This document shows positions 1 through 64,000 of a stretch of 64,000 nt of DNA, piece by piece. The DNA is from Limnohabitans sp. GTDB taxonomy: Bacteria > Pseudomonadota > Gammaproteobacteria > Burkholderiales > Burkholderiaceae_C. Below the pieces are notes generated by a model. The model saw only the letters and a list, made by a program, of their open reading frames with translations, was not told the DNA's origin and did no database searches. The first letter of the stretch is position 1. Each line of letters begins with the position of its first letter. Location of the stretch: contig JAOATL010000019.1 of NCBI GenBank assembly GCA_030158125.1, positions 62,001 to 126,000 on the forward strand, given 5' to 3'. Made by a program: the position numbers and the translations under genes.

Positions 1-34
1 CAGGCGTCAAAGGACGGCCAGAATTCGTCGTCAT
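1..34 (-). CDS. Start of a gene cut by the window edge, probably ribBA
   Basis: An ATG on the minus strand lies 10 bases downstream of the ribE stop and opens a frame (MTTNSGRPLTP) that runs off the left edge. A purine-rich AAAGAAG stands in front of it. In Burkholderiales, ribD-ribE is usually followed by ribBA (DHBP synthase/GTP cyclohydrolase II), so this is the most likely identity. That rests on gene order only; 11 residues are too few to recognise the family. Confidence 0.4.
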   Translation of the reverse strand, partial: MTTNSGRPLTP

Positions 35-44
35 GTCACTTCTT

Positions 45-710
45 TCAAGAGTGCTTACCAGCCAGAAGGGCTGATGAAGCGGAGTTGGCGGAGGCATCGT
101 TGCTGAGCATGCGCTCCACATAGCGTGCGATCAGATCGATCTCTAAATTGACAGCGCTGCCTTGTTGCAAGGTGCCAAGTGCTGTGTTGTCGACGGTGTG
201 GGGAATGAGGTTGATGCTGAACTCGCATCCCGCATTTGAATCGTTCACTTTGTTCACGGTGAGGCTGACACCATTGACGGTGATGGAACCTTTGTAGGCG
301 AGGTATTTGCCCAGGGCTGCGGGTGCCTGAATTCGCAGTTCCCAGCTTTCGCCCACTTGGGCAAAGTGCGTCACGTGGCCAATGCCGTCCACATGGCCCG
401 ACACAATGTGACCGCCCAATCGGTCGTGCGCGCGCAAGGCTTTTTCCAAATTGACTTTGCCAAGTTGGTTCAAGCCGCAAGTTTTGTTGAGCGACTCGGC
501 AGAAATGTCGATGGTGAATTGGTGGGCAGCCAGGTCAAAGGAGGTGACGGTCATGCAGGCGCCGTTGATGGCAATGCTGTCGCCCAGGCCAACGTCGTCC
601 AGGTAGCCCGTGGGCACCTCGAGAGTGAGTCGCTTGCCATGGCTTAAAGAGCTGCCCAGGTCGTGGAGGGCGGCGATACGCCCCACGCCGGTGATGATTC
701 CGGTAAACAT
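45..710 (-). CDS. ribE: Riboflavin synthase, alpha subunit
   Basis: This cytoplasmic enzyme dismutates two molecules of 6,7-dimethyl-8-ribityllumazine into riboflavin, the last step of the pathway. The protein has the usual 221 residues and begins with the diagnostic MFTGII. It contains two lumazine-binding barrels: the first with SIAINGACMTV near residues 45-54, the second opening with GHIVSGHVDG near 100 and repeating the pattern as SITVNGVSLTV. It lies 29 bases downstream of ribD on the same strand and is probably cotranscribed with it. The C-terminal tail rich in Ser and Ala is variable in the family. No defect is visible. Confidence 0.96.
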   Translation of the reverse strand: MFTGIITGVGRIAALHDLGSSLSHGKRLTLEVPTGYLDDVGLGDSIAINGACMTVTSFDLAAHQFTIDISAESLNKTCGLNQLGKVNLEKALRAHDRLGGHIVSGHVDGIGHVTHFAQVGESWELRIQAPAALGKYLAYKGSITVNGVSLTVNKVNDSNAGCEFSINLIPHTVDNTALGTLQQGSAVNLEIDLIARYVERMLSNDASANSASSALLAGKHS

Positions 711-739
711 GGGCGTATTTTCGCAGGGATTGGGGTGGT

Positions 740-1888
740 TTAGTCCTGGACCCTGGCTAAAACCCGCAAATCTTTACCGATTAATTGCGTTTCTGTGAAC
801 CTCAGGGCGACACCCTGTGACAAGTCCTCCAGCGGCCCCCATTGCGCCATGCCTTGACCGATGCCCAACATTTGTGGTGCCAAGTACACCAAGAACTCAT
901 CGATGCAGGCTTCGCGGATGAGTGAGCCATTGAGTTTTTGGCCAGCTTCCACGTGCACCTCGTTCACTTCGCGGCGTGCCAAGTCTGTAAACAAGGCGTG
1001 CAAGTCAACCTTGCCATGTGGGTTGGGCATCACCGTGACATGTGCGCCTTGGGCTTCTAGCGCGGTTCGTTTTTGGGCATGGTCTACGGCGCAGTAAATC
1101 CATATTTGGCGGGGTGTTTTGGCGCCGGGCCCCGTGTGTTGAAACAGCTTGGCACCGAGAGGCGTTTCGAGTCGGCTGTCCACAATGACCAGATGCGGCA
1201 TACGGGGCGGCGTTTCCAGTGCGGCGCATAGGCGCAGGTCCAACAGCGGATCGTCTTCAAGAACGGTGCCAATGCCTGTGAGGATGGCGCAAGCCCGTGC
1301 GCGCCAAGCGTGCCCGTCAGCGCGGGCTTCGGGGCCGGTGATCCATTGACTTTTGCCATTGGTGAGAGCTGTTTGCCCATCCAAAGATGCTGCAATTTTC
1401 ATTCGCACCCAGGGTTTTTGGCGTGTCATTCGGCCAAGGAATCCTGGGTTCTGATCGGCAGCTTGTGCCGCACCATCGCCCACTTGCACTTCGATGCCAG
1501 CAGCTTGAAGTCGCTCAAAACCTTGACCCGCTACTTGAGGATTGGGGTCGGACAATGCCGCCACGACTTTGCCTAATTTGGCCTGAATCAGGGCATCGCA
1601 GCAGGGACCTGTGCGGCCCTGGTGCGCGCAGGGTTCTAAGCTGACATAGGCGGTTGCACCCACCACCGAATGGCCTTTGGCTGCTGCGTCTTGCAGGGCC
1701 ATGATTTCGGCATGCGGGCCACCGGCGCGTTGGGTATGACCTTGCCCCAACACCTTGCCCCGCGCATCGACGATGACGCATCCGACGCGGGGATTGGGCG
1801 AGGTGATGCGCATCGCTTGCGCGGCCATGTTCAAGGCCTGTTGCATGTGAAGGCTTGGGAGCGGGGAGCTTGAGTAGGTGGCGTCCAT
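740..1888 (-). CDS. ribD: Bifunctional riboflavin deaminase/reductase RibD
   Basis: RibD deaminates the pyrimidine intermediate of riboflavin synthesis and then reduces its ribosyl side chain. The N-terminal cytidine-deaminase-like domain shows the zinc site HAE near residue 60 and PC..GRTGPC near 90; the C-terminal half is the RibD reductase domain (WVRMKIAASLDGQTAL, then SQWITG). The ORF can open at a GTG at 1918, directly after the pilV-like stop, but that codon has no good ribosome site. I prefer the ATG at 1888, which gives 382 residues. It is followed by ribE at 29 bases. Being directly behind the pilin genes suggests read-through from that cluster. Confidence 0.93.
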   Translation of the reverse strand: MDATYSSSPLPSLHMQQALNMAAQAMRITSPNPRVGCVIVDARGKVLGQGHTQRAGGPHAEIMALQDAAAKGHSVVGATAYVSLEPCAHQGRTGPCCDALIQAKLGKVVAALSDPNPQVAGQGFERLQAAGIEVQVGDGAAQAADQNPGFLGRMTRQKPWVRMKIAASLDGQTALTNGKSQWITGPEARADGHAWRARACAILTGIGTVLEDDPLLDLRLCAALETPPRMPHLVIVDSRLETPLGAKLFQHTGPGAKTPRQIWIYCAVDHAQKRTALEAQGAHVTVMPNPHGKVDLHALFTDLARREVNEVHVEAGQKLNGSLIREACIDEFLVYLAPQMLGIGQGMAQWGPLEDLSQGVALRFTETQLIGKDLRVLARVQD

Positions 1889-1918
1889 GGTTGCAAGGAT
1901 ACGATAAGTTGAGTGCAC

Positions 1919-2371
1919 TTAGCGTTCTACCCAAAGTGGGGTGCTGGCGCGTCGTTGAAGCCACGCCACTTGAGCACCCTGCGCCGAGTCGGACCAAGTC
2001 ACTGAAATTTGCAGTTCTTGCAATTGTTCGGCAGGTCTGCCTTTGACGGGAATATGGTGAACCGTCCACGAGCGGACAAAGCCCAGGTTGGGATCGGTCG
2101 ATAAGGGAAACAACGGGACATTTTGCAAAAACATCATTTGGCAACGTGGCGTGTGAAGGCCCCAGCACTCGGCCAAATCTTGCGCCAGGCCGCTGGCGAT
2201 GTCCACATTGCGACTGTGCTGCGCTGCCGCCAAAGCCTCCAAACTTAAACGCATGGCGCTTGTCAACCCAAAGGCCATCAAGGCGCTGACCACCAAGGCT
2301 TCCAACACCGTGAAGCCCGCTGCCCGTGCGTGCCGCCAGGGCTTGTCATGGGGTGTCGACAAGGCACGCAT
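1919..2371 (-). CDS. PilV-like minor type IV pilin
   Basis: A 150-residue protein with a prepilin peptidase site after a short basic leader: A-A-G then FTVLEALVV, with the family glutamate at position +5, followed by a hydrophobic helix (SALMAFGLTSAMRLS). This layout matches PilV/PilI-type minor pilins, which sit at the tip of type IV pili or prime assembly in the inner membrane. The ORF track starts much further upstream, but the ATG at 2371 overlaps the pilX-like stop by one base (TGATG), pointing to translational coupling. It is the last pilin gene before ribD. The exact minor pilin class is inferred from position and size. Confidence 0.8.
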   Translation of the reverse strand: MRALSTPHDKPWRHARAAGFTVLEALVVSALMAFGLTSAMRLSLEALAAAQHSRNVDIASGLAQDLAECWGLHTPRCQMMFLQNVPLFPLSTDPNLGFVRSWTVHHIPVKGRPAEQLQELQISVTWSDSAQGAQVAWLQRRASTPLWVER

Positions 2372-3420
2372 CAAAAGCCAGCATTTTTCCAAGTGCCTGC
2401 GACGCGTTGGACCCGTGAATAGTCGATGCCTTTTGGCCAATCGAAATGGATTGCAGCGTGTGCATTGGCCGAACCCGTCAACCCATTTGGGCCATTGACC
2501 AGAGCCAGCTTCTGGGCCGGTGCAAGGTCTGCCTCGATGCCCAACTGGCCCGCAATGATGCCTGATTGCCAGCGCTGCATTTTGCTGGCTTGGCATTGGC
2601 TTTGATAAAACACAGTGCCCACCACTGTCGTGTTGTGGGCCAGGGACGGGCACTCAACGGCACAGGCTGTTTCTGAAAACACCAAGACCACGGGTGATGT
2701 GGAAGTACCCAGATGCTGGGTCCAAAGCTGCGGGTTGTCGATCCAATAGACCGTCCGCGTGGGTTGCGTCTCGGTACTTAACCCGTTGTGCATTTGAAGC
2801 GCCGACAAGGCTTTCAGTTGCAAGGGTGTGATCTGGCCAAACACCGATTGCCAAGCCCGCATGTCGCAATGGGGTGCGTCGACGGTCAGCACCTGTTCGT
2901 TCAGTACAAGCGCTGCTGAACTGACGCCCTCGAGCGTTGCCGAAATTGGCACATACACACTTTGTTGAACAGTGGCGCGACTGCCTGCACCTGGATGTGA
3001 AGGCTTCAATGTGGCATCCGCCATGATTTGAATGCGATGGGGTGCATGGCGCACATCGCGCAACAAGCGTACAAAAGATGGTGTGGCGTCTGTCCATTCG
3101 GGAAGGGGTAACCCGTCCAGTGGCCACAACATGCATTGCCATTGCGGGGGGGCTTTGTCGCTGGGGCAGTGGTTGGCCGTGGCAGTAGACCAAAGGCTCA
3201 GATCGGCGTCGAGGGCAGGGCGGGTATAGGCGCTTTCTATGAAAGCCAATGCTGTTTCAAGCAAAGCCTCTGAATTGACCAATGCCTGTGCAGCCTGCAT
3301 TTGTTGCTGGCTTCGCACGCTGTCGGCATGGATCGATTGCAAGCACAGCCAGCCCCAAAGACTGGTGAGGATCAGCAGCACCGTGCTGGCCCAAAGTGTG
3401 GCTAAGCCGCGCTGTTGCAT
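2371..3420 (-). CDS. PilX-like pilus assembly protein
   Basis: About 349 residues, starting MQQRGLATLW followed by a hydrophobic stretch (ASTVLLILTSLWGWLCLQS) that acts as the membrane and pilus-core helix. PilX proteins have the same opening, QQRG then a helix without the usual E5. The start at 3420 overlaps the end of the pilW-like gene by 19 bases. The protein is longer than typical PilX (about 200 residues); the extra part holds several cysteines (for example CPS, CAVECPS) and could form a disulfide-bonded head domain. The next gene overlaps by one base. The role in pilus assembly is inferred from family and neighbours. Confidence 0.7.
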   Translation of the reverse strand: MQQRGLATLWASTVLLILTSLWGWLCLQSIHADSVRSQQQMQAAQALVNSEALLETALAFIESAYTRPALDADLSLWSTATANHCPSDKAPPQWQCMLWPLDGLPLPEWTDATPSFVRLLRDVRHAPHRIQIMADATLKPSHPGAGSRATVQQSVYVPISATLEGVSSAALVLNEQVLTVDAPHCDMRAWQSVFGQITPLQLKALSALQMHNGLSTETQPTRTVYWIDNPQLWTQHLGTSTSPVVLVFSETACAVECPSLAHNTTVVGTVFYQSQCQASKMQRWQSGIIAGQLGIEADLAPAQKLALVNGPNGLTGSANAHAAIHFDWPKGIDYSRVQRVAGTWKNAGF

Positions 3421-3950
3421 GTGGTGACATCGGGCCGCAAACGCGCATGCACATTGCGCATGCGCACATGGCGTTGCCAGGTGCTGGGTGTTGGTTCGTG
3501 GGGCGATTGGCTGGTTATTTGGAGCCAGAGTAAATCGCCGAGGCTGCCGTTGTTGTTGTCGCACGACCACTCGAAGTTCAGAGACAAAATTTGCAATGTG
3601 CGGCTATCGTTCAGGCTTGTCCACACCACGGGCTGACAAGCTGTTTGGGTTTGCAAGGCTGTGCCATTTAGGCGAAAACCACTGCATTCGTTGTTGTCAC
3701 GTTGTGCGTTGTCGTTGCGATTGATGCTGAACAGTATTTGATGTGGACTGACCTGGAAATGTTGGGGTTGGCTGCGAAACTGTGCACGCCGAATGTCGTG
3801 CACCAAAGTGTCCATGAGGGCGCGGATGTCTTGTTGTGCAAGGCTGCGCTGTGCCGTGTGTCGATCACTTTGCCATTGCATGGCAGTCCAGGTGCTGGCA
3901 GCAGCGAGTATGCCCAAACCCATGGCCATGCCAATGAGCAGATTTACCAT
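3402..3950 (-). CDS. PilW-like minor pilin with atypical N-terminus
   Basis: A 182-residue frame that opens MVNLLIGMAMGLGILAAAS, which lines up with the LVELLIGMAMGL helix of PilW proteins. The leader peptide, the Gly-Phe cleavage site and the E5 residue are absent: the first usable codon is inside the helix, and asparagine stands where glutamate is expected. The start overlaps the upstream pilE-like gene by 7 bases. Either this pilin lacks processing, or its N-terminus was lost by a frameshift or deletion at the junction. The body (HDIRRAQFRS, CSGFRLNG, late Cys residues) fits PilW. Function is therefore uncertain. Confidence 0.65.
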   Translation of the reverse strand: MVNLLIGMAMGLGILAAASTWTAMQWQSDRHTAQRSLAQQDIRALMDTLVHDIRRAQFRSQPQHFQVSPHQILFSINRNDNAQRDNNECSGFRLNGTALQTQTACQPVVWTSLNDSRTLQILSLNFEWSCDNNNGSLGDLLWLQITSQSPHEPTPSTWQRHVRMRNVHARLRPDVTTCNSAA

Positions 3951-4384
3951 GTCCAACACCGCCCCAAATCTGTGAGGTCTGCTCGGTTGCTGGTGCGCCT
4001 TACACTGCCATCGGCCATGCGCAACAGGCTGATGGTGAGGCATGGCGTGTCGCGTGATTGCAAACCAATGGCCGTGGCGTGCAACTCGAAACTGTGTGCC
4101 GTGACCTGCTGCACCGACAGTGTGTAATGTCCGCTGTTGCTTGCTGCGTTGGGCCAAGCCAATTCGGCCAAACTGCTGGCGTATTGTGCGTGCATGCCTC
4201 GCCATTGAGTTTGACGCAAGTGCAATTGCATCAATGCATTTTGGGCATCTTGCCTTCGTGTGTGCTGCCATTGTTGTTCAAAACTGGGCAGGGCGATGCC
4301 CATCAAAATTCCCAGCAGCGCCATGCTGACCATCGATTCTATGAGGGTGAATCCTTGGATTGCATTGTGTGTAAGGGAGGCCAT
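3944..4384 (-). CDS. Type IV pilin, PilE-like
   Basis: A 146-residue type IV pilin with a ten-residue leader, cleavage after glycine (IQG then FTLIESMVSMALLGIL) and the conserved E5. A hydrophobic helix follows, then a globular domain. Two cysteines near the C-terminus (PCLTIS and GRCW) bracket a loop of the D-region type seen in PilE-family pilins. It is the first gene of the minus-strand minor pilin cluster and is divergent from the fimT-like gene. It could be a minor pilin used in DNA uptake rather than the main subunit; the sequence cannot settle that. Confidence 0.85.
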   Translation of the reverse strand: MASLTHNAIQGFTLIESMVSMALLGILMGIALPSFEQQWQHTRRQDAQNALMQLHLRQTQWRGMHAQYASSLAELAWPNAASNSGHYTLSVQQVTAHSFELHATAIGLQSRDTPCLTISLLRMADGSVRRTSNRADLTDLGRCWTW

Positions 4385-4494
4385 GACTGAAGCATCCTTG
4401 ATGTGCTGTCAGGTCAGCTTTCTTTCGCATGCAGACGTGGCAAATGCAAGTGGAAGGAAGCAAAAGGAAGCGGCCAGTCTTTCATGATCTGCGC

Positions 4495-5106
4495 ATGATC
4501 TCTACGCCAGCTCGCGCCCCTGCCTGTCGAGGCGTTAGCCTGATGGACACATTGTTGGCACTTTTCTTGGTGGCCGTCTTGTGTGGTGTGGCGGCTGCAT
4601 CTTTGCAACATGTGCAAACCAGTGTGCATCTCCAAAGCGCTGCCAAATCCTTGCACAGCGCGGTTCTAAGCGCAAGAATGCAAGCCCTGCGATTGGAGAG
4701 ACGGGTCACCTTGTGTGCCGCAGCGCAGCTGAGCTCTTCTGCAAAAGACGATGCGCCCGTCCGCTGTCATCTGACCCGCGATGGCAGTTTCACAAATGCA
4801 TGGCGTCAAGGCTGGTTAATGTTTGAGGACACCAACAACAATGGGACGTGGGATGAGGGTGAAACGCGACTGGCCCAACAAGCGCCGCTGCACAGGTCGG
4901 TGTCAGCCACTGGCAATGTCACCGTTAGTCACTTTGTATCGTTTGGTGCCAGTGGTCGCAGCTTGACTTTAAATGGTGCTTTTCAAGCAGGCACATTGAC
5001 AGTTTGCGAACGGCAATCGCTCAACACATCGGGCTGGCACGTGGTGGTCAATGCAGTGGGCCGTCCGCGTCTGGAAAAAGCCTTGATTGAAGACTGTCCA
5101 AAATAA
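4495..5106 (+). CDS. FimT/GspH-like pseudopilin
   Basis: The ORF opens at 4429, but the ATG at 4495 gives a normal short leader: MISTPARAPACRG then VSLMDTLLALFLVAVL. The 203-residue protein has the pseudopilin helix and a GspH/FimT C-terminal domain (GWLMFEDTNNNGTWDEGE is typical). Position +5 after the cleavage site is aspartate rather than glutamate. It is transcribed away from the other pilin genes from a shared intergenic stretch of about 110 bases. FimT proteins contribute to type IV pilus function and natural transformation in relatives; that role is inferred here. Confidence 0.8.
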   Translation: MISTPARAPACRGVSLMDTLLALFLVAVLCGVAAASLQHVQTSVHLQSAAKSLHSAVLSARMQALRLERRVTLCAAAQLSSSAKDDAPVRCHLTRDGSFTNAWRQGWLMFEDTNNNGTWDEGETRLAQQAPLHRSVSATGNVTVSHFVSFGASGRSLTLNGAFQAGTLTVCERQSLNTSGWHVVVNAVGRPRLEKALIEDCPK

Positions 5107-5139
5107 TGCGTTTATTGCCGTCAAACAGCAAACGCGACG

Positions 5140-5589
5140 TTATTTGCTCACTTCATCCACCAGCAATTTGAAGTCGTCAATGTCTTCAAAGCTGCGGTAC
5201 ACGCTGGCAAATCGAACGTAGGCCACTTTGTCGAGTTTTTTCAGCTCGCGCATGACCAACTCGCCAATTTTGTTGGACGCAATTTCGCGTTGGGCCAAGT
5301 TGAGTAATTTTTCTTCAATGCGTTCAATGGCCGAGTCGACTTGTTCGGTGCTGACAGGACGTTTTCGCAGGGCCAAGTTCATGCTGGCGCGCAATTTGAC
5401 GCGCTCGTACTCAATGCGGCGGCCATCTTTTTTAACGATGGCTGGGAAGCTCACTTCCGGCCGTTCGTAGGTGGTGAAACGCTTCTCGCACGCCGCGCAT
5501 TGACGGCGGCGGCGAATCAGGTCACCGTCTTCAGCCAGCCGCGTCTCCACCACTTGGGTGTCGGTGTGGCTGCAGAAGGGGCACTTCAT
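5140..5589 (-). CDS. nrdR: Transcriptional repressor NrdR
   Basis: NrdR represses ribonucleotide reductase genes in response to bound ATP/dATP. The 149-residue protein has the family layout: an N-terminal zinc ribbon (CPFC at 3-6, CAAC near 31-34, with basic RRRRQ just before) and an ATP-cone domain ([23 protein letters not shown]). It overlaps the end of glyA by 4 bases and so forms a coupled glyA-nrdR pair, a gene order common in betaproteobacteria. Length and motifs are complete. Confidence 0.97.
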
Positions 5590-6830
5590 TTGTAAACAGG
5601 GAAACGTGCAGTCAAGGCGTTGACCTTGGCGCGCACGGCTTCAATGTTGGCAGGATCGGTGGGGTTGTCGAGCACGTCGGCAATGAGGTGTGCCGTGATG
5701 CGTGCTTCTTCGTCCTTGAAACCGCGAGTGGTCATGGCCGGTGTCCCAATGCGCACGCCGCTGGTGACCATGGGTTTCTCGGGGTCGTTGGGAATCGAGT
5801 TTTTGTTGATGGTCATGTGTGCTTGACCCAAAGCAGCTTCGGCCACTTTGCCGGTAATGCCTTTGGAGCGCAGATCGACCAACATCACGTGGCTTTGTGT
5901 ACCACCGCTCACAATGCGCAAGCCGCGCTGGGTGAGCACTTCAGCCACAATTTGCGCGTTTTTCACCACTTGTGCTTGGTAAGCCTTGAACTCGGGCGCC
6001 ATGGCTTCTTTGAAAGCAACCGCTTTGGCCGCAATGACGTGCATGAGCGGACCGCCTTGCAGGCCAGGGAAGATGGCGCTGTTGATGGCTTTTTCGTGTT
6101 CTGCCTTCATCAAGATGATGCCGCCACGTGGGCCGCGCAAGCTCTTGTGCGTGGTGGACGTGACCACATCGGCGTGGGGCACAGGGTTGGGGTACACACC
6201 TGCGGCAATGAGGCCCGCGTAGTGGGCCATGTCGACCATGAAAATAGCGCCCACGTCTTTGGCCACTTTGGCAAAACGTGCAAAGTCAATGTGCAAGCTG
6301 TAGGCAGAGGCGCCGGCAATGATCAGTTTGGGTTTGGTTTCGTGCGCCTTCTTTTCCATGGCGTCGTAGTCGATGGCTTCGTTGGCATCGAGGCCGTAGC
6401 TCACCACGTTGAACCATTTGCCGCTCATGTTGAGGGGCATGCCGTGCGTGAGGTGGCCGCCTTCTGCCAAGCTCATGCCCATGATGGTGTCGCCAGGCTT
6501 TAAAAATGCCAAGAAGACAGCTTCGTTGGCAGAGGCGCCGCAATGGGGTTGCACGTTGGCCGCTTCAGCGCCAAAGATTTGTTTGATGCGGTCGATGGCC
6601 AATTGTTCGGCAATGTCGACATATTCACAGCCACCGTAATAGCGCTTGCCTGGGTAACCTTCAGCGTATTTGTTGGTGAGCTGTGAGCCTTGGGCTGCCA
6701 TGACAGCTGGCGAGGCGTAGTTTTCGCTGGCGATCAGCTCAATGTGATGCTCTTGGCGCGCATTCTCTGCCTGAATGGCAGCAAAAATTTCGGGATCGGT
6801 TTGTTCAATCAGAATGTTTCTTGAATACAT
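5586..6830 (-). CDS. glyA: Serine hydroxymethyltransferase
   Basis: GlyA converts serine and tetrahydrofolate to glycine and 5,10-methylene-THF using pyridoxal phosphate. The 414-residue length is standard. Visible hallmarks are the N-terminal [16 protein letters not shown], the YGGCEYVD segment, and the PLP-binding lysine in [14 protein letters not shown] near residue 230. The start is the ATG at 6830, preceded by AAGG. The 260-base leader carries a ZTP riboswitch (separate entry), consistent with control by folate/one-carbon status. It is followed by nrdR with a 4-base overlap. Confidence 0.98.
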
Positions 6831-6860
6831 GGCAGGCCTTCAAATGATGGTTCCTAGCGC

Positions 6861-6884
6861 CACTGGGAAGTTTAGATCCCAATG
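6861..6884 (-). promoter_or_regulatory. Hairpin after the ZTP aptamer, possible expression platform
   Basis: An 8-bp stem (CATTGGGA/TCCCAGTG with one G-T pair, loop of 8) lies just after the last aptamer block and 30 bases before the glyA start. No U-run follows, so it is more likely to act on translation or on pairing with the aptamer than as an intrinsic terminator. The mechanism is inferred. Confidence 0.45.
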
Positions 6885-6889
6885 TCACG

Positions 6890-7055
6890 GGCTGCCCAGG
6901 CGAACGGCTGATACCTTGTGTCCCAGGTGTCGGGGCAAGGTGCACGCTCCCTAGTGGTTGTGAAGGGGGCAAGCCTCTTCTTGTCCACGTCAGAGGCTGT
7001 AGGGCCATGCAAGCCCAAACCAGTCTCCTATCGCCAGTTGCGTACCCCTAGAGTG
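6890..7055 (-). ncRNA. ZTP (pfl) riboswitch in the glyA leader
   Basis: Read on the minus strand, the glyA leader carries the three conserved blocks of the ZTP/pfl aptamer in the right order: CAACTGGCG (7040-7032), CCACTAGGGAGC (6957-6946) and CGCCTGGGC (6902-6894). The linker between the first and second block holds a 7-bp hairpin (AGCCTCT/AGAGGCT, 6972-6998), as expected for the variable linker of this class. ZTP riboswitches sense the AICAR-derived signal of 10-formyl-THF shortage and control folate and purine genes, glyA among them. Assignment is by eye, without a covariance model. Confidence 0.8.
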
Positions 7056-7090
7056 TAGCCGAGCCGATGGTGCCTTGTGATTCACCTGGG

Positions 7091-7870
7091 CTACTTAAAA
7101 GGGGCGGCTTTGGCCTTGGCAGGTGGTTTGGGTAAGGCCTCCTTGAGGCGATTTTGTTCTGCCAGCACCCGTGCAATGTAGTCAGACTCTAGGGAAACCG
7201 ATTCTTCACCCGCTTTAAAGAGCCGCAACCCCTCCTCGAGGCTGCCTGTCTGGTCGATGCACTCTTTCAAAATTTTGACGCCAATTCTTAAATTTGTTTT
7301 GGGATCAAAAATGGCCATGGCCCCCCCGTAAGGGGTGAATTGCTCTGCGTGTGTTTCGGGTAACACTTGCATCAAACCTTTGGCGCCGATCGGGCTGTTC
7401 GCAAACGGGTTGTAATTGGACTCCACCCCGATCACGGCCAAAATCAAGGTGGGGTCCAAAGCACTCCGGTTGGCCAAGTCGTAAACCTCCAAAACCAGGG
7501 CATTGAGTGGTTCGGGTGCAATCCGGTATTTGCTTTTAACAGCTTGGACCAATGCCAATTGATCCGCATCCAAGTCGGTGGATTTGGCTGCCAAGCTGCG
7601 CAACAAAACTTGCTGGCGCTCATCTTCAGCCGCTGTGATTTGCAGGCGTGTGTAAAGCCAAGATTGAATGCCTTGCACGGTTTGCAATCGAATCTCAGGC
7701 CTTGCCAAAGCCAGCATGCTGAGCAGCACCGCCAGCAAGCCCAATAGGGCGAAGCTGTGGTGTGAAATGTTCACAAACCCGCGTGCGATGTCTCCCACAA
7801 AGGTCTTGAGGCCGTGCCAAAAGCGCTCGGTCCAATGACTGGCAGATTCTTGAAATGTGTGTGTGCTCAA
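7091..7870 (-). CDS. Membrane-anchored SLT-type lytic transglycosylase
   Basis: A 259-residue protein with one membrane segment near residues 40-57 (FALLGLLAVLLSMLALA) and a C-terminal soluble lytic transglycosylase domain. The catalytic glutamate is E150 in GVESNYNPFANSP, followed by the GAKGLMQVLPET motif of the lysozyme-like fold. Such enzymes cleave peptidoglycan glycan strands with formation of 1,6-anhydro ends. The C-terminal tail is rich in Lys, Ala and Pro. The gene is divergent from the DUF349 gene over a short AT-rich spacer of about 50 bases that must hold both promoters. Confidence 0.88.
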   Translation of the reverse strand: MSTHTFQESASHWTERFWHGLKTFVGDIARGFVNISHHSFALLGLLAVLLSMLALARPEIRLQTVQGIQSWLYTRLQITAAEDERQQVLLRSLAAKSTDLDADQLALVQAVKSKYRIAPEPLNALVLEVYDLANRSALDPTLILAVIGVESNYNPFANSPIGAKGLMQVLPETHAEQFTPYGGAMAIFDPKTNLRIGVKILKECIDQTGSLEEGLRLFKAGEESVSLESDYIARVLAEQNRLKEALPKPPAKAKAAPFK

Positions 7871-7921
7871 GGTTGGGCGGTGAGTGGCAGAAGTGAGAAT
7901 TATAAAAAAAATCGAAAATAG

Positions 7922-10921
7922 ATGCTTTTGGCATATTGCACACTGCCTTCCTCGGTGAAAATAGCTTCTTTATCTTTTTGTGTTGTGACTGTGACTCATT
8001 CCTCCCCCAAGACCCCCGATGTTCAAGCGCTTGATACCTTGACGGGTGGCGCTTTTGCTGCGCAAACATCCGGCGAACGTGCGGCCAAGTTGCGCGATTG
8101 GTTGTTGACTGAGCCTTCGCAAGAAGATTTGCAACACGTCTACAAAGAAATTTCAACGCGTGACAAAGGTGCTGCCAAAGTTTTGCGGGAAAAGTTGGAT
8201 GAGTTAAAGCGCTCGCTCGGCCAAGATGTCTTGGCTTCAGAGTGGGCCGAGCGTGCCAACGCCATGCTGACCGCCAGTCGCTTGAACATTGCCGACGCCA
8301 TGGCTTGGCAACGTGATGCGGCCAAAGCTGGCGCGCCCTTGTCGCGTGAGCCACTGGCCAGTTTGAAAACCCAGCTGGCTGAGAAAATCAAAGCGGTCGA
8401 GGATTTGCAGCACCAAGTGATGGTGCAGCGCGAAACAGCTGTGCTCTTGGCGCAGCGCATTGAGGTCTTGTCGACCAAGAGTTTGAAAGAAGCCGATTCA
8501 GCAAATGAAGCCTTGCAAGCCGATGTGGCAAATTGGCAGCAACAAGCCCATGACCTGACAGAAGAAGCTGCTTGGCAAAGTGTGGATTTGAAATTCCCGC
8601 CCCAGTTGGAGGCATCGCGCCATCAACTCAACAGCGTGTGGGAAGCCTTCGAAGCCGCTTTGTTTCAGGGCAAGGCCGCACGTGACGATGCCAATGAGGC
8701 CATGCCCTCTGTGCCTGTGTGGGCAGAAGAACTGCGTGTGGCGCGGGGCGGTCAACCACTCGTGGCCCCAGTGCCGGCAGTCGCGGCAGTCGCCCATGCC
8801 GAAGCCGCTGACGTGGCGGCTGACGCCGTCGCAGCCGAAGGCAAGCCTGCAAAAACACCCAAACAGAGCAACACCAAAATGGATCCCGCGCAGCGTTTGG
8901 CCTTGCGTGAAGCCGCCAGTCAAGTGGTCACAGGTGCCCTGACTTTGCTGGCAGCCGAGGCCAATGAGGCCCACTTGTTGGCCTTGCGTCAAGCGCTGAA
9001 AGAGCATGGCCGCAACATGGACACCAACATGGATTTAAAAGTCCATGAAGCCCTGATTGCTGCCGGCGATGCCGAGGGCTGGCAGCGTCACGTGGCCGAC
9101 CAGTCGCGCATGGCATTGGTCTTGAAAGCAGAAGCGCTCTTCAAGAAAGTGCCTGTCAAGACAGAAGACCAGCCTGTAGAGGCCGTGGCGGCACAAGATG
9201 TTGCAGATGTTGATGCAACTGTGCCAGTAGCCGAAGAATCCAAAGAACCCAAAGAAGTGTTCCACCTCGAGCCCGTATTGGGTGGTCGCAAGATGCAAGA
9301 AGCCTTGCGACAGCTGCGTGAAGAGTGGAAGCAAGCCGATCAAGGTGGCTTGCCCAATCACGCTTTGTGGAAGCGCTTTGATGCCGCCTGCAACAATGCC
9401 TACAAAGTGGTTCAAACATGGCTCGACAAAATCAAACACGAAGCCACTGAGCACCGTGCACAACGCTTGGCCCTCATTGAAGAAGTCAAAAATTGGGGCG
9501 AGGCCAATGCGCAAAATGCCGATTGGCGCGCCCACCTTCGGGCCTTGCATCAGTTTGGCGATCGTTGGCGCAATGCCGGACATCTCAGTGAAAAAGCATT
9601 TGCAGAATTGCAGCCTCTTTGGAAGCAAGCGCTGCATGCTGCTGCCGCACCCCTTGAAGCTGCGCAAAAAGCCAGTACGGCGCGCCGTCAAGCCCTCATT
9701 GCCGAAGCCGAGCAGTTGGGGGCAGCACCTTTGCTGCGCGTTGATGCCGTCAAGGCTTTGCAGCACAACTGGCAAGCCGAAGCGCAAAGCGTGCCCATGG
9801 ACCGCCGCATCGAGCAAAAAATGTGGGAGGCCTTCCGCAAGCCTTTGGATGAAGCTTTCAGTCGCAAAACCAATTCACGTGAACACGCGGCCTCTGCCCC
9901 GATGTCTGCGCACGATCGTTTGGTGCTCGATGCATCCAACGCCTTGAAGGCTGCCAATGCCTCTGGCGATGTACAAAAAATCAAGGCTGCCATGGCCGCT
10001 TTGGATGCGGCCATCAAAGGTCAAGCCAAGGCTGTGGCAGCAGAGGCCGCAGCACCTGTTGTTGCAGCCTCTGAAGAATCAAGCCCTCAAACAAGCCCTC
10101 AAACAAACCCTCAAACAAACCCTCAAACAACTGAGCCTGCAGCCGCCGAAGTCGTCGCAGTGGCAGCCCCAATTGCTGAAGAATCAGCTGCACCAGCCGA
10201 TGTCGCGCCCTCCGAAGAGTCCGCGGCAGCTAAACCTGTCGAAGCACCCAAACCCGCGCGTCCATTGGTCGCCATGCGCGGTGATGACCGTCCTGGTCAA
10301 AAGAAATCGGTGCCTGCACCAGCGGGTCGCCCTGGTGATCGACGCGATGGCAAAGGTGGTCCGCGTGGCGACAAGCCTGGCTTTGGTGACAAAACCGGTG
10401 GCCGTTTCGACCGTGGTGACCGTGCTGACAGAGGTGATCGATTTGAGCGTGAAGACCGCGGTCCACGTTTGAGCGATGCTGCTTTTAGAGCGCAGCGCGA
10501 TGCCAAAGAACATGCCGAAATGGCGCTCAGAAAGTTGGCGGCCCAAGCCCACGGAGAGTCATTGACGCATCTGCTGACGGCATGGGAAAAGCGACAAGCC
10601 GATCTGGTACCTACAGCACAAGAGTTGGGCCGCAACGTCAATGCGCCTGCACGTGCCGCTTGGTCTCAAGCGGTCAGTCAAGCGCCGGCTGCATCTGCCG
10701 GCGAAGCCATCTTGCGTTTGGAAATGGCGGCTGAAGTGCCTACGCCTGCTGAGAATTTGAACGAGCGCCGGGCACTGCAATTGCAGTTGCTCACACGCAA
10801 AAATCAACCGGGTCCGCAAGAGACTTGGGCGTTAGATGTCACCGCCGTGTTGTCTTCAGCGCACGATGCCAAGGTGGCGCGCCGTTTGCAAAACGCTTTG
10901 AAGAACTTGCTGCGTCGTTGA
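7922..10921 (+). CDS. Large DUF349 repeat protein
   Basis: A protein of up to 999 residues, mostly helical and charged, with several DUF349-type segments recognisable by repeated W-(x)n-W patterns such as REEWKQADQGG, DWRAHLRALHQFGDRWRNAG and VKALQHNWQAEA. It contains a Pro-Gln-Thr repeat near residue 725 and an Arg/Gly/Asp-rich tract near 820-850 (DRGDRADRGDRFER) that may bind nucleic acid. Function is unknown. The first 23 codons look non-coding; a GTG at 7991 (MTHSSPKTPDVQAL) may be the real start. No operon partner is evident. Confidence 0.8.
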   Translation: MLLAYCTLPSSVKIASLSFCVVTVTHSSPKTPDVQALDTLTGGAFAAQTSGERAAKLRDWLLTEPSQEDLQHVYKEISTRDKGAAKVLREKLDELKRSLGQDVLASEWAERANAMLTASRLNIADAMAWQRDAAKAGAPLSREPLASLKTQLAEKIKAVEDLQHQVMVQRETAVLLAQRIEVLSTKSLKEADSANEALQADVANWQQQAHDLTEEAAWQSVDLKFPPQLEASRHQLNSVWEAFEAALFQGKAARDDANEAMPSVPVWAEELRVARGGQPLVAPVPAVAAVAHAEAADVAADAVAAEGKPAKTPKQSNTKMDPAQRLALREAASQVVTGALTLLAAEANEAHLLALRQALKEHGRNMDTNMDLKVHEALIAAGDAEGWQRHVADQSRMALVLKAEALFKKVPVKTEDQPVEAVAAQDVADVDATVPVAEESKEPKEVFHLEPVLGGRKMQEALRQLREEWKQADQGGLPNHALWKRFDAACNNAYKVVQTWLDKIKHEATEHRAQRLALIEEVKNWGEANAQNADWRAHLRALHQFGDRWRNAGHLSEKAFAELQPLWKQALHAAAAPLEAAQKASTARRQALIAEAEQLGAAPLLRVDAVKALQHNWQAEAQSVPMDRRIEQKMWEAFRKPLDEAFSRKTNSREHAASAPMSAHDRLVLDASNALKAANASGDVQKIKAAMAALDAAIKGQAKAVAAEAAAPVVAASEESSPQTSPQTNPQTNPQTTEPAAAEVVAVAAPIAEESAAPADVAPSEESAAAKPVEAPKPARPLVAMRGDDRPGQKKSVPAPAGRPGDRRDGKGGPRGDKPGFGDKTGGRFDRGDRADRGDRFEREDRGPRLSDAAFRAQRDAKEHAEMALRKLAAQAHGESLTHLLTAWEKRQADLVPTAQELGRNVNAPARAAWSQAVSQAPAASAGEAILRLEMAAEVPTPAENLNERRALQLQLLTRKNQPGPQETWALDVTAVLSSAHDAKVARRLQNALKNLLRR
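10084..10131 (+). repeat. Four tandem 12-bp units inside the DUF349 gene
   Basis: Four near-perfect copies of CCCTCAAACAAN in frame, encoding a Pro-Gln-Thr-Asn/Ser repeat. As the unit is a multiple of three, copy number could change by slippage without breaking the frame. Confidence 0.9.
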
Positions 10922-10941
10922 TTTGAAAGGCCTGGCGGCCT

Positions 10942-11727
10942 TCAAGTCAGCAGCTTGATGCGTTCAACCTGTCCCGCAGCATGCCAACGCAAAACTTCTG
11001 CCCGAGGTTTTGCGTTTTGGACATCCCAGTCACTCAGCACAAGGCGTTTTAAATTGAGAGCGCCTGGCAATACATGGTCCGCGGGTCGGTGGGTGTGGCC
11101 ATGCAGTAAGCAAGAGCACCCCGATTGTGTCAATGCTGTAGTGGCCCAGACAGGGTCTACATCAGCATACACCGCATCAGGATTGCGCTTGTGCTGTTGG
11201 CTTTGCGCGCGCAGCTGGCGGGCAATTTCTTCTCGTTCTGCCAAGGGCTTGGCTAAAAAAATGTGTTGCCAGTCGGGGTGTCTCACCATGCGCCTGAAGG
11301 CTTGGTAATCGACATCGTCCAGGCAGCCTTCATCGCCGTGTGACAACAACCAAGCTTGCGATGCAAAGCGCAAGATGGTGGGATCTTGCAAGTTGTGAAC
11401 ATGGCATGCGCTTAAAAAATCAGTGCCCACCAAGAAATCGCGGTTGCCTCGCATAAAGGCAACATGCCGTTGCTGTGCGCAGTCTTTTAAAACGGCAGCA
11501 CATTGTTGCAAAAAGCTGTGCTGTGCGGCAGCATCATCGCCCACCCAAACTTCAAACAAATCGCCCAGCACAAATACCGCATCGGCCATGGTGCTATGCA
11601 TGTAGCGCTGCCACACGTCAAATGTGGCAGGGTCTTTTTCCTGCAAGTGCAGGTCTGAAATGAAATCAACCGTGCGCCAGTTTTCAGGTGCTTCAAACAC
11701 CGGAAACGGCAACACGCTTGTTGTCAT
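10942..11727 (-). CDS. lpxH: UDP-2,3-diacylglucosamine diphosphatase LpxH
   Basis: LpxH hydrolyses UDP-2,3-diacylglucosamine to lipid X in lipid A synthesis, at the inner face of the membrane. The calcineurin-like metal motifs are all present: SDLHL (24-28), LGDLFEVWVGDD (54-65), MRGNRDF, LLSHGDEG and a final LLHGHTHRPAD. The protein has 261 residues, slightly longer than E. coli LpxH. The usual HGDxLCTDD is changed to HGDEGCLDD, a modest variation. It is the last gene of a minus-strand group TPR-ppiA-ppiB-lpxH; ppiB ends 28 bases upstream. Confidence 0.93.
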   Translation of the reverse strand: MTTSVLPFPVFEAPENWRTVDFISDLHLQEKDPATFDVWQRYMHSTMADAVFVLGDLFEVWVGDDAAAQHSFLQQCAAVLKDCAQQRHVAFMRGNRDFLVGTDFLSACHVHNLQDPTILRFASQAWLLSHGDEGCLDDVDYQAFRRMVRHPDWQHIFLAKPLAEREEIARQLRAQSQQHKRNPDAVYADVDPVWATTALTQSGCSCLLHGHTHRPADHVLPGALNLKRLVLSDWDVQNAKPRAEVLRWHAAGQVERIKLLT

Positions 11728-11755
11728 GAAACAGGATCAACAGGCGGCGTGGGAA

Positions 11756-12262
11756 TTAAAGCGCCACAGCCTTTTCAATGATCACAGCCTCTTTTGGCAC
11801 GTCGTCATGGAAACCATTGCGACCTGTTTTAACGCCTTCGATGGCATCCACAATGTCGTTGCCAGACACAACATGGCCAAACACGGCGTAGCCCCAGCCT
11901 TGCAGGGAGGGTGCTGTGTGGTTCAAGAACTCGTTGTCTGCCGTGTTGATGAAAAACTGGGCCGTGGCGGAGTGGGGCGCCTGTGTCCGCGCCATGGCCA
12001 AGGTGTACTTCTTGTTTTTCAAACCGTTATTGGCTTCGTTTTGAATGGCTGCATCTGAATGCTTTTGTTCCATGTTGGGTTCAAAGCCGCCGCCCTGAAT
12101 CATGAAGCCAGGAATCACACGGTGAAAAATGGTGTTGTTGTAATGGCCCTTGTTCACGTAGTGCAAAAAGTTCTCAGCACTCAAAGGCGCTTTTTCAGCA
12201 TCGAGTTCGATGAGGATGACGCCTTTGCCGGCGATGTGGAGTTCGACTTGAGGATTGCTCAT
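11756..12262 (-). CDS. ppiB: Cytoplasmic peptidyl-prolyl isomerase (cyclophilin B type)
   Basis: A 168-residue cyclophilin without a signal peptide. Signature segments are [18 protein letters not shown] and the later [11 protein letters not shown] and [10 protein letters not shown]. It accelerates cis-trans isomerisation of proline peptide bonds. It starts 2 bases after the stop of the ppiA-type gene, so the two are cotranscribed, and the paralogues share most motifs. Confidence 0.95.
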
Positions 12263-12264
12263 TT

Positions 12265-12957
12265 TTATTGCACCAAAGTGATTGAAAGAATAGTGATGGG
12301 TGTTTTGGGAACGTCGGTTCTAAAAGGACCGCCCATGCCCGTTGGGGTTGTTCGGATTTTATTCACAACATCCATGCCGGCTGTGACTTTGCCAAAAACC
12401 GTATAACCAAAAAGTTGTAGGGCATTGAGTAAGTTTTCGCGCGGCACGTTTTCGTAGACCTGACCCCGGTACTCGAAACGCTTCACGGGGTCGCCATCAG
12501 GGATGGGCGTGGGATCTAAGAAGGCGTTGTCGACTGTGTTGATGAAAAATTGGGCTGTGGCCGAGTGCGGGTCGTTGGTCCGAGCCATCGCCAAATAGCC
12601 GGTTTGGTTTTTAAGGCCAGCCGTCATGGCTTGACGGCCCTCGTGCTGAATTGGGGCACGCATGCTTCGTTCTTTGTATTGCGCATCGTAGCCACCGCCT
12701 TGAATCATGAAGTTGGGAATGACGCGGTGAAAAATAGTGCCATCGTAATGTTTGTCTTTGACGTATTGCAGAAAGTTGGCCACGGTTTTAGGGGCCTTGT
12801 CGGGATAGAGTTCAATCAAAATGTCACCTTGATTGGTGGCAATCTTGAGCTTGGGCGCATCTTGTGTTTGGCCAATTGCAGGCATGCAAAGGGCCGCAGA
12901 CAAAGCCAGAGTGCTGAAGAAATTCAAGCAGTGGCGGCGCAAAAGGTTTGTGGTCAT
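12265..12957 (-). CDS. ppiA: Periplasmic peptidyl-prolyl isomerase (cyclophilin A type)
   Basis: The ORF track starts at 13032, inside the preceding gene; the ATG at 12957 gives a clear signal peptide ([10 protein letters not shown], then [18 protein letters not shown]) followed by the mature cyclophilin. Motifs [17 protein letters not shown] and [11 protein letters not shown] are present. The 230-residue protein has a family insertion ([19 protein letters not shown]) between the core strands. It begins 4 bases after the TPR gene stop and ends 2 bases before ppiB, forming one operon. Confidence 0.93.
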
Positions 12958-12961
12958 GTCA

Positions 12962-13498
12962 TCAACGCAAAGTGCGGGTGTTGGTAGAGGTGGTGGTTTC
13001 CGCAGAAGGTGGCGGCAATGGCAACTGGCCATTGCCGTTAGCGGCCATGCTCGCTTGACGGTAGGCTAGCTTCGCCAATGCCGTGTAAACGTCACCCAAG
13101 TTTTGCAAGGCAATTTTGTAATTTGGGCGAGCGTGAATGGCCGATTGCAAAGCCGCAACGGCTGCTTCCAACTGGCCTTGAGCTGCCAACAGCACGCCTA
13201 AATTGTTGTAGGGCTCGGGCAATTCAGGAAACTCTTGAATCAGGCCTTGCAGCATCGCGATGGCGTCTTGTGGCTTGCCCTGGCCGGCCAAAATTTGACT
13301 GGACATCAAGCGCCATTGAGGTGAGTCCGCGCTTTTGGGATTCTGTTGAGCAGCACTTTGCAGGCGTTGCTGTGCCACAGCCCATTGCTTGTTTTGAATC
13401 AATTCTTCAAGTTCGGCAGTCGCGTCTGCCCAAGCGGCACTGCAAAAAACGCAGAGCAGAAGCGGCAAAACGCGGGTGAGAACCCTTTGAATCGGCAT
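12962..13498 (-). CDS. Exported tetratricopeptide-repeat protein
   Basis: A 178-residue protein from the ATG at 13498 (the track opens at a GTG at 13531). It has a signal peptide ([24 protein letters not shown]) followed by TPR motifs, clearest at [20 protein letters not shown] and the following [19 protein letters not shown]. It is first in the TPR-ppiA-ppiB-lpxH group. TPR proteins mediate protein contacts in the periplasm; no specific partner can be named. Confidence 0.85.
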
Positions 13499-13551
13499 AT
13501 TGAGTGGCTTTAGGCGGTAAAAAGGCGTCACGGACTGCTCAAAAAGAGGCT

Positions 13552-13580
13552 TTGTCAGTGACTTATTTGGGCCTTATACT
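13552..13580 (+). promoter_or_regulatory. Sigma-70-type promoter for cysS
   Basis: TTGTCA at 13552 and TATACT at 13575 are separated by exactly 17 bases, matching the sigma-70 consensus well. Transcription would start near 13587, about 90 bases before the cysS ATG. Confidence 0.65.
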
Positions 13581-13632
13581 GGGGCAAATTGTAACGGAGA
13601 CCTTGCGTCCAGGTCGTCCTTCTTACGTCAAT

Positions 13633-13651
13633 GGGGCTGAGGCCCCTTTTT
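13633..13651 (+). terminator. Terminator-like hairpin in the cysS leader
   Basis: GGGGC-TGAG-GCCCC followed by five T residues lies between the predicted cysS promoter and the cysS start. An upstream short hairpin (GACCT/AGGTC) precedes it. It could work as an attenuator of cysS or be a weak terminator of upstream transcription. Confidence 0.5.
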
Positions 13652-13678
13652 GCACCCAAACAACAAAAACAGTTATTC

Positions 13679-15055
13679 ATGAGCTTGCGCATTTACAACA
13701 CGCTCTCCCGTGCCATTGCCGATTTTTCGCCCCTTGAGGCGGGTCACGTTCGCATGTACGTTTGCGGCATGACCGTGTATGACCTCTGTCATGTGGGGCA
13801 CGCGCGTTCCAATGTGGCCTTTGATGTGGTTCAGCGCTGGCTCAAAGCCAGTGGCTACAAGGTGACGCACATTCGCAACATCACCGACATTGACGACAAG
13901 ATCATCAAGCGCGCCGTAGAGAATGGCGAAACCATTCGTGCGCTCACAGACCGCATGATCGAAGCCATGCACGCCGACTTTGACGCCCTGGGCATTGCCC
14001 GTCCCACAGCCGAGCCGCGCGCAACCGAATTTGTGCCGCAAATGCTCAGCATGATTGGTACCCTTGAAGAAAAGGGCCTGGCCTACCGCACCCCTCAAGG
14101 GGATGTGAACTATGCCGTGCGCAAGTTCCCAGGTTACGGCAAGCTCTCGGGCAAGTCACTCGACGAATTGCATGCCGGCGAACGCGTGGCCGTGCTCGAT
14201 GGCAAAGACGACCCGCTCGACTTCGTGTTGTGGAAGGGCGCTAAAGCGTCTGAGCCCGCCGATGTGAAGTGGGACAGCGCCTTTGGCCCTGGCCGCCCGG
14301 GTTGGCACATTGAGTGCTCGGCCATGGCCTGCCAAATGCTGGGCAACAGCTTTGACATTCACGCCGGTGGTGCCGACTTGCAGTTCCCACACCACGAAAA
14401 CGAAATTGCCCAAAGCGAAGGCGCCACAGGTCAGCAGTTTGCGCATTTTTGGATGCACAACGGCTTCATCAATGTGGACAACGAAAAGATGTCCAAAAGC
14501 TTGGGCAACTTCTTCACCATCCGTGATGTGCTCAAGGCGTTTGATGCCGAAACCGTGCGCTTCTTCTTGGTCCGCAGTCACTACCGCACGCCTTTGAATT
14601 ATTCTGACGTGCATTTGAACGATGCGCGCGGTGGCTTGAAACGTCTGTACACTGCCTTGCAGGCCGTTGTACCTCACGATGTGCAAATTGATTGGGCCAC
14701 CCCCTATGCCGCACGCTTCAAAGCGGCCATGGACGAAGACTTTGGCACGCCCGAAGCTGTGGCCGTGCTGTTCGATTTGGCGGGCGAGGTTAATCGCAGC
14801 AAGTCGGCAGAACAAGCCGGTTTGTTAAAAGCCTTGGGCGGCATTTTGGGTATTTTGCAAACTGATCCTGTGGCCTACTTGCAGGCGGGTGCTGGTTTGG
14901 ACGAGGCGGCCATTCAGGCCCACATTCAAGCGCGTGCCGATGCCAAGGCCGCTAAAAACTTTGCAGAAGCCGATCGCATTCGCAAACTTTTGCTAGAGCA
15001 GGGCATTGTGCTCAAAGACTCTGCAGCAGGCACCACGTGGGAAGCGTCTCAATGA
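13679..15055 (+). CDS. cysS: Cysteinyl-tRNA synthetase
   Basis: CysS charges tRNA-Cys. I start at the ATG at 13679 ([11 protein letters not shown]), 16 codons after the track start, because it matches the family N-terminus; length is then 458 residues. The class I signature is HVGHARS in [16 protein letters not shown], the KMSKS loop is intact ([13 protein letters not shown]), and zinc ligands are seen in [12 protein letters not shown] and [12 protein letters not shown]. The stop overlaps the next gene by 4 bases. A candidate attenuator sits in the leader. Confidence 0.97.
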
Positions 15056-15690
15056 GCAAAGCTGACGAGGTCATGACGCCCGAATATTGGACAGCTGCCT
15101 GTGCGCATCTGTCTAAAAAAGACCGGGTCATGAAGCGCCTCATTCCCCAGTTTGGCGATGCTTGTTTGGTCTCGCGTGGCGATGCCTTTGTCACACTGGC
15201 GCGCAGCATCGTGGGTCAACAAATTTCAGTCAAGGCCGCGCAATCGGTTTGGAACAAGTTTGCCGCTTTGAGTAAAAAAATCACGCCAGCCGGCGTGCTC
15301 AAGCTCAAGGTAGATGACATGCGCGCAGCAGGCCTGTCCGCGCGCAAAGTAGAGTACCTGGTCGACCTGGCCTTGCACTTTCATGGCAAAACCGTGCATG
15401 TCAAAGAATGGCAAAGCATGGACGATGAAGCCATCATTGCCGAGTTGGTAGCCATTCGCGGCATTGGCCGGTGGACGGCCGAGATGTTTTTAATCTTCCA
15501 CCTGATGCGTCCCAACATCTTGCCGCTCGACGATGTGGGCTTGATCAATGGCATCAGCAAGAACTATTTTTCAGGCGAACCCGTGAGTCGCAGCGATGCG
15601 CGCGAAGTGGCCCAAGCCTGGCAACCCTACAGTACTGTTGCAACTTGGTATATTTGGCGGTCGCTCGACCCGCTACCGGTTGAGTATTGA
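15052..15690 (+). CDS. DNA-3-methyladenine glycosylase II family protein
   Basis: A 212-residue HhH-GPD glycosylase, related to AlkA, that excises alkylated purines in base excision repair. The helix-hairpin-helix is [12 protein letters not shown] and the catalytic aspartate is in [10 protein letters not shown]. There is no C-terminal iron-sulfur cluster, as expected for this subfamily. I take the ATG at 15052, which overlaps the cysS stop (ATGA), over the earlier ATG at 15037. The gene leads directly into accA, whose ribosome site lies just after its stop. Confidence 0.92.
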
Positions 15691-15711
15691 GATCGATAAA
15701 GGAGGCCCATT

Positions 15712-16686
15712 TTGGCCAAACGCACATTCCTAGACTTTGAGCAGCCCGTTGCGGAACTTGAAGGCAAAATTGAAGAACTTCGCTACGTGCAAAGCGAATC
15801 AGCCGTTGACATTTCCGAGGAAATTGACCAGCTCAGTAAAAAGAGCCACCAGCTGACCAAAGACATTTATTCGGACTTGACGTCTTGGCAAATTACCAAA
15901 ATTGCCCGTCACCCCGAGCGTCCTTACACCATGGATTACATCCGTGAAATTTTCACAGACTTTGTGGAAATGCACGGTGACCGTCACTTTGCCGACGATC
16001 TTTCCATTGTGGGGGGCTTGGCCCGTTTCAATGGTTCGCCTTGCATGGTCTTGGGCCATCAAAAAGGTCGTGACACCAAAGAGCGTACACAGCGTAACTT
16101 TGGCATGAGCAAACCAGAGGGCTATCGCAAAGCTTTGCGCCTCATGAAGACTGCCGAAAAATTCAAACTGCCCGTTTTCACCTTTGTGGACACACCGGGC
16201 GCGTACCCCGGCATTGATGCCGAGGAGCGCAGCCAGTCTGAGGCCATTGGCCGCAACATCTTTGAAATGGCGCAACTCGAAGTGCCCATCATCACCACCA
16301 TCATTGGTGAAGGTGGCTCGGGCGGTGCCTTGGCCATTTCCGTGGCCGACTCGGTGCTCATGCTGCAATACGCCGTGTACTCGGTCATCAGCCCTGAAGG
16401 TTGTGCGTCCATTTTATGGAAAACCTCCGAAAAGGCCGAAGAAGCTGCAGAGGCTTTGGGCATCACGGCGCATCGTCTGAAGGCCCTCAACTTGGTCGAC
16501 AAAATTGTGAACGAGCCTGTGGGTGGCGCTCACCGTGACCATGCGCAGATGGCGGCATTCCTCAAGCGCGCTTTGGGCGATGCATGGCGCCAAGTGACGG
16601 ATTTGAAACCCAAAGAATTGGTCGAGCGTCGCTACGAGCGCTTGCAAAGCTATGGCCGTTTCACCGACACCAAGGCTAGCAAATAA
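15712..16686 (+). CDS. accA: Acetyl-CoA carboxylase carboxyltransferase subunit alpha
   Basis: AccA forms the carboxyltransferase with AccD and passes the carboxyl group from biotin to acetyl-CoA, giving malonyl-CoA for fatty acid synthesis. The 324-residue protein shows [19 protein letters not shown]-type [13 protein letters not shown], the crotonase-fold [16 protein letters not shown] and [10 protein letters not shown]. The start is a TTG at 15712, supported by a very strong AAAGGAGG a few bases upstream; no ATG fits. The downstream tilS frame overlaps its end. Confidence 0.97.
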
Positions 16687-17671
16687 GTCAGTCAACAAGC
16701 CAGCAACCACTTCAGTGAGAAGCGTCAGCTTGCTGCCGTCCAACTTTCAGCCTTCTTTGCCCTTGGCCGTTGCGTTCAGCGGCGGCGCCGACTCCACCGC
16801 CTTGCTGCTGGCCTGCGTTCAGCAGTGGCCGGGACAGGTGAGGGCCATTCACATACACCATGGCTTGCAAGCGGCTGCCGATCAATTTGCAAGCCATTGC
16901 CAGCGGTTATGTGATCAACTGCAAGTGCCATTGGTGCAATGCAAAGTCAATGCCCAACATGCTGCAGGGCAGAGCCCTGAGGATGCGGCCAGACGGGCAC
17001 GTTACGCGGCACTGAGCGACGCAGTTCGCACGCATCCCAATTTGCAAGGTGTGGCGGCAATTGCTTTGGCCCAGCACGCAGACGACCAAGTCGAAACCTT
17101 GTTGCTGGCGCTGTCACGTGGGGCTGGAATGCCCGGCTTGGCCAGCATGCCAGCACAGTGGATGCGCGATGGCCTGCAGTGGCATCGCCCCTTGTTGAAA
17201 GTGCCGGGCTCCCATTTGCGTGAGTACCTTGTTGATGCGCAAGTGGCTTGGATGGAAGACCCCACCAACCAAGATGAACAGTTCACCCGCAACCGCATTC
17301 GTGCGCAATTGCTGCCTGCTTTAGAGCGTTCATTCCCGCAGTTCAGAGGCACCTTTGCACGCAGCGCTTCGCACGCCGCTGAGGCACAACAAATTTTGGA
17401 CGAGGTGGCTGCAGCCGATTTGCAAGGCGTCTTGTCAGATGGCCTGCCCAGCATCAGATCCTTGCAAGGCTTAAGTCCTGCAAGGCAGTCTTTGGTGCTA
17501 CGGCATTGGTTGAAAGTGCAGCACCAAACCACGCCCAGCACCGTTCAGTTGGCCGAGTTGCTGTCGCAAATTGCGGCGTGCACCACGCGTGGTCATCAAA
17601 TGCATTTGAAGGTGGGGCGTGGTCATGTGCGTCGCGATGGACAGGTTTTGACCTGGGCGGCTGAGGACTAG
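16652..17671 (+). CDS. tilS: tRNA(Ile)-lysidine synthase
   Basis: TilS modifies C34 of the CAU-anticodon tRNA-Ile to lysidine, so that AUA is read. The PP-loop motif is [12 protein letters not shown] near residue 44, followed by IHHGLQ and the conserved ARYAAL and [10 protein letters not shown] segments. The ATG at 16652 lies within the end of accA; a GTG at 16715 is an alternative that removes a poorly conserved N-terminus. Length (up to 339 residues) is on the short side, as in many betaproteobacteria. Confidence 0.93.
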
Positions 17672-17755
17672 CCTCTAAAAAACCCCTCAAATTCAGGGTT
17701 CTCCCGGGTACAATCATTGGGTTTTGCTGAAATTTCCCTTTTATAACTTTTAAAA

Positions 17756-19018
17756 ATGGCACTGATCGTTCAAAAATACGGCGGCACTTCCATGGGCTCT
17801 ACAGAGCGCATTCGAAATGTGGCCAAACGCGTCGCCAAATGGGCACGGGCTGGCCACCAAATGGTGGTGGTGCCCAGCGCCATGAGCGGCGAAACCAATC
17901 GCTTGCTGGGCTTGGCCAAAGAACTGGCACCGGCCAAAACCAACTCGGCCTACGACCGCGAACTCGACATGTTGGCATCTACTGGCGAGCAAGCCTCGTC
18001 TGCATTGCTGGCCATTGCTTTGCAATCTGAAGGCATGCAGTCTGTGAGCTATGCTGGCTGGCAAGTGCCCATCAAAACCAACAGCGCGTTTACCAAGGCC
18101 CGCATTGAGTCCATTGACGACGTTCGCGTTCGCAAGGATTTGGCCGATGGTCGTGTGGTCATCGTGACCGGTTTCCAGGGTGTAGACCCCGATGGCAACA
18201 TCACCACACTGGGACGTGGCGGTTCCGACACTTCTGCGGTGGCGGTGGCAGCGGCCATGAAGGCCGACGAGTGCTTAATCTATACCGACGTGGATGGGGT
18301 ATACACCACCGATCCGCGCGTGGTGCCTGAGGCCCGCCGCCTCACCACCGTGAGCTTTGAAGAGATGCTGGAAATGGCATCACTCGGATCCAAAGTTTTG
18401 CAAATTCGCTCTGTTGAATTTGCTGGCAAATACAAAGTGCCTATGCGTGTGTTGTCTAGCTTCACACCTTGGGACATCGACATCAATGAAGAAGCCAAAT
18501 CTGGCACGCTGATCACTTTTGAGGAAGACGAAAAAATGGAACAAGCCGTAGTCTCCGGCATTGCCTTTAACCGCGATGAAGCCAAAATTTCTGTGCTGGG
18601 CGTGCCCGACAAGCCCGGCATTGCGTATCAAATCTTGGGTGCAGTGGCCGATGCCAACATTGAGGTTGACGTGATCATTCAAAACTTGAGCAAAGATGGC
18701 AAGACCGATTTCAGTTTCACCGTGCACCGCAATGACTTTGCCCGCACCATGGATTTGCTGAAAGAAAAAGTAGTGCCTGCTTTGGGCGCCACCGAAGTTA
18801 GCGGCGATGCCAAGATTTGCAAAGTGTCCATCGTGGGCATTGGCATGCGCAGTCACGTGGGAATTGCCAGCAAGATGTTCCGCTCTTTGAGCGAAGAGGG
18901 CATCAACATTCAGATGATCTCCACGTCAGAAATTAAAACTTCGGTGGTGATCGACGAGAAATACATGGAATTGGCAGTTCGTGCCCTGCACAAGGCGTTT
19001 GACCTCGACCAAGCCTGA
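17756..19018 (+). CDS. lysC: Aspartate kinase
   Basis: LysC phosphorylates aspartate, the first step toward lysine, threonine and methionine. The 420-residue protein starts with the kinase signature [15 protein letters not shown], contains [16 protein letters not shown] and carries two ACT domains at the C-terminus (for example [17 protein letters not shown] and [15 protein letters not shown]), the site of feedback inhibition. The 84-base upstream gap holds a TACAAT at 17709 and a TATAAC at 17742 that may be promoter elements, and a weak hairpin after tilS. tRNA-Ser follows 17 bases downstream. Confidence 0.97.
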
Positions 19019-19035
19019 TATAATTTTCGAGTGCT

Positions 19036-19128
19036 GGAAACGTGACCGAGTGGCCGAAGGTGCTCCCCTGCTAAGGGAGTATGGGGTGTAGAGCCTCATC
19101 GAGGGTTCGAATCCCTCCGTTTCCGCCA
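19036..19128 (+). tRNA. tRNA-Ser(GCU)
   Basis: A class II tRNA of 93 bases with encoded CCA. The acceptor stem GGAAACG pairs with CGTTTCC, the anticodon arm is CTCCC-CTGCTAA-GGGAG (anticodon GCT, reading AGC/AGU), a long variable arm follows, and the T arm contains GGTTCGAATCC. Position directly after lysC supports the call. Confidence 0.97.
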
Positions 19129-19174
19129 GTACAAAGACCTCAAACCTGCCCAGCAGGCCTTGAGACAGCCTCAG

Positions 19175-19198
19175 GCCCCGCACCACGCGGGGCTTTTT
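19175..19198 (+). terminator. Intrinsic terminator after tRNA-Ser
   Basis: A perfect 7-bp stem GCCCCGC/GCGGGGC with loop ACCAC is followed by TTTTT. It closes the lysC-tRNA-Ser unit. Confidence 0.9.
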
Positions 19199-19281
19199 GC
19201 TTTGGGCTCCTGACTGCGACATCCCGCAGCAGCCCGGCAAAGTCGTCTCAAACCCCGTTTGTCTCAAAACCTCATGACTTT

Positions 19282-19346
19282 TTCGGACTTGGTTCCGAGC
19301 CTTGAATTTACGGGTTTCGGCATGACAGGCTTTGAACCAAGCCGAA
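19282..19346. repeat. Imperfect inverted repeat at the core/island boundary
   Basis: The arms at 19282-19301 (TTCGGACTTGGTTCCGAGCC) and 19328-19346 (GGCTTTGAACCAAGCCGAA) match over about 16 of 19 positions and enclose 26 bases. No T-run follows on either strand, so it is not a standard terminator. It lies between the tRNA terminator and the end of drmC; apart from this I see nothing in the 198-base gap. Confidence 0.6.
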
Positions 19347-19396
19347 TAAAAGTTGGTGGTTCGGTTTGGGATCAGTGACTGGGCATTTGAGAATCG

Positions 19397-20200
19397 TCAT
19401 ACAGGGCCAGATAAACGGCTAAGTGTTCCGTCTGCAATCAGGCCATCAAGATATGTATTGGTCGAAATCAAGAATTCCGCGTTATTGATCAGGACGCCCA
19501 CTTCCAAGTTCCGGTTGAAAGCGTCGTCGGTAAGGTTGGCACTGGATATCAACGCGGTGTCGTCAATAATCGCCACTTTTGCATGGAGTTTTCCGGGACG
19601 CCCAGCCTGGTTACGTTCCCGTTTTTCGACTGGCCAGTGATAGACGTTGACCACTTTTATGAGTGTGGAAGGAAAGGCGTTCATTGCATCAAAGCTCAGT
19701 TGGCCTTCGGATGACTCTTCAAACTCAAGAATCAATCGAATTTTTACGCCACGCTGCGCGGCCTTCCAAAGCTCATCGGTCAATCGCTTTATCTTTGCCG
19801 CGGCAAAAGTTATCAATAAAATTTCGTGCTTAGCGTTCGCGATAAGGTCGTACAGTGCCTGGTCAATACGGCGCGCCGGTACTTTATTGGCTGGTGATGG
19901 TCCAGCCCACAACAATTCAATGTGCTGCTGAGCGCGCAAGTGATGAAAAGAGCTGGATGCAGTTTGAATTGCCCAGCTCAAAGCCTCCCACGACATTTGA
20001 CCTGATGCTGAGCGCACCGCCGAGGCCATAAGGAACGATACGTCTGCGTTAGCCGTAGCTGGCAATCGCTGGAGAACAAATTCCGCATTGGCATCGGCCG
20101 GCAGACTACGAAGGGTTTTGCATGCTGATATCAGCCAAGCTGTAGGTGCCTTGCGAATTAATTGTTCGACTGTGGTCAATAAATCGTCGAACATCAGCAT
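19397..20200 (-). CDS. drmC: DISARM protein DrmC (phospholipase D-like)
   Basis: The last gene of the DISARM operon encodes a 267-residue PLD-superfamily protein. One HKD motif is clear near residue 205 (HAKVAIIDDTALISSANLT), with preceding strands typical of the fold (HEILLITFAA). PLD-like DrmC proteins are often not essential for protection in studied systems; they are presumed nucleases or phosphodiesterases. The track begins at 20281, but the ATG at 20200 overlaps the drmB stop by one base (TGATG), so translation is coupled. Only one HKD motif is present, so activity would require dimerisation. Confidence 0.88.
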   Translation of the reverse strand: MLMFDDLLTTVEQLIRKAPTAWLISACKTLRSLPADANAEFVLQRLPATANADVSFLMASAVRSASGQMSWEALSWAIQTASSSFHHLRAQQHIELLWAGPSPANKVPARRIDQALYDLIANAKHEILLITFAAAKIKRLTDELWKAAQRGVKIRLILEFEESSEGQLSFDAMNAFPSTLIKVVNVYHWPVEKRERNQAGRPGKLHAKVAIIDDTALISSANLTDDAFNRNLEVGVLINNAEFLISTNTYLDGLIADGTLSRLSGPV

Positions 20201-22038
20201 CAATCGAAGAACGCAGTACCGCGAGCAGAGAATGTATTCACTAGGACAGACCGGTCTAGGTATCGATTGCCACGCTCGCAAGACGTTTCGGGTGCGAACT
20301 GGCAGGCATGGCAGCAGGCACCCTGTATGCCGCGGCCAAGCGTATCAGGGCGATGCTCTGAACACAGCGGATCTGATGCGCAGAGTCGCATGCTTTCTAG
20401 ACCCTGCAACATGTGCCTGCCCAATGTCAGAGGATTACCAAGCTCAACCAAACCACCCAGAGTGCCCTCGCTGTCGGGCGCGGCTGTGTAGATCAGGATG
20501 CCTGCCATTGGGCCGCCTTCTTCACCCGGTAGTCGCGAGTACAAGCGCTCCCGCACGCTGGCGGATGTGTACCCACAGTCCAGTACGATTTGCCTCATGA
20601 GCGCATGCGCGAGCGAATGAAGCAGCACCAGTCGAATACCAGGAAATCCTTCACCCAGTGGCTGCAGCTTGCGCAGTTTGCGCCACGCTTTGTGTGAATC
20701 AAGAAACTCATGCTCAAGCTGCTGCACTTCTGGCTTGTCTTGCCAGGCCAACAACACTTCTTCTCGAATGCGCAAAAAGATACCCTCGCCCCTAACCTCA
20801 GACGCTGGGAGCCATTTGGGATTTTCGCGGCTGAGCTTGGTTAGCCGACCATCCATGGTGACAGTCGCTTCTGCAAAATCTGCGTTCGATTCAATACGGG
20901 TGAAGCCAAGCAGTGCCCGAACCTCCCGGATGCGTTCAACCAAAACGGTATCTTCAAAGAAGGCCTCAAATCCTTTTGGCGGCGCAACTCGGGTCAGTTT
21001 GAAATCGCGATTTTCAGCGGCAGAATCCGGCTTTGAAAAGACCTGCCATTCGGGAAGTTTAAGATCTTCGGCTGGGGAATTGCCACCCTGAATGCCGGAC
21101 CGTTTGAGTTCGATTGCAGCCCAAATTTCTTCATCGCTAAATTCAGAAAACAATGGAATTAACGACTGGTAGTTCTGCTGCTCCTCACGGTAGAAACCCA
21201 ACTTAGAGATGCTTGTAGCATTGGTCAGCTTGGACCACTGCTCTTCAATCAACTTTCCAATTTTATCGACAGCACGCGGGATGGATAAAGCTGAAAATGC
21301 GGTGGGAAACCAGCTGTTGGATGAGCCAAGCAAAATTGCCTTTGCCGGTTCGGTACATCCTTGTTCAATTAGGCGTAGATGCGGATGATGCCCCGTGCAA
21401 GCAAATGGTGAATCTGGATCAAATGCATCTGCCATGCGTCGTTCAGCACCACATCCACAACTAACAATAATGTCAGAAGCATCACCGGACGCGCCAAATT
21501 CGCGCATAGTCATCTGAGAGCCTTGGCACGGAACATTACCCTTGTGGACAAAGGCGCGCCATGGAAAGTCTGATAAGTGCCCTTCGCGGCACGCCACTAA
21601 AAAGCGAACTGACATAGCCGTGGGTGCTCGCCCACCTTGGCTCTTGAGGCATCCCTGATGGACATAGGCGGTTTTGTCTGGGCGATAAGGGTCTTGAACC
21701 AGCTTGAAAACACCGGATTCCACTGAGGACAGCGTGTCGCAAAGTGAGCAACGCATCCACCGAGGAAAAGGAACTACAGGCACGCCTACTGCTGGGGCTG
21801 CAGGGTCACGTTCCATACTTTCCAGCTTGATTGGCGGCAAATAAAGTTTACCCATCTGTGCGCCAAGGCGCTTCTGAATGGCTGCTACAAGACGGTCTTC
21901 ATCCACCTCCTTGCAGTAGCTCGTATCCCAATCGTCCAGACCCATGACCAAGCCTGAGATATTTGGCAAATCAACCAACGATCCGATACCAAAGGTGAAA
22001 ATCAGTTGGCTGGGACGGAGTTCTCCGAGTTCGTTCAT
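20200..22038 (-). CDS. drmB: DISARM protein DrmB (DUF1998)
   Basis: A 612-residue protein with an N-terminal conserved opening (LRPSQLIFTFGIGSLVDLP), several paired cysteines that may bind zinc (CSLCDTLSS, then CGCGAERR) and a C-terminal DUF1998 domain: VLLHSLAHALMRQIVLDCGY, then a terminal cysteine set in GACCHACQFAPETSCERGNR. In characterised DISARM, DrmB forms a complex with the helicase DrmA that binds DNA with free 5' ends and is autoinhibited until triggered. It starts 10 bases after drmA and runs into drmC by one base. Confidence 0.92.
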   Translation of the reverse strand: MNELGELRPSQLIFTFGIGSLVDLPNISGLVMGLDDWDTSYCKEVDEDRLVAAIQKRLGAQMGKLYLPPIKLESMERDPAAPAVGVPVVPFPRWMRCSLCDTLSSVESGVFKLVQDPYRPDKTAYVHQGCLKSQGGRAPTAMSVRFLVACREGHLSDFPWRAFVHKGNVPCQGSQMTMREFGASGDASDIIVSCGCGAERRMADAFDPDSPFACTGHHPHLRLIEQGCTEPAKAILLGSSNSWFPTAFSALSIPRAVDKIGKLIEEQWSKLTNATSISKLGFYREEQQNYQSLIPLFSEFSDEEIWAAIELKRSGIQGGNSPAEDLKLPEWQVFSKPDSAAENRDFKLTRVAPPKGFEAFFEDTVLVERIREVRALLGFTRIESNADFAEATVTMDGRLTKLSRENPKWLPASEVRGEGIFLRIREEVLLAWQDKPEVQQLEHEFLDSHKAWRKLRKLQPLGEGFPGIRLVLLHSLAHALMRQIVLDCGYTSASVRERLYSRLPGEEGGPMAGILIYTAAPDSEGTLGGLVELGNPLTLGRHMLQGLESMRLCASDPLCSEHRPDTLGRGIQGACCHACQFAPETSCERGNRYLDRSVLVNTFSARGTAFFD

Positions 22039-22048
22039 ATTATTTTCC

Positions 22049-25000
22049 TCAATCGGTCCGTAAACCGGTGGACCTCTGGTCTAGCACCAAGTCAACCGTG
22101 CCTTCAACGTCGCGCAACGAATTAAGACAGGTAAACATTTCCCAATCCTTGTCGCTAGCATCTTCCAGCAAGCCAACTGTGGCACCACCTTCTGACCGGT
22201 AACCTAACTTGTGATCAGTCTGTTTATGCACCCGACTGAGCCACGCATCACGCCTGCGATCCAGCATGTCTTTTATGCGTACAGCAACCGCGGGATCATG
22301 GGTGGCATTGGCCCCACGTTTACTCAGCACATCGAACACTTGTGCCCAGATGGGGTCAGTGTCTGTGACTTCGCCCGCCTTCATGTTGGCATTGAGGTGG
22401 TCATCTGCCAAACGCATTAGACCCACCATGACACCGGTCAAGCCACGGTCCAGCGCCCGTGCTGAGAAGGGAGTGACAGAAAGGGCTTCTACGTGTTTAT
22501 AAAAAGTCTCGTGATAGTGCTCAAAGCGCTCATAGTGAGACAGATCGCGAGGTCGAGCCCAGTTGAAAACCGTACTCACAAAGCCCGGACCATCATTGGA
22601 GCGGCCAACACGGCTTGTCGCCTGGATGTATTCAGAGGTGTTTTTGGGCTGGCCAGCGACCAGCATCAAACCCAAACGCTCAATATCAACGCCGACGGAA
22701 ATCATATTGGTGGCTAGCACGACGTCATAGGGCACTGCTGAAGTCATTGGCGTACCTGCCTTGCGCTCAGCAGCCCTCTGAGCCTCGAGCGTCTTGTCAA
22801 AGGTTGCCTCTAGCCGTTCAAGTATCTTTGGGATGTCAATGCCAGATTTACGGGAAGTCAATTCTTCTACCGCACCCATTCGAATCCGTCGCTTGGCCAG
22901 ACCACGTTGGTCAGCATCACGAAGGCGTGCCCGAATATCGTCACCAACCAGTCGCCGGGTACCGGCAAGCTCACGGATCGAGTTGAAGTATCCGGTAAGC
23001 GTCATCCACGGATCAGCTAGGCGGTCGTACTTTTCAAAGAGGACCTGAGAGGAAGCCATGTGAGCAACATAGCTGCGAATCAAAGCCACTGGATAACGAC
23101 GCCCGAAGGCGCTGATACCGATGTAACGTCTGCCAGGATATTGAGCGCCCGTAGGTCGCTGAATGGCGAAGAAGCTGTCGCGAATGCTGGTACCTTGTGG
23201 CGGAAACACTTCAAGCTTACGCACAAATAAGTTTTGAACCTGGTCGGGAGCGCGACGAATCGTTGCCGTAGATGCGACAACTTTGGGGCGTACCTTCTTG
23301 CCATCGACCACCCATGAACAGAGTTCATCTACTGCTGCTTCATACAAACCCACCATGGAGCCTAGCGGGCCGCTAATTAAGTGCAATTCATCCTGAATAA
23401 TTAAATCAGGCGGTCGCAGGAAAGAATGTGCTCTGTTGGTTACGCGGGGTAGACCATTGCGTGACGGATGAGACTGAGCGTCATCAACCTCAGGCGATAA
23501 AAATCCATGTCGATCACATACAGCATTGACCTTACCAAACAACATTTGTGTTTGGCCTTTCCATGGCATCTGCGCAAATTTATCCACTGTCGCAATCAGC
23601 AGGGAGGGGGGTCGACGATAGATTTCTTCGTCCACCACCATCACCGGCAAGCCCTCTTTGGGCGCTTGTTTTGCTGTGAATTCGCAGCGGCCCAGACTGT
23701 CACCACAGTACGTCACGCAGCGACCAATATCACTAGGCGCTTCATAGACATGAAGGTGTTGCTCCCTGATCGAACTGCCACACCAGGGACAGGACGTAAT
23801 TTGATGCGGTGTACCGGATGATGTTGGACGGCCACCTACATTGTGTTGGCGCAACGAGTTGGCAGCCGATGCCAGCGTATTTGGGGTGGTCTTGTTACCA
23901 ACCCACAGCCCCAAGCGGAATGGAGTCTCACCCCATTTGGCAACATCAGCACGGCGTATCGTTTCACAGGCGCACATCAAAGCCGCAGCACGTTGGAATT
24001 GTTGCAAGGTCAACAATCGCAGGGTATAGCGCATCAGGACCGCAATGCCATGCTCACCGCTTCGACCTTCAATCACCCCTTGAAGCCGACGTAAGGCAAG
24101 GGTGTAAGCGGTCAAGCCCAAATAAGCTTCAGTTTTACCGCCACCGGTGGCAAACCAGAGCAGGTCAGCAACGGCATCGGTTTCATGGCTTCGATCGGGA
24201 TGTTGCAGGTCGGTAAGGCTGGGCAGGTTGAGCAACACAAACGCCATCTGGAAAAGACGCCAGCTTCGGTTCTCAGGCTGGTCGAGCGAACTCGTACCAT
24301 CTTCAATTGTTAACGCATTTTTGCGAACTTTACGGGCAAAGATGGAGTGAATACGCTGTTGCCACATGGCACGATTGGCAAAGCGGAAAGCCTCCTCCGC
24401 TAGCGGATTAGACTCAATCAGGCTCACCCCCGCATTGATTCGCTCCAATGCCCGGCGGCAGCTCTTGACGGATCGCAGTGCCGCCTCTTCATGTCCTTGC
24501 AATCGCTCTTTGGGCAATTGCAGCTTGACCTCTTCAACGTTGATCCAGACCCGATAAGCCGTCTCGATATGGCGAAGGCTGGCGATCAAACCTTCCTTGG
24601 GTAGCTCGCTCAAGATCTTCATGTCCATGGTCAGACCAGCAAGGTTCTCGTCATCTTTGGCGGAACGAGGAGTTTGCTGGGGAACTTCAAACATTGGCAC
24701 CCATTCGGTTTCCACCATCACGGCACGCTCAGCAAGGGGCTCCGGTAATGTCGAATGAATAGAAATCCCGTGCCCAACAGCGAATTCGCGCTGGTGGCGA
24801 TACAGCATTTCAAGCGTTTCTGTCTCTTCACGGGTCAACGGATCCATGCGTGAAAGGTCCGCCTTGGCGTTCTTGCGCTGGACAAATATGGGTGCGTTAT
24901 CGGCACCATGTACACGCAGTTTTGGCTGGAACAACCAGACCTCGTCTTTGGGCTCATTACGGCCTTTACGCTCTTCTTGCAGGTTGACCATGAAAAGCGT

Positions 25001-25534
25001 TGCCACCCAACCATCAGCAGTTAGGCGCATACGCCCTTGCATCACAACCAGCGGATGGTCAGGATGCAGGGTCACAGGAGCAATAACACCGTCTTTCAGT
25101 TTGAGCGTCATTTGTGGTGCTATGACTGCTGTCCGCTTCCAGACCCTGGCGGGATTCCCGTCCTTTTTGAGTTGAGCTTCACTTGATACCTTGAGGTACT
25201 GCCCCCAATCGGCCTCAACCACAATTTCCTGTACGTCTGCGGCAACCACAAAGCTCAGGCCCATTGACGAGGGGAAATAGGTACTGCCAGCAGGGACACC
25301 TGAATCAGCTGGACCTTCTTCACCGTCATCCCCATCGCCAGTTGCTAGTTCATCTAATTCACCACCGTCAACTTCCTTGTCTTTTGGGGCGAGCATGCCT
25401 ACCAGATACCGCTGGTAAGCATGGTCTTCGTATTGATTCAATTCTTCTTCAGCGCCTCCAGCTGGGCCAAGCAGGTCACGAACAACCATGCTGGTGAGTT
25501 CGTTTCGAATGTCGGTGGGGGTGGCAATATTCAT
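22049..25534 (-). CDS. drmA: DISARM helicase DrmA
   Basis: A 1161-residue SF2 helicase with C-terminal helicase domain. Motif I is FATGGGKTEAYL near residue 465, motif II a DELH box (IIQDELHLISGPLGS) near 715, motif III STATIRR, and motifs IV-VI lie around 940-970 (ATNMISVGVDIERL, then ATSRVGRS). The N-terminal 400 residues are family-specific and include an acidic stretch rich in Asp, Gly and Glu. DrmA is the core of DISARM in both classes, and partners with DrmB. The start overlaps the drmMI stop by 4 bases (ATGA). Confidence 0.93.
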   Translation of the reverse strand: MNIATPTDIRNELTSMVVRDLLGPAGGAEEELNQYEDHAYQRYLVGMLAPKDKEVDGGELDELATGDGDDGEEGPADSGVPAGSTYFPSSMGLSFVVAADVQEIVVEADWGQYLKVSSEAQLKKDGNPARVWKRTAVIAPQMTLKLKDGVIAPVTLHPDHPLVVMQGRMRLTADGWVATLFMVNLQEERKGRNEPKDEVWLFQPKLRVHGADNAPIFVQRKNAKADLSRMDPLTREETETLEMLYRHQREFAVGHGISIHSTLPEPLAERAVMVETEWVPMFEVPQQTPRSAKDDENLAGLTMDMKILSELPKEGLIASLRHIETAYRVWINVEEVKLQLPKERLQGHEEAALRSVKSCRRALERINAGVSLIESNPLAEEAFRFANRAMWQQRIHSIFARKVRKNALTIEDGTSSLDQPENRSWRLFQMAFVLLNLPSLTDLQHPDRSHETDAVADLLWFATGGGKTEAYLGLTAYTLALRRLQGVIEGRSGEHGIAVLMRYTLRLLTLQQFQRAAALMCACETIRRADVAKWGETPFRLGLWVGNKTTPNTLASAANSLRQHNVGGRPTSSGTPHQITSCPWCGSSIREQHLHVYEAPSDIGRCVTYCGDSLGRCEFTAKQAPKEGLPVMVVDEEIYRRPPSLLIATVDKFAQMPWKGQTQMLFGKVNAVCDRHGFLSPEVDDAQSHPSRNGLPRVTNRAHSFLRPPDLIIQDELHLISGPLGSMVGLYEAAVDELCSWVVDGKKVRPKVVASTATIRRAPDQVQNLFVRKLEVFPPQGTSIRDSFFAIQRPTGAQYPGRRYIGISAFGRRYPVALIRSYVAHMASSQVLFEKYDRLADPWMTLTGYFNSIRELAGTRRLVGDDIRARLRDADQRGLAKRRIRMGAVEELTSRKSGIDIPKILERLEATFDKTLEAQRAAERKAGTPMTSAVPYDVVLATNMISVGVDIERLGLMLVAGQPKNTSEYIQATSRVGRSNDGPGFVSTVFNWARPRDLSHYERFEHYHETFYKHVEALSVTPFSARALDRGLTGVMVGLMRLADDHLNANMKAGEVTDTDPIWAQVFDVLSKRGANATHDPAVAVRIKDMLDRRRDAWLSRVHKQTDHKLGYRSEGGATVGLLEDASDKDWEMFTCLNSLRDVEGTVDLVLDQRSTGLRTD

Positions 25535-28500
25535 TCAGGTGATTCCAGCGTTGAATTTGATTTATAACGGGCTCCACGTTTTTCCCCGATACGCTCTATT
25601 TTTCCTGCCTCAAGCAAATCGCTTATGGTCACGCTCCATTTTTTTTCGGGGAAATTTGTGGCAGTAAGAATGGTCTCTTTGCTGTGCCAACCAGGATTAG
25701 CAGTTAGATAATCAGAAATTAATTTACCAATAAAGAGGCTATTTTGAGAAACATCGCGAAATAAATCTTCCTGATTACTAACTTGACTCTTGCTAATTTG
25801 GGTAGAGCTAATCGGCATTCTTTTTTTATGCAGTCCAGCGGAAATCTCTTCATTATGTCGCTTATGGTTAAGCTCCAACAACCTATCTAATATCTCTAAT
25901 CTAGCTGATTGGCATATAGTAAAACGTATTCCTTGTTTGGTTTCGTGAAATCCGTGCTCAAGATTAAGATCTGTCCATCCGTAAGCAGCCGCAACTGTTT
26001 CATCAATTTGTATAATTGTGGTGCGAAATTCTAAAATGTCATCTTGCTGATTTATTGGATCATTAATCATATTCTCAAGTGCCGTAAGACCTAGGTCATA
26101 GGCATCCATTAAGCCCCGCCTTTTTCTTAAAAAGCTAACTTCAATTGCGTTCAGGGACGTTGCATCTTCAGGGAATGGGAAAGTTTCAAAGCAATCTGTT
26201 AATGCATAGTTGTACCCTGCATTCCGCATGCTGGAACCATAATAAGTGCTCCATGTCCAATGAATTGAACTTTGAAGCAGTATTAATGGGTTATCACAAA
26301 GTACGGCAAGTCGTTGATCAAATACAACGCCATTATCAATATATTCAAATGCCCAAGAAGAACTAACTTGTGTTTTGACAAGAACTTTTTTAAGTGAAGC
26401 AATACGGGCATAAAGAGACTTCTGTTTTTCTGCAAATTGCCACCAAATATCTCTATAAACTGGACGTTTCACAAGTGCTCTTACTGGCTTAACATCCTTT
26501 TCTAAAATATCCAGTAGATCCGGATAATCTTCGGCAACAGGATGAGGGTAGTCTTTGGGAACAACTCCAGTCCGCAAGAATTTCTTTTTATCTAACTCAC
26601 TGGATGAAATCCATAATCCAACATCAGAACGTTTTAATGGCCAGTCGTGGAAGTTTATAATCCATCTCCTAGGAGATTGATCAACCCTCGAGTTCAAATC
26701 TTCGCCATTTATGTAAGGGAAAAGGCATTCCTTATTTTTGGGGGATTTTTGTATTAAATTTTGAGCGGCTTCGTAGCTCAGAACAAATCCCTTTCCCAAT
26801 ACGACATTACCTTGGTATGAGCTATTTGAGTTGCTTTTTAGTTGGAAAGGTTTTCCTTGCGTTTTGCCAGGAACACTTAGCATGGAGCTAATTTTCTTAA
26901 CTTCTTTGCCGTCAAGATTAAATTTCCCTTTCCAATTATTTTTTGAAAACCATATAAGAGAAACATCAATGGCTGCCATACCTGGCCAAGGCATTGAAAC
27001 AATAGCCCTTATTAAATCTCCTCCACTGGATGTAATTTGATCTAGCCCTACATCTCTTGTGTCACCTTGTGAAATGGTATTGGTTGAAATTACGCCAGCT
27101 ACACCTTCTTTCCGCAATAATTTTGCCATTCTTAAAATGAAGAAGGCACTTAAATCTGCATTGCCTTTCACGCCATTAGCTATGTGCGCAGTCAGTAGCT
27201 CACGATAATCTGACCCAAGCACACCAGAGATTTTTTTTCCACCAATAAATGGAGGATTTCCAACAAAAGCATCAAAACCACCGCTTTCAATTATTTCAGG
27301 AAAAGTTAAGTTCCAATGCAGTGCATTACGACCAGCTAATTTTTCGTGGGAATAACTTTTAAGTTCTTGAAAACCCTTATCCCAATAGGAAATCATTGTC
27401 TCAGCGGACGTTTCACGTCCTAATTCATAGGCTCTTCCCTTCAGTCCTTTTAATTCAACCGCCATAAGTGCGTCAGCTGCTGCGCTTAGCATGGCAACTG
27501 AATTTTCAGCCTCCGCATAAAGGATTGTCTTGGTTTCAATTTGCTCTGGAGTGTCTGATTGCATTAACTTCAATGCATCTCTTTTTTCCTTTGCGTTCTT
27601 CAAACGTTGCCTCATATCGAGTGTGCCAAATGACTGCTGCTTTCCACCACCAGGCCGTAAGCTGAAGTTTTCTAATTGTTCAAGCGCCGTAATACCCAGC
27701 AAAGAGTCGCCGCACTTGAAGCCGTGATCCAAAAAGGTGAATGGACGGTTTGCATCAACGGTAACGAGCCAGAGTGAAAGTTTGGCCATTTCAACCGCCA
27801 TCGGGTTGATGTCAACACCATAAAGACAACGATCGGCTACAACACGGCGGGCAATGGCTATACGTTCTGCGGCTTCGACGGGCACCAAACGCTCACTAGC
27901 GGATCCATCAGAGAAATTGCCATCGGGCGTGATCAGCAATTGGTCAGGATACAGCTTCTCCTCATTTTCCCAAGATTCAACCAGACGTTCTGCCAGGTAG
28001 CGGCACGCTTGCACCAGAAAAGCTCCCGAACCCATCGCCATGTCACAGACCTTAAGGTCAAGAATGTCCCTGGGGGACTTGAGCGTCCATTGCTCACGCG
28101 GCCAGCCGTTAGAGGGGCCTAGGTAGACCAGTGGCTCCAGCGTGTGCTGGACGATAGGCTCAGTAAGTGTTGGGGGCGTGTAATGGGTGCCAGAACTGCG
28201 CCGGTCGGTGCCCGAGGTGACATAGACGCTTCCAGTCAGTACTACCAATGGGCGCTCAAACGAATCTTCGCGGATCAGACGGGCAAAGGGCAACAGTCGG
28301 ATTAGCAAGGCTTGGTCGTGACCGCAGGAGACCAGAAGCTTGTGCTCATCAAGCAGACTGCCATCGTCGAGTGATTTGCGTATCGCAGATAGTGAGCGAC
28401 CGGTAGTTTCTTTTAGAAATTCGACGAGCTTATCCTGACCTTCTGCGAACAAGGACTCCAGTTTGGAAAGTGGGATTTCAGCTTCCTTGTTGCGAGGGCC

Positions 28501-29868
28501 TTTGATGCCCAGCACTGGTTCTGAAGCGAGAACTCCCGTGTGATCAAGCAAGCCCTCATAGACGTGGCCAATTTGTTCAACCCCGAGGGCGCGAAAGGAA
28601 ATGCGCCGTGTCTCAGCCATACCACCTGCGCTGGATTTCATACGCAAGCGTTGTAAAGAATTGAGTAGATGCAGCACCACTCGGTTATTGACCCCCAGAG
28701 GTTCGGCTGTGGTTTTACGCCAAAGACTACCAGCTGCCCTTCCTTCAAGGAATGGATATCGGTCTGGATCAAACAATGAGCCGCCGTAGGCTTGCATCAA
28801 CAGGTCTTGATGCTTGACGCCACCATGCACAGCCCGGAAGCTGGACAACAGGCGTGCCCAAGCATCGGTCCGGCGCTCCAAAACTTCTTCGCCATAGAGG
28901 TCAGCAATTTCCTGCAGTTGCTCCTGCAATGTTGAAACCGCGTAGTTGTTGTCATACAGCGGCTTGCCGAGGTGCAATAAACCACGTTCCTCCGCCGAAA
29001 ACAAGAAAACCAGCCGCATCATGATGGTCAGTGCAGCTTCATATTGCGCAGTTGGGCTGACGCCCTCCAAAAGGATTCGATTGCTATCCTTGTCAAGTGC
29101 ATCAAAGGACTGGACCAGCACCTCTACAGCTTCACGCACCTGAAAACCAAGCTGATCGGTAACCTCTTGCTGGTCATTGGCACTTTCCTTGAGCAATGCT
29201 AAGAGCGTGCTGTTATCAGCAACCCCAAAGAAGCGGCGCACACCTAGAAGGGAGTGAAAAGCACGCAAAGTGATGGGCTCGTCCAACCAAAGGGCACCAA
29301 ACCATGATGCGTACCCTGTGATTTCCCCGCGGGGTGCGTATACAAGCATCCATTGCTCGCCATTCGTTACCAGACCCAAGGGAACATCTGCGCCATGCAG
29401 TAATTCCATCATTCGCGTAGCGGGGGTTGCTTTCCAGTGCTTGCCTATGACTGGGCGATCAAGTTTCTGCTCAGCGGGGTAGCTGGAGATCAGCAATTGA
29501 GCCTTGCCACTTGTATCTGTACCGGCTGGACCAATCAGAGCAAAGTCAGGGCGCAAGGTTTCACCCATTTCTGGCATCTTAGCTTCCAAGCCTGCAGGAA
29601 GAGCTTGCCCTTCAACAACTTGACTTGCCGGGTAACCAAGCACCGTTGTTAGGACATGGAGCACCCACGCGCGCTGTTGTCCAGGTGCTGCAGGGTTGTC
29701 CTGCCATTCCTCATATGCGGCGCGCAGAGCCTTTGCCTGAGTTGGATCTCGCGGCTCCAGACCATGCGAAAAAACTCGAAGCAATACCGGTAGCGAAACA
29801 AACGGCCCTGATATCTCAACAAGGGACAACCAGTCAGAATGATGGCGAGAAGCGGTGTGGGCGCTCAT
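25531..29868 (-). CDS. drmMI: DISARM class 1 adenine methyltransferase DrmMI
   Basis: A 1445-residue gamma-type N6-adenine methyltransferase. The SAM motif I is VCDMAMGSGAFLVQ near residue 610 and catalytic motif IV is NPPF near 870; the C-terminal part (LFIGKLISDYLTANPGWHSKETIL) looks like a winged-helix module after the target recognition region. DrmMI methylates host DNA as the self-marking part of class 1 DISARM. Base composition changes sharply: from about 25540 to 27650 (residues about 740 onward) the gene is much more AT-rich than the rest of the operon. It overlaps drmD and drmA by 4 bases each. Confidence 0.92.
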   Translation of the reverse strand: MSAHTASRHHSDWLSLVEISGPFVSLPVLLRVFSHGLEPRDPTQAKALRAAYEEWQDNPAAPGQQRAWVLHVLTTVLGYPASQVVEGQALPAGLEAKMPEMGETLRPDFALIGPAGTDTSGKAQLLISSYPAEQKLDRPVIGKHWKATPATRMMELLHGADVPLGLVTNGEQWMLVYAPRGEITGYASWFGALWLDEPITLRAFHSLLGVRRFFGVADNSTLLALLKESANDQQEVTDQLGFQVREAVEVLVQSFDALDKDSNRILLEGVSPTAQYEAALTIMMRLVFLFSAEERGLLHLGKPLYDNNYAVSTLQEQLQEIADLYGEEVLERRTDAWARLLSSFRAVHGGVKHQDLLMQAYGGSLFDPDRYPFLEGRAAGSLWRKTTAEPLGVNNRVVLHLLNSLQRLRMKSSAGGMAETRRISFRALGVEQIGHVYEGLLDHTGVLASEPVLGIKGPRNKEAEIPLSKLESLFAEGQDKLVEFLKETTGRSLSAIRKSLDDGSLLDEHKLLVSCGHDQALLIRLLPFARLIREDSFERPLVVLTGSVYVTSGTDRRSSGTHYTPPTLTEPIVQHTLEPLVYLGPSNGWPREQWTLKSPRDILDLKVCDMAMGSGAFLVQACRYLAERLVESWENEEKLYPDQLLITPDGNFSDGSASERLVPVEAAERIAIARRVVADRCLYGVDINPMAVEMAKLSLWLVTVDANRPFTFLDHGFKCGDSLLGITALEQLENFSLRPGGGKQQSFGTLDMRQRLKNAKEKRDALKLMQSDTPEQIETKTILYAEAENSVAMLSAAADALMAVELKGLKGRAYELGRETSAETMISYWDKGFQELKSYSHEKLAGRNALHWNLTFPEIIESGGFDAFVGNPPFIGGKKISGVLGSDYRELLTAHIANGVKGNADLSAFFILRMAKLLRKEGVAGVISTNTISQGDTRDVGLDQITSSGGDLIRAIVSMPWPGMAAIDVSLIWFSKNNWKGKFNLDGKEVKKISSMLSVPGKTQGKPFQLKSNSNSSYQGNVVLGKGFVLSYEAAQNLIQKSPKNKECLFPYINGEDLNSRVDQSPRRWIINFHDWPLKRSDVGLWISSSELDKKKFLRTGVVPKDYPHPVAEDYPDLLDILEKDVKPVRALVKRPVYRDIWWQFAEKQKSLYARIASLKKVLVKTQVSSSWAFEYIDNGVVFDQRLAVLCDNPLILLQSSIHWTWSTYYGSSMRNAGYNYALTDCFETFPFPEDATSLNAIEVSFLRKRRGLMDAYDLGLTALENMINDPINQQDDILEFRTTIIQIDETVAAAYGWTDLNLEHGFHETKQGIRFTICQSARLEILDRLLELNHKRHNEEISAGLHKKRMPISSTQISKSQVSNQEDLFRDVSQNSLFIGKLISDYLTANPGWHSKETILTATNFPEKKWSVTISDLLEAGKIERIGEKRGARYKSNSTLESPE

Positions 29869-32800
29869 GACCGGCTCCTTGTGATCTCAAGTACCGCTTT
29901 ACGCGGAATCAGCCAGGTGACAGCAACTGGAAAAAGCCTCGCACTCGGATTGGAAAAGCGAGATCGGATGTGATCGGATTCACGCTGAATTTCTTCTGGA
30001 ATTTCCATGATGCGGCGGTGCAGAGCTGCGAGATCATTTTCCCTCTGACGTTTGCCAGGTTCATCTGCGCCAAGATCCAACACCATTTGCGGACCATCTT
30101 TACGATCCAGCTCAGCTTGGATGGCGCGTTGGAGCTCCGTCATTACGGTCTTGATCTTGTTCACTTCTTTTTCGGCCAGCTCTTCAAGGTTCTTTTCCAG
30201 ATTCTTTGTGCGCTCGACACGACGGACATCCAGTGATGCCAGCAATGCATCCCGATTTTTAGCCCACAGGGCCTGAAAACGTTCCTCAATAGCCGCTGGT
30301 ACAGGGTTGTCTGTCGCAGCTTCCAATGCAGTTTTTGTTTCGCCAACGTTAAGGCGACTGAAGCGGCCTTCAATCAGCGCACCGCCCGCAGTGATGACTT
30401 CTTCGTGAAGGCGGTGGTTATCACCTCCTAGTACGACGATACGGCCATGGGCAATGACTACCGGGTGGCTCAAGGCTGAGTCGTCAACAATGCAGGCCGA
30501 TACCCTTGATAGGTGCTTAGCTTGAGTCCCCAAGGACCAGATTTCAGCACGCAACAAACGCAGGCACATTTGAACCAATCTGTGGTTAAGGTGGGCAAGC
30601 ACTACATCATCGCGTCCGGTGGCAAGGGCAGCGTCGAAGACGATGGGGCGTACCCTCTTGTTATGCGGATGGGCAAGCCCATCGGCACATTGGGCCCAAC
30701 TGTTTGAAAGAGCTGGTAAGCGGAAGACCGGGCAGGTTTTCCGCACACCGGTGGGATCAGGCCAGATGCCCTCAACATTGACCGGAATTAGCGCCGGTTG
30801 CTCGGCCAGTTCAAGACCAACACGGACCACGTTTTCTATGTGCTCAGGTGTCAGGTTCAGCTCATGCTGGGTTTCATGTAATTGGGACGCGAGTTTTTCC
30901 AATTGCTCACGCAGCTTGCGCTCAAACTTCAGCATTTTGCGTACTGGTTCAGCTTCCAGTTCAGCGCGCGTGGTATCAAGCCTGCTGCGTCGTCCAAGCA
31001 TGGCTTCTTCAACCTGGCTGGCAATAACGGGACCCACTTTGCCAAGATCTTCTCGGATAGTCTCAACCTTGAGGGCAGCCCGCATCAGGAATTCAAGGTC
31101 ACCTTCTAAATCACCTACCTTGCCGGAAACACTGGCGTCGGCAAAGCCGCGGCCAACGAAATGGTGAATGTGGACTTCATCAGCTTTTTGGCCATGACGA
31201 TCAACACGGCCATTGCGCTGCTCCATGCGATTCGGGTTCCACGGAATCTCAAAGTGAATAAGCTTTGAGCAGTGGTTTTGTAAGTTGACACCTTCTGATG
31301 CGGCGTCGGTGGCCAACAGAATCCGCACTTTGGATTCCTTCGGGTTGGATTGAAACGCCGCCTTGATGGGTTCGCGCAGGTCATTCATCATGCCCCCAAA
31401 GATCATTTCTAGGCGTCCATCCGCGGCCAAACCCTCACGGGCCAGCAAATCGAAAAGCCATTTTTGTGTGGCGCGGTATTCGGTAAAGATGATGACGCGC
31501 TCGTCATTCCACTGACCACCGGTTTGCAAGGTAGTTTTAATCCAGTCGATCAGCGTTTGTGCCTTGCAATCAGGTCGCTGCGTGCTCTTGGCGGCAAATT
31601 CGCTGAGCTCACGCAGTAGCGCCTTTTCTTCGGTAGATATGGGCGACAGAGCCTGGCTGACAGCGCTAACAACTTCCCCGGTTTCGACTTCGTAAGCTTC
31701 ATCATCGGCATAGTCATCCGAAAAATCTTCAATCTCACGATGGAGGTTGCTGGCTAGCTTGCGACGGCCAACCGTGTCAATGTGCTTTTTCAATGTGATG
31801 CCAAAGGCGGCAGGCGATGAAAACAGCCGCTTTTTAAGCAGCTTCAAAACAAATTCGGTGGCCATGCGTTCGCCGTCCGTCGTGGCCTGCTTCAAGCGCA
31901 ATTCAGAATATTGGCGCAAAGCTTGGTGAGCCTGACGCTCTTCGTCGGTGTGGGGTACCTCAATATGTTTGACCATGCGCTCAGCAAAGCGACGACTCCC
32001 ATCCCAGCGCAGCTTGAGTTCGGACTTCATTCGTCGGACCATGACTGCATCGAGCTGGTTGCGGTCAGGAGTGACAGCCCGAGCAAATCGTTGGTTATCA
32101 AGTAACTCCAGAAGTGCAGCAAAACTTTCGCGATAACCGTTATGCGGGGTAGCTGACAAGAAAAGCTTGTGCTCAAAATGCGGACCCAGAGAGCGGATTG
32201 CCGTGGTGCGCTGGGAGTCCGTGGCGTACTTTCCACGGCCAGAGGGCGCAACGTTGTGCGCCTCATCCACGATCATTAGGTCATACGCGCGCGGGTAGGT
32301 TGGCTGGTCACCTGCGGGAAGCGTTTCACGGAAGGTGCGTAACGGTCTTTCGCGCTTGAGAAAATCGATTGATGTGATCAACCGCGGGAAATGTGACCAT
32401 GGATTGACATGGATACCCCGCTTGCGACGCAGCTGGCTAATGGTTTCACTGTCAATGATGCGAAATTCCAGACCAAATTTGTCGCGCATTTCTTCCTGCC
32501 ACTGCACTTGCAGGGAAGATGGGCAGATGATCAAAACTGAGCGCACCCGGTGGCGCAGGATCATTTCCTGTACCACCAAGCCAGCTTCTACCGTTTTTCC
32601 AAGCCCGACGTCATCGGCAATTAGCAGATTCACCCGCGGCATGGACAGGGCGCGGACCACCGGATCCAACTGATACTCGTCAATTTCAATGCCACTGCGG
32701 AAGGGTGATTGCAGGGCTTTGTCATCAGCCTGGGAGACTGCTCCCCAGCGGACTGCATCTAAAAAGGCCTGTAAGCGTTTTGGATGGTCGAATGAATCAG

Positions 32801-33020
32801 GGTCCGGTAGCGTGGATTTTTCATGCACCTGGGTGCCGGGTTCCAGCTCCCAAATGACATTCAGTTCTTCGCCAATCCCATCATCCTCGACGGAGGACAG
32901 CTTGATTAGGTGGGTGGGCCGTGCACCATCGCCGCCCAAACCAGGAGCGGAGGGAATTATTTCCGTTACGACAAATGGTCGTTTCCGAACGATAGCAAGT
33001 TGACCAATTTCGGGAGTCAT
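29865..33020 (-). CDS. drmD: DISARM class 1 SNF2-like helicase DrmD
   Basis: A 1051-residue SNF2/RapA-type ATPase whose presence with DrmMI defines class 1 DISARM. Motif I is ADDVGLGKTVEAG (about 135-147), motif II DEAH at 252-255 (MIVDEAHNVAPS), motif III LFLSATPHNG, and the C-terminal motifs are LLATDAASEGVNLQ and EQRNGRVDRHGQ. The N-terminal 75 residues form a small beta-rich segment (IGQLAIVRKRPFVVTEI) like the SH3-like domains in front of such helicases. It overlaps the 70-aa ORF and drmMI by 4 bases. Confidence 0.93.
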   Translation of the reverse strand: MTPEIGQLAIVRKRPFVVTEIIPSAPGLGGDGARPTHLIKLSSVEDDGIGEELNVIWELEPGTQVHEKSTLPDPDSFDHPKRLQAFLDAVRWGAVSQADDKALQSPFRSGIEIDEYQLDPVVRALSMPRVNLLIADDVGLGKTVEAGLVVQEMILRHRVRSVLIICPSSLQVQWQEEMRDKFGLEFRIIDSETISQLRRKRGIHVNPWSHFPRLITSIDFLKRERPLRTFRETLPAGDQPTYPRAYDLMIVDEAHNVAPSGRGKYATDSQRTTAIRSLGPHFEHKLFLSATPHNGYRESFAALLELLDNQRFARAVTPDRNQLDAVMVRRMKSELKLRWDGSRRFAERMVKHIEVPHTDEERQAHQALRQYSELRLKQATTDGERMATEFVLKLLKKRLFSSPAAFGITLKKHIDTVGRRKLASNLHREIEDFSDDYADDEAYEVETGEVVSAVSQALSPISTEEKALLRELSEFAAKSTQRPDCKAQTLIDWIKTTLQTGGQWNDERVIIFTEYRATQKWLFDLLAREGLAADGRLEMIFGGMMNDLREPIKAAFQSNPKESKVRILLATDAASEGVNLQNHCSKLIHFEIPWNPNRMEQRNGRVDRHGQKADEVHIHHFVGRGFADASVSGKVGDLEGDLEFLMRAALKVETIREDLGKVGPVIASQVEEAMLGRRSRLDTTRAELEAEPVRKMLKFERKLREQLEKLASQLHETQHELNLTPEHIENVVRVGLELAEQPALIPVNVEGIWPDPTGVRKTCPVFRLPALSNSWAQCADGLAHPHNKRVRPIVFDAALATGRDDVVLAHLNHRLVQMCLRLLRAEIWSLGTQAKHLSRVSACIVDDSALSHPVVIAHGRIVVLGGDNHRLHEEVITAGGALIEGRFSRLNVGETKTALEAATDNPVPAAIEERFQALWAKNRDALLASLDVRRVERTKNLEKNLEELAEKEVNKIKTVMTELQRAIQAELDRKDGPQMVLDLGADEPGKRQRENDLAALHRRIMEIPEEIQRESDHIRSRFSNPSARLFPVAVTWLIPRKAVLEITRSRS

Positions 33021-33229
33021 TGCTGTTTCCTGTCAAAGTGGCGCACTTTGTCGCGCTTGAATGAGAAATTCAAAGGATGCATTTTGGTGAGGCTCTCCAG
33101 TTCTTGAAGTTCGCCTGAACTGCTTATTAGGGTAATTTCATAGCCTGACCTATAAATTCTCTCAACACGCCATTCTTTCTCCCGAATGACTGTTTGAGAG
33201 CCAGGTGTGTTGGCCAACATGTGGTTCAT
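33017..33229 (-). CDS. 70-residue protein of the DISARM operon, unknown function
   Basis: A small gene tied to both neighbours by 4-base overlaps: its start overlaps the WYL regulator stop and its end overlaps the drmD start. It reads GSQTVIREKEWRVERIYRSG then ITLISSSGELQEL, a pattern of alternating strands like an SH3-type small barrel, similar in character to the N-terminal segment of DrmD. It ends in a basic tail (FSFKRDKVRHFDRKQQ). It is not one of the named DISARM components (DrmA-E, MI, MII). It may be a detached accessory domain of DrmD or a DNA-binding adaptor; this is inference. Confidence 0.75.
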   Translation of the reverse strand: MNHMLANTPGSQTVIREKEWRVERIYRSGYEITLISSSGELQELESLTKMHPLNFSFKRDKVRHFDRKQQ

Positions 33230-34149
33230 TCAATGTTCCTTAACTCACTAACCGACCTACTCGAGGGATACCCGGGAGCAAGTGCAGCGCTTTCAACGCC
33301 GTAAAGTGTTTGTGAATTTTTCAACCAAAGATGGTGCTCTTTGGGGTCCAAGGTGTGCTTGGTCGAGCAATCAACTGACCAGCGTCTCAAGGCATAACCG
33401 ACGAGTGGGGCTCGCATGTCAAGCGCCAGCATGCCGTTGTGCATCATGAAGTCAGCCTCGATCGCCTTGGGGTGGGCAATGCCCGGGTGGGGCACCAGCT
33501 CGATATGGACCAGTCGTGCCCACTGCACATCTGACTCAATTTGTTCTTCGACTGGGATGGGCTGGTCAATCGGCTTTGCCTTGACGATCCGTGTCAATGC
33601 AAAGTCGGCAAAGCGGCCCCGCTCACGGTCATACGCGCGCAAATGCCAACGTAGGCCCGTGTCGGCCAAGGCCAGAGGGCACAGCGTCTTGGTTGACGCC
33701 CCTGAGGTCAATGACAGGTAATTGACTTTGACTTGGCGTCTGCCAGCGATGGCTCGGGTAAGTGTTGCCAGCGTTTCGATGTCGGGCTTGACCAGGTCGC
33801 TGGCGCTTTCACAGGGAACAGTGCGCTTGAGCTTTTGGTCCATGTTGTCACCAAAGCCTGCGCGGAACCAGGTGAGCACACGCTCTGCAGAGTGCTCGAA
33901 CAGCGGGGTGAAGCGGTCGGTCGTTGCGTACTTTCGCTGACCTGCGTCATAGAAGAGGTTCAGTGGAGCCAGGCGGCGGTACGTGCTCAGGTCGCGTGCT
34001 GATGCGGCAGGCTTGACCCCAAAGCGTCGCTCAATGTCCGCGCGAGTCAGATCGCCGCAGAAGAAGGCTTTGACTTCAATGTAGAAAAGTCGCTCTCGTT
34101 GCGTCTGCGTCAGGTCGTCAAGTGCAGCAGCGACTCGTTTGTTGACCAC
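33226..34149 (-). CDS. WYL-domain transcriptional regulator (BrxR/CapW-like) of the DISARM operon
   Basis: A 307-residue regulator, first gene of the operon. The N-terminal winged HTH (LTRADIERRFGVKPAASARDLSTYRRLAP) is followed by a WYL domain and a C-terminal WCX-like region. Its layout and opening (QRERLFYIEVKAFFCGDLTRADI) resemble the BrxR/CapW family that controls BREX, CBASS and other defence operons, where the free protein represses and a ligand bound by WYL relieves repression. The start is a GTG at 34149 behind GGAG. Being within the operon suggests autoregulation, possibly at the inverted repeat upstream. Confidence 0.9.
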   Translation of the reverse strand: MVNKRVAAALDDLTQTQRERLFYIEVKAFFCGDLTRADIERRFGVKPAASARDLSTYRRLAPLNLFYDAGQRKYATTDRFTPLFEHSAERVLTWFRAGFGDNMDQKLKRTVPCESASDLVKPDIETLATLTRAIAGRRQVKVNYLSLTSGASTKTLCPLALADTGLRWHLRAYDRERGRFADFALTRIVKAKPIDQPIPVEEQIESDVQWARLVHIELVPHPGIAHPKAIEADFMMHNGMLALDMRAPLVGYALRRWSVDCSTKHTLDPKEHHLWLKNSQTLYGVESAALAPGYPSSRSVSELRNIE

Positions 34150-34192
34150 GGATTTGTCTCCATCTTATTTGCTCGTGTTCCACTCTAGCATA

Positions 34193-34219
34193 TTCAATGA
34201 CTACACTTAATCATTTTGA
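34193..34219. promoter_or_regulatory. Candidate operator of the WYL regulator
   Basis: An imperfect inverted repeat, TCAATGA - 10 bases - TCATTTTGA, lies about 45 bases upstream of the regulator start in the 160-base divergent spacer between the DISARM operon and the plus-strand small gene. It overlaps the likely promoter zone (a TATGCT on the minus strand lies just downstream). Assignment is by symmetry and location only. Confidence 0.35.
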
Positions 34220-34312
34220 TGCAGATAAGCGGCATTGGTGCTAGAATTTTTTTAGAACGATCAGGTTGGATCCGGTCGCCAGGCCCGAAATCATCACTTT
34301 TAGGAGATGAAC

Positions 34313-34603
34313 ATGTCTTTTTGGCAAATCTTGGGGCGATTCGCTGTGTCCGACACCGGTGAAACATTGCAAAAGGTCTCGGACACCACCAGCGTCTCGT
34401 CTGACGGCACGACCTACACAAAGATGGGTTCGACCACCGTTGGGTCAGATGGGTCTGTCTTCACTCAGATGGGAAGCTTTAGCACCGACGGCAGCACTCG
34501 CATGGGAAGCACTGCCACTGGACTTGGTGCTGTTTTCAACAACTCGAGCGACGACTTTGGGATTGGCTCCAAAAAATCCAGAAATGACTTTGACGATTTT
34601 TAA
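34313..34603 (+). CDS. Small repeat-containing protein, unknown function
   Basis: A 96-residue protein (MSFWQILGRFAVSDTGETL) built of three degenerate repeats: SSDGTTYTKMGSTT, GSDGSVFTQMGSFS and STDGSTRMGSTAT, ending in an acidic FDDF-type tail. The repeats resemble the short Ser/Gly beta-strand repeats of intrinsically simple proteins. The track starts at the ATG 34307, but the AGGAG box is right against it; the ATG at 34313 has better spacing. The macrodomain gene starts 14 bases downstream, so the two form a unit. No known family recognised. Confidence 0.7.
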   Translation: MSFWQILGRFAVSDTGETLQKVSDTTSVSSDGTTYTKMGSTTVGSDGSVFTQMGSFSTDGSTRMGSTATGLGAVFNNSSDDFGIGSKKSRNDFDDF

Positions 34604-34617
34604 GGTACTTGAACTTC

Positions 34618-35139
34618 ATGCAGATTGAAATCGTCATTGGCAATATCGTCCAGCAACCGGATGTCGATGCGCTGGTTAACTCAGCCAACGCCAACCTTCG
34701 CTTTGGATCAGGCGTGGCCGGTGCCATTCATACTGCAGCCGGGCCAGAACTTGAGCAGTATTGCCGCCGCCATTCACCGATTGCGCTGGGTGAAGCTGTT
34801 GTGACCCCCGGCTTTGAACTGCCCAACCCATTTGTGATTCACACGAGGGCAGCCAGTTTCATCAATGACGATCACCCCGAGAAATACCTCGACCTTGCCG
34901 TTGCTCAGACTCTCCGTGTGGCCAAAGAAGCAGGGATCAAATCAATGGCCATGCCCGCGATCGGAACTGGCGTTTTCAAGTTCCCACCAGAGTTGTCTGC
35001 TGAAATCATCATTAACGGCCTAGTGAGTCGAAGTGAGGACTACCCAGAGATCCATTTGGTACGGATTTGCGTTGGTACGCAAGAAATGAAGGCCGTTTTC
35101 GCTTCTACTTTGGCTGCAAAAATATCTTCTCCTGCATAG
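34618..35139 (+). CDS. Macrodomain (ADP-ribose-binding) protein
   Basis: A 173-residue protein consisting of one macrodomain. Hallmarks are IVIGNIVQQPDVDALVNSANANL, the glycine-rich loop GSGVAGAIHTAAG, and the second ADP-ribose loop PAIGTGVFKFP. Such proteins bind or hydrolyse ADP-ribose or its derivatives, for instance removing ADP-ribose from proteins or nucleic acids. It follows the repeat protein closely and is divergent from DISARM. Its last 35 bases overlap, in the opposite direction, the end of the first prophage gene, so the C-terminus (AAKISSPA) may have been replaced on prophage integration. Confidence 0.88.
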   Translation: MQIEIVIGNIVQQPDVDALVNSANANLRFGSGVAGAIHTAAGPELEQYCRRHSPIALGEAVVTPGFELPNPFVIHTRAASFINDDHPEKYLDLAVAQTLRVAKEAGIKSMAMPAIGTGVFKFPPELSAEIIINGLVSRSEDYPEIHLVRICVGTQEMKAVFASTLAAKISSPA

Positions 35140-35503
35140 ACCAGTCCATCGGGAACGGCTCCATTAGGTCCTTCATCGTCAGGTGTGCCGGGTACTTCCC
35201 GTCCAGGATAGCTTCGACGATCGTGGGTGACAGGTAGGCCAGGCGCAGGATGCGACTCACAAACGATGGGCTGATGTTCTCGGACTTGGCCATGTCCTCA
35301 ATTGACGCGTGGGTTCCGTCAAATAGTTTGCGATGCCAGCGGTGGCCACGTGCCAACAGTTTGACCATGGCGTTGTCAATCAGTGCCTCACGCCGCTCAA
35401 TGGCCCGAGAACCGTCGGGCAGCACGATGACTGCCTTGCCACCGCGCCTGCGAAAAGTCATCGGAATCTCGGTGGTGAAACCCGCTTCAGTCTCTTGGCT
35501 CAT
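35105..35503 (-). CDS. ParB-type HTH protein of the recombinase module
   Basis: A 132-residue protein with a KorB/ParB-like helix-turn-helix: HASIEDMAKSENISPSFVSRILRLAYLSP followed by LTMKDLMEPFPMDW. No ParB nuclease domain is present. It sits directly behind the serine recombinase with a 4-base overlap (ATGA), and small HTH proteins of this kind commonly accompany this recombinase type. It may act as an accessory DNA-binding factor in integration or excision. Its end overlaps the macrodomain gene on the other strand by 35 bases. Confidence 0.75.
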   Translation of the reverse strand: MSQETEAGFTTEIPMTFRRRGGKAVIVLPDGSRAIERREALIDNAMVKLLARGHRWHRKLFDGTHASIEDMAKSENISPSFVSRILRLAYLSPTIVEAILDGKYPAHLTMKDLMEPFPMDWSMQEKIFLQPK

Positions 35504-36843
35504 GCTGCCTCCAGTTCTTTTTGTGGTTCAAGTGTGTCGAGCAACAGTTTGTTCAAACCCTTGTCGTGCCACTTGATGGTGATGCCGCTCTTGCGCACCG
35601 TGATGCGCTCGACCAAGGTGTGAAGGACCTTGGCCTGCTCAGCCGGAAATAACTCTTCCCAGATCGCGTCGATGGACTGCAATGCTCCAACGGCATGCGT
35701 TTCTTCCACCGTGGGGCGCTGTGTGTTGACTTCACGAACCGCGTGGGCCAGCACCTCAGGTGAGCGCAGGATGCCACGCATCTTTTCAACCACCACCTGT
35801 TCGATCTCACCTGCAGGGATGCGGCAGATGTCGCAGCTTTCCTTGCCGATCTTGATCGAGTCGGTGTTGATGTAATAACGGTAGGTCTTGTTCTGCTTGC
35901 GCGTCCAGCCCGGCGTGAAGGCCCGTCCTTGCTCAGAAAACAGCAACCCCCGCAGCAGGGACGGCGCGCTGCCACGTCCGGCCAACCTGGCCTTGTTCAT
36001 GGGTGTGCCGTTTTTAAGGTGCGTCTGCACCGTATCCCAAAGCTCCTGGGTGATGATGCCGTCGTGCTCGCCAGGGAAGTGCTGTCCCTTGTAGGCCGCA
36101 ATGCCAATGTAGACCGGGTTGCTGAAAATCTTGTAGACCGCGCCCTTGGTGATCAGCTTGCCTTGGCGTTCGACGCCCTTGGAAGTTGTCCAGGACTTGG
36201 AGGTGACGCCGCGTTTGCGCAGGTCTTTGACGATGGTGGACATTGATGGCGTCGCAGCAAAGCGGGAGAACATCTCTTGGATGATGGCCGACTCGTGCGG
36301 ATTGGCCACCAGCTTGCGCTCCACCACGTCATAGCCCAGGGCGGGCATACCGCCCATCCAGATGCCTCGCTTGCGGGAGGCTGCGATCTTGTCGCGTACC
36401 CGCTCTCCGGACAGTTCGCGTTCAAACTGTGCAAAGGACAGCAGGATGTTGAGCGTCAACCGCCCCATGGAGGTGGTGGTGTTGAAGGACTGGGTGACCG
36501 ACACAAAGGTCACCTTGTACTGATCAAACAGTTCAACCAGTTTGGCAAAGTCGGCAAGCGATCGTGACAACCGATCGATCTTGTAGACCACGATGGTGTT
36601 CACCAGGCCCTTACGGACGTCTTCGAGCAGTCGCTTGATGGCCGGGCGTTCAAGCGTACCGCCGGAGAAGCCGCCGTCGTCGTACCGGTCCTTGAGCATC
36701 ATCCAGCCCTCAGACTTTTGGCTGGCAATGTAATTGGCGCAGGCGTCGTGCTGGGCATCCAGCGAGTTGAAGTTTTGGTCCAAGCCTTCTTCGGTGGACT
36801 TGCGGGTATAGATCGCGCACAGGACTTTAGGAGTGGCGGTCAT
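35500..36843 (-). CDS. Large serine recombinase (phage integrase)
   Basis: A 447-residue recombinase with the resolvase catalytic domain (catalytic serine S16 in IYTRKS, then KIDRLSRSLADF, and ERELSGERVRDKIAASR), a central Recombinase domain (RKRGIWMGGMPALGYD) and a zinc-ribbon region (ESCDICRIPAGEIE). It would cut and join attP and attB. It is translationally coupled to the DUF2924 gene upstream (TGATG) and the HTH gene downstream. This is the only integrase visible in the window and is the likely integrase of the adjacent prophage. Confidence 0.92.
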   Translation of the reverse strand: MTATPKVLCAIYTRKSTEEGLDQNFNSLDAQHDACANYIASQKSEGWMMLKDRYDDGGFSGGTLERPAIKRLLEDVRKGLVNTIVVYKIDRLSRSLADFAKLVELFDQYKVTFVSVTQSFNTTTSMGRLTLNILLSFAQFERELSGERVRDKIAASRKRGIWMGGMPALGYDVVERKLVANPHESAIIQEMFSRFAATPSMSTIVKDLRKRGVTSKSWTTSKGVERQGKLITKGAVYKIFSNPVYIGIAAYKGQHFPGEHDGIITQELWDTVQTHLKNGTPMNKARLAGRGSAPSLLRGLLFSEQGRAFTPGWTRKQNKTYRYYINTDSIKIGKESCDICRIPAGEIEQVVVEKMRGILRSPEVLAHAVREVNTQRPTVEETHAVGALQSIDAIWEELFPAEQAKVLHTLVERITVRKSGITIKWHDKGLNKLLLDTLEPQKELEAA

Positions 36844-37286
36844 CAGACGCTCCTTCCAGAAGACATGCCAAAAAAGGTCCAGCCGTTTCGGTTGGTGCCC
36901 GTGATCACCATGGCAATGCGCGAGATGGACTTGTAGCGCTGGCCTGCGTATTCAAAGTCATCGACGTGCACCACCACCTCGTGGCGCTGACCGTCCCACT
37001 CGCGAATCAGGCGGGTTCCGGCAAGGGGCCTGCCGTCCGTGCGGCGGCGGCGCACATCCGGCTTGCCGCCGTCGAGTTGTTCGCCCAGTTTCTCCAGGCG
37101 CTTGATGGTCTCGCGCCGCAGCCCGCCAAGGGCCAACTCCTGGATCCGGTAAGCCAGACGCGTTTCAAGGAAGCGCCGGTTAAACGGCGGTGGTTCGGTC
37201 AGAAACATTTCCCGCCACATCTGCTTGAGATCCGGGGTGGGCGAGGTCTTGAGGGCTGCAACGCGTGCAACGAGTGAGTCATTCAT
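36843..37286 (-). CDS. DUF2924 protein of the recombinase module
   Basis: A 147-residue protein matching DUF2924: LKQMWREMFLTEPPPFNRRFLETRLAYRIQEL, then a basic middle and GTRLIREWDGQRHEVVVHVDDFEYAGQRYKSIS near the end. DUF2924 genes are regularly found next to serine recombinases in prophages; the biochemical role is not established. The stop overlaps the recombinase start by one base, and the start overlaps the preceding 64-aa gene by 8 bases. Confidence 0.85.
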   Translation of the reverse strand: MNDSLVARVAALKTSPTPDLKQMWREMFLTEPPPFNRRFLETRLAYRIQELALGGLRRETIKRLEKLGEQLDGGKPDVRRRRTDGRPLAGTRLIREWDGQRHEVVVHVDDFEYAGQRYKSISRIAMVITGTNRNGWTFFGMSSGRSV

Positions 37287-37473
37287 GGGTGTTGTCCTTG
37301 GTAGTCAAAACACCTGCATGAACGCTCTCTTCGGTACGGTTAGCAAGTTGAGCTTCGCGTTTTTGGCGGTCCAGAAGGCGAATTGCGCCCTGGGCCAGGA
37401 TTGCGCCGATGACGGCCATCGGGCTTGGCTCGGCGGGCGTGGTTGGTGGTGGGGTGCGTTTTGGGGCGGTCAT
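37279..37473 (-). CDS. Small hypothetical protein ahead of DUF2924
   Basis: A 64-residue frame with a Pro/Thr-rich start, a hydrophobic stretch (MAVIGAILAQGAIRLLDRQ) and a charged tail. It overlaps DUF2924 by 8 bases and would be first in the minus-strand recombinase operon. No family recognised; a gene of this size at this position is common in such modules. Confidence 0.6.
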   Translation of the reverse strand: MTAPKRTPPPTTPAEPSPMAVIGAILAQGAIRLLDRQKREAQLANRTEESVHAGVLTTKDNTHE

Positions 37474-37546
37474 GAAGGTTCATACCGCCGCAGGGGGGTG
37501 TTTTTCTCAGGGCACTCGCTGTCGGACCGGCACGTTTACACCCCAC

Positions 37547-37582
37547 TTGCACAATCTTTTGCCGTTGCGCTATAATGCAACG
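37547..37582 (+). promoter_or_regulatory. Promoter with overlapping palindromic operator for the XRE gene
   Basis: TTGCAC at 37547 and TATAAT at 37571 are separated by 18 bases, a strong sigma-70 promoter. The -10 box is enclosed in a perfect inverted repeat CGTTGC-8 bases-GCAACG (37563-37582), placed to let a dimeric repressor block RNA polymerase. The XRE protein encoded just downstream is the obvious candidate. The transcript start would be near 37583. Confidence 0.75.
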
Positions 37583-37606
37583 ACGTAACGACAATCTAGG
37601 ACTTTC

Positions 37607-37885
37607 ATGAACCCATTTGGCACCTATGTGCGCACCAAGCGAGAGGAAGTCGGCATGACGCTGACCGAATTCGCTCGGCAACTGGAGATCAGTCCCGCCT
37701 ACTGGTCTCGCATCGAAACGGGGCGTGAAAACCCCCCGAAAGATGAACTGATCAAAAAAGCAGCAACCATCCTGGGCTTGAGCGAGGATGAGTTGTTCAT
37801 TGAGGCATCCCGTCTGCCCCCCGACATGCAAGAGGAAGTCGCCGAGGTCGTTCGTCTGTATCGTTCCATCAACAAGAAACCGTAA
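37607..37885 (+). CDS. XRE-family regulator
   Basis: A 92-residue protein with an N-terminal Cro/CI-type HTH (LTEFARQLEISPAYWSRIETGRENPP) and a short helical tail. It is followed 9 bases later by an ImmA/IrrE peptidase, a pairing known from ICEBs1 and many prophages, where the peptidase cleaves the repressor on induction. A palindrome covers its promoter -10 box, suggesting autorepression. It is likely a lysogeny regulator, though it lacks a long C-terminal domain. Confidence 0.9.
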   Translation: MNPFGTYVRTKREEVGMTLTEFARQLEISPAYWSRIETGRENPPKDELIKKAATILGLSEDELFIEASRLPPDMQEEVAEVVRLYRSINKKP

Positions 37886-37894
37886 GACCCGCCT

Positions 37895-38707
37895 ATGCCA
37901 GCCCTCAAACTGCACTACCGACATAACCACCGTTATGAGCCTCACTACACCAACCATGGAGACATCGAAAGGGTGGCTACTGAGGTTCGGAAGCAACTGG
38001 GGCTTTCAGACCGCCGCGCACTGACCATCGCAGACATTGCTGCGATCAACGAACTCAATGTCAATGGCGTGGCATACGATGTTTGGCTAGACCTTGAACA
38101 CCAGGTCCATGACGAACAGAAAAATCCGGTGTTTGGGGTTTTTGAGTTCACCCCAATCCATTCTGTCGATGCCGTGTCGGTAAGCGTATCCCCAGCGGGC
38201 TCAGGCATGAGCGAGGAACTGCGCTTATCAACCTTGGCGCATGAGATGGGCCACGCAATTTTTGATGGTCCAGCACTTGTGTCTCACCACCAGAATCAGC
38301 CCCTGGCGGATTTGATGCAAGAAGGTACCGTTCGCGCATTCAGGCTGGTGACGGAAACACAAACCCAATTGCAAAAAGCCGACAACCTTCTGCCATCCCA
38401 TATTCGATTTGCAGAACTTCGCGCCAATGAATTCATGGGTTCGCTCCTTGTGCCTCGAGAACTGTTGTGGGACGCGGTGATGGAAGAAGCGCCCAAGCAC
38501 GCGCTTGAAATCCGTTACGGTGAAGACACTCTGTTTGCAGAGACTCCAGACGGTGAAAAAAAGATCGTCTGGTCTGAAGTCACCTACGACATGGACTGTT
38601 GGTCGTTTACACGCGTCTTGGCTCCGCACTTTGGGGTCAGTCCAGCATTCATTGAAGTGCGCATGATGCGCTACGGAATGATTCCGTCGGAGAACAAGGC
38701 TAACTGA
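37895..38707 (+). CDS. ImmA/IrrE-family metallopeptidase
   Basis: A 270-residue protein with the zinc protease motif HEMGH at 116-120 (STLAHEMGHAIFD) and an ImmA/IrrE domain. In studied systems this peptidase cleaves the partner XRE repressor when DNA damage or another signal is sensed, switching on phage or ICE genes. It is coupled to the XRE gene with a 9-base gap and ends before a clear terminator. The C-terminal third (IRYGEDTLFAETPDGEKKIVW) may be a sensor region. Confidence 0.9.
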   Translation: MPALKLHYRHNHRYEPHYTNHGDIERVATEVRKQLGLSDRRALTIADIAAINELNVNGVAYDVWLDLEHQVHDEQKNPVFGVFEFTPIHSVDAVSVSVSPAGSGMSEELRLSTLAHEMGHAIFDGPALVSHHQNQPLADLMQEGTVRAFRLVTETQTQLQKADNLLPSHIRFAELRANEFMGSLLVPRELLWDAVMEEAPKHALEIRYGEDTLFAETPDGEKKIVWSEVTYDMDCWSFTRVLAPHFGVSPAFIEVRMMRYGMIPSENKAN

Positions 38708-38726
38708 ACCGGGCCGAACAACAGCG

Positions 38727-38749
38727 GGCACCTGCGGGTGCCTTTTCTT
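38727..38749 (+). terminator. Intrinsic terminator after the XRE/ImmA unit
   Basis: GGCACC-TGCG-GGTGCC followed by TTTTCTT. It separates the regulator pair from the early prophage genes. Confidence 0.8.
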
Positions 38750-38795
38750 GAACTGTATCGTTAACCATTGACTAAACGCGCAAAGGCAAAAGAAG

Positions 38796-39371
38796 ATGAA
38801 AAACCAAACCATTGACCAAACCTACCTCGATGCCGCGCTGGCTGCAGCGGCAACCCGGACTTACCGCCTCGCAGCCCGCTTGGGACTTCCCAGCGCGGAC
38901 AGGGAAGACATGCAGCAAGAATTGCTGCTTGACTTGCTTGAACGGGCTCCAGATTTTGATCCGCAACGCGCCTGCGCCAACACGTACACCGGCGTTGTCT
39001 CCCAGCACCGCGCCGTCGAGGTGCTCGATGCGCTGATGAAGGACCGCGCGCGCATGTGCTTCTTCTCGGGAGGCAGTGAAGCGGCCAATGACCCGCAGAT
39101 GGGGGGGCCTGATCAGAACTTAGACGACACCGTGGTGCCCATGTGGGCTGACGAAAAAGATTTGATCGGTGACCACATGGCTTTGCTGGATCTGGATAAA
39201 GCCCGCAAGTACATGAACGATGAGCAACTCGATTTCTTCGATTTGCTTGATGCCCACCTCGACCTCTCCAGTGCATGCAAAGCCAGTGGCGTATCCAGTG
39301 CCACGTTTTATCGCCGCGTCAATGAAATGCAAATGCACCTTCGAATGTTCGGTTTCAGGTTGGCGGCGTAA
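38796..39371 (+). CDS. Sigma-70-like phage protein
   Basis: A 191-residue protein with a sigma region 2-like N-terminal part (LGLPSADREDMQQELLLDLLE) and a C-terminal HTH resembling region 4 (LSSACKASGVSSATFYRRVNEM). Phage-encoded proteins of this form are often annotated as sigma factors and could direct RNA polymerase to phage promoters, but this is untested. It is the first gene after the terminator that follows ImmA. The 180 bases after it hold a 7-bp palindrome (CAGGCCA/TGGCCTG) and no convincing gene. Confidence 0.65.
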   Translation: MKNQTIDQTYLDAALAAAATRTYRLAARLGLPSADREDMQQELLLDLLERAPDFDPQRACANTYTGVVSQHRAVEVLDALMKDRARMCFFSGGSEAANDPQMGGPDQNLDDTVVPMWADEKDLIGDHMALLDLDKARKYMNDEQLDFFDLLDAHLDLSSACKASGVSSATFYRRVNEMQMHLRMFGFRLAA

Positions 39372-39551
39372 GCCCAATGCCACAGGCCAAAGTGGCCTGA
39401 GAAAAAACATGACCTCGACCAGTAAGAACCTACATATCGCGTGAAAAGCAACGAGCAGTGAGCTCCGCCATCAGCGCGATTCCAAGAGACGGCAGCACCA
39501 CCCGGTCGGGTTGTGCAAGCCAATTGATCAACACGCTGATGGAGCCTGCAA

Positions 39552-39974
39552 TTGTTAGCACCTACAAAATTTCTCGAAATCACCCAGGCCCACCTGGGCT
39601 TGCCACCGGACCCAATGCCGCTCGTGCAAGAGCGCAAGGTTTACGTACCCACTATTTCCTTGAGTGAGGCAAACCTGTGCGACTGGATTGCCAGTGCATC
39701 TGTGGGGCAAGCCATTCTTTATCACGAGGGCTTGTTACTGCGGGATCGCTCTGAGATTAGCAGTGACCGCTCCACCAAAGAGCGCGCACGCATTCATGCC
39801 GTCGCGCGCAGAGCCTGGATCGCTTGCGAATTCGGTCTCGTGCATCTTTTTAGCCAGCGTATTTCAGATAGCAACTACCGGTATCTGGCCATACGAACGA
39901 GCAGTTCCCTAAAGCCACCAGAAATTCGCGCTCGATTGCGCACCGCACAACCCGCCCCCCGTAAAGCCCATTGA
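39552..39974 (+). CDS. Conserved phage protein, unknown function
   Basis: A frame of 140 residues opening at a TTG (MLAPTKFLEITQAHLGL); an ATG at 39615 is a possible later start. The middle reads ASVGQAILYHEGLLLRDRS, then RAWIACEFGLVHLFSQR and a YRYLAIR ending, a pattern often met in prophages of this order but without known role. The next gene starts 13 bases downstream. Confidence 0.65.
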   Translation: MLAPTKFLEITQAHLGLPPDPMPLVQERKVYVPTISLSEANLCDWIASASVGQAILYHEGLLLRDRSEISSDRSTKERARIHAVARRAWIACEFGLVHLFSQRISDSNYRYLAIRTSSSLKPPEIRARLRTAQPAPRKAH

Positions 39975-39987
39975 AAGAGAGATACAG

Positions 39988-40512
39988 ATGATCGCCACCC
40001 CCGCCATCCTGGACGAAATCGGCCAGCTTTCCATGGCAGAGCTTGATGCTTTGCCACTTGCTGAACTGGACGACCTGATCAGGCAAGTCAGTGAAGTTCG
40101 TGACACCGCTCGACACTACGAAGCGGCGCTGCACTCAGCGCTGAACAATCGTTTTGCACAACAGGCCCAGCAGCTTCGCCAAGAGGCAGGCAAGTCCACC
40201 GGCACGGTGCGCTTTGAGGTCGACGGCTACTTGGTCGTCGCCGATTTGCCCAAACGCCCTGAATACAACCAGGTCAAGCTCAAAGAAGCCGTGGAAGCCC
40301 TGCGCAAGTGGGGCGAGGACCCAGAGAACTATGTCGGCATCGAAATCAAAGTCGCCGAGTCCAAGTACACCGCCTGGCCACCCGGTATCCGCGATCTGTT
40401 CGAGCCTGCACGCACGGTCAAAACCGGCAAGCCCAGTTACAAGCTCGAGCAAATCAAGTCTGGCGTCATTCCAGATGCTGCCAACGACAGTCACTTTGGT
40501 GGGGGTGTGTGA
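39988..40512 (+). CDS. Phage early protein, unknown function
   Basis: A 174-residue protein with a helical, acidic first half (LSMAELDALPLAELDDLIRQV) and a second half that mentions VRFEVDGYLVVADLPKRPEYN. The stop overlaps the start of the RecA-like ATPase by one base, so it belongs to the recombination block. It may assist the ATPase or the nuclease; no family is certain. Confidence 0.7.
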   Translation: MIATPAILDEIGQLSMAELDALPLAELDDLIRQVSEVRDTARHYEAALHSALNNRFAQQAQQLRQEAGKSTGTVRFEVDGYLVVADLPKRPEYNQVKLKEAVEALRKWGEDPENYVGIEIKVAESKYTAWPPGIRDLFEPARTVKTGKPSYKLEQIKSGVIPDAANDSHFGGGV

Positions 40513-41306
40513 TGGCCATTTCACTTGCACAACTCACCCGCGCCAATACGCCCAAGCCACCCCGTATTCTGATTCACGGTGTTGCAGGCGTTGGTAAAAC
40601 CACCTTCGCCGCAGAAGCCAGCAAACCTGTGTTCGTACAAACGGAAGACGGTCTGGGAACAATTCCGGCAGCCAACTTCCCGCTGGCACGCACGTTTGAG
40701 GAAGTCCTTGAGTCACTGGCCTCGCTCTACACCGAAGACCATGACTTCAAAACCGTGGTCATTGACAGCGTTGACTGGCTCGAGCCCTTAGTTTGGGGCA
40801 AGGCCTGCCGCGACAACGGCTGGGGATCGATTGAAGACGCCGGGTACGGCAAAGGCTACGTGGCCGCTTTGAGCCTATGGCGTCAGTACATCGACGGCCT
40901 GAACGCACTGCGTGACGACCGTGGCATGACCGTTGTGCAAATCGCGCACACCGACATCAAGCGTTTTGACTCGCCTGAGCACGACCCCTACGACCGGTAC
41001 GTCATCAAGTTGCACACCCGCGCAGCGGCGCTGATGCAAGAGCACTCCGACATCGTGCTGTTTGCCAACTACCGCATCTCCACCGTGAAGGCCGATGTCG
41101 GCTTCAACAAAAAAGTAAACCGCGCCATGGGCTCGGGCGAGCGGGTGATTCACACCGCCGAGCGCCCAGCCTTTTTGGCTAAGAACCGCTATGGCCTTCC
41201 AGAGACCCTGCCACTGGACTGGCAGTCCTTTGCCCAGGCCATGCCCGATGTGATCAAGCCCATGTTGATCGCCAACCCAGTCACCCCCACCAACCCAACC
41301 ACCTGA
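40512..41306 (+). CDS. RecA-like phage ATPase (Sak4-type)
   Basis: A 264-residue ATPase beginning at the ATG at 40512, not at the track start 40308. The Walker A is LIHGVAGVGKTTFAAEA and the Walker B TVVIDSVDW. Proteins of this AAA type next to DUF669 act as Sak4-like single-strand annealing or RecA-core recombinases in phage DNA replication. The one-base overlap with the previous gene indicates coupling. The exact subfamily is inferred from the neighbours. Confidence 0.82.
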   Translation: MAISLAQLTRANTPKPPRILIHGVAGVGKTTFAAEASKPVFVQTEDGLGTIPAANFPLARTFEEVLESLASLYTEDHDFKTVVIDSVDWLEPLVWGKACRDNGWGSIEDAGYGKGYVAALSLWRQYIDGLNALRDDRGMTVVQIAHTDIKRFDSPEHDPYDRYVIKLHTRAAALMQEHSDIVLFANYRISTVKADVGFNKKVNRAMGSGERVIHTAERPAFLAKNRYGLPETLPLDWQSFAQAMPDVIKPMLIANPVTPTNPTT

Positions 41307-41328
41307 AATTGAAATAGGAGAAAACACC

Positions 41329-41841
41329 ATGGCTTCATTCGGACAAACTTTCGACGCATCCTCAGTTGAACCCAGCAGCGGCTACGAAGTCCTGCCACCC
41401 GGTAAATACCTCGCCCAAATTGTTGCAAGCGAAATGCGTGCAACCAAAGACGGCATGGGCCAGTACCTCTACCTTGAGGTGGATGTCATTGAGGGGCAGT
41501 ACGCAGGGCGCAAGCTCTTTGACCGCCTGAACCTCATCAACGCAAATGCGGATGCCGTGCAAATCGCACAGCGCACGCTGTCCTCCATCTGCCGTGCCGT
41601 GGGTAAGTTGCAGGTCGGTAATTCCGAGCAATTGCACCTCATCCCCTTGATCGCGGATGTGCGTGTGAGACCTCCGAAGGGCATGTACGGCGAGAGCAAC
41701 TCGGTCCGCTACCTGCCACGCGGCGGCCAGGCTGCAAACGCACCTACTTTCAGCACCGGTCCTGCCAATCCGCCAGTGCGTCCTGCCGTGGCGACAGCAA
41801 CGCCCGCCGCCAACGGACTGCCCTGGAAGCGTCAGGCCTGA
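41329..41841 (+). CDS. DUF669 protein, presumed single-strand DNA-binding protein
   Basis: A 170-residue protein with the DUF669 pattern (LPPGKYLAQIVASEMRATKDGMGQ, then LFDRLNLINAN). The C-terminal part is disordered, Pro/Ala-rich, and ends LPWKRQA, like the protein-binding tails of SSB proteins. DUF669 proteins replace SSB in many phages and work with Sak4-type ATPases, which is exactly its upstream neighbour here. Confidence 0.85.
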   Translation: MASFGQTFDASSVEPSSGYEVLPPGKYLAQIVASEMRATKDGMGQYLYLEVDVIEGQYAGRKLFDRLNLINANADAVQIAQRTLSSICRAVGKLQVGNSEQLHLIPLIADVRVRPPKGMYGESNSVRYLPRGGQAANAPTFSTGPANPPVRPAVATATPAANGLPWKRQA

Positions 41842-41852
41842 GGTCCAACTGC

Positions 41853-42254
41853 ATGCACGAACACTTCACATTGCATCAAGGTACGCCCGAGGCGGTGCAC
41901 CTGCCGGACTCTGCGCAGGGCTGTCGGGAGCGAATGGCTGCGCTGCAAGGCGAGATTGCTTCCATTCGTATTCAGATCGCAACGACTGACATTCGGCGGC
42001 AAACAGAGAAGAAGACGCTTGATGCTGCCTGGTTCCATCGCGCCAAAACCGCGCTGCGTTTAAAGCAGCAGGAGCTGGCGCAGGTGACTGTGCATCTTGC
42101 GACCTTTGATAAACGCGCTGCGCCCAATCACCGTGATGCCTTCAAAGACACCTTGATTGAAGTGGTGCGTGAAAACTGCAATGACCAAGAGTGGGCGGGC
42201 CTGGTGCAGCGTGCGCGTGACTTACACGCGAGCCAAGGAGGAAACCATGGCTGA
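41853..42254 (+). CDS. Phage early protein with coiled-coil, unknown function
   Basis: A 133-residue protein whose centre is a predicted coiled coil (MAALQGEIASIRIQIATTDIRRQTEKK) followed by a helical tail. It overlaps the start of the nuclease gene by 8 bases and so belongs to the recombination block. No family recognised. Confidence 0.7.
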   Translation: MHEHFTLHQGTPEAVHLPDSAQGCRERMAALQGEIASIRIQIATTDIRRQTEKKTLDAAWFHRAKTALRLKQQELAQVTVHLATFDKRAAPNHRDAFKDTLIEVVRENCNDQEWAGLVQRARDLHASQGGNHG

Positions 42255-43200
42255 ACTGCCCGTCATCACAAGCCTTACCCGCGAGGCCATCTTCTCTGGC
42301 TATGAAGCAGATGCCAGTGATGGGTTTCGCAGCCACCTTGGCGCGTCCCTCATTGGCAAGGAATGCGAACGTGCGCTTTGGTACGACTTTCGCTGGGTCA
42401 CGCGCAGCAAGCACCCAGGACGGTTGTTGCGCTTGTTTGAAACCGGCCAACTCGAGGAAGCACGTCTGGTGCTGAACCTGCGGCGCACCGGCGCGACCGT
42501 ACTCGAAGTTGATCCTGAGACCGGGCGTCAATTTCGGGTGCAGGCCCATGGCGGCCACTTTGGGGGCTCGCTTGACGGTCTTGCCATCAATTTGCTTGAA
42601 GCACCCAAAGCCTGGCATGTGCTGGAGTTCAAGACGCACTCCAACAAGAGCTTTGGCGATCTGGTGGCCAAGAAGGTGCGCGAGTCCAAGCCGCAGCACT
42701 TTGCCCAGATGCAAATCTACATGCACCTGATGGGCATTACCCGATCGATGTACTTGGCTGTGAACAAGGACACCGATGACCTGTATGTCGAACGCGTGGA
42801 GGCAGATGTCACTTATGCGGAACTTCTTCTGGAAAAAGCCCGGCGAATCATCTTTGCCCAAACACCACTGCCACGCATCAGCGAAGAGCCAAGTTGGTAT
42901 CAGTGCCGCATGTGTGACCACGCACCGGTTTGCCATGCAAGTGGCAACAGCGTGGTGGCACCTGCGATCAATTGCCGTACTTGCCTGCACTCAACACCCG
43001 TGGATGGTGGTTGGCATTGCGACCGGCATCAAAAGCGCCTGACCGAAGTAGATCAGCGCAGCGGCTGTGAGCAGCACCTGTATTTGCCACCACTTGTTCC
43101 TGCTACGCAAGTCGATGCGGGTGACGACTGGGTTGACTACGAATTTACCAACGGTGTTCGCTGGCGCGATGCCGGTTTGAACAAGCACGCCGCCAACTGA
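42247..43200 (+). CDS. RecB/Cas4-type PD-(D/E)XK nuclease
   Basis: A 317-residue protein from the ATG at 42247 (the track start lies in the previous gene). Active-site residues are in GGSLDGLAINLL and VLEFKTH, the D...ExK pattern of the superfamily. A C-terminal cysteine set, CRMCDHAPVC, resembles the iron-sulfur cluster ligands of RecB/AddB/Cas4 nucleases. It probably works as the exonuclease of the phage recombination system with the Sak4-like ATPase and DUF669 protein. Confidence 0.85.
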   Translation: MAELPVITSLTREAIFSGYEADASDGFRSHLGASLIGKECERALWYDFRWVTRSKHPGRLLRLFETGQLEEARLVLNLRRTGATVLEVDPETGRQFRVQAHGGHFGGSLDGLAINLLEAPKAWHVLEFKTHSNKSFGDLVAKKVRESKPQHFAQMQIYMHLMGITRSMYLAVNKDTDDLYVERVEADVTYAELLLEKARRIIFAQTPLPRISEEPSWYQCRMCDHAPVCHASGNSVVAPAINCRTCLHSTPVDGGWHCDRHQKRLTEVDQRSGCEQHLYLPPLVPATQVDAGDDWVDYEFTNGVRWRDAGLNKHAAN

Positions 43201-43246
43201 ATCCCCAACCGCAAACCTAAACGCAATTGAAAAAGGAGTCCCTGTC

Positions 43247-44821
43247 ATGAGCTTTTCCCTTCGCCCCTACCAAAGCGCTGCCATCCAAGGCATCTACAAC
43301 TATTTCCAAGATGAGAGCGGCAACCCGCTGGTGGTGATTCCTACCGCTGGTGGCAAGTCCCTTGTCATGGCCACCTTTGTTGAAGGCGTGCTCAAAGCCT
43401 TTCCAGATCAGCGCATCCTGATCGTGACTCATGTGCGTGAACTGATTGAACAGAACTTTGCCGAACTCAAAAAGCTTTGGCCGCAAGCCCCGGCAGGGAT
43501 TTATTCAGCAGGACTTAAGAAGCGTGAGATCCGTGCGCAGATTTTGTTTGCTGGCATCCAGTCCATTCACAAGCGTGTGTATGACGTTCAGCAGTGCGAT
43601 CTGGTGTTGATTGATGAAGCGCATTTGATCCCGCGCTCCTCAAACACGATGTACCGCAAGTTTCTTGATGGCTTGAAGCGCATTAACCCCATGCTCAAAG
43701 TGATTGGTCTGACAGCCACGCCATACCGCCTTGACTCTGGGTTGTTGCATGAAGGTAGTGAGGCCATCTTCACTGACATCGCCTACGAGGTTTCGGTGCG
43801 CGAGTTGATTGATGACCACTACCTCTCGCCACTGATCTCCAAACGCATGGCAACGCAAATTGACCTCACTGGTGTGGGCACACGCGGCGGCGAGTTCATC
43901 CCTAAGGACTTGGAGGCGGCCATTGACCAGGACGCCATCACGCAAAGCGCGGTCAATGAAATTTTTTCGTACTCAACTAACCGCAAAAGCTGGCTGATCT
44001 TTTGTGCTGGCGTGGACCACGCGTATCACGTGCGTGATGCGGTGCGCAGCAGAGGCGTGACCTGCGAGACGATTGTGGGCGATACGCCCAGCGCCCAGCG
44101 CGAAGCGATCATCAATGACTTCAAGGCCGGACGAATTCAGTGCCTGACCAATGCCAATGTCTTGACGACAGGCTTTAACGCTCCTGCGGTAGACCTGATT
44201 GCCATGCTGCGCCCGACCAAGTCGGCTGGCTTGTATGTGCAGATCGTTGGTCGTGGCTGCCGCCTTGCACCGGGCAAGACCGACTGCTTGGTGCTCGACT
44301 TTGCCGGGAACATTGCGCGCCACGGACCCATTGACGCCATCAAGCCCAAGACACCCAAAGCGGGTGAAGACGGCGATGCGCCCACCAAAGCCTGCCCTGA
44401 GTGCGACAGCATCGTGCACGCGGCGGTACGTCAGTGCCCCGACTGTGGCCACATGTTCCCGGAGCCGCAAATCAAGATTGACGCCAAAGCCAGCACTTTG
44501 GACATCCTGTCTGGTGGTCCACCCGAGTGGGTCCCGGTGACACGGGTCAGCTATGCCCGGCACGACAAGACTGGTAAGCCGCCGTCACTTCGAGTTGATT
44601 ACTGGAGTGGACTGAGTTCCCACAGTGAGTGGGTTTGCATTGAGCACCAGGGCTATGCGCGCCAGAAGGCAGCCAGTTGGTGGGCCAACCGTGCGCCGGG
44701 CCTGCCACTGCCCCGTGGTGTTGATGAAGCGCTCGCGGTGTCGCAGCGGCTCAAGTGCCCATCGCAGATCGCGGTGCGCCCCAGCGGGCGCTACACCGAA
44801 ATCGTTGGTGCGCGCTTTTGA
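43247..44821 (+). CDS. SF2 DEAH-type helicase
   Basis: A 524-residue helicase related to RecQ/UvsW/RadD-type enzymes. Motif I is PTAGGKSLVM (32-41), motif II DEAH (LVLIDEAHLIPRSS), motif III LTATPYRLDSG, motif VI QIVGRGCRLAPGK. A C-terminal zinc ribbon (CPECDS, then CPDCGHMF) is present. It follows the nuclease and likely unwinds DNA in phage replication or recombination. Start ATG at 43247 with AAAAAGGAG upstream. Confidence 0.92.
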   Translation: MSFSLRPYQSAAIQGIYNYFQDESGNPLVVIPTAGGKSLVMATFVEGVLKAFPDQRILIVTHVRELIEQNFAELKKLWPQAPAGIYSAGLKKREIRAQILFAGIQSIHKRVYDVQQCDLVLIDEAHLIPRSSNTMYRKFLDGLKRINPMLKVIGLTATPYRLDSGLLHEGSEAIFTDIAYEVSVRELIDDHYLSPLISKRMATQIDLTGVGTRGGEFIPKDLEAAIDQDAITQSAVNEIFSYSTNRKSWLIFCAGVDHAYHVRDAVRSRGVTCETIVGDTPSAQREAIINDFKAGRIQCLTNANVLTTGFNAPAVDLIAMLRPTKSAGLYVQIVGRGCRLAPGKTDCLVLDFAGNIARHGPIDAIKPKTPKAGEDGDAPTKACPECDSIVHAAVRQCPDCGHMFPEPQIKIDAKASTLDILSGGPPEWVPVTRVSYARHDKTGKPPSLRVDYWSGLSSHSEWVCIEHQGYARQKAASWWANRAPGLPLPRGVDEALAVSQRLKCPSQIAVRPSGRYTEIVGARF

Positions 44822-44835
44822 TGACGAGCGCATAA

Positions 44836-45159
44836 ATGTTGTGCGCTATTTGCAGGCGCGATGCCCGAGGGTATGGGTTCGCGCCTTGTTTGATCCGTAT
44901 TGATGCGCCGAGCGTGAAGTTGTGCTCCCGGCGCTGTCAAAACATTGCAGCAAGGCTAAAGGGAATGATTGATCCAAACCAACACGAAACCAACGCGCTG
45001 GCAGCGGCCTGCCAGACAGGGGGCGAGTACGTCGAGTCGCTCGAAAAAACAGATCTGGCCAGTTTCACAGCAGTGGAGTGGTCAACCTTGATTGATGTGG
45101 TCGTGACCGCCTTTCAAGACTCACTTCGCACTGCCTATGCAGACGATCCACCATTTTGA
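44836..45159 (+). CDS. Small cysteine-containing phage protein (DUF6511-like)
   Basis: A 107-residue protein that begins with a zinc-knuckle-like pattern (CAICRRDARGYGF, then LCSRRCQNIAARL) and continues in a helical domain. The opening resembles DUF6511 proteins, which are found at this place in related phages. The primase gene starts 8 bases after its stop. Function unknown. Confidence 0.7.
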   Translation: MLCAICRRDARGYGFAPCLIRIDAPSVKLCSRRCQNIAARLKGMIDPNQHETNALAAACQTGGEYVESLEKTDLASFTAVEWSTLIDVVVTAFQDSLRTAYADDPPF

Positions 45160-45167
45160 AGGAACGC

Positions 45168-47477
45168 ATGAATCCAAACAATTACATGGCCCAGCTGGGG
45201 GCCACACTCGTAGATCGCGGGTACGCCATTCTGCCGATCCAGCCCAGCACCAAAAAGCCAGGCATGTTTCGCCTGGGTGCCTGGCAGGACTACCCCAAGT
45301 GGAGCCGCCACTGTGAGCGCGACACGACAGAAAACGAAGTCGACATCTGGGGCGACTGGCCTGAGGCAGGCATTGGCATCGCCGCAGGCAAGGTGATCGG
45401 CATCGACATCGATGTGCTGCAGTCCAAGGACATCGCCGTTCAGATTGAGGGTCTGGCGAAACGGCTGCTGGGCGACACACCCGCAGTCCGTATTGGCAAC
45501 GCGCCCAAGCGCTTGCTGGTGTACCGCGCCGCCCAACCCTTCAGCGGTTTCAAGTACCCGCCAATCGAGGTGCTGGGCGTGGGGCAGCAGTTCATTGCGT
45601 ATGGCATTCACCCAGACACTGGCAGACCCTACGAGTGGCCGGTGCAAACCCTGGCCGATCTGAAAATTGAGGAACTGCCTGTTATCACCGAGGCGCAGGC
45701 ACGCGAGTTTGCGCGTCAGGCCTACGAGATGGTCCCCGAATCCATGCGCCCTAAAAGTCTGGGCGTGGGTTTGAAGTCCCCCGTGGCGTTTGCCAATCTG
45801 CCCGAGCAGCGCGGCACGTTTGAGGCAGTACAGGACGCGTTGCAGTACATCGCCAACCAGGATCTGGACTACGACAGTTGGGTACGCATTGGCATGGCCA
45901 TCAAAGGGGCACTCGCTGAGAAAGGTTGGCCACTCTTTGAGTCATGGTCTGCGGCGTCCACCAAAAACGATACCAAGACCACCGCCAAAAGCTGGGCCAG
46001 CTTTGCGCCCCAGCGCATTGGGGCAGGCACCATCTACAAACTGGCGCTGGACAACGGTTGGATTCCGGATGCTGACCTGCAACTCAATGGTGAAATTGTG
46101 ATGAACGGTCACCACCCGGCCAAGGAGATGTTGCAAACGCTGCAAACACAAAACCCGATCACGATTGATGGATCAGTAGTACCTCCGGTGTTGCCGCCGC
46201 CCAAACCACTGCCTACGGGCTGGGACCAAGTTGGCGGCGTGATTGCCGACATGATGGCGCTCATGGGAACGACGGCAAAGCGTCCACAGCCCGTGCTGGC
46301 GCTCGGAGCCAGCCTATGCGCCATCGGCGCGCTAATGGGGCGCAAGTACCGCACTGAGAGCAACACGCGCTCAAACCTGTATGTCGTAGGCATCGCTGAA
46401 AGCGGCGCAGGAAAAAACCACAGCCGCGTGGTGATCAATGAGTTGTTTCGCAAAGCCGGGCTGCTGCAATACCTGGGCGGCAATAAGATCGCATCAGGCT
46501 CGGGCCTCTTAACCGCCATCCAGCGTCAGCCCGCCATTCTGTTTCAGCTTGATGAGTTCGGCATGTTTTTGTCAGCTGCCGCTGACCGTAAACGCTCGCC
46601 GCGCTATATCTGTGAAATCCTGGACCTGATGACCGAGTTGTACACCACCTCGGGCACGACTTACTTTGGCATTGAGTACGCAAGCAACCAGCTCAACAAC
46701 GCGCACCGGGCAATTCACCAGCCCTGCGCCTGCATCTACGGCACCACCACGCCGATTCACTTTTGGCAGGCGCTCCAAGCTTCCAATGTGGCCGACGGCT
46801 CTCTGGCGCGCTTTCTGATTCTGGAGAGCGAGGACGATTTTCCCGACAGCAACGAACTCTTTGGCACGATCGATCCACCGCAAGACCTGATCGACCGGCT
46901 GCTCCTGATCCACCAGGGCGGTGGGCAGTTGAGTGGCAACCTCACGGATGTGGGTGCGATTGACGAGGTGCTTGTCGATCCGCGCGTAGTCCCCATGACC
47001 GCGCAGGCGCGTGACGCTTTTCGCGTGCTGGACCACGAGTTACTGGGGCGGCTTCGCTTGTCGCGAGGCACCGGTTTTTCATCGATCCTGGCGCGCATCG
47101 AGGAGAACGCCACCAAACTGGCGCTGATTCGTGCCGTGTCGCGGGACGCGTTGACGCCGCAGATCGAGGACCACGATGCGCATTGGGGGATTGCGCTCTC
47201 GCGCCACTGCGCCGAACTGACAATCCGAGAAGCCACGGCGCGCGTCTCAGAAAACCAGGTCGAGTCCAACCACAAACGCGCCCTGCAAATCCTGCGTGAT
47301 GGCGATGCCGCTGGAATGTCCAAGAGCGAGTTCACACGGCGTACCCAGTTCATGGACCACCGCCAGCGGGACGGCGTGCTGCGCACCTTGACGGACGCCC
47401 ACCTGGTTGAGATGTTCGCCAAGCCAACGGGCGGCAGGCCCAGCCAATGGGTCAAACTGGCTGACGCATATGAGTAG
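45168..47477 (+). CDS. Phage primase-polymerase fused to a DUF3987-like ATPase
   Basis: A 769-residue replication protein from the ATG at 45168 (AAGGA upstream). The N-terminal part is a bifunctional primase/polymerase domain with GIDIDV as catalytic acidic motif and RIGNAPKRLLVYRA; a PriCT-like linker follows (YDSWVRIGMAIKGAL). The C-terminal half has an ATPase motif I (GIAESGAGKNHSR) and ILFQLDEFGMFLS as motif II, as in DUF3987 helicases. It would lay primers and unwind at the phage origin. The origin-like repeat region lies directly downstream. Confidence 0.88.
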   Translation: MNPNNYMAQLGATLVDRGYAILPIQPSTKKPGMFRLGAWQDYPKWSRHCERDTTENEVDIWGDWPEAGIGIAAGKVIGIDIDVLQSKDIAVQIEGLAKRLLGDTPAVRIGNAPKRLLVYRAAQPFSGFKYPPIEVLGVGQQFIAYGIHPDTGRPYEWPVQTLADLKIEELPVITEAQAREFARQAYEMVPESMRPKSLGVGLKSPVAFANLPEQRGTFEAVQDALQYIANQDLDYDSWVRIGMAIKGALAEKGWPLFESWSAASTKNDTKTTAKSWASFAPQRIGAGTIYKLALDNGWIPDADLQLNGEIVMNGHHPAKEMLQTLQTQNPITIDGSVVPPVLPPPKPLPTGWDQVGGVIADMMALMGTTAKRPQPVLALGASLCAIGALMGRKYRTESNTRSNLYVVGIAESGAGKNHSRVVINELFRKAGLLQYLGGNKIASGSGLLTAIQRQPAILFQLDEFGMFLSAAADRKRSPRYICEILDLMTELYTTSGTTYFGIEYASNQLNNAHRAIHQPCACIYGTTTPIHFWQALQASNVADGSLARFLILESEDDFPDSNELFGTIDPPQDLIDRLLLIHQGGGQLSGNLTDVGAIDEVLVDPRVVPMTAQARDAFRVLDHELLGRLRLSRGTGFSSILARIEENATKLALIRAVSRDALTPQIEDHDAHWGIALSRHCAELTIREATARVSENQVESNHKRALQILRDGDAAGMSKSEFTRRTQFMDHRQRDGVLRTLTDAHLVEMFAKPTGGRPSQWVKLADAYE

Positions 47478-47489
47478 ACGGTCCAAACA

Positions 47490-47765
47490 GACTCCACGTT
47501 TGAAAGATGAAGTATTGAAAGAAGCCCGCCCGGTGACTTCTTTCAATTACGACCTTCTTTCAATGGGGGTGCCTCTATATACAAATAAATATTCGGGGGC
47601 CCTATACACACAAAAAATCCCTCGCGCGCGCGAAAACGTGCGCTCTGGAGGGGTCAGAGAGGGTAGACAGAGAAATATGTATATATATTGAAAGAAGAAG
47701 TATTGAAATAAGTACCTCCCAGACCCGGACTCCACCTTTGAAAGATGAAGTATTGAAGAAAGTCC
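47490..47765. other. Iteron-rich AT tract, candidate phage replication origin
   Basis: The 454-base gap after the primase gene carries eight copies of a motif close to TTGAAAGAWGAAG: direct at 47499, 47513, 47686, 47701, 47737 and 47751, inverted at 47537 and 47554. A 30-base block (47490-47519) recurs at 47728-47757 with one mismatch. Between the two clusters lie AT-rich tracts (TCTATATACAAATAAATATT, TATGTATATATATTG) suited to melting. Iterons beside a primase/helicase gene are typical of replication origins. No ORF here is convincing; 47766-47931 holds nothing else I can name. Confidence 0.65.
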
Positions 47766-47931
47766 CCGTCACCTGATGATGACTTTTTGCCAGCCCTGAT
47801 AACCGCATCCGATTGAACAAATCGGCAATGACAGACATGAGGGAGCCGCACCCGCCCTGACACGGCCTTGGTGCCAGCGCTCCTCCAGGTCGCACAAGAA
47901 CCCTTGTACGAACCCTTGGAGGACATCCCTG

Positions 47932-48474
47932 ATGAATAACGAATCCACCCCGCGCCTTGTGATCCTCGCCCTGGACCTGGGCACCACCACCGGCTGGGCG
48001 CTGCGCTCGGCCAACGGCCCGGTGGCGCATGGCTTTGTGAGCTTCAAGTCCCAGCGCTTTGAGGGAGGCGGCATGCGATACCTGCGCTTTGGCCGGTGGC
48101 TCGCTGACATGCTGACCTTGAACGCGCCAAAGACTGGCGCACAGGCCAATTTAACGGGCATTGGAGCCGTTTACTTTGAAGAGGTGCGCCGTCACCTCGG
48201 CGTGGACGCCGCGCACGTCTACGGCGGCTTGCTGGCCACGCTGACCGCCTGGTGTGAGCACCACCAGATCCCGTACCAGGGCGTTCCTGTGGGCACCATC
48301 AAACGCCATGCCACCGGCAAGGGCAACGCGGGCAAGGCAGAGGTGATTGCTGCCATGAAGGCGTTGGGCCACCCGGTCACCGACGACAACGAAGCGGATG
48401 CTCTTGCGCTCTTGCACTGGGCACTGGCACAGGGTTCAGATCCCGCCTTGGGCAAGGAGGTGCGCCATGGCTAA
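47932..48474 (+). CDS. RuvC-like Holliday junction resolvase (phage)
   Basis: A 180-residue RNase H-fold nuclease. Catalytic acids are visible in LALDLGTTTGWAL, YFEEVRRHLG and the final DDNEADALALLHWA. Enzymes of this kind resolve branched DNA during phage recombination and packaging. The start follows GGAGGACATCCCTG. The next gene overlaps its end by 8 bases. Confidence 0.85.
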   Translation: MNNESTPRLVILALDLGTTTGWALRSANGPVAHGFVSFKSQRFEGGGMRYLRFGRWLADMLTLNAPKTGAQANLTGIGAVYFEEVRRHLGVDAAHVYGGLLATLTAWCEHHQIPYQGVPVGTIKRHATGKGNAGKAEVIAAMKALGHPVTDDNEADALALLHWALAQGSDPALGKEVRHG

Positions 48475-48988
48475 AAAGCAAGTTGCACAGCCACTGACCC
48501 ATGGCGCTCTGGTGAGCCTGCCCGGCGGTCGGGTTGGTGAGTGGGTCAGCGAAGCAGAGGAAGGCACCAGCTACCGCACCGAGCATTTCCGGACTGTGGA
48601 CTCGCTCGGGCTTTTGATGCGCAACGGCGCAATCACGGCGCAGATGCACGACGCGGGTCAGGACTTCTCTCGTACCTTTGTCTTTGCGCAGCTAAGTCCT
48701 GCGGGCTCACCGCCGCTTGATCGCATCCCCGGGGGTCATTGGCAGGACACGATGACTGAGCGCTGTGCCTGGGCCAGAAAGCGCCTGGGCGAGGCGCTTG
48801 ATGCGGTGGGCGGCATCGGCAGCCCCGGCGGCTGTGCAGTCTGGCACGTGGCAGGTTTGGGTCAGAGCGTGAGGGAGTGGTCTGCCCAAGAGGGGTGGAA
48901 CGGACGCACGCTCAATCAGTACGAGGCCAAGGGCATTTTGGTTGGCGCTTTGGGGGTGCTGGCTGTTCACTACGGGTACAGTAGGTGA
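48467..48988 (+). CDS. Phage protein, DUF6456-like
   Basis: A 173-residue protein from the ATG at 48467 (the track start lies in the resolvase). The C-terminal part (MTERCAWARKRLGEALDAVGG, then SAQEGWNGRTLNQYEAKG and LAVHYG) resembles DUF6456, a domain of phage and GTA-associated regulators. The family call is tentative. Its stop lies within the promoter of the toxin-antitoxin pair. Confidence 0.65.
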   Translation: MAKKQVAQPLTHGALVSLPGGRVGEWVSEAEEGTSYRTEHFRTVDSLGLLMRNGAITAQMHDAGQDFSRTFVFAQLSPAGSPPLDRIPGGHWQDTMTERCAWARKRLGEALDAVGGIGSPGGCAVWHVAGLGQSVREWSAQEGWNGRTLNQYEAKGILVGALGVLAVHYGYSR

Positions 48989-49013
48989 CACAAATATCAT
49001 CTGGTGATATACT
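48985..49013 (+). promoter_or_regulatory. Promoter and palindromic operator of the toxin-antitoxin pair
   Basis: GTGACA (48985) and TATACT (49008) are 17 bases apart. The inverted repeat ATATCA-5 bases-TGATAT (48994-49010) fills the spacer and touches the -10 box. An HTH antitoxin bound here would repress its own operon. Confidence 0.7.
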
Positions 49014-49019
49014 GAGACC

Positions 49020-49379
49020 ATGGAAGAACACCAAATCCGTACGCTCCTTGACCTCCATGACCAGATCATCGATCAGGAGGACGGCTATTGGCTCAAGATC
49101 GAGGCTTGGGAAGTTGCGCCCAGCAAGGATATTCCTCACGGAATCAGGTACACGCTTACCCTGCACGCGCCCAGTGGCAAAAGGATATTGGGGTATGACA
49201 ACGCGCACGCCGTCAAAGTGAAGGGGAAGAAGTACTCTGGTCAGCGACTCCCGTTTGACCACAAGCACCGGCATGTAGCCGATAAGGGCGTGCCTTATGA
49301 ATTCAAGGATGCGAATCAGTTGTTGTCAGATTTTTTTACCGAAGTCGATTCGGTTTTGAAAGAGGTGAGGTCAAAATGA
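49020..49379 (+). CDS. Toxin of a TumE-type pair (DUF6516)
   Basis: A 119-residue protein with the DUF6516 pattern: a first strand region (GYWLKIEAWEVAPS), a central LGYDNAHAVK, then FDHKHRHVADKGVPYEFKDA and a C-terminal helix (LLSDFFTEVDSVL). DUF6516 proteins are the TumE toxins of TumE/TumA modules. The gene precedes its antitoxin and overlaps it by 4 bases. The molecular target is not known from the sequence. Confidence 0.82.
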   Translation: MEEHQIRTLLDLHDQIIDQEDGYWLKIEAWEVAPSKDIPHGIRYTLTLHAPSGKRILGYDNAHAVKVKGKKYSGQRLPFDHKHRHVADKGVPYEFKDANQLLSDFFTEVDSVLKEVRSK

Positions 49380-49723
49380 AAGTCATAAAAATTGGTATAG
49401 CCCCGCAGGAGAAGATCCGCGAGAGGGTTTTGGCTATCGCCAAAGGTGAGATCAAGCCTAAGGCATCAGACCCCAAAATCTGGTTCACCTCAATGCGATC
49501 TTTATCCCAAGTCTTAAGCGATGAGAATCGCGCGCTCCTGGACGTTATTCGCACCGCTCGACCGGCATCAATCAGTGAACTGGCGGACATAACCGGGCGT
49601 AAGCAGGGTAATTTGTCTCGCACCCTGAAAACTATGTCCCGGTATGGGCTGGTGAAGATGGAAAAGAACGAACGCTCGGTGCGTCCGATCGCTCATGCCG
49701 AGAGCTATCAAATCATGGCGTGA
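49376..49723 (+). CDS. HTH antitoxin of the TumE/TumA-type pair
   Basis: A 115-residue protein with a winged HTH of MarR/HTH_20 type (SISELADITGRKQGNLSRTLKTMSRYGLVKM). The N-terminus (KIGIAPQEKIRERVLAIAKGE) is typical of partners of DUF6516 toxins. It should neutralise the toxin and repress the operon at the palindrome upstream. Order toxin-antitoxin with a 4-base overlap is as usual for this family. Confidence 0.85.
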   Translation: MKVIKIGIAPQEKIRERVLAIAKGEIKPKASDPKIWFTSMRSLSQVLSDENRALLDVIRTARPASISELADITGRKQGNLSRTLKTMSRYGLVKMEKNERSVRPIAHAESYQIMA

Positions 49724-49801
49724 ATCTGATTTAAAAATCGTACGAAAACCCCTTGACGGGGTATATATCGAAGCGGTAGCATTCTGCTAATCACTCAAAT
49801 T

Positions 49802-49834
49802 ACGCCCACACGGTTCGCGCCTTGTGGGCGTTTT
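49802..49834 (+). terminator. Intrinsic terminator after the toxin-antitoxin operon
   Basis: A 9-bp stem ACGCCCACA/TGTGGGCGT with a 12-base loop followed by TTTTG. It ends the toxin-antitoxin transcript. Just upstream a TTGACG at 49753 may be a -35 box for the next gene; the corresponding -10 is weak. Confidence 0.8.
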
Positions 49835-49925
49835 GTTTGGGTCTTCACTTCCCCGCATCTATCGCGCTTGCAAGCAACCCTCGCTGGTTGACCTGCACGC
49901 CGCACCCCAACCCGAAAGCTTCCCT

Positions 49926-51209
49926 ATGACACCCGAGATCCGAATGGTCGCGGTGGATTCGCTCATCCCGTATGCGCGAAACGCCCGCACCCACAGCGAA
50001 GACCAGGTGGCACAGATTGCCGCCTCGATCGCTGAGTTTGGCTTTACCAATCCGATCCTGACCGACGGGGACAAAGGCGTGATCGCAGGGCATGGCCGCT
50101 TGGCTGCTGCGCGCAAACTCTCACTGACACAAGTGCCCGTGATTGAGCTGGGCCACCTCACCGCAATTCAAAAGAAAGCCTACATACTGGCCGACAACCG
50201 CATTGCTGCAAACGCTGGCTGGGACGAAGAGTTGCTCAAGCTTGAGATTGCCGAACTCGATGAGGCTGACTTCAATCTGGAGTTGATGGGCTTTGGTGAC
50301 GAAGAACTCGAGCGTTTGCTCAATGGCGACGGCGACACCACGGGCCTGACCGAAGACGATGCAGTACCCGAATTGCCAGCCGAACCTGTTTCCAAAACAG
50401 GTGATGTGTGGGTCTTGGGTCAGCACCGTTTGCTGTGCGGTGACTCCACAGTTCTATCCGATGTGGAGCGCCTTATGAACGGTCAACTCGCCGACATGGC
50501 GTTCACTGATCCACCCTACAACGTGGACTACGGCAACAACGCTAAAGACAAGATGCGCGGCAAGGACCGCCGCATCATGAACGATGCGCTCGGTGACGGG
50601 TTCTACAAGTTCCTTTATGACGCCTGTGTCAACTTGTTGGTGGTCACCAAAGGTGCCTGCTACGTGTGCATGAGCTCATCCGAGTTGCACACACTGCAAA
50701 AGGCCTGGCTTGATGCGGGTGGCAAGTGGTCGACATTTGTGATCTGGGCTAAGAACACTTTTACGCTTGGACGCGCCGACTACCAGCGCCAGTACGAGCC
50801 CATCCTCTACGGATGGAAGGACGGCGCTAAACACTTCTGGTGCGGCGACCGCGACCAGTCAGACATTTGGAATTACAACAAGCCTCGCGTGAACGACCTG
50901 CACCCGACGATGAAACCGGTGGAGTTAGTAGAGCGTGCCATTAAGAACTCATCGAAGACGCATGACATCGTGATCGACTTGTTTGGCGGCTCTGGCACCA
51001 CGCTCATTGCCTGCGAAAAAACCAATCGACAGGCACGACTCATGGAGATGGATCCCAAGTATGTGGACGTGATCGTCAAGCGCTGGGAGGACTTCACAGG
51101 ACAGAAAGCCACCCGTGAATCGGATGGCTCTGCATTTGCAGATCTATCGCCGCAAGGTCAGTCTGATTTGGATGCTGTGGGGAGCGCGCTGGAGGGTGAG
51201 ACCCTGTAG
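49926..51209 (+). CDS. ParB-domain/DNA methyltransferase fusion
   Basis: A 427-residue protein from the ATG at 49926. The N-terminus is a ParB/Srx nuclease-like domain (IPYARNARTHSEDQVAQIAASI, then GHGRLAAARKL); the rest is a beta-class DNA methyltransferase with motif IV DPPYNVDYG near residue 195 and the SAM motif FGGSGTT near 353. It probably methylates adenine or cytosine amino groups and may shield phage DNA from host restriction. Such fusions occur in many temperate phages. Its end overlaps the DUF3489 gene on the other strand by 52 bases. Confidence 0.88.
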   Translation: MTPEIRMVAVDSLIPYARNARTHSEDQVAQIAASIAEFGFTNPILTDGDKGVIAGHGRLAAARKLSLTQVPVIELGHLTAIQKKAYILADNRIAANAGWDEELLKLEIAELDEADFNLELMGFGDEELERLLNGDGDTTGLTEDDAVPELPAEPVSKTGDVWVLGQHRLLCGDSTVLSDVERLMNGQLADMAFTDPPYNVDYGNNAKDKMRGKDRRIMNDALGDGFYKFLYDACVNLLVVTKGACYVCMSSSELHTLQKAWLDAGGKWSTFVIWAKNTFTLGRADYQRQYEPILYGWKDGAKHFWCGDRDQSDIWNYNKPRVNDLHPTMKPVELVERAIKNSSKTHDIVIDLFGGSGTTLIACEKTNRQARLMEMDPKYVDVIVKRWEDFTGQKATRESDGSAFADLSPQGQSDLDAVGSALEGETL

Positions 51210-51631
51210 ACCCGCTCACCACCGCTTTCCTTGACGGAGTCGATCGTCAGGCCCAGTTTCTTTTTCAAAGTCCCGGCCATGCATCCACGCACCGTGTGCG
51301 CTTGCCATCCTGTGGCCACCACCATTTGAGGGAGGGTTGCACCTTCGGGGCGTTTCATCAGATCGATGAGTACCGACTGTTTGCTGCCTTCGCGTTTGGG
51401 TCTGGCCGGTGGCTCAATACCAATGGCCTTCAAGCCTGCAACGGTGATGGCAAAACGGGTAGAGCCCTCTGGTCCTTTGCTGTGGGGGCTGATCAGGCCT
51501 TCATTGCCAAGGCTAGTTAGTACCTTGATCAATGCACCACCTTTGAGGTTGGACGGGAAGTCGGTCAGCACATGCTGAGGATGACTGGCTGCAGCGTTGA
51601 GAAGCAAGGTTTGGCTGGGTGTGAGTTTCAT
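51158..51631 (-). CDS. DUF3489 protein
   Basis: A 157-residue protein with an N-terminal winged-helix part (SQTLLLNAAASHP, ALIKVLTSLGNEGLISP) and the C-terminal DUF3489 segment (KQSVLIDLMKRPEGATLPQMV, then TGWQAHTVRGCMAGTLKKKLGL). DUF3489 is a small HTH-like domain common in prophages; its role is unknown, a DNA-binding function is likely. It is the last of three minus-strand genes facing the methyltransferase. Confidence 0.85.
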   Translation of the reverse strand: MKLTPSQTLLLNAAASHPQHVLTDFPSNLKGGALIKVLTSLGNEGLISPHSKGPEGSTRFAITVAGLKAIGIEPPARPKREGSKQSVLIDLMKRPEGATLPQMVVATGWQAHTVRGCMAGTLKKKLGLTIDSVKESGGERVYRVSPSSALPTASKSD

Positions 51632-51645
51632 GTTGACCTCCGGTA

Positions 51646-51837
51646 TCAGTTTGGTTGGGTTGTTTGTTTGGATTGCTGGCCAGCCGTGAATGCGGCTTGC
51701 AGGGCTTCTTTGAGGCCCCAGACGCTGACTTCATGAAAGTCCAGGCGGTCGCTGTTGCGTGTTGCCAGCGTGTCGATGTACAGATGCTCTGCGGCGATTT
51801 GGTTGAGCAGACGCTCCAGTTGTTTAGCGTCCATCAC
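51646..51837 (-). CDS. Small phage protein (DUF6900-like)
   Basis: A 63-residue protein whose core, TLATRNSDRLDFHEVSVWGLKEALQAAF, fits the DUF6900 family that accompanies DUF3489 in prophages. It overlaps the gene upstream by 4 bases and lies 14 bases before DUF3489. Function unknown. Confidence 0.75.
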   Translation of the reverse strand: MMDAKQLERLLNQIAAEHLYIDTLATRNSDRLDFHEVSVWGLKEALQAAFTAGQQSKQTTQPN

Positions 51838-52040
51838 TTGGATCCCTTCACCTTGTGGATCTGGCGGGCGCGGTCAAAGCCGACCCAATCGCCTTGGGTA
51901 TCAAGGCCGCGTGAGGCCAACTCCTCGCGGGCCAGCAGGTTTAGGTCAAGTTCCCCACGTGCGGCGGCTGCCAGTACCTTGGTGAGCGCGATCTGGATGA
52001 ACCCGACCTCGTCGACGGTGAACTGTGTGGTGTAGGTCAT
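51834..52040 (-). CDS. Small phage protein, unknown function
   Basis: A 68-residue protein from the ATG at 52040 (MTYTTQFTVDEVGF, behind AAGGAGC). It has a helical middle (VLAAAARGELDLNLLAREELASRG) and a basic end. It is first in the minus-strand trio with the DUF6900-like and DUF3489 genes. No family known to me. Confidence 0.65.
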   Translation of the reverse strand: MTYTTQFTVDEVGFIQIALTKVLAAAARGELDLNLLAREELASRGLDTQGDWVGFDRARQIHKVKGSK

Positions 52041-52170
52041 TTGCAAAGCTCCTTGGGTTGTTGATGACGTTCCTATGAACGCTCTGAATCCAAGTGAAGC
52101 CAAGCTTTATCTGCATCAATTGCGATTAGTTTTTTTGATTGAGTTGCTAACACGCCAATACCGAGCCGAT

Positions 52171-52536
52171 ATGCCCCGCAGCGCCCCTACACCATGCCGT
52201 CACCCCGCCTGCGCGTTGGTGCTGGACAAACCCGGCTACTGCGAGCAGCACCGCCCCAAGGTGCACCGGGACTACGGGCGTGCCAGGCGTGCCTTTGATA
52301 CTGAGCTGGGCTTCTACCAGTCCGCGCGCTGGCGTGAGGTACGTGCTGCATTCCTGCGTGAACACCCACTGTGTGTGGCGTGCAAGGCGACGGATCGGGT
52401 GGTGGCTGCCAAGGTTGCCGACCACATCAGGCCGCTCAAGGACGGCGGCGAGCGCTTTGACTGGGTCAATCTGCAAGGGCTGTGCGTCTCATGTCACAAC
52501 CGAAAGACGGCGCGTGAGACCGCAGGTCGGCGCTGA
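52171..52536 (+). CDS. HNH endonuclease
   Basis: A 121-residue HNH nuclease from the ATG at 52171 (earlier ATG at 52075 adds an unlikely hydrophobic N-terminus). Paired cysteines (CRHPACALVL, CVACKAT, CVSCHNR) form zinc sites, and the catalytic segment is VADHIRPLKDGGERFDWVNL. HNH proteins directly in front of the terminase genes assist DNA cutting during packaging in HK97-like phages. The small terminase gene lies 435 bases downstream. Confidence 0.88.
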   Translation: MPRSAPTPCRHPACALVLDKPGYCEQHRPKVHRDYGRARRAFDTELGFYQSARWREVRAAFLREHPLCVACKATDRVVAAKVADHIRPLKDGGERFDWVNLQGLCVSCHNRKTARETAGRR

Positions 52537-52683
52537 CTACCCCCCGGGGGGGCTCAATCTCTACAGACGGCGGCCAAAGATGCGTGCGCCTGCCAAGATT
52601 TTTGCGCGTGCAAATTGAAACCTAGGGGGGTTGCCCCGAAGGCAGCCTATTGCCGGGCCTCGCCGGTCGGGGCTAAGAGCCGA

Positions 52684-52911
52684 TCAGTTGAGATCGGCGA
52701 TGAACTTTTCAATATTGATGGCTTTGGATTTCCCCACCGAGCGAATGATGGAGTTGGCGACGTTTTCTTCAACGACGCTGTTCCATTTGGAAAAGTTCTT
52801 GTCCGTCACGCTCTTGTCAAACGCAGATCGAACCGCCTCACGCCCAGCTTTCATATCAGCCGCCAGAGCGGACTGAACGAGGCATTTTGCGATGACGTCG
52901 GCTTTGCGCAC
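52684..52911 (-). CDS. Possible small gene on the opposite strand, unknown
   Basis: A 75-residue frame with protein-like composition (KADVIAKCLVQSALAADMKAG, then VGKSKAINIEKFIADLN) in the 435-base gap between HNH and small terminase. It opens at a GTG with no clear ribosome site. The opposite-strand frame (52615-52965) looks less like protein. It could be a real moron gene or chance; the rest of the gap holds nothing I can identify. Confidence 0.4.
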   Translation of the reverse strand: MRKADVIAKCLVQSALAADMKAGREAVRSAFDKSVTDKNFSKWNSVVEENVANSIIRSVGKSKAINIEKFIADLN

Positions 52912-52971
52912 TGGGAGTTTTCCGGTGGGTTTGAAGCCTCCATATTAACGATTACCAACGACTGAACCCAG

Positions 52972-53430
52972 ATGGCCGGAAGAAAACCACTCCCCACGGA
53001 GATTAAAAAGCTCAGGGGAACCCTGCAAAAGTGCAGGACCAACCCGCATGAGCCACAGCCCCAAGGGGATCTGGTTGCGCCGCCAGAGTACATGTCTGAC
53101 GGTGCCAAGCAGGCCTGGCGCTATGCCATTGAGAGCGCGCCTGAGCATTTGCTGCGCAAACTCGATATGTCGGTGCTGGAGGTTTGGTCCTGCGCTGCGG
53201 ACCTGTACCGCAAGGCCCAGATCGGAATCACCAAGACCGGCTTGCTGATCAAAGCGCCGAACACCGGCGTGCCGATGCAGTCGCCTTACCTGGCCATCGC
53301 CAACAAGCAGGCCCAGATCATGACCAAGGCAGCGGTGGAGATGGGATTTACGCCAGCCTCTCGTTCGCGTATCACACAGCCCACAGATACCCAGATCGAT
53401 CTCGATCCTTGGGCGGACATAGCGGGCTGA
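52972..53430 (+). CDS. Terminase small subunit (P27 family)
   Basis: A 152-residue protein opening MAGRKPLPTEIKKLRGTLQ, typical of the P27 family, with the conserved KLDMSVLEVWSCAADLYRKA helix and an ANKQAQIMTKAAVEMGFTP ending. It recognises the packaging site and delivers DNA to the large terminase, which starts 9 bases later. Confidence 0.93.
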   Translation: MAGRKPLPTEIKKLRGTLQKCRTNPHEPQPQGDLVAPPEYMSDGAKQAWRYAIESAPEHLLRKLDMSVLEVWSCAADLYRKAQIGITKTGLLIKAPNTGVPMQSPYLAIANKQAQIMTKAAVEMGFTPASRSRITQPTDTQIDLDPWADIAG

Positions 53431-53439
53431 GACTGAACT

Positions 53440-55152
53440 TTGGCAGCAGATAACTACGCCGCCGTTGCCCGCAAGTATGCGCAGGCAGTCGTTACCGGTG
53501 ACATCCTGACTTGCAAATGGGTCCAACGGGCATGCCAACGGCAGTTGAACGATCTGGCAAAGTTCAAGGGCAAGGCAAGTCCCTACCAGTTCAACCCAAA
53601 GCTCACCGACAAGGACGGGCGGGAATTCCATCCCGCTGACAACCTGTGCGCGTTCATTGAACGCCTGCCCCACGTAAAGGGGCCGCTGGCAGGCGAAACG
53701 ATCAAGTTGGAGCCTTGGCAGGTGTTCATCCTGACCACCGTATTTGGATGGGTCAAGCCTGACGGTAATCGCCGCTTTCGGCGCTCGTACATTGAGGTGC
53801 CACGTGGCAACGCTAAGTCGACCCTTTCGTCTGCGCTTGCGCTGTACATGCTGGCCGCCGATGGTGAAGGTGGTGCAGAGGTTTACTCTCTGGCCACCAC
53901 CCGCGACCAGGCGCGCATTGTGTTTGGTGATGCGCAGACCATGGCTCGCAGGTCACAGGGCTTTCGCAGCCGGTTCTCTGTCAACGTTGGTGCGCACAAC
54001 ATGAACGTGCTGCATACCGGCTCAAAGTTTGAAGCGCTCTCGGCAGAGGGATCTACGCTCGACGGCCTGAACATTCACTTCGGCTGCATTGATGAACTGC
54101 ACGCCCATAAGACTCGCACCGTCTACGACGTTGTGGAGACCGGTACCGGCAAGCGAGACAACTCACTTCTGTGGGTGATCACTACCGCAGGCAGCAATCG
54201 CGCAGGCATTTGCTACGAGGTACGCACCTTTGTAACCCGACTGCTCGATGGCGTGTTCGAGGATGACAGCCAGTTTGGCATCGTCTACGGGCTGGATGAC
54301 GGGGACGACTGGACCAGCGAAGACTCGCTGATGAAGGCCAACCCCAACTGGGGTATCTCTGTGCGCCCGGAAATCCTGGGACCGCTGCAGGCCAAGGCCA
54401 TGCAGTTGCCCAGTGCGATGAACAACTTCAAGACCAAACACTTGAACGAGTGGGTCAACGCCGACACCGCATGGATGGACATGCGCTCCTGGGACGCATG
54501 TGCTGATCAGGACCTAGACATCGAGTCTTTTGTTGGCCAGCCCTGCTGGGTGGGCCTGGACTTGGCCAGCAAGACAGACATTGCGGCATTGGTGATTGTG
54601 TTTGCCCATCCCGAGATTGCTGACGCATTCGTAGTCTTCGGCAAGTACTACCTGCCAGAGGACACGGTCAATGCCAACGGCAACAGTCAGTACCCGGGAT
54701 GGATGCATACCGGACGCCTCACCGTGACGCCGGGCAATGTGATTGATTTCAGTTGGATCGAAGCGGATCTGAATGATCTGTCCTCTCGCTTTGCTGTTCA
54801 GGCAGTCGCGTTTGATCCGTTTCAGGCGACGCAACTCTCGACCCGAATGATGAGTGAGGGTCTGCCCATGATTGAAGTGCGTCCGACGGTGCTGAATTTC
54901 TCAGAACCGATGAAGACGCTTGAAGCCCTGGTGCTTCAAAAGAAATTGGTTCACGACGGTGACCCGGTGCTCGGCTGGATGGTCAGCAACGTGGTGGCCC
55001 ACCTGGACGCCAAAGACAACATTTATCCACGCAAGGAGCGAGCAGAAAACAAGATCGACGGCATCGTGGCACTGATCATGGCGCTGTCGCGCGCGATCAA
55101 ACCGGGCGACTCGGTGGTGCTGGGATCCGACTACGAGTTGATGTTGCTCTGA
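53440..55152 (+). CDS. Terminase large subunit
   Basis: A 570-residue packaging ATPase/nuclease of the Terminase_1 type. The ATPase loop is VPRGNAKSTLSSALAL near residue 120, a Walker-B region FGCIDELHAHK follows, and the nuclease part has WVGLDLASKTDIAALV and later acidic residues (AFDPFQATQLS, KIDGIVALIMAL). It starts at a TTG (MAADNYAAVARK), as no ATG fits. The portal gene follows after 4 bases. Confidence 0.94.
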   Translation: MAADNYAAVARKYAQAVVTGDILTCKWVQRACQRQLNDLAKFKGKASPYQFNPKLTDKDGREFHPADNLCAFIERLPHVKGPLAGETIKLEPWQVFILTTVFGWVKPDGNRRFRRSYIEVPRGNAKSTLSSALALYMLAADGEGGAEVYSLATTRDQARIVFGDAQTMARRSQGFRSRFSVNVGAHNMNVLHTGSKFEALSAEGSTLDGLNIHFGCIDELHAHKTRTVYDVVETGTGKRDNSLLWVITTAGSNRAGICYEVRTFVTRLLDGVFEDDSQFGIVYGLDDGDDWTSEDSLMKANPNWGISVRPEILGPLQAKAMQLPSAMNNFKTKHLNEWVNADTAWMDMRSWDACADQDLDIESFVGQPCWVGLDLASKTDIAALVIVFAHPEIADAFVVFGKYYLPEDTVNANGNSQYPGWMHTGRLTVTPGNVIDFSWIEADLNDLSSRFAVQAVAFDPFQATQLSTRMMSEGLPMIEVRPTVLNFSEPMKTLEALVLQKKLVHDGDPVLGWMVSNVVAHLDAKDNIYPRKERAENKIDGIVALIMALSRAIKPGDSVVLGSDYELMLL

Positions 55153-55156
55153 ACTG

Positions 55157-56674
55157 ATGGGACTGTTTACCTTTTTTGATCGCTTTCGCGGATCTGGTGG
55201 CTCCAACGCCTCAGGTGGAGATCGTTCGCCATGGGGTGACTTTTCATTTGAGTCGATATCTGCGCGTACCAGCAGTGGCATGCGTGTCTCGCCCGATAGC
55301 GCGCTGCGCCTAGCTGCTGTGTATGCATGCGTGCGGATCCTGGCCGAAACAATTGCATCACTGCCGTTGGTGGTTTACCAGCGCCGCCCTGACGGCGGCA
55401 AGGACAGGGTCACGGACCACTGGCTTTGCCGCTTGATGGCCAAGCGGCCGAACCGGTTTCAAAATCCTTTTGAGTGGCGTGAGATGCTGCAAGGACACCT
55501 GGCTTTGCGAGGTAACGCCTTCAACCAGATCATCACCAACCCGCGTGGCGAGATCATCGAACTCATGCCGATCCACCCGGACCGGGTCAAGATTGAGTTG
55601 TTGCCATCAGGTGAATACCGCTACCGAATTAGCGACCGCTCTGGCACTGAGGTGATCTTGCCAAGAGGTGAGGTCTGGCATTTGCGTGGCCTGTCCTCGG
55701 ACGGCTTGATGGGTATGAGCCCGATTGAGCTTGCCCGGGAGAATCTGGGTACTGCACTAGCAGCCCAAGGCTATGGCGCACGTTTCTTTGCCAATGACGC
55801 CAAGCCTACAGGAGGGTGGATTGAATTTCCTGGCTCGTTCAAGGACTCCGAGGCCAAGAAGGTGTTTCGTGAGTCTTATCAGCAGGCGCAGTCCGGCTCC
55901 AACCGGGGCAAGGTCCTGGTGTTAGAAAACGGCATGAAGTTTCACGAAGTGGGCGTCACAAACAAAGACGCCCAGTTTCTGGAACTGCGCAAGTTTCAGA
56001 TCACCGACGTGGCCCGGCTCTTTCGTGTGCCACCGCACATGATTGCTGATCTTGATAGAGCGACCTTCTCCAACATCGAGCAGCAGAGTCTGGAGTTCGT
56101 CATGCACACCATGACGCCCTGGGCTGAGCGCTGGGAGGCCAGCATTCAATCTGAGTTACTTCTTGAGAGTGACGATATAGAAATTGAGTTTGATTTCGCC
56201 AATCTGATGCGCGGCGATGCGTCCAGCCGCTCAAGCTACTACCAAAGCGGAATTCAGAACGGCTGGCTCACCCGCAACGAAGCACGCATTGCAGAAAACC
56301 TCAATCCCATTGACGGACTTGATCAGCCACTGCGACCACTCAATATGGTCGAGGAGGACGTGGCAGAGGATGTGGAAATCGATATAAAAGCAGAAGCGGC
56401 AGAGCCACTGGAGCAAAAAGCGATCGAGCCTTCAGTGGATGAGAGTGTTACCCGACTCAGTGGGCGATATAGCGCCCTTGTTAAAACGACCTCTGAGCGA
56501 CTTGCTCGCCGCATCGGCCGATCAGATCATCTGGCAGAAAAAGATATCTTGTTGATCTCCCAAGCCTTGGCCGTACCGCTAGACCAGGTTCAGCTTTGGG
56601 CAAGCCAAATAGACGAGCCGCTAGATCAAAAACAGCTCACCGAATCACTTATCTCCCTCGGACAGAATTTATGA
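55157..56674 (+). CDS. Portal protein (HK97 family)
   Basis: A 505-residue phage portal, the ring at one capsid vertex through which DNA passes. Family segments are AAVYACVRILAETIASLPLV, MAKRPNRFQNPFEWREML, LRGNAFNQIITN and KFQITDVARLFRVPPHMI. The C-terminal 120 residues are variable, acidic, and helix-rich (LTESLISLGQNL end). It overlaps the protease start by 4 bases. Confidence 0.95.
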   Translation: MGLFTFFDRFRGSGGSNASGGDRSPWGDFSFESISARTSSGMRVSPDSALRLAAVYACVRILAETIASLPLVVYQRRPDGGKDRVTDHWLCRLMAKRPNRFQNPFEWREMLQGHLALRGNAFNQIITNPRGEIIELMPIHPDRVKIELLPSGEYRYRISDRSGTEVILPRGEVWHLRGLSSDGLMGMSPIELARENLGTALAAQGYGARFFANDAKPTGGWIEFPGSFKDSEAKKVFRESYQQAQSGSNRGKVLVLENGMKFHEVGVTNKDAQFLELRKFQITDVARLFRVPPHMIADLDRATFSNIEQQSLEFVMHTMTPWAERWEASIQSELLLESDDIEIEFDFANLMRGDASSRSSYYQSGIQNGWLTRNEARIAENLNPIDGLDQPLRPLNMVEEDVAEDVEIDIKAEAAEPLEQKAIEPSVDESVTRLSGRYSALVKTTSERLARRIGRSDHLAEKDILLISQALAVPLDQVQLWASQIDEPLDQKQLTESLISLGQNL

Positions 56675-57615
56675 AAAACCAACTTTTAGTGGCTGAATTT
56701 TTGGCAACGCCTTGGGCCTTGATGCCTGAGCGTTTGAGTGCTCTGGCCACCGTCATTTCCCGATGGACACAAGGCGCGCCTGCCAGCGACGCTGCCATGT
56801 TTCAGGTCCAAACAGACCGGGTGCTGCGAGACACCCGCAGACAGACCTCGGCTGCCATTTCGGGTGGCGGCATTGCCATCATCCCGATTTACGGCGTCAT
56901 TACACAGCGAGGAAATATGGTGGATGACGTCTCCGGCCCTGGCATGGTCAGCACCCAGATCGTCACCCAAATGCTCAGACAAGCTGTTGCCGACGACGCG
57001 GTCAGTCAGATATTGCTGGACATTGATAGCCCTGGCGGCAGCGTCTACGGCGTTTCTGAACTGGGTGATGCTATTTTGAGTGCTCGTGCCCAAAAGCCGG
57101 TGGTGGCCATCGCTAACAGTCTGGCAGCTTCGGCGGCTTACTGGATCGGTTCCCAAGCCAGTGAGTTCTACGTCACATCCGGCGGAGAAGTCGGCTCAAT
57201 TGGCGTGTGGCAGGCGCACCAGGACTACAGCAAAGCCATGGATGAAGCTGGCGTTAAGACGACGCTCATATCGGCGGGCAAGTTCAAGGTCGAGGGCAAT
57301 CCCTATGCACCACTGGACGAAGAAGCGCAAGGATTTATGCAGTCCCGCGTAGATGACTATTACGCCGCATTTACCAAGGCTGTGGCCAAGGGGCGTGGTG
57401 TGCCCATCACTCAGGTACGAGATGGAATGGGCCAGGGCCGGGTCTTGGGCGCTGATGCGGCCTTGGCTCAAAACATGGTCGACGGCATCGCCAGCTTCGA
57501 TCAGGTCTTGAGCAAGATGCATAAAGACGCGGCGTCAAGTGCTAAGACCAGTCCACCTGCCAAGCCCAAAACCTCCCGATTGGCCCAAGCCCGCTCAGAG
57601 CTTGGGATTTTGTAA
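56671..57615 (+). CDS. S49-family head maturation protease
   Basis: A 314-residue SppA/S49-type serine protease, taking the ATG at 56671 that overlaps the portal stop. The oxyanion and substrate strand is LLDIDSPGGSVYG; the catalytic serine lies in NSLAASAAYW near residue 153 and the general-base lysine in SAGKFKVEGNPYAPL near 203. It would cleave scaffold or capsid N-termini before head expansion. It lies between portal and capsid genes, the usual place. Confidence 0.92.
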   Translation: MKNQLLVAEFLATPWALMPERLSALATVISRWTQGAPASDAAMFQVQTDRVLRDTRRQTSAAISGGGIAIIPIYGVITQRGNMVDDVSGPGMVSTQIVTQMLRQAVADDAVSQILLDIDSPGGSVYGVSELGDAILSARAQKPVVAIANSLAASAAYWIGSQASEFYVTSGGEVGSIGVWQAHQDYSKAMDEAGVKTTLISAGKFKVEGNPYAPLDEEAQGFMQSRVDDYYAAFTKAVAKGRGVPITQVRDGMGQGRVLGADAALAQNMVDGIASFDQVLSKMHKDAASSAKTSPPAKPKTSRLAQARSELGIL

Positions 57616-57728
57616 TTTGGACTGCTCAGGAGTTGCTCCGTTGAGCGCCTCCAGTCCGAAAGGCGACCCGTAGGTCGCAAACCTGATGCGTGACTAGCTT
57701 TGCGCATTTTTTAATATTTGCAATCCCG

Positions 57729-57750
57729 CCACCCAAGAGGTGGTTTTTTT
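57729..57750 (+). terminator. Intrinsic terminator just before the capsid gene
   Basis: CCACC-CAAGA-GGTGG followed by seven T residues, 18 bases before the capsid start. The 150-base gap also has an AT-rich TTTTTTAATATTTGC that may be part of a promoter. The capsid ribosome site CTGGAG lies directly after the T-run. Confidence 0.75.
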
Positions 57751-57768
57751 ACGTCTGGAGAAACCCAA

Positions 57769-59106
57769 ATGAGTAAGCAATTGCGCGAGCTTCAAGCTCG
57801 TAAGTCTGATCTTGTCAAAGAGGCTCGTGCCTTAACTGACATCGCCGCCCAAGAAAACCGTGACCTCTCAGATGAGGAGGTAACCAAGTTCAATGGACTC
57901 AAGAGTCGAATTGAGACCGCTTCGGCAGCAATTGACCGCGAGTCGGCCTTGATTTCCGAAGAGGTTCAGATGGGGGCGCATGTAGGCAACCACTCTGGTG
58001 CTGGTAATGGTTCGGTATTCCCAAGCGTCATAGTGAGCGATAACCGCGAACTCGACCCCAAACATGGGTTTCAAAGCCTGGGTGACTTTTTGCAAAACGT
58101 CTGCCATGCGCAAAAGCCAGGCAACCCGATAGACGATCGCCTGCTGATTGGCAGCGGTCGTGGTGCTGCCGCTCCAGCCACCTTTGGCAGTGAAGGCTCC
58201 GGTCAAGACGGTGGCTTCTTTGTACCGCCACAGTTCTCAAAGGAGATTTTCCAGCTGTCTTTGGGCGAGGACTCATTGCTGCCGCTTACTGACAATGTGG
58301 AGATCAGCGGAAACACCATGGCGTTTCCTAAGGATGAAACCACGCCCTGGGGCACCAACGGCATTCGCGCTTACTGGCAAGGCGAAGCGGCGCCTTCGGT
58401 GACCACCAAGCCCGTGTTAGGACTGTCTACTTTGCGGCTCAAAAAGCTGATGGCTCTGGTGCCAACAACCGATGAGTTGTTGGAAGACGCCAATGCCTTG
58501 TCGACCTATCTGCCCGAGAAAATTGCACACTCCATTCGCTGGAAAACCAATGAATCCATCCTGTTCGGCTCGGGCTCTGGCGTACCGGTAGGTGCACTCA
58601 ATGCTGGCGCTACGGTCAGTGTGGCCAAGGAGACTGGGCAGTTGACTCAAACGCTGCTTCCGCAAAACCTGGCCAAGATGATTGCGCGACTTCCCTCGGG
58701 CAGCCTGGCCAATGCGGTATGGATCGTCAACAACGACGTGCTGCCAGCATTGTTCACCTTAACCTTGGGGAACTACCCGATCTACCTGCCTACCGGATTG
58801 AACGTTGGCGGCATGCAGGTCTCTCCCTACGGCACGCTGCTGGGTCGCCCGGTGTTTGTGTCTCAGCACGCCAACACCTTCTCGGCCCAAGGGGACATCT
58901 TGCTGGTGGACCTGAAGTACTACCAGACCATCACCAAGGCAGGTGGCATGCAGACCGCCACATCGATGCACCTGTACTTCGATGCTGATCTCACGGCGTT
59001 TCGAACCACCTTCCGTATGGATGGTCAGTCGAAGATTTCTACAGCGATCACGCCTGCCAAAGGCAGCGCAACGATGTCGCCCTTCATCCAACTGGGCGCG
59101 CGCTAA
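57769..59106 (+). CDS. Major capsid protein (HK97 fold)
   Basis: A 445-residue protein from the ATG at 57769, with CTGGAG ahead. The N-terminal about 75 residues form a charged coiled coil (LRELQARKSDLVKEARALT), the scaffold-like delta domain removed by the protease. The body shows capsid-family segments GGFFVPPQFSKEIF, VPTTDELLEDANAL and SILFGSGSGVPVGAL. It follows the S49 protease. Confidence 0.95.
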   Translation: MSKQLRELQARKSDLVKEARALTDIAAQENRDLSDEEVTKFNGLKSRIETASAAIDRESALISEEVQMGAHVGNHSGAGNGSVFPSVIVSDNRELDPKHGFQSLGDFLQNVCHAQKPGNPIDDRLLIGSGRGAAAPATFGSEGSGQDGGFFVPPQFSKEIFQLSLGEDSLLPLTDNVEISGNTMAFPKDETTPWGTNGIRAYWQGEAAPSVTTKPVLGLSTLRLKKLMALVPTTDELLEDANALSTYLPEKIAHSIRWKTNESILFGSGSGVPVGALNAGATVSVAKETGQLTQTLLPQNLAKMIARLPSGSLANAVWIVNNDVLPALFTLTLGNYPIYLPTGLNVGGMQVSPYGTLLGRPVFVSQHANTFSAQGDILLVDLKYYQTITKAGGMQTATSMHLYFDADLTAFRTTFRMDGQSKISTAITPAKGSATMSPFIQLGAR

Positions 59107-59132
59107 GCAGCCCCAAACCTTAGGAGAAAACT

Positions 59133-59579
59133 ATGTTTCCCAACGCAAAAGGCAGCGAACTGCTGTCCGTTCTCGCCACCATCGACCCTGCCGCGCAAGC
59201 CGCAGGAACTGTCACTACAGGCTGGATTTCTGTGGCCAACCACCACGGATTCCTCTCCTTGGTTCAGACCGGAGTGCTCGGCACCAGCGCCACAGTGGAT
59301 GCGAAGTTGCAGCAAGCTGTTGATTCCACTGGCACCAGTGCCAAGGACATCACCGGCAAAGCGATCACCCAGATCGTCAAAGCTACAGGCGACAACAAGC
59401 AGGCGCTTATCAACGTTAAGCCCGAGGAGCTCGACACAGTCAACGGCTTTGGCTTTGTTCGCCTGTCTCTGACGGTAGGAGTGGCTGCCAGCCAAACTGC
59501 TGCTCAAGTCCTAGGTGTTAATCCGCGAGAGCTCCCTGCCAATGCAGGTAATCAGGCGGCTGTTGTGCAGATTGTCTAA
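59133..59579 (+). CDS. Virion-associated protein, unknown, between capsid and connector
   Basis: A 148-residue protein (MFPNAKGSELLSVLATIDPAA) with a helical C-terminal part. It has no clear family to me; its place after the capsid gene is where decoration or head-fibre proteins lie. It ends right before the connector gene with no gap. Confidence 0.65.
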   Translation: MFPNAKGSELLSVLATIDPAAQAAGTVTTGWISVANHHGFLSLVQTGVLGTSATVDAKLQQAVDSTGTSAKDITGKAITQIVKATGDNKQALINVKPEELDTVNGFGFVRLSLTVGVAASQTAAQVLGVNPRELPANAGNQAAVVQIV

Positions 59580-60203
59580 ATGCCACTGCAACTCGTTTCA
59601 GCTCCAGCCGGGGAGCCGATCACGCTTCTTGAGGCAAAGCAGCACCTGCGGGTGGATGTTGATGACGATGATGCTTTGATCGGCTCGCTGATTACGGCAG
59701 CCCGGCAGGCAGCCGAGACTCGTACTGGCAGGCAGTTGATGACTGCCCGCTGGAAGCTGGTGCTCGACGCCTTTCCGGGTGCTTGGGCTAACCATGTTCT
59801 TGGCGATGCTTCTTTTAGCTTGCCTGGGCACGCAATCCTTCTTGATAAATGCCCAGTGCAGTCATTGGTCAGCATCGAGTACCTTGACATGAATGGCAAC
59901 CCCGAGTTGATGCCGCCTGGCGATTACGTCTTGGACGCAGCATGCGAGCCTGCGAGACTCACCCCGGTATTTGGTAAGACTTGGCCCCCGACTCTCCCAC
60001 AGATTGGCTCTGTGAGCGTCACCTTTGACGCAGGATACGGCGCAGGCTCCTCTGTGCCCGAGGGAATCAAGAGTTGGATTAAGTTGCGTGTGGGAAGCCT
60101 GTACGGACATCGGGAAGAAATGGCAGTGCTAACGCGCGGTCGCATTGACTCATTGCCATTTGTAGATGGACTTTTAGACGGCTACCGCGTAAGCGTTGTA
60201 TGA
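59580..60203 (+). CDS. Head-tail connector protein (phiE125 gp8/gp6-like)
   Basis: A 207-residue protein of the phage connector family: PITLLEAKQHLRVDVDDDDALIGSLI, then AARQAAETRTGRQLMTARWK. Its helical bundle forms a ring under the portal. It begins one base after the preceding stop and overlaps the head closure gene by 4 bases. Confidence 0.88.
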   Translation: MPLQLVSAPAGEPITLLEAKQHLRVDVDDDDALIGSLITAARQAAETRTGRQLMTARWKLVLDAFPGAWANHVLGDASFSLPGHAILLDKCPVQSLVSIEYLDMNGNPELMPPGDYVLDAACEPARLTPVFGKTWPPTLPQIGSVSVTFDAGYGAGSSVPEGIKSWIKLRVGSLYGHREEMAVLTRGRIDSLPFVDGLLDGYRVSVV

Positions 60204-60550
60204 GCTTAATCAGTGCTGGTCAGATGAGCCAGCGTGTTCGCATTCAGCAGCCCACTGTTGCAAAAGATGCATTGGGTGCGCCGACACAGACCTGGAGCGA
60301 TATAGCGACTGTCTGGGCTGATATACAACCGATATCAGGGCGCGAGGCACGAATTGCAGATCGTATAGCTGCGGTGGTGAGTCATCAAATTACTGTGCGT
60401 TACAGACCCGAGTTCAACGACCCCAAAAGCGTTTCACAAATGCGAGTTCTGTTTCGAGATCGTATTTTTTCAATCCATGCTGCCCTTAATGAAGACGAGG
60501 CCAATGTCTCGGTCATGCTTTTGGCAAGTGAAGGGGCGCGCAATGGCTAA
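60200..60550 (+). CDS. Head closure protein (head-tail adaptor)
   Basis: A 116-residue protein of the SPP1 gp16 family: MSQRVRIQQPTVAKDALGAP, TWSDIATVWADIQPISGREARIADRI and ITVRYRPEFNDPKS. It plugs the connector after packaging. It overlaps both neighbours (4 and 8 bases). Confidence 0.9.
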   Translation: MSLISAGQMSQRVRIQQPTVAKDALGAPTQTWSDIATVWADIQPISGREARIADRIAAVVSHQITVRYRPEFNDPKSVSQMRVLFRDRIFSIHAALNEDEANVSVMLLASEGARNG

Positions 60551-61031
60551 AGTTGAAACAGTTCGCATTGAAGGACTGGCACAACTTGATCGTGCACTTC
60601 GTGAACTGCCTGACCGTGTTGCTAATCGAGGGCTCAGGGCATCGGTTTACGCAGGAGCAAAGGTCATACGTGATGAGGCGCGTGCTCAGGCTCCAAAAGC
60701 TGCGCAGTCGCTTGGCTCTAAGCAACCACCACCCGGAACGCTCAAGCGTTCGGTGATCATGAAGCACGTTCGCGAGCTATCTGGTGGGGGTCGCCAGACC
60801 TTTTATGTTTTGGTGCGCCACGGTAAAAAGTACCGCAATCAAGGCAAGCGAGGGAACCTATCGCAAGATGCTTGGTATTGGCGCTTTGTTGAATTAGGTA
60901 CTCGCAAGATGGCGGCTCGTCCATTTCTGCGTCCGGCACTGGAATCTCGCCGCCGCCAAGCCGTTGATGCCATTAAGCAGCGACTGACCCAGCGCATCGA
61001 GATAGAAGCGCGAGCCTTGAATGGTCGATAA
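60543..61031 (+). CDS. HK97 gp10-family tail completion protein
   Basis: A 162-residue protein from the ATG at 60543 (track start is in the previous gene): IEGLAQLDRALRELPDRVANRG, VRHGKKYRNQGKRG and YWRFVELGTRKMAARPFLRPA, the hallmarks of gp10/Z-like proteins. It joins tail to head. Confidence 0.92.
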   Translation: MAKVETVRIEGLAQLDRALRELPDRVANRGLRASVYAGAKVIRDEARAQAPKAAQSLGSKQPPPGTLKRSVIMKHVRELSGGGRQTFYVLVRHGKKYRNQGKRGNLSQDAWYWRFVELGTRKMAARPFLRPALESRRRQAVDAIKQRLTQRIEIEARALNGR

Positions 61032-61033
61032 CG

Positions 61034-61369
61034 ATGCAGGACTTCTATGACGCGATCAAACATCTGGCCGCTGGGCAGGTGTACGCCATCGTTGCACCTG
61101 CGGGTGCTCAGTATCCGACGCTTGTTTACACCCCTATTGATCAGTCAAACGTTGCGTCGCTTGACGGACCAAACCAGCTGCGGCGCTCGCGAGTGCAAGT
61201 CGATGCGTACGCACTAACGCTGGTCGCTTGCGAACAACTGCAAGAGCAGGTCCTTGCGGCATTGCTAGCCAGTATCAAAACGGTGGCCGATGTACGCATG
61301 GGCCTTACCGATTTCGACGATGAAGCCGGTACTTACCGGATATCCGTGGACTTCACCTACTACCGGTAA
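61034..61369 (+). CDS. DUF3168 tail completion protein
   Basis: A 111-residue protein of the DUF3168 family (gp10/gp17-like terminator): VYAIVAPAGAQYPTLVYTPID, RRSRVQVDAYALTLVACEQLQEQV and a YRISVDFTYYR end. It caps the tail tube. It begins 2 bases after the gp10 stop; the tail tube gene lies 42 bases downstream. Confidence 0.9.
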   Translation: MQDFYDAIKHLAAGQVYAIVAPAGAQYPTLVYTPIDQSNVASLDGPNQLRRSRVQVDAYALTLVACEQLQEQVLAALLASIKTVADVRMGLTDFDDEAGTYRISVDFTYYR

Positions 61370-61411
61370 CGGTGGTCAGGTTGTCTTTTCATTTTTTTAT
61401 GGAGGCCTTTT

Positions 61412-61825
61412 ATGCCTAGTACTGCCATCACCGCGCAGGGCATCACCATTGCCCGGTTTGGAACCACAACCTTTGAGACCATCCCCAACGTAGTCTCCTT
61501 TCAGGGGCCTGGGGGTCAAGCCTCAGTTATTGACGTCACCAATCTTGCTTCAACAGCCAAAGAGAAGAGAGTCGGTCTTCGCGATGAAGGTCAACTCTCA
61601 CTGAGCCTGCACTTCAATCCTGACGACACGGTCCATCAGGGCCTTCGTACAGATCGAGCCAATCGCGTGCGCCGCCAGTTCAAGATCACCTTCACCGACA
61701 CCACGCCCGCTGCGACATGGACTTTCTACGGCTACGTTACACAGTTCAGTGTTCAAGGTGGTGTGGATGCTGTAGTTGAAGCTAGCGTCACGATCGAAAT
61801 CGATGGCGATATCACGGAGGCATAA
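61412..61825 (+). CDS. Tail tube protein
   Basis: A 137-residue protein, mostly beta: MPSTAITAQGITIARFGTTT, IDVTNLASTAKEKRVGLRDEGQLSLSL and FYGYVTQFSVQGGVDAVVEASVTIEIDG. This is the pattern of short siphovirus tail tube subunits. The ribosome site TATGGAGG precedes it, a strong one as fits an abundant protein. Confidence 0.9.
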   Translation: MPSTAITAQGITIARFGTTTFETIPNVVSFQGPGGQASVIDVTNLASTAKEKRVGLRDEGQLSLSLHFNPDDTVHQGLRTDRANRVRRQFKITFTDTTPAATWTFYGYVTQFSVQGGVDAVVEASVTIEIDGDITEA

Positions 61826-61830
61826 AGACT

Positions 61831-62187
61831 ATGAATATTTTGACCAAAGAAGCCATCCTTGCAGCCGATGATCTGCCGCGCGAAACAGTCCTGGTACCTG
61901 AGTGGGGGGGAGACGTCTACGTCCGCACCATGAGCGGTACGGACCGCGATGCCTTTGAGAGCAGCCTTATTGCTCGCGATGGTGCAAAGGATGGTCGTAT
62001 GGAAAACGTTCGAGCCAGACTTGTCGCGCTCACCCTTTGCGATGCGACGGGCAGCCGTCTTTTTGAAGATAGTGAAATTGTTGCGCTTGGCCGAAAAAGT
62101 GCTCGAGCACTAGACAGGGTTTTCGCTGTTGCTCAGCGTCTAAACGGTATCGGTATCGAGCAGGCTGAATCAGCAAAAAAGGACTAA
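61831..62187 (+). CDS. Tail assembly chaperone gpG
   Basis: A 118-residue protein between tail tube and tape measure genes, of the lambda gpG-type: LTKEAILAADDLPRETVLVPEWGGDVYVRTMSGTDR is typical. It ends ESAKKD. A slippery A AAA AAG lies just before its stop and leads into the gpT frame. It shields the tape measure protein until the tube polymerises. Confidence 0.88.
   Translation: MNILTKEAILAADDLPRETVLVPEWGGDVYVRTMSGTDRDAFESSLIARDGAKDGRMENVRARLVALTLCDATGSRLFEDSEIVALGRKSARALDRVFAVAQRLNGIGIEQAESAKKD
62175..62181 (+). other. Programmed -1 frameshift site A AAA AAG
   Basis: The heptamer is in the correct zero frame of gpG (GCA AAA AAG GAC TAA). A -1 slip reads AAA AAA GGA CTA AAG and enters the downstream gpT frame without meeting a stop. 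This is the canonical lambda-type arrangement for tail assembly chaperones. Confidence 0.85.
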
Positions 62188-62516
62188 AGGCCAATCCCAC
62201 TCGTCGCTTCGCTTTTCGCTTGGCGCTTGCGCTGGGCATGCCGGTTCGTGAGCTATTGCAGCGGATCGGATCAGACGAGATCACCGAGTGGATGGCCTTT
62301 TATCAACTGGAACCCTTTGGCGACATGCGGGCTGATTTGAGAAGTGGTGTGATTGCGTCAACTTTTGCCAATGCCAACCGTACCAAGCACGCACGTCCTT
62401 TTACGCCAGAAGATTTCATGCCATTTATCGACCGACCCGAGCCAATTGATGAGGCCCGATTGAACGTCGCTCGTCTTAAGTCAATGTTTGCACACAGGGT
62501 CAAAAAGCATGGCTGA
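62181..62516 (+). CDS. T part of the gpGT frameshift protein
   Basis: After the -1 shift the frame reads GLKANPTRRFAFRLALALGMPVRELLQRIGSDEITEWMAFYQLEP, the DUF4035/gpT pattern, ending FAHRVKKHG. The full gpGT would have about 228 residues. The only own start in this frame is a TTG at 62220 without a good ribosome site, so it is probably made only as a fusion. Its stop overlaps the tape measure start by 8 bases. Confidence 0.85.
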   Translation, partial: GLKANPTRRFAFRLALALGMPVRELLQRIGSDEITEWMAFYQLEPFGDMRADLRSGVIASTFANANRTKHARPFTPEDFMPFIDRPEPIDEARLNVARLKSMFAHRVKKHG

Positions 62517-64000
62517 TCTTGGCTCACTTGTCGTAAAGCTTTCGGCGGAAACCTCTGAGTTTCGTGCCGATCTAGGAAGGACGGCGCGACTTTTAGATCG
62601 ACATGCCAATGACATGAAGACCTCGCTGCAGCAGGTCTCATCCATTGCCAGGACAACCTTTGCGGTAGCGATAGGTGCGACTTCTGTTGCCGCCTTGAGA
62701 GACTTTGTCAGTCAGACCATCGAGGCCGCTGCGGCTCTTCAGGGTCTTTCAGAGCAGACAGGCGCAAGTGCTGCGGCCCTTTCAGGCTTTGCACCCGTGG
62801 CCACTATTTCAGGCACGGCTATGGAGGCAATTGGCGGCAATCTCGCCAAACTCTCCAAAGGCTTGGCAGGTGTTGATGATGAGACTGCTGGGGCAACGAA
62901 GGCGCTGCAGTTTTTAGGTATTCGCGCAAAAGAAGCCAGTGGAACTTTGCGTGATCCTGCAGAGGTCATGAATGATGTCGCGCTCAAATTGGCGGAGTTT
63001 GAGGACGGTGCTGGAAAAACCGCTATTGCAATGGAACTCTTTGGAAAGTCGGGGGCCACCATGCTCCCGTTCCTTAAAGATTTGGCTGAAAACCAAGACC
63101 TAAATATTCGCTTAACGGCTAAGCAAATTGAGGAAGCAGACAACGCCTCAAAAGCAATGGGTCGCATGCGAGCAGAGTCGAATTTTGTCGCTCAGACTTT
63201 AGTGACCACGGCTATCCCATCGATGTCCGTTTTGACGCAAGAACTCAAGCGACTTTTGCTGGGAACGGACAATGCAGTTGACGGTATTCAGAGGATGCGG
63301 GCTGAGGGTACTCTGACAAATTGGGCAGAGAAAACGGCCTATGCGATTGCCGTCGTTATAGATGCACTTCGAGGTATTGGCCACACAATCAAATCGGTCA
63401 TCGGCAGCTTTTCTGCTGTTTGGGCCGATATTGAATTGGCGGGAACATTCTTGGCGGGGGGTAAAGGGCTCAATCCTTTTTCAGATGAAAACCGTTCTCG
63501 CTTGCAGGCAGCGCTTGAAAAGCGCAATGCCATCGTGGCGCAGTCCAACCAGAACTACGTTGAGCTCTGGGATATGCCGCTTTTGGCAGATGCGGTAACT
63601 AAACGATTTGACGAGATCCGCAAAGGTTCGGAGGCTTCCAACGCAGCCATTCAGGCAGCCGCTCCCAGAAAGCAGTTGAATTACAGCACTGCGACTGGCG
63701 CTGTTTCGGCCAATGCAATGGCCGGAATAGACAGCGAGATTAAGCGTCTTCAGGGGCAGGTGGATGTCGAAAGTGCCATCCTCAAGGACAGGCAAAGAAT
63801 CATCGACCTCTACGAAAGTCAGGGCTACCTGAGCTTTAAAGAAGCAAGTGAGGCGCGCCTGGCTGCGCAAGAAGACTTCACGGAAAAGCTTCGTGCACTG
63901 TCTGCAGATGAAGAGACGATCTTGCGCAGAGGCCTAGATACAGTCGCTAAGACCACCCAAGAAAAACTTAAGCTTCAGGATCGTCTGGCTGAAATCACTT
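62509..64000 (+). CDS. Tail tape measure protein (partial, cut by window end)
   Basis: An open frame from the ATG at 62509 through the right edge, at least 497 codons, missing from the ORF track because it has no stop in the window. It opens MADLGSLVVKLSAETSEFRA, which matches tape measure N-termini, followed by long helical segments (AAALQGLSEQTGASAAALSG, AMELFGKSGATMLPFLKDL) and a hydrophobic stretch. It sets tail length in siphoviruses. The position after gpG/gpT confirms the call. Confidence 0.93.
   Translation, partial: MADLGSLVVKLSAETSEFRADLGRTARLLDRHANDMKTSLQQVSSIARTTFAVAIGATSVAALRDFVSQTIEAAAALQGLSEQTGASAAALSGFAPVATISGTAMEAIGGNLAKLSKGLAGVDDETAGATKALQFLGIRAKEASGTLRDPAEVMNDVALKLAEFEDGAGKTAIAMELFGKSGATMLPFLKDLAENQDLNIRLTAKQIEEADNASKAMGRMRAESNFVAQTLVTTAIPSMSVLTQELKRLLLGTDNAVDGIQRMRAEGTLTNWAEKTAYAIAVVIDALRGIGHTIKSVIGSFSAVWADIELAGTFLAGGKGLNPFSDENRSRLQAALEKRNAIVAQSNQNYVELWDMPLLADAVTKRFDEIRKGSEASNAAIQAAAPRKQLNYSTATGAVSANAMAGIDSEIKRLQGQVDVESAILKDRQRIIDLYESQGYLSFKEASEARLAAQEDFTEKLRALSADEETILRRGLDTVAKTTQEKLKLQDRLAEIT

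What the first reader, a model, noticed from the sequence alone, without database searches (positions are those of the whole stretch)
19397..34149. Complete class 1 DISARM operon built as one coupled unit with its own WYL regulator
Seen: on one strand lie WYL regulator, 70-aa ORF, drmD (SNF2), drmMI (methyltransferase), drmA (helicase), drmB (DUF1998) and drmC (PLD). Junctions overlap by 4, 4, 4, 4, -10 and 1 bases. Known: DrmD plus DrmMI define class 1 DISARM; BrxR/CapW-type WYL proteins control other defence operons. Inferred: the cluster is one autoregulated anti-phage operon in which the regulator is the promoter-proximal gene.
Basis: partly seen in the sequence, partly recalled or inferred. 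Interest (0 to 1): 0.7.

Follow-up and report, generated by a model that had tools for sequence, protein, structure and literature searches.

The report
DISARM operon behind a swappable-cargo regulator
The bacterium carries a complete, intact-looking anti-phage DISARM operon, but the regulator gene at its front is not DISARM's own: nearly the same regulator heads at least seven other, unrelated anti-phage operons in sister species, so the locus looks like a fixed control switch behind which whole defence systems are exchanged.

Summary
In detail: WYL, a 70-aa ORF, drmD, drmMI, drmA, drmB and drmC lie on the minus strand with junctions of 4, 4, 4, 4, -10 and 1, and PADLOC models identify all five class 1 DISARM proteins, catalytic motifs intact. 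The WYL protein belongs to the BrxR/CapW repressor family (best PDB match 7qfz, BrxR). It is not DISARM's own regulator: 97%-identical and more distant DISARM operons lack it, while the same WYL gene (88-99% identical) and its 46-bp upstream block head BREX type I, Pbe-like, Zorya-like, type III, type I and other defence operons in the same genus (Limnohabitans). Two of these occupy the same lysC/tRNA-Ser site as the window. The exchange boundaries are sharp: about 235 bp past the tRNA, and the last ~13 codons of WYL. The 70-aa ORF lies in the junction, has no homologues and evolves at dN/dS about 1, so it is probably a scar or translational bridge. The drmMI target-recognition half is also replaced between otherwise 92-94% identical operons. 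Repression itself is untested. WYL-headed hotspots are known (SXT elements); BrxR-headed DISARM and the cassette boundaries were not found in the papers searched.

The parts
19036..19128 (+). tRNA-Ser(GCT), immediately downstream of lysC (17756-19018): chromosomal anchor of the site
   Evidence: ARAGORN; lysC-tRNA continuous in about 30 same-genus genomes
19129..19356 (.). Left shared anchor: ~230 bp after the tRNA, identical in position in the window, G023, G463 and G507, which carry different defence operons; exchange breakpoint about 19356-19362
19397..20200 (-). drmC, PLD-family protein, 267 aa from ATG at 20200; HKD motif present
20200..22038 (-). drmB, DUF1998/MZB protein, 612 aa
22049..25534 (-). 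drmA, SF2 (YprA-type) helicase, 1161 aa; ATGGGKT and DELH motifs
25531..29868 (-). drmMI, Eco57I/MmeI-type adenine methyltransferase, 1445 aa; DMAMGSG and NPPF motifs
25531..27425 (-). Replaced 3' half of drmMI (C-terminal methyltransferase part and target-recognition region): no nucleotide match to sister operon G023 although the flanks are 92-94% identical; low GC
29865..33020 (-). drmD, SNF2-type helicase, 1051 aa; similarity to a 97%-identical DISARM without WYL (L097) begins at its start codon
33017..33229 (-). 70-aa ORF in the WYL/DISARM junction; no homologues outside three copies of this locus; dN about equal to dS; structure prediction uninformative (pLDDT 41)
33226..34149 (-). WYL regulator of the BrxR/CapW family, 307 aa, GTG start; conserved through residue 294, then a cargo-specific tail
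33268..33287 (.). Right exchange breakpoint: nucleotide similarity between loci with different cargo ends here, in the 3' end of the WYL gene
34179..34224 (-). 46-bp upstream block (CTGCATCAAAATGATTAAG..AGTC..TGAATATGCTAGAGT.GA), near-invariant and at a fixed distance from the WYL start in nine loci with different cargo; candidate promoter/operator
34307..34603 (+). 98-aa ORF, divergent from WYL, part of the conserved 'head'
34609..35139 (+). Macro-domain-like gene, part of the head in several loci (family name from sequence reading, not from an HMM hit); similarity to sister locus G023 ends inside it (35038)

Best explanation
This is an intact class 1 DISARM operon that sits, as one exchangeable cargo among many, behind a resident regulator 'head' (BrxR-type WYL gene, its conserved upstream block, a 98-aa ORF and a macro-domain-like gene) at a tRNA-Ser hotspot in Limnohabitans. 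Shown by sequence: the head stays nearly constant while the operon behind it is BREX, Pbe-like, Zorya-like, DISARM or others. The cargo boundaries are the segment after the tRNA and the 3' end of the WYL gene. Inferred: the WYL dimer represses the promoter upstream of its own gene, keeping the long coupled transcript low. A ligand made or released during infection relieves it, as proposed for BrxR/CapW. DrmMI then marks host DNA at the site set by its target-recognition region, and DrmA/DrmB with DrmD and DrmC attack unmarked incoming DNA. Also inferred: cargo is replaced by homologous recombination between the two shared anchors, so a new system arrives already under repressor control. A second, finer exchange replaces the recognition half of drmMI.
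For: DISARM identity. WYL is BrxR-like: PDB 7qfz E=1e-74, CapW 3e-36, BrxR-Acinetobacter 8e-17. Same WYL, different operons: PADLOC identifies a complete BREX type I operon (G482), PbeA/PbeC (G463), ZorA/ZorB (G487), SNF2+GHKL+REase (G507), HmaB-like methyltransferase (L275), type III REase-like (G466), type I RM+patatin (L277), and DUF499/DUF3780/DUF1156 behind a 75% WYL (L200). Same site: window, G023, G463 and G507 share lysC-tRNA-Ser plus the segment to 19346-19356 or beyond. Sharp boundaries. Constant upstream block. DISARM without WYL. Constraint: WYL dN 0.009/dS 0.18 and drmD 0.006/0.16 against the 70-aa ORF 0.050/0.048. Recognition-half swap. DISARM island mostly 93-97% identical to G023 where lysC is about 74-87%, so it moved horizontally.
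Against: No expression or binding data. The upstream block has no statistically significant inverted repeat (p 0.05-0.9), unlike the 10-11 bp repeats of characterised BrxR sites. No sigma-70-like promoter was matched there. Several loci are MAG or viral contigs, and some cargo (G480, G466, G487) is truncated or at contig ends. The recombination mechanism is inferred from breakpoints only. In L275, G480, G487 and L200 the first cargo gene lies about 50-140 bp after WYL, so it could have its own promoter.
Confidence: 0.68

Rival explanations
1. The WYL gene is a dedicated DISARM regulator that evolved with this operon.
For: WYL is co-directional, 4-bp coupled and promoter-proximal; three assemblies keep WYL-ORF70-drmD together.
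Against: The same WYL heads at least seven other systems; close DISARM relatives lack it; similarity to WYL-less DISARM starts at the drmD start codon.
Confidence: 0.08
2. The head and cargo are part of the neighbouring serine-integrase prophage: a lysogenic-conversion hotspot between integrase and attachment site, carried by the phage to exclude competitors.
For: The head adjoins the same integrase cassette in the window, G463, L188, L192, L197 and L200, with a fixed phage-side boundary at ~35141; G480, G466 and G482 have head plus cargo next to phage late genes; prophage hotspots beside integrases are known (Rousset 2022).
Against: G023 and G507 carry head and cargo at the same lysC site without the phage at the junction; the island-side boundary varies; no attachment repeat enclosing the cargo was found; no complete virus record with the cargo was found.
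Confidence: 0.22
3. The WYL gene is only a recombination landmark: it is retained because it flanks the hotspot and does not control the cargo.
For: Operator repeat not significant; some cargo has a 50-140 bp gap after WYL.
Against: Protein under strong purifying selection; upstream block constant across loci; family members are proven repressors of downstream defence genes (Picton 2022; CapW); WYL always first and co-directional.
Confidence: 0.1

Closest known systems
Class 1 DISARM (drmD, drmMI, drmA, drmB, drmC)
   Same: All five genes in the class 1 order, high-scoring PADLOC hits, motifs intact.
   Different: Headed by a BrxR-type WYL gene and a 70-aa junction ORF that relatives lack; recognition half of drmMI replaced relative to the sister operon.
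BrxR / CapW WYL repressors (BREX in E. fergusonii and Acinetobacter, CBASS)
   Same: Full-length match to BrxR (7qfz); first gene upstream of a defence operon.
   Different: Cargo is DISARM, a pairing not mentioned in the BrxR survey (0 occurrences of DISARM in PMC9122601); binding site and repression not shown.
WYL-headed defence hotspot of SXT integrative elements (V. cholerae; LeGault 2021 as described in PMC9122589)
   Same: A WYL gene upstream of interchangeable defence systems.
   Different: Here at a chromosomal tRNA-Ser site and beside a serine-integrase prophage in Limnohabitans; cargo includes DISARM, BREX, Pbe-like and Zorya-like; breakpoint mapped to the last codons of WYL.
Prophage and satellite antiviral hotspots (P2/P4; Rousset 2022, PMC9122126)
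   Same: Variable defence cargo close to an integrase and a regulator.
   Different: 13.6-kb multi-gene cargo; the head is present without the phage at the junction in two of four same-site genomes.

Membership tests
Class 1 DISARM | drmA, drmB, drmC core | tested here: met
   PADLOC E=0, 6e-72, 2e-132
Class 1 DISARM | SNF2-like drmD and adenine methyltransferase drmMI, same operon | tested here: met
   PADLOC E=0 for both; Eco57I/MmeI methyltransferase and SNF2 domains
Class 1 DISARM | Catalytic motifs intact in helicases, methyltransferase and PLD protein | tested here: met
Class 1 DISARM | Phage restriction dependent on host methylation | not testable with these tools
   needs plaque assays and methylome
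BrxR/CapW WYL repressor | Sequence similarity over full length to BrxR (wHTH-WYL-WCX) | tested here: met
   7qfz residues 6-294 aligned to query 9-296, E=1e-74
BrxR/CapW WYL repressor | Gene upstream of a defence operon | tested here: met
BrxR/CapW WYL repressor | Inverted-repeat operator (10-11 bp arms) near the promoter | tested here: inconclusive
   conserved 46-bp block but no significant inverted repeat
BrxR/CapW WYL repressor | Represses its own promoter and the defence genes | not testable with these tools
   needs EMSA/reporter
WYL-headed exchangeable defence hotspot | Near-constant regulator with different defence operons at one site | tested here: met
   window/G023 DISARM, G463 Pbe-like, G507 SNF2/GHKL/REase at lysC-tRNA-Ser
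Prophage-encoded defence hotspot | Cargo lies inside the phage's attachment sites | tested here: inconclusive
   no att repeats found; two same-site genomes lack the phage at the junction

The most novel reading that the evidence does not exclude
The tRNA-Ser segment and the WYL gene form a dedicated exchange platform: incoming defence operons of any type replace one another as whole cassettes by recombination in the last codons of the regulator, so every newcomer is immediately placed under the same infection-responsive repressor, which would ease the toxicity of acquiring methylation-dependent defence in an unmethylated host.
Probability: 0.35. Interest if true: 0.75.

Novelty: new variant of a known kind. 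Interest (0 to 1): 0.55.

Why it matters
How large, potentially toxic defence operons are acquired without harming a naive host, and how their expression is timed, is an open question. A natural series of near-identical regulators with eight or so different operons behind them, three of them at one chromosomal site, lets one ask directly whether one repressor and one signal control unrelated defence mechanisms. The paired DISARM alleles that differ mainly in the methyltransferase recognition half also give a clean test of what sets DISARM specificity.

Tried and rejected
DISARM as cargo of a tRNA-integrated element: no second copy of the 22-nt tRNA 3' end in the genome apart from other, 3-mismatch matches and no att repeat in C19 or around the G463 prophage. 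70-aa ORF as a conserved DISARM subunit: no Pfam or PADLOC hit, no homologue in plasmids or in about 42,000 ORFs from fetched loci, dN/dS about 1, AlphaFold pLDDT 41. 70-aa ORF as a stray N-terminal domain of an SNF2 helicase: profile comparison with DrmD gives only E=0.15, probability 0.4%, so unproven. Inverted-repeat operator: not significant. Locating the right chromosomal junction of the prophage in the window's genome: contig C19 ends inside the prophage just past the lysozyme gene, and the downstream chromosomal gene of relatives was not found.
Full report
1. Observation. The seven ORFs exist as described. PADLOC places DrmC, DrmB, DrmA, DrmMI and DrmD with very strong scores, Pfam adds PLD, MZB/DUF1998, helicase, Eco57I/MmeI and SNF2 domains, and the catalytic motifs are intact. 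Junctions are 4, 4, 4, 4, -10 and 1 when drmC is started at the ATG at 20200. Promoter-like and terminator-like patterns are below the shuffled expectation. So there is an intact-looking class 1 DISARM operon preceded by a WYL gene and a 70-aa ORF.

2. The regulator. The WYL protein aligns over its whole length with BrxR of E. fergusonii plasmid pEFER (PDB 7qfz, E=1e-74), then with CapW proteins and BrxR of Acinetobacter. BrxR and CapW are experimentally shown repressors of BREX and CBASS loci (PMC9122601; PMC9122588). The BrxR survey lists BREX, RM types, CRISPR-Cas, Wadjet, Zorya, Thoeris, Pycsar and CBASS next to BrxR homologues; DISARM is not mentioned.

3. DISARM does not need this regulator. 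A scan of a collection of 84,980 species genomes returned 80 drmD loci (the best of 277). The WYL is directly upstream only in L144 (contig NZ_CAMDLM010000031.1, Limnohabitans sp. Rim8 MAG, the same contig as G023:C31), and a 44% WYL lies further upstream in L142. The nearest DISARM outside this setting (L097, drmD 97% identical) has a TniQ-like gene and a 202-aa ORF upstream, and similarity to the window begins exactly at the drmD start codon. DISARM operons in other genera of the family lack WYL; where the upstream could be read, several carry a cytosine-methyltransferase-like or Vsr-like gene before drmD instead.

4. The regulator does not need DISARM. Nine of 90 genomes of the genus carry a WYL at E<1e-40; eight of them, counting the window, are 93-100% identical and one (G465) is 49%. 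Outside the genus, sampled family members have at best 58%. Behind the 88-99% WYL stand: DISARM (window, G023, IMG/VR contig L177/L188); a complete BREX type I operon (G482); PbeA/PbeC plus further genes (G463); ZorA/ZorB (G487); an SNF2 helicase, a GHKL ATPase and restriction-like proteins (G507); two ORFs without PADLOC hits plus an HmaB-like methyltransferase (L275; a truncated form in G480); a type III restriction-like helicase (G466); type I RM with a patatin phospholipase (L277). A 75% WYL heads DUF499/DUF3780/DUF1156 (L200).

5. Same site, sharp edges. Window, G023, G463 and G507 all have lysC, tRNA-Ser(GCT) and the same ~230-bp segment; the loci with different cargo diverge at ~19346-19362, just before the 3' end of the DISARM cargo. 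On the other side nucleotide similarity stops at 33268-33287 in every comparison with different cargo. The WYL proteins are collinear to residue 294 (...ESAALAPGY) and then each has a different tail. Upstream of WYL a 46-bp block is near-invariant in nine loci at a fixed distance from the start, once per locus; its inverted-repeat content is not significant, so the operator assignment rests on conservation only.

6. The 70-aa ORF. It fills the gap between the WYL end and the drmD start. Between the window and the IMG/VR copy dN is 0.050 and dS 0.048, against 0.009/0.18 for WYL and 0.006/0.16 for drmD (only 10 substitutions, so the estimate is rough). It has no homologue and no confident fold. 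Both of its ends are ATGA overlaps. It is best read as a junction scar that may still couple translation of WYL to drmD.

7. A second exchange inside drmMI. The window and G023 operons are 92-94% identical on both sides, but 25525-27425 has no nucleotide match. At protein level residues 1-640 are 93% identical to G023 and to L097, the C-terminal catalytic part 53-64%, and the recognition region about 35-45% to anything found. This part is low in GC in both alleles. This fits replacement of the specificity half of the methyltransferase; different recognition motifs are predicted, not shown.

8. Mobility. The DISARM island is mostly 93-97% identical to G023 while lysC is about 74-87%, so it probably moved between lineages. 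A prophage with a serine integrase begins at ~35141. Its relatives adjoin the same head in several genomes and IMG/VR contigs, but G023 and G507 have head and cargo without the phage at the junction, and no attachment sites enclosing the cargo were found. Whether the cassette is chromosomal, phage-borne or both remains open.

9. Novelty. DISARM and BrxR are known. A WYL gene upstream of interchangeable defence systems has been described for SXT elements (PMC9122589). What I did not find in the papers searched is DISARM as cargo of a BrxR-type head, the precise exchange boundary at the 3' end of the regulator with a constant promoter block, and the paired drmMI recognition swap. Absence from this library is not proof of novelty; most subscription papers are not held.

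Noticed in passing
window 35141 to beyond 64000 (contig C19 to its end, ~77.8 kb in window coordinates): A prophage with a serine integrase cassette, helicase, primase, terminase, portal and capsid genes and a lysozyme-like gene; the contig ends just past it, so its right end is not assembled. Close relatives occur in G463 and many IMG/VR contigs.
   Followed up: partly
contig coordinates ~74428-76383 (L002); L297/L298 in G482: The phage late region carries a gene with a radical-SAM-like cysteine motif and a preceding 185-aa ORF, conserved between related prophages; unusual phage cargo.
   Followed up: no
window 19129-19362; G000:C24:336880-337068; G029:C36:9606-9868: The ~230 bp after tRNA-Ser(GCT) also occurs next to the serS gene, after a sequence sharing the tRNA-Ser 3' end, in related genomes and (79%) in this genome: the two tRNA-Ser loci appear to have exchanged downstream flanks.
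   Followed up: partly
L070, L072, L077 (G252, G092, G326): Class 1 DISARM operons with a cytosine-methyltransferase-like gene directly upstream of drmD, and L075 with a Vsr-like gene: possible two-methyltransferase DISARM.
   Followed up: no
L275:11040-14767, L292/L293 (G480): Two-gene module (912 and 329 aa, P-loop-like first protein) behind the WYL head with no PADLOC hit, followed in L275 by an HmaB-like methyltransferase: candidate undescribed defence system.
   Followed up: no
L288:14389-19196 (G507): Cargo of SNF2 helicase, 141-aa protein, GHKL (MzaB-like) ATPase, 216-aa protein and a type IV-like REase, followed by a vsr-like gene: candidate mosaic defence operon.
   Followed up: no
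L097:108-815: TniQ-like gene beside a 97%-identical DISARM drmD, suggesting a transposon-linked copy of the same operon.
   Followed up: no
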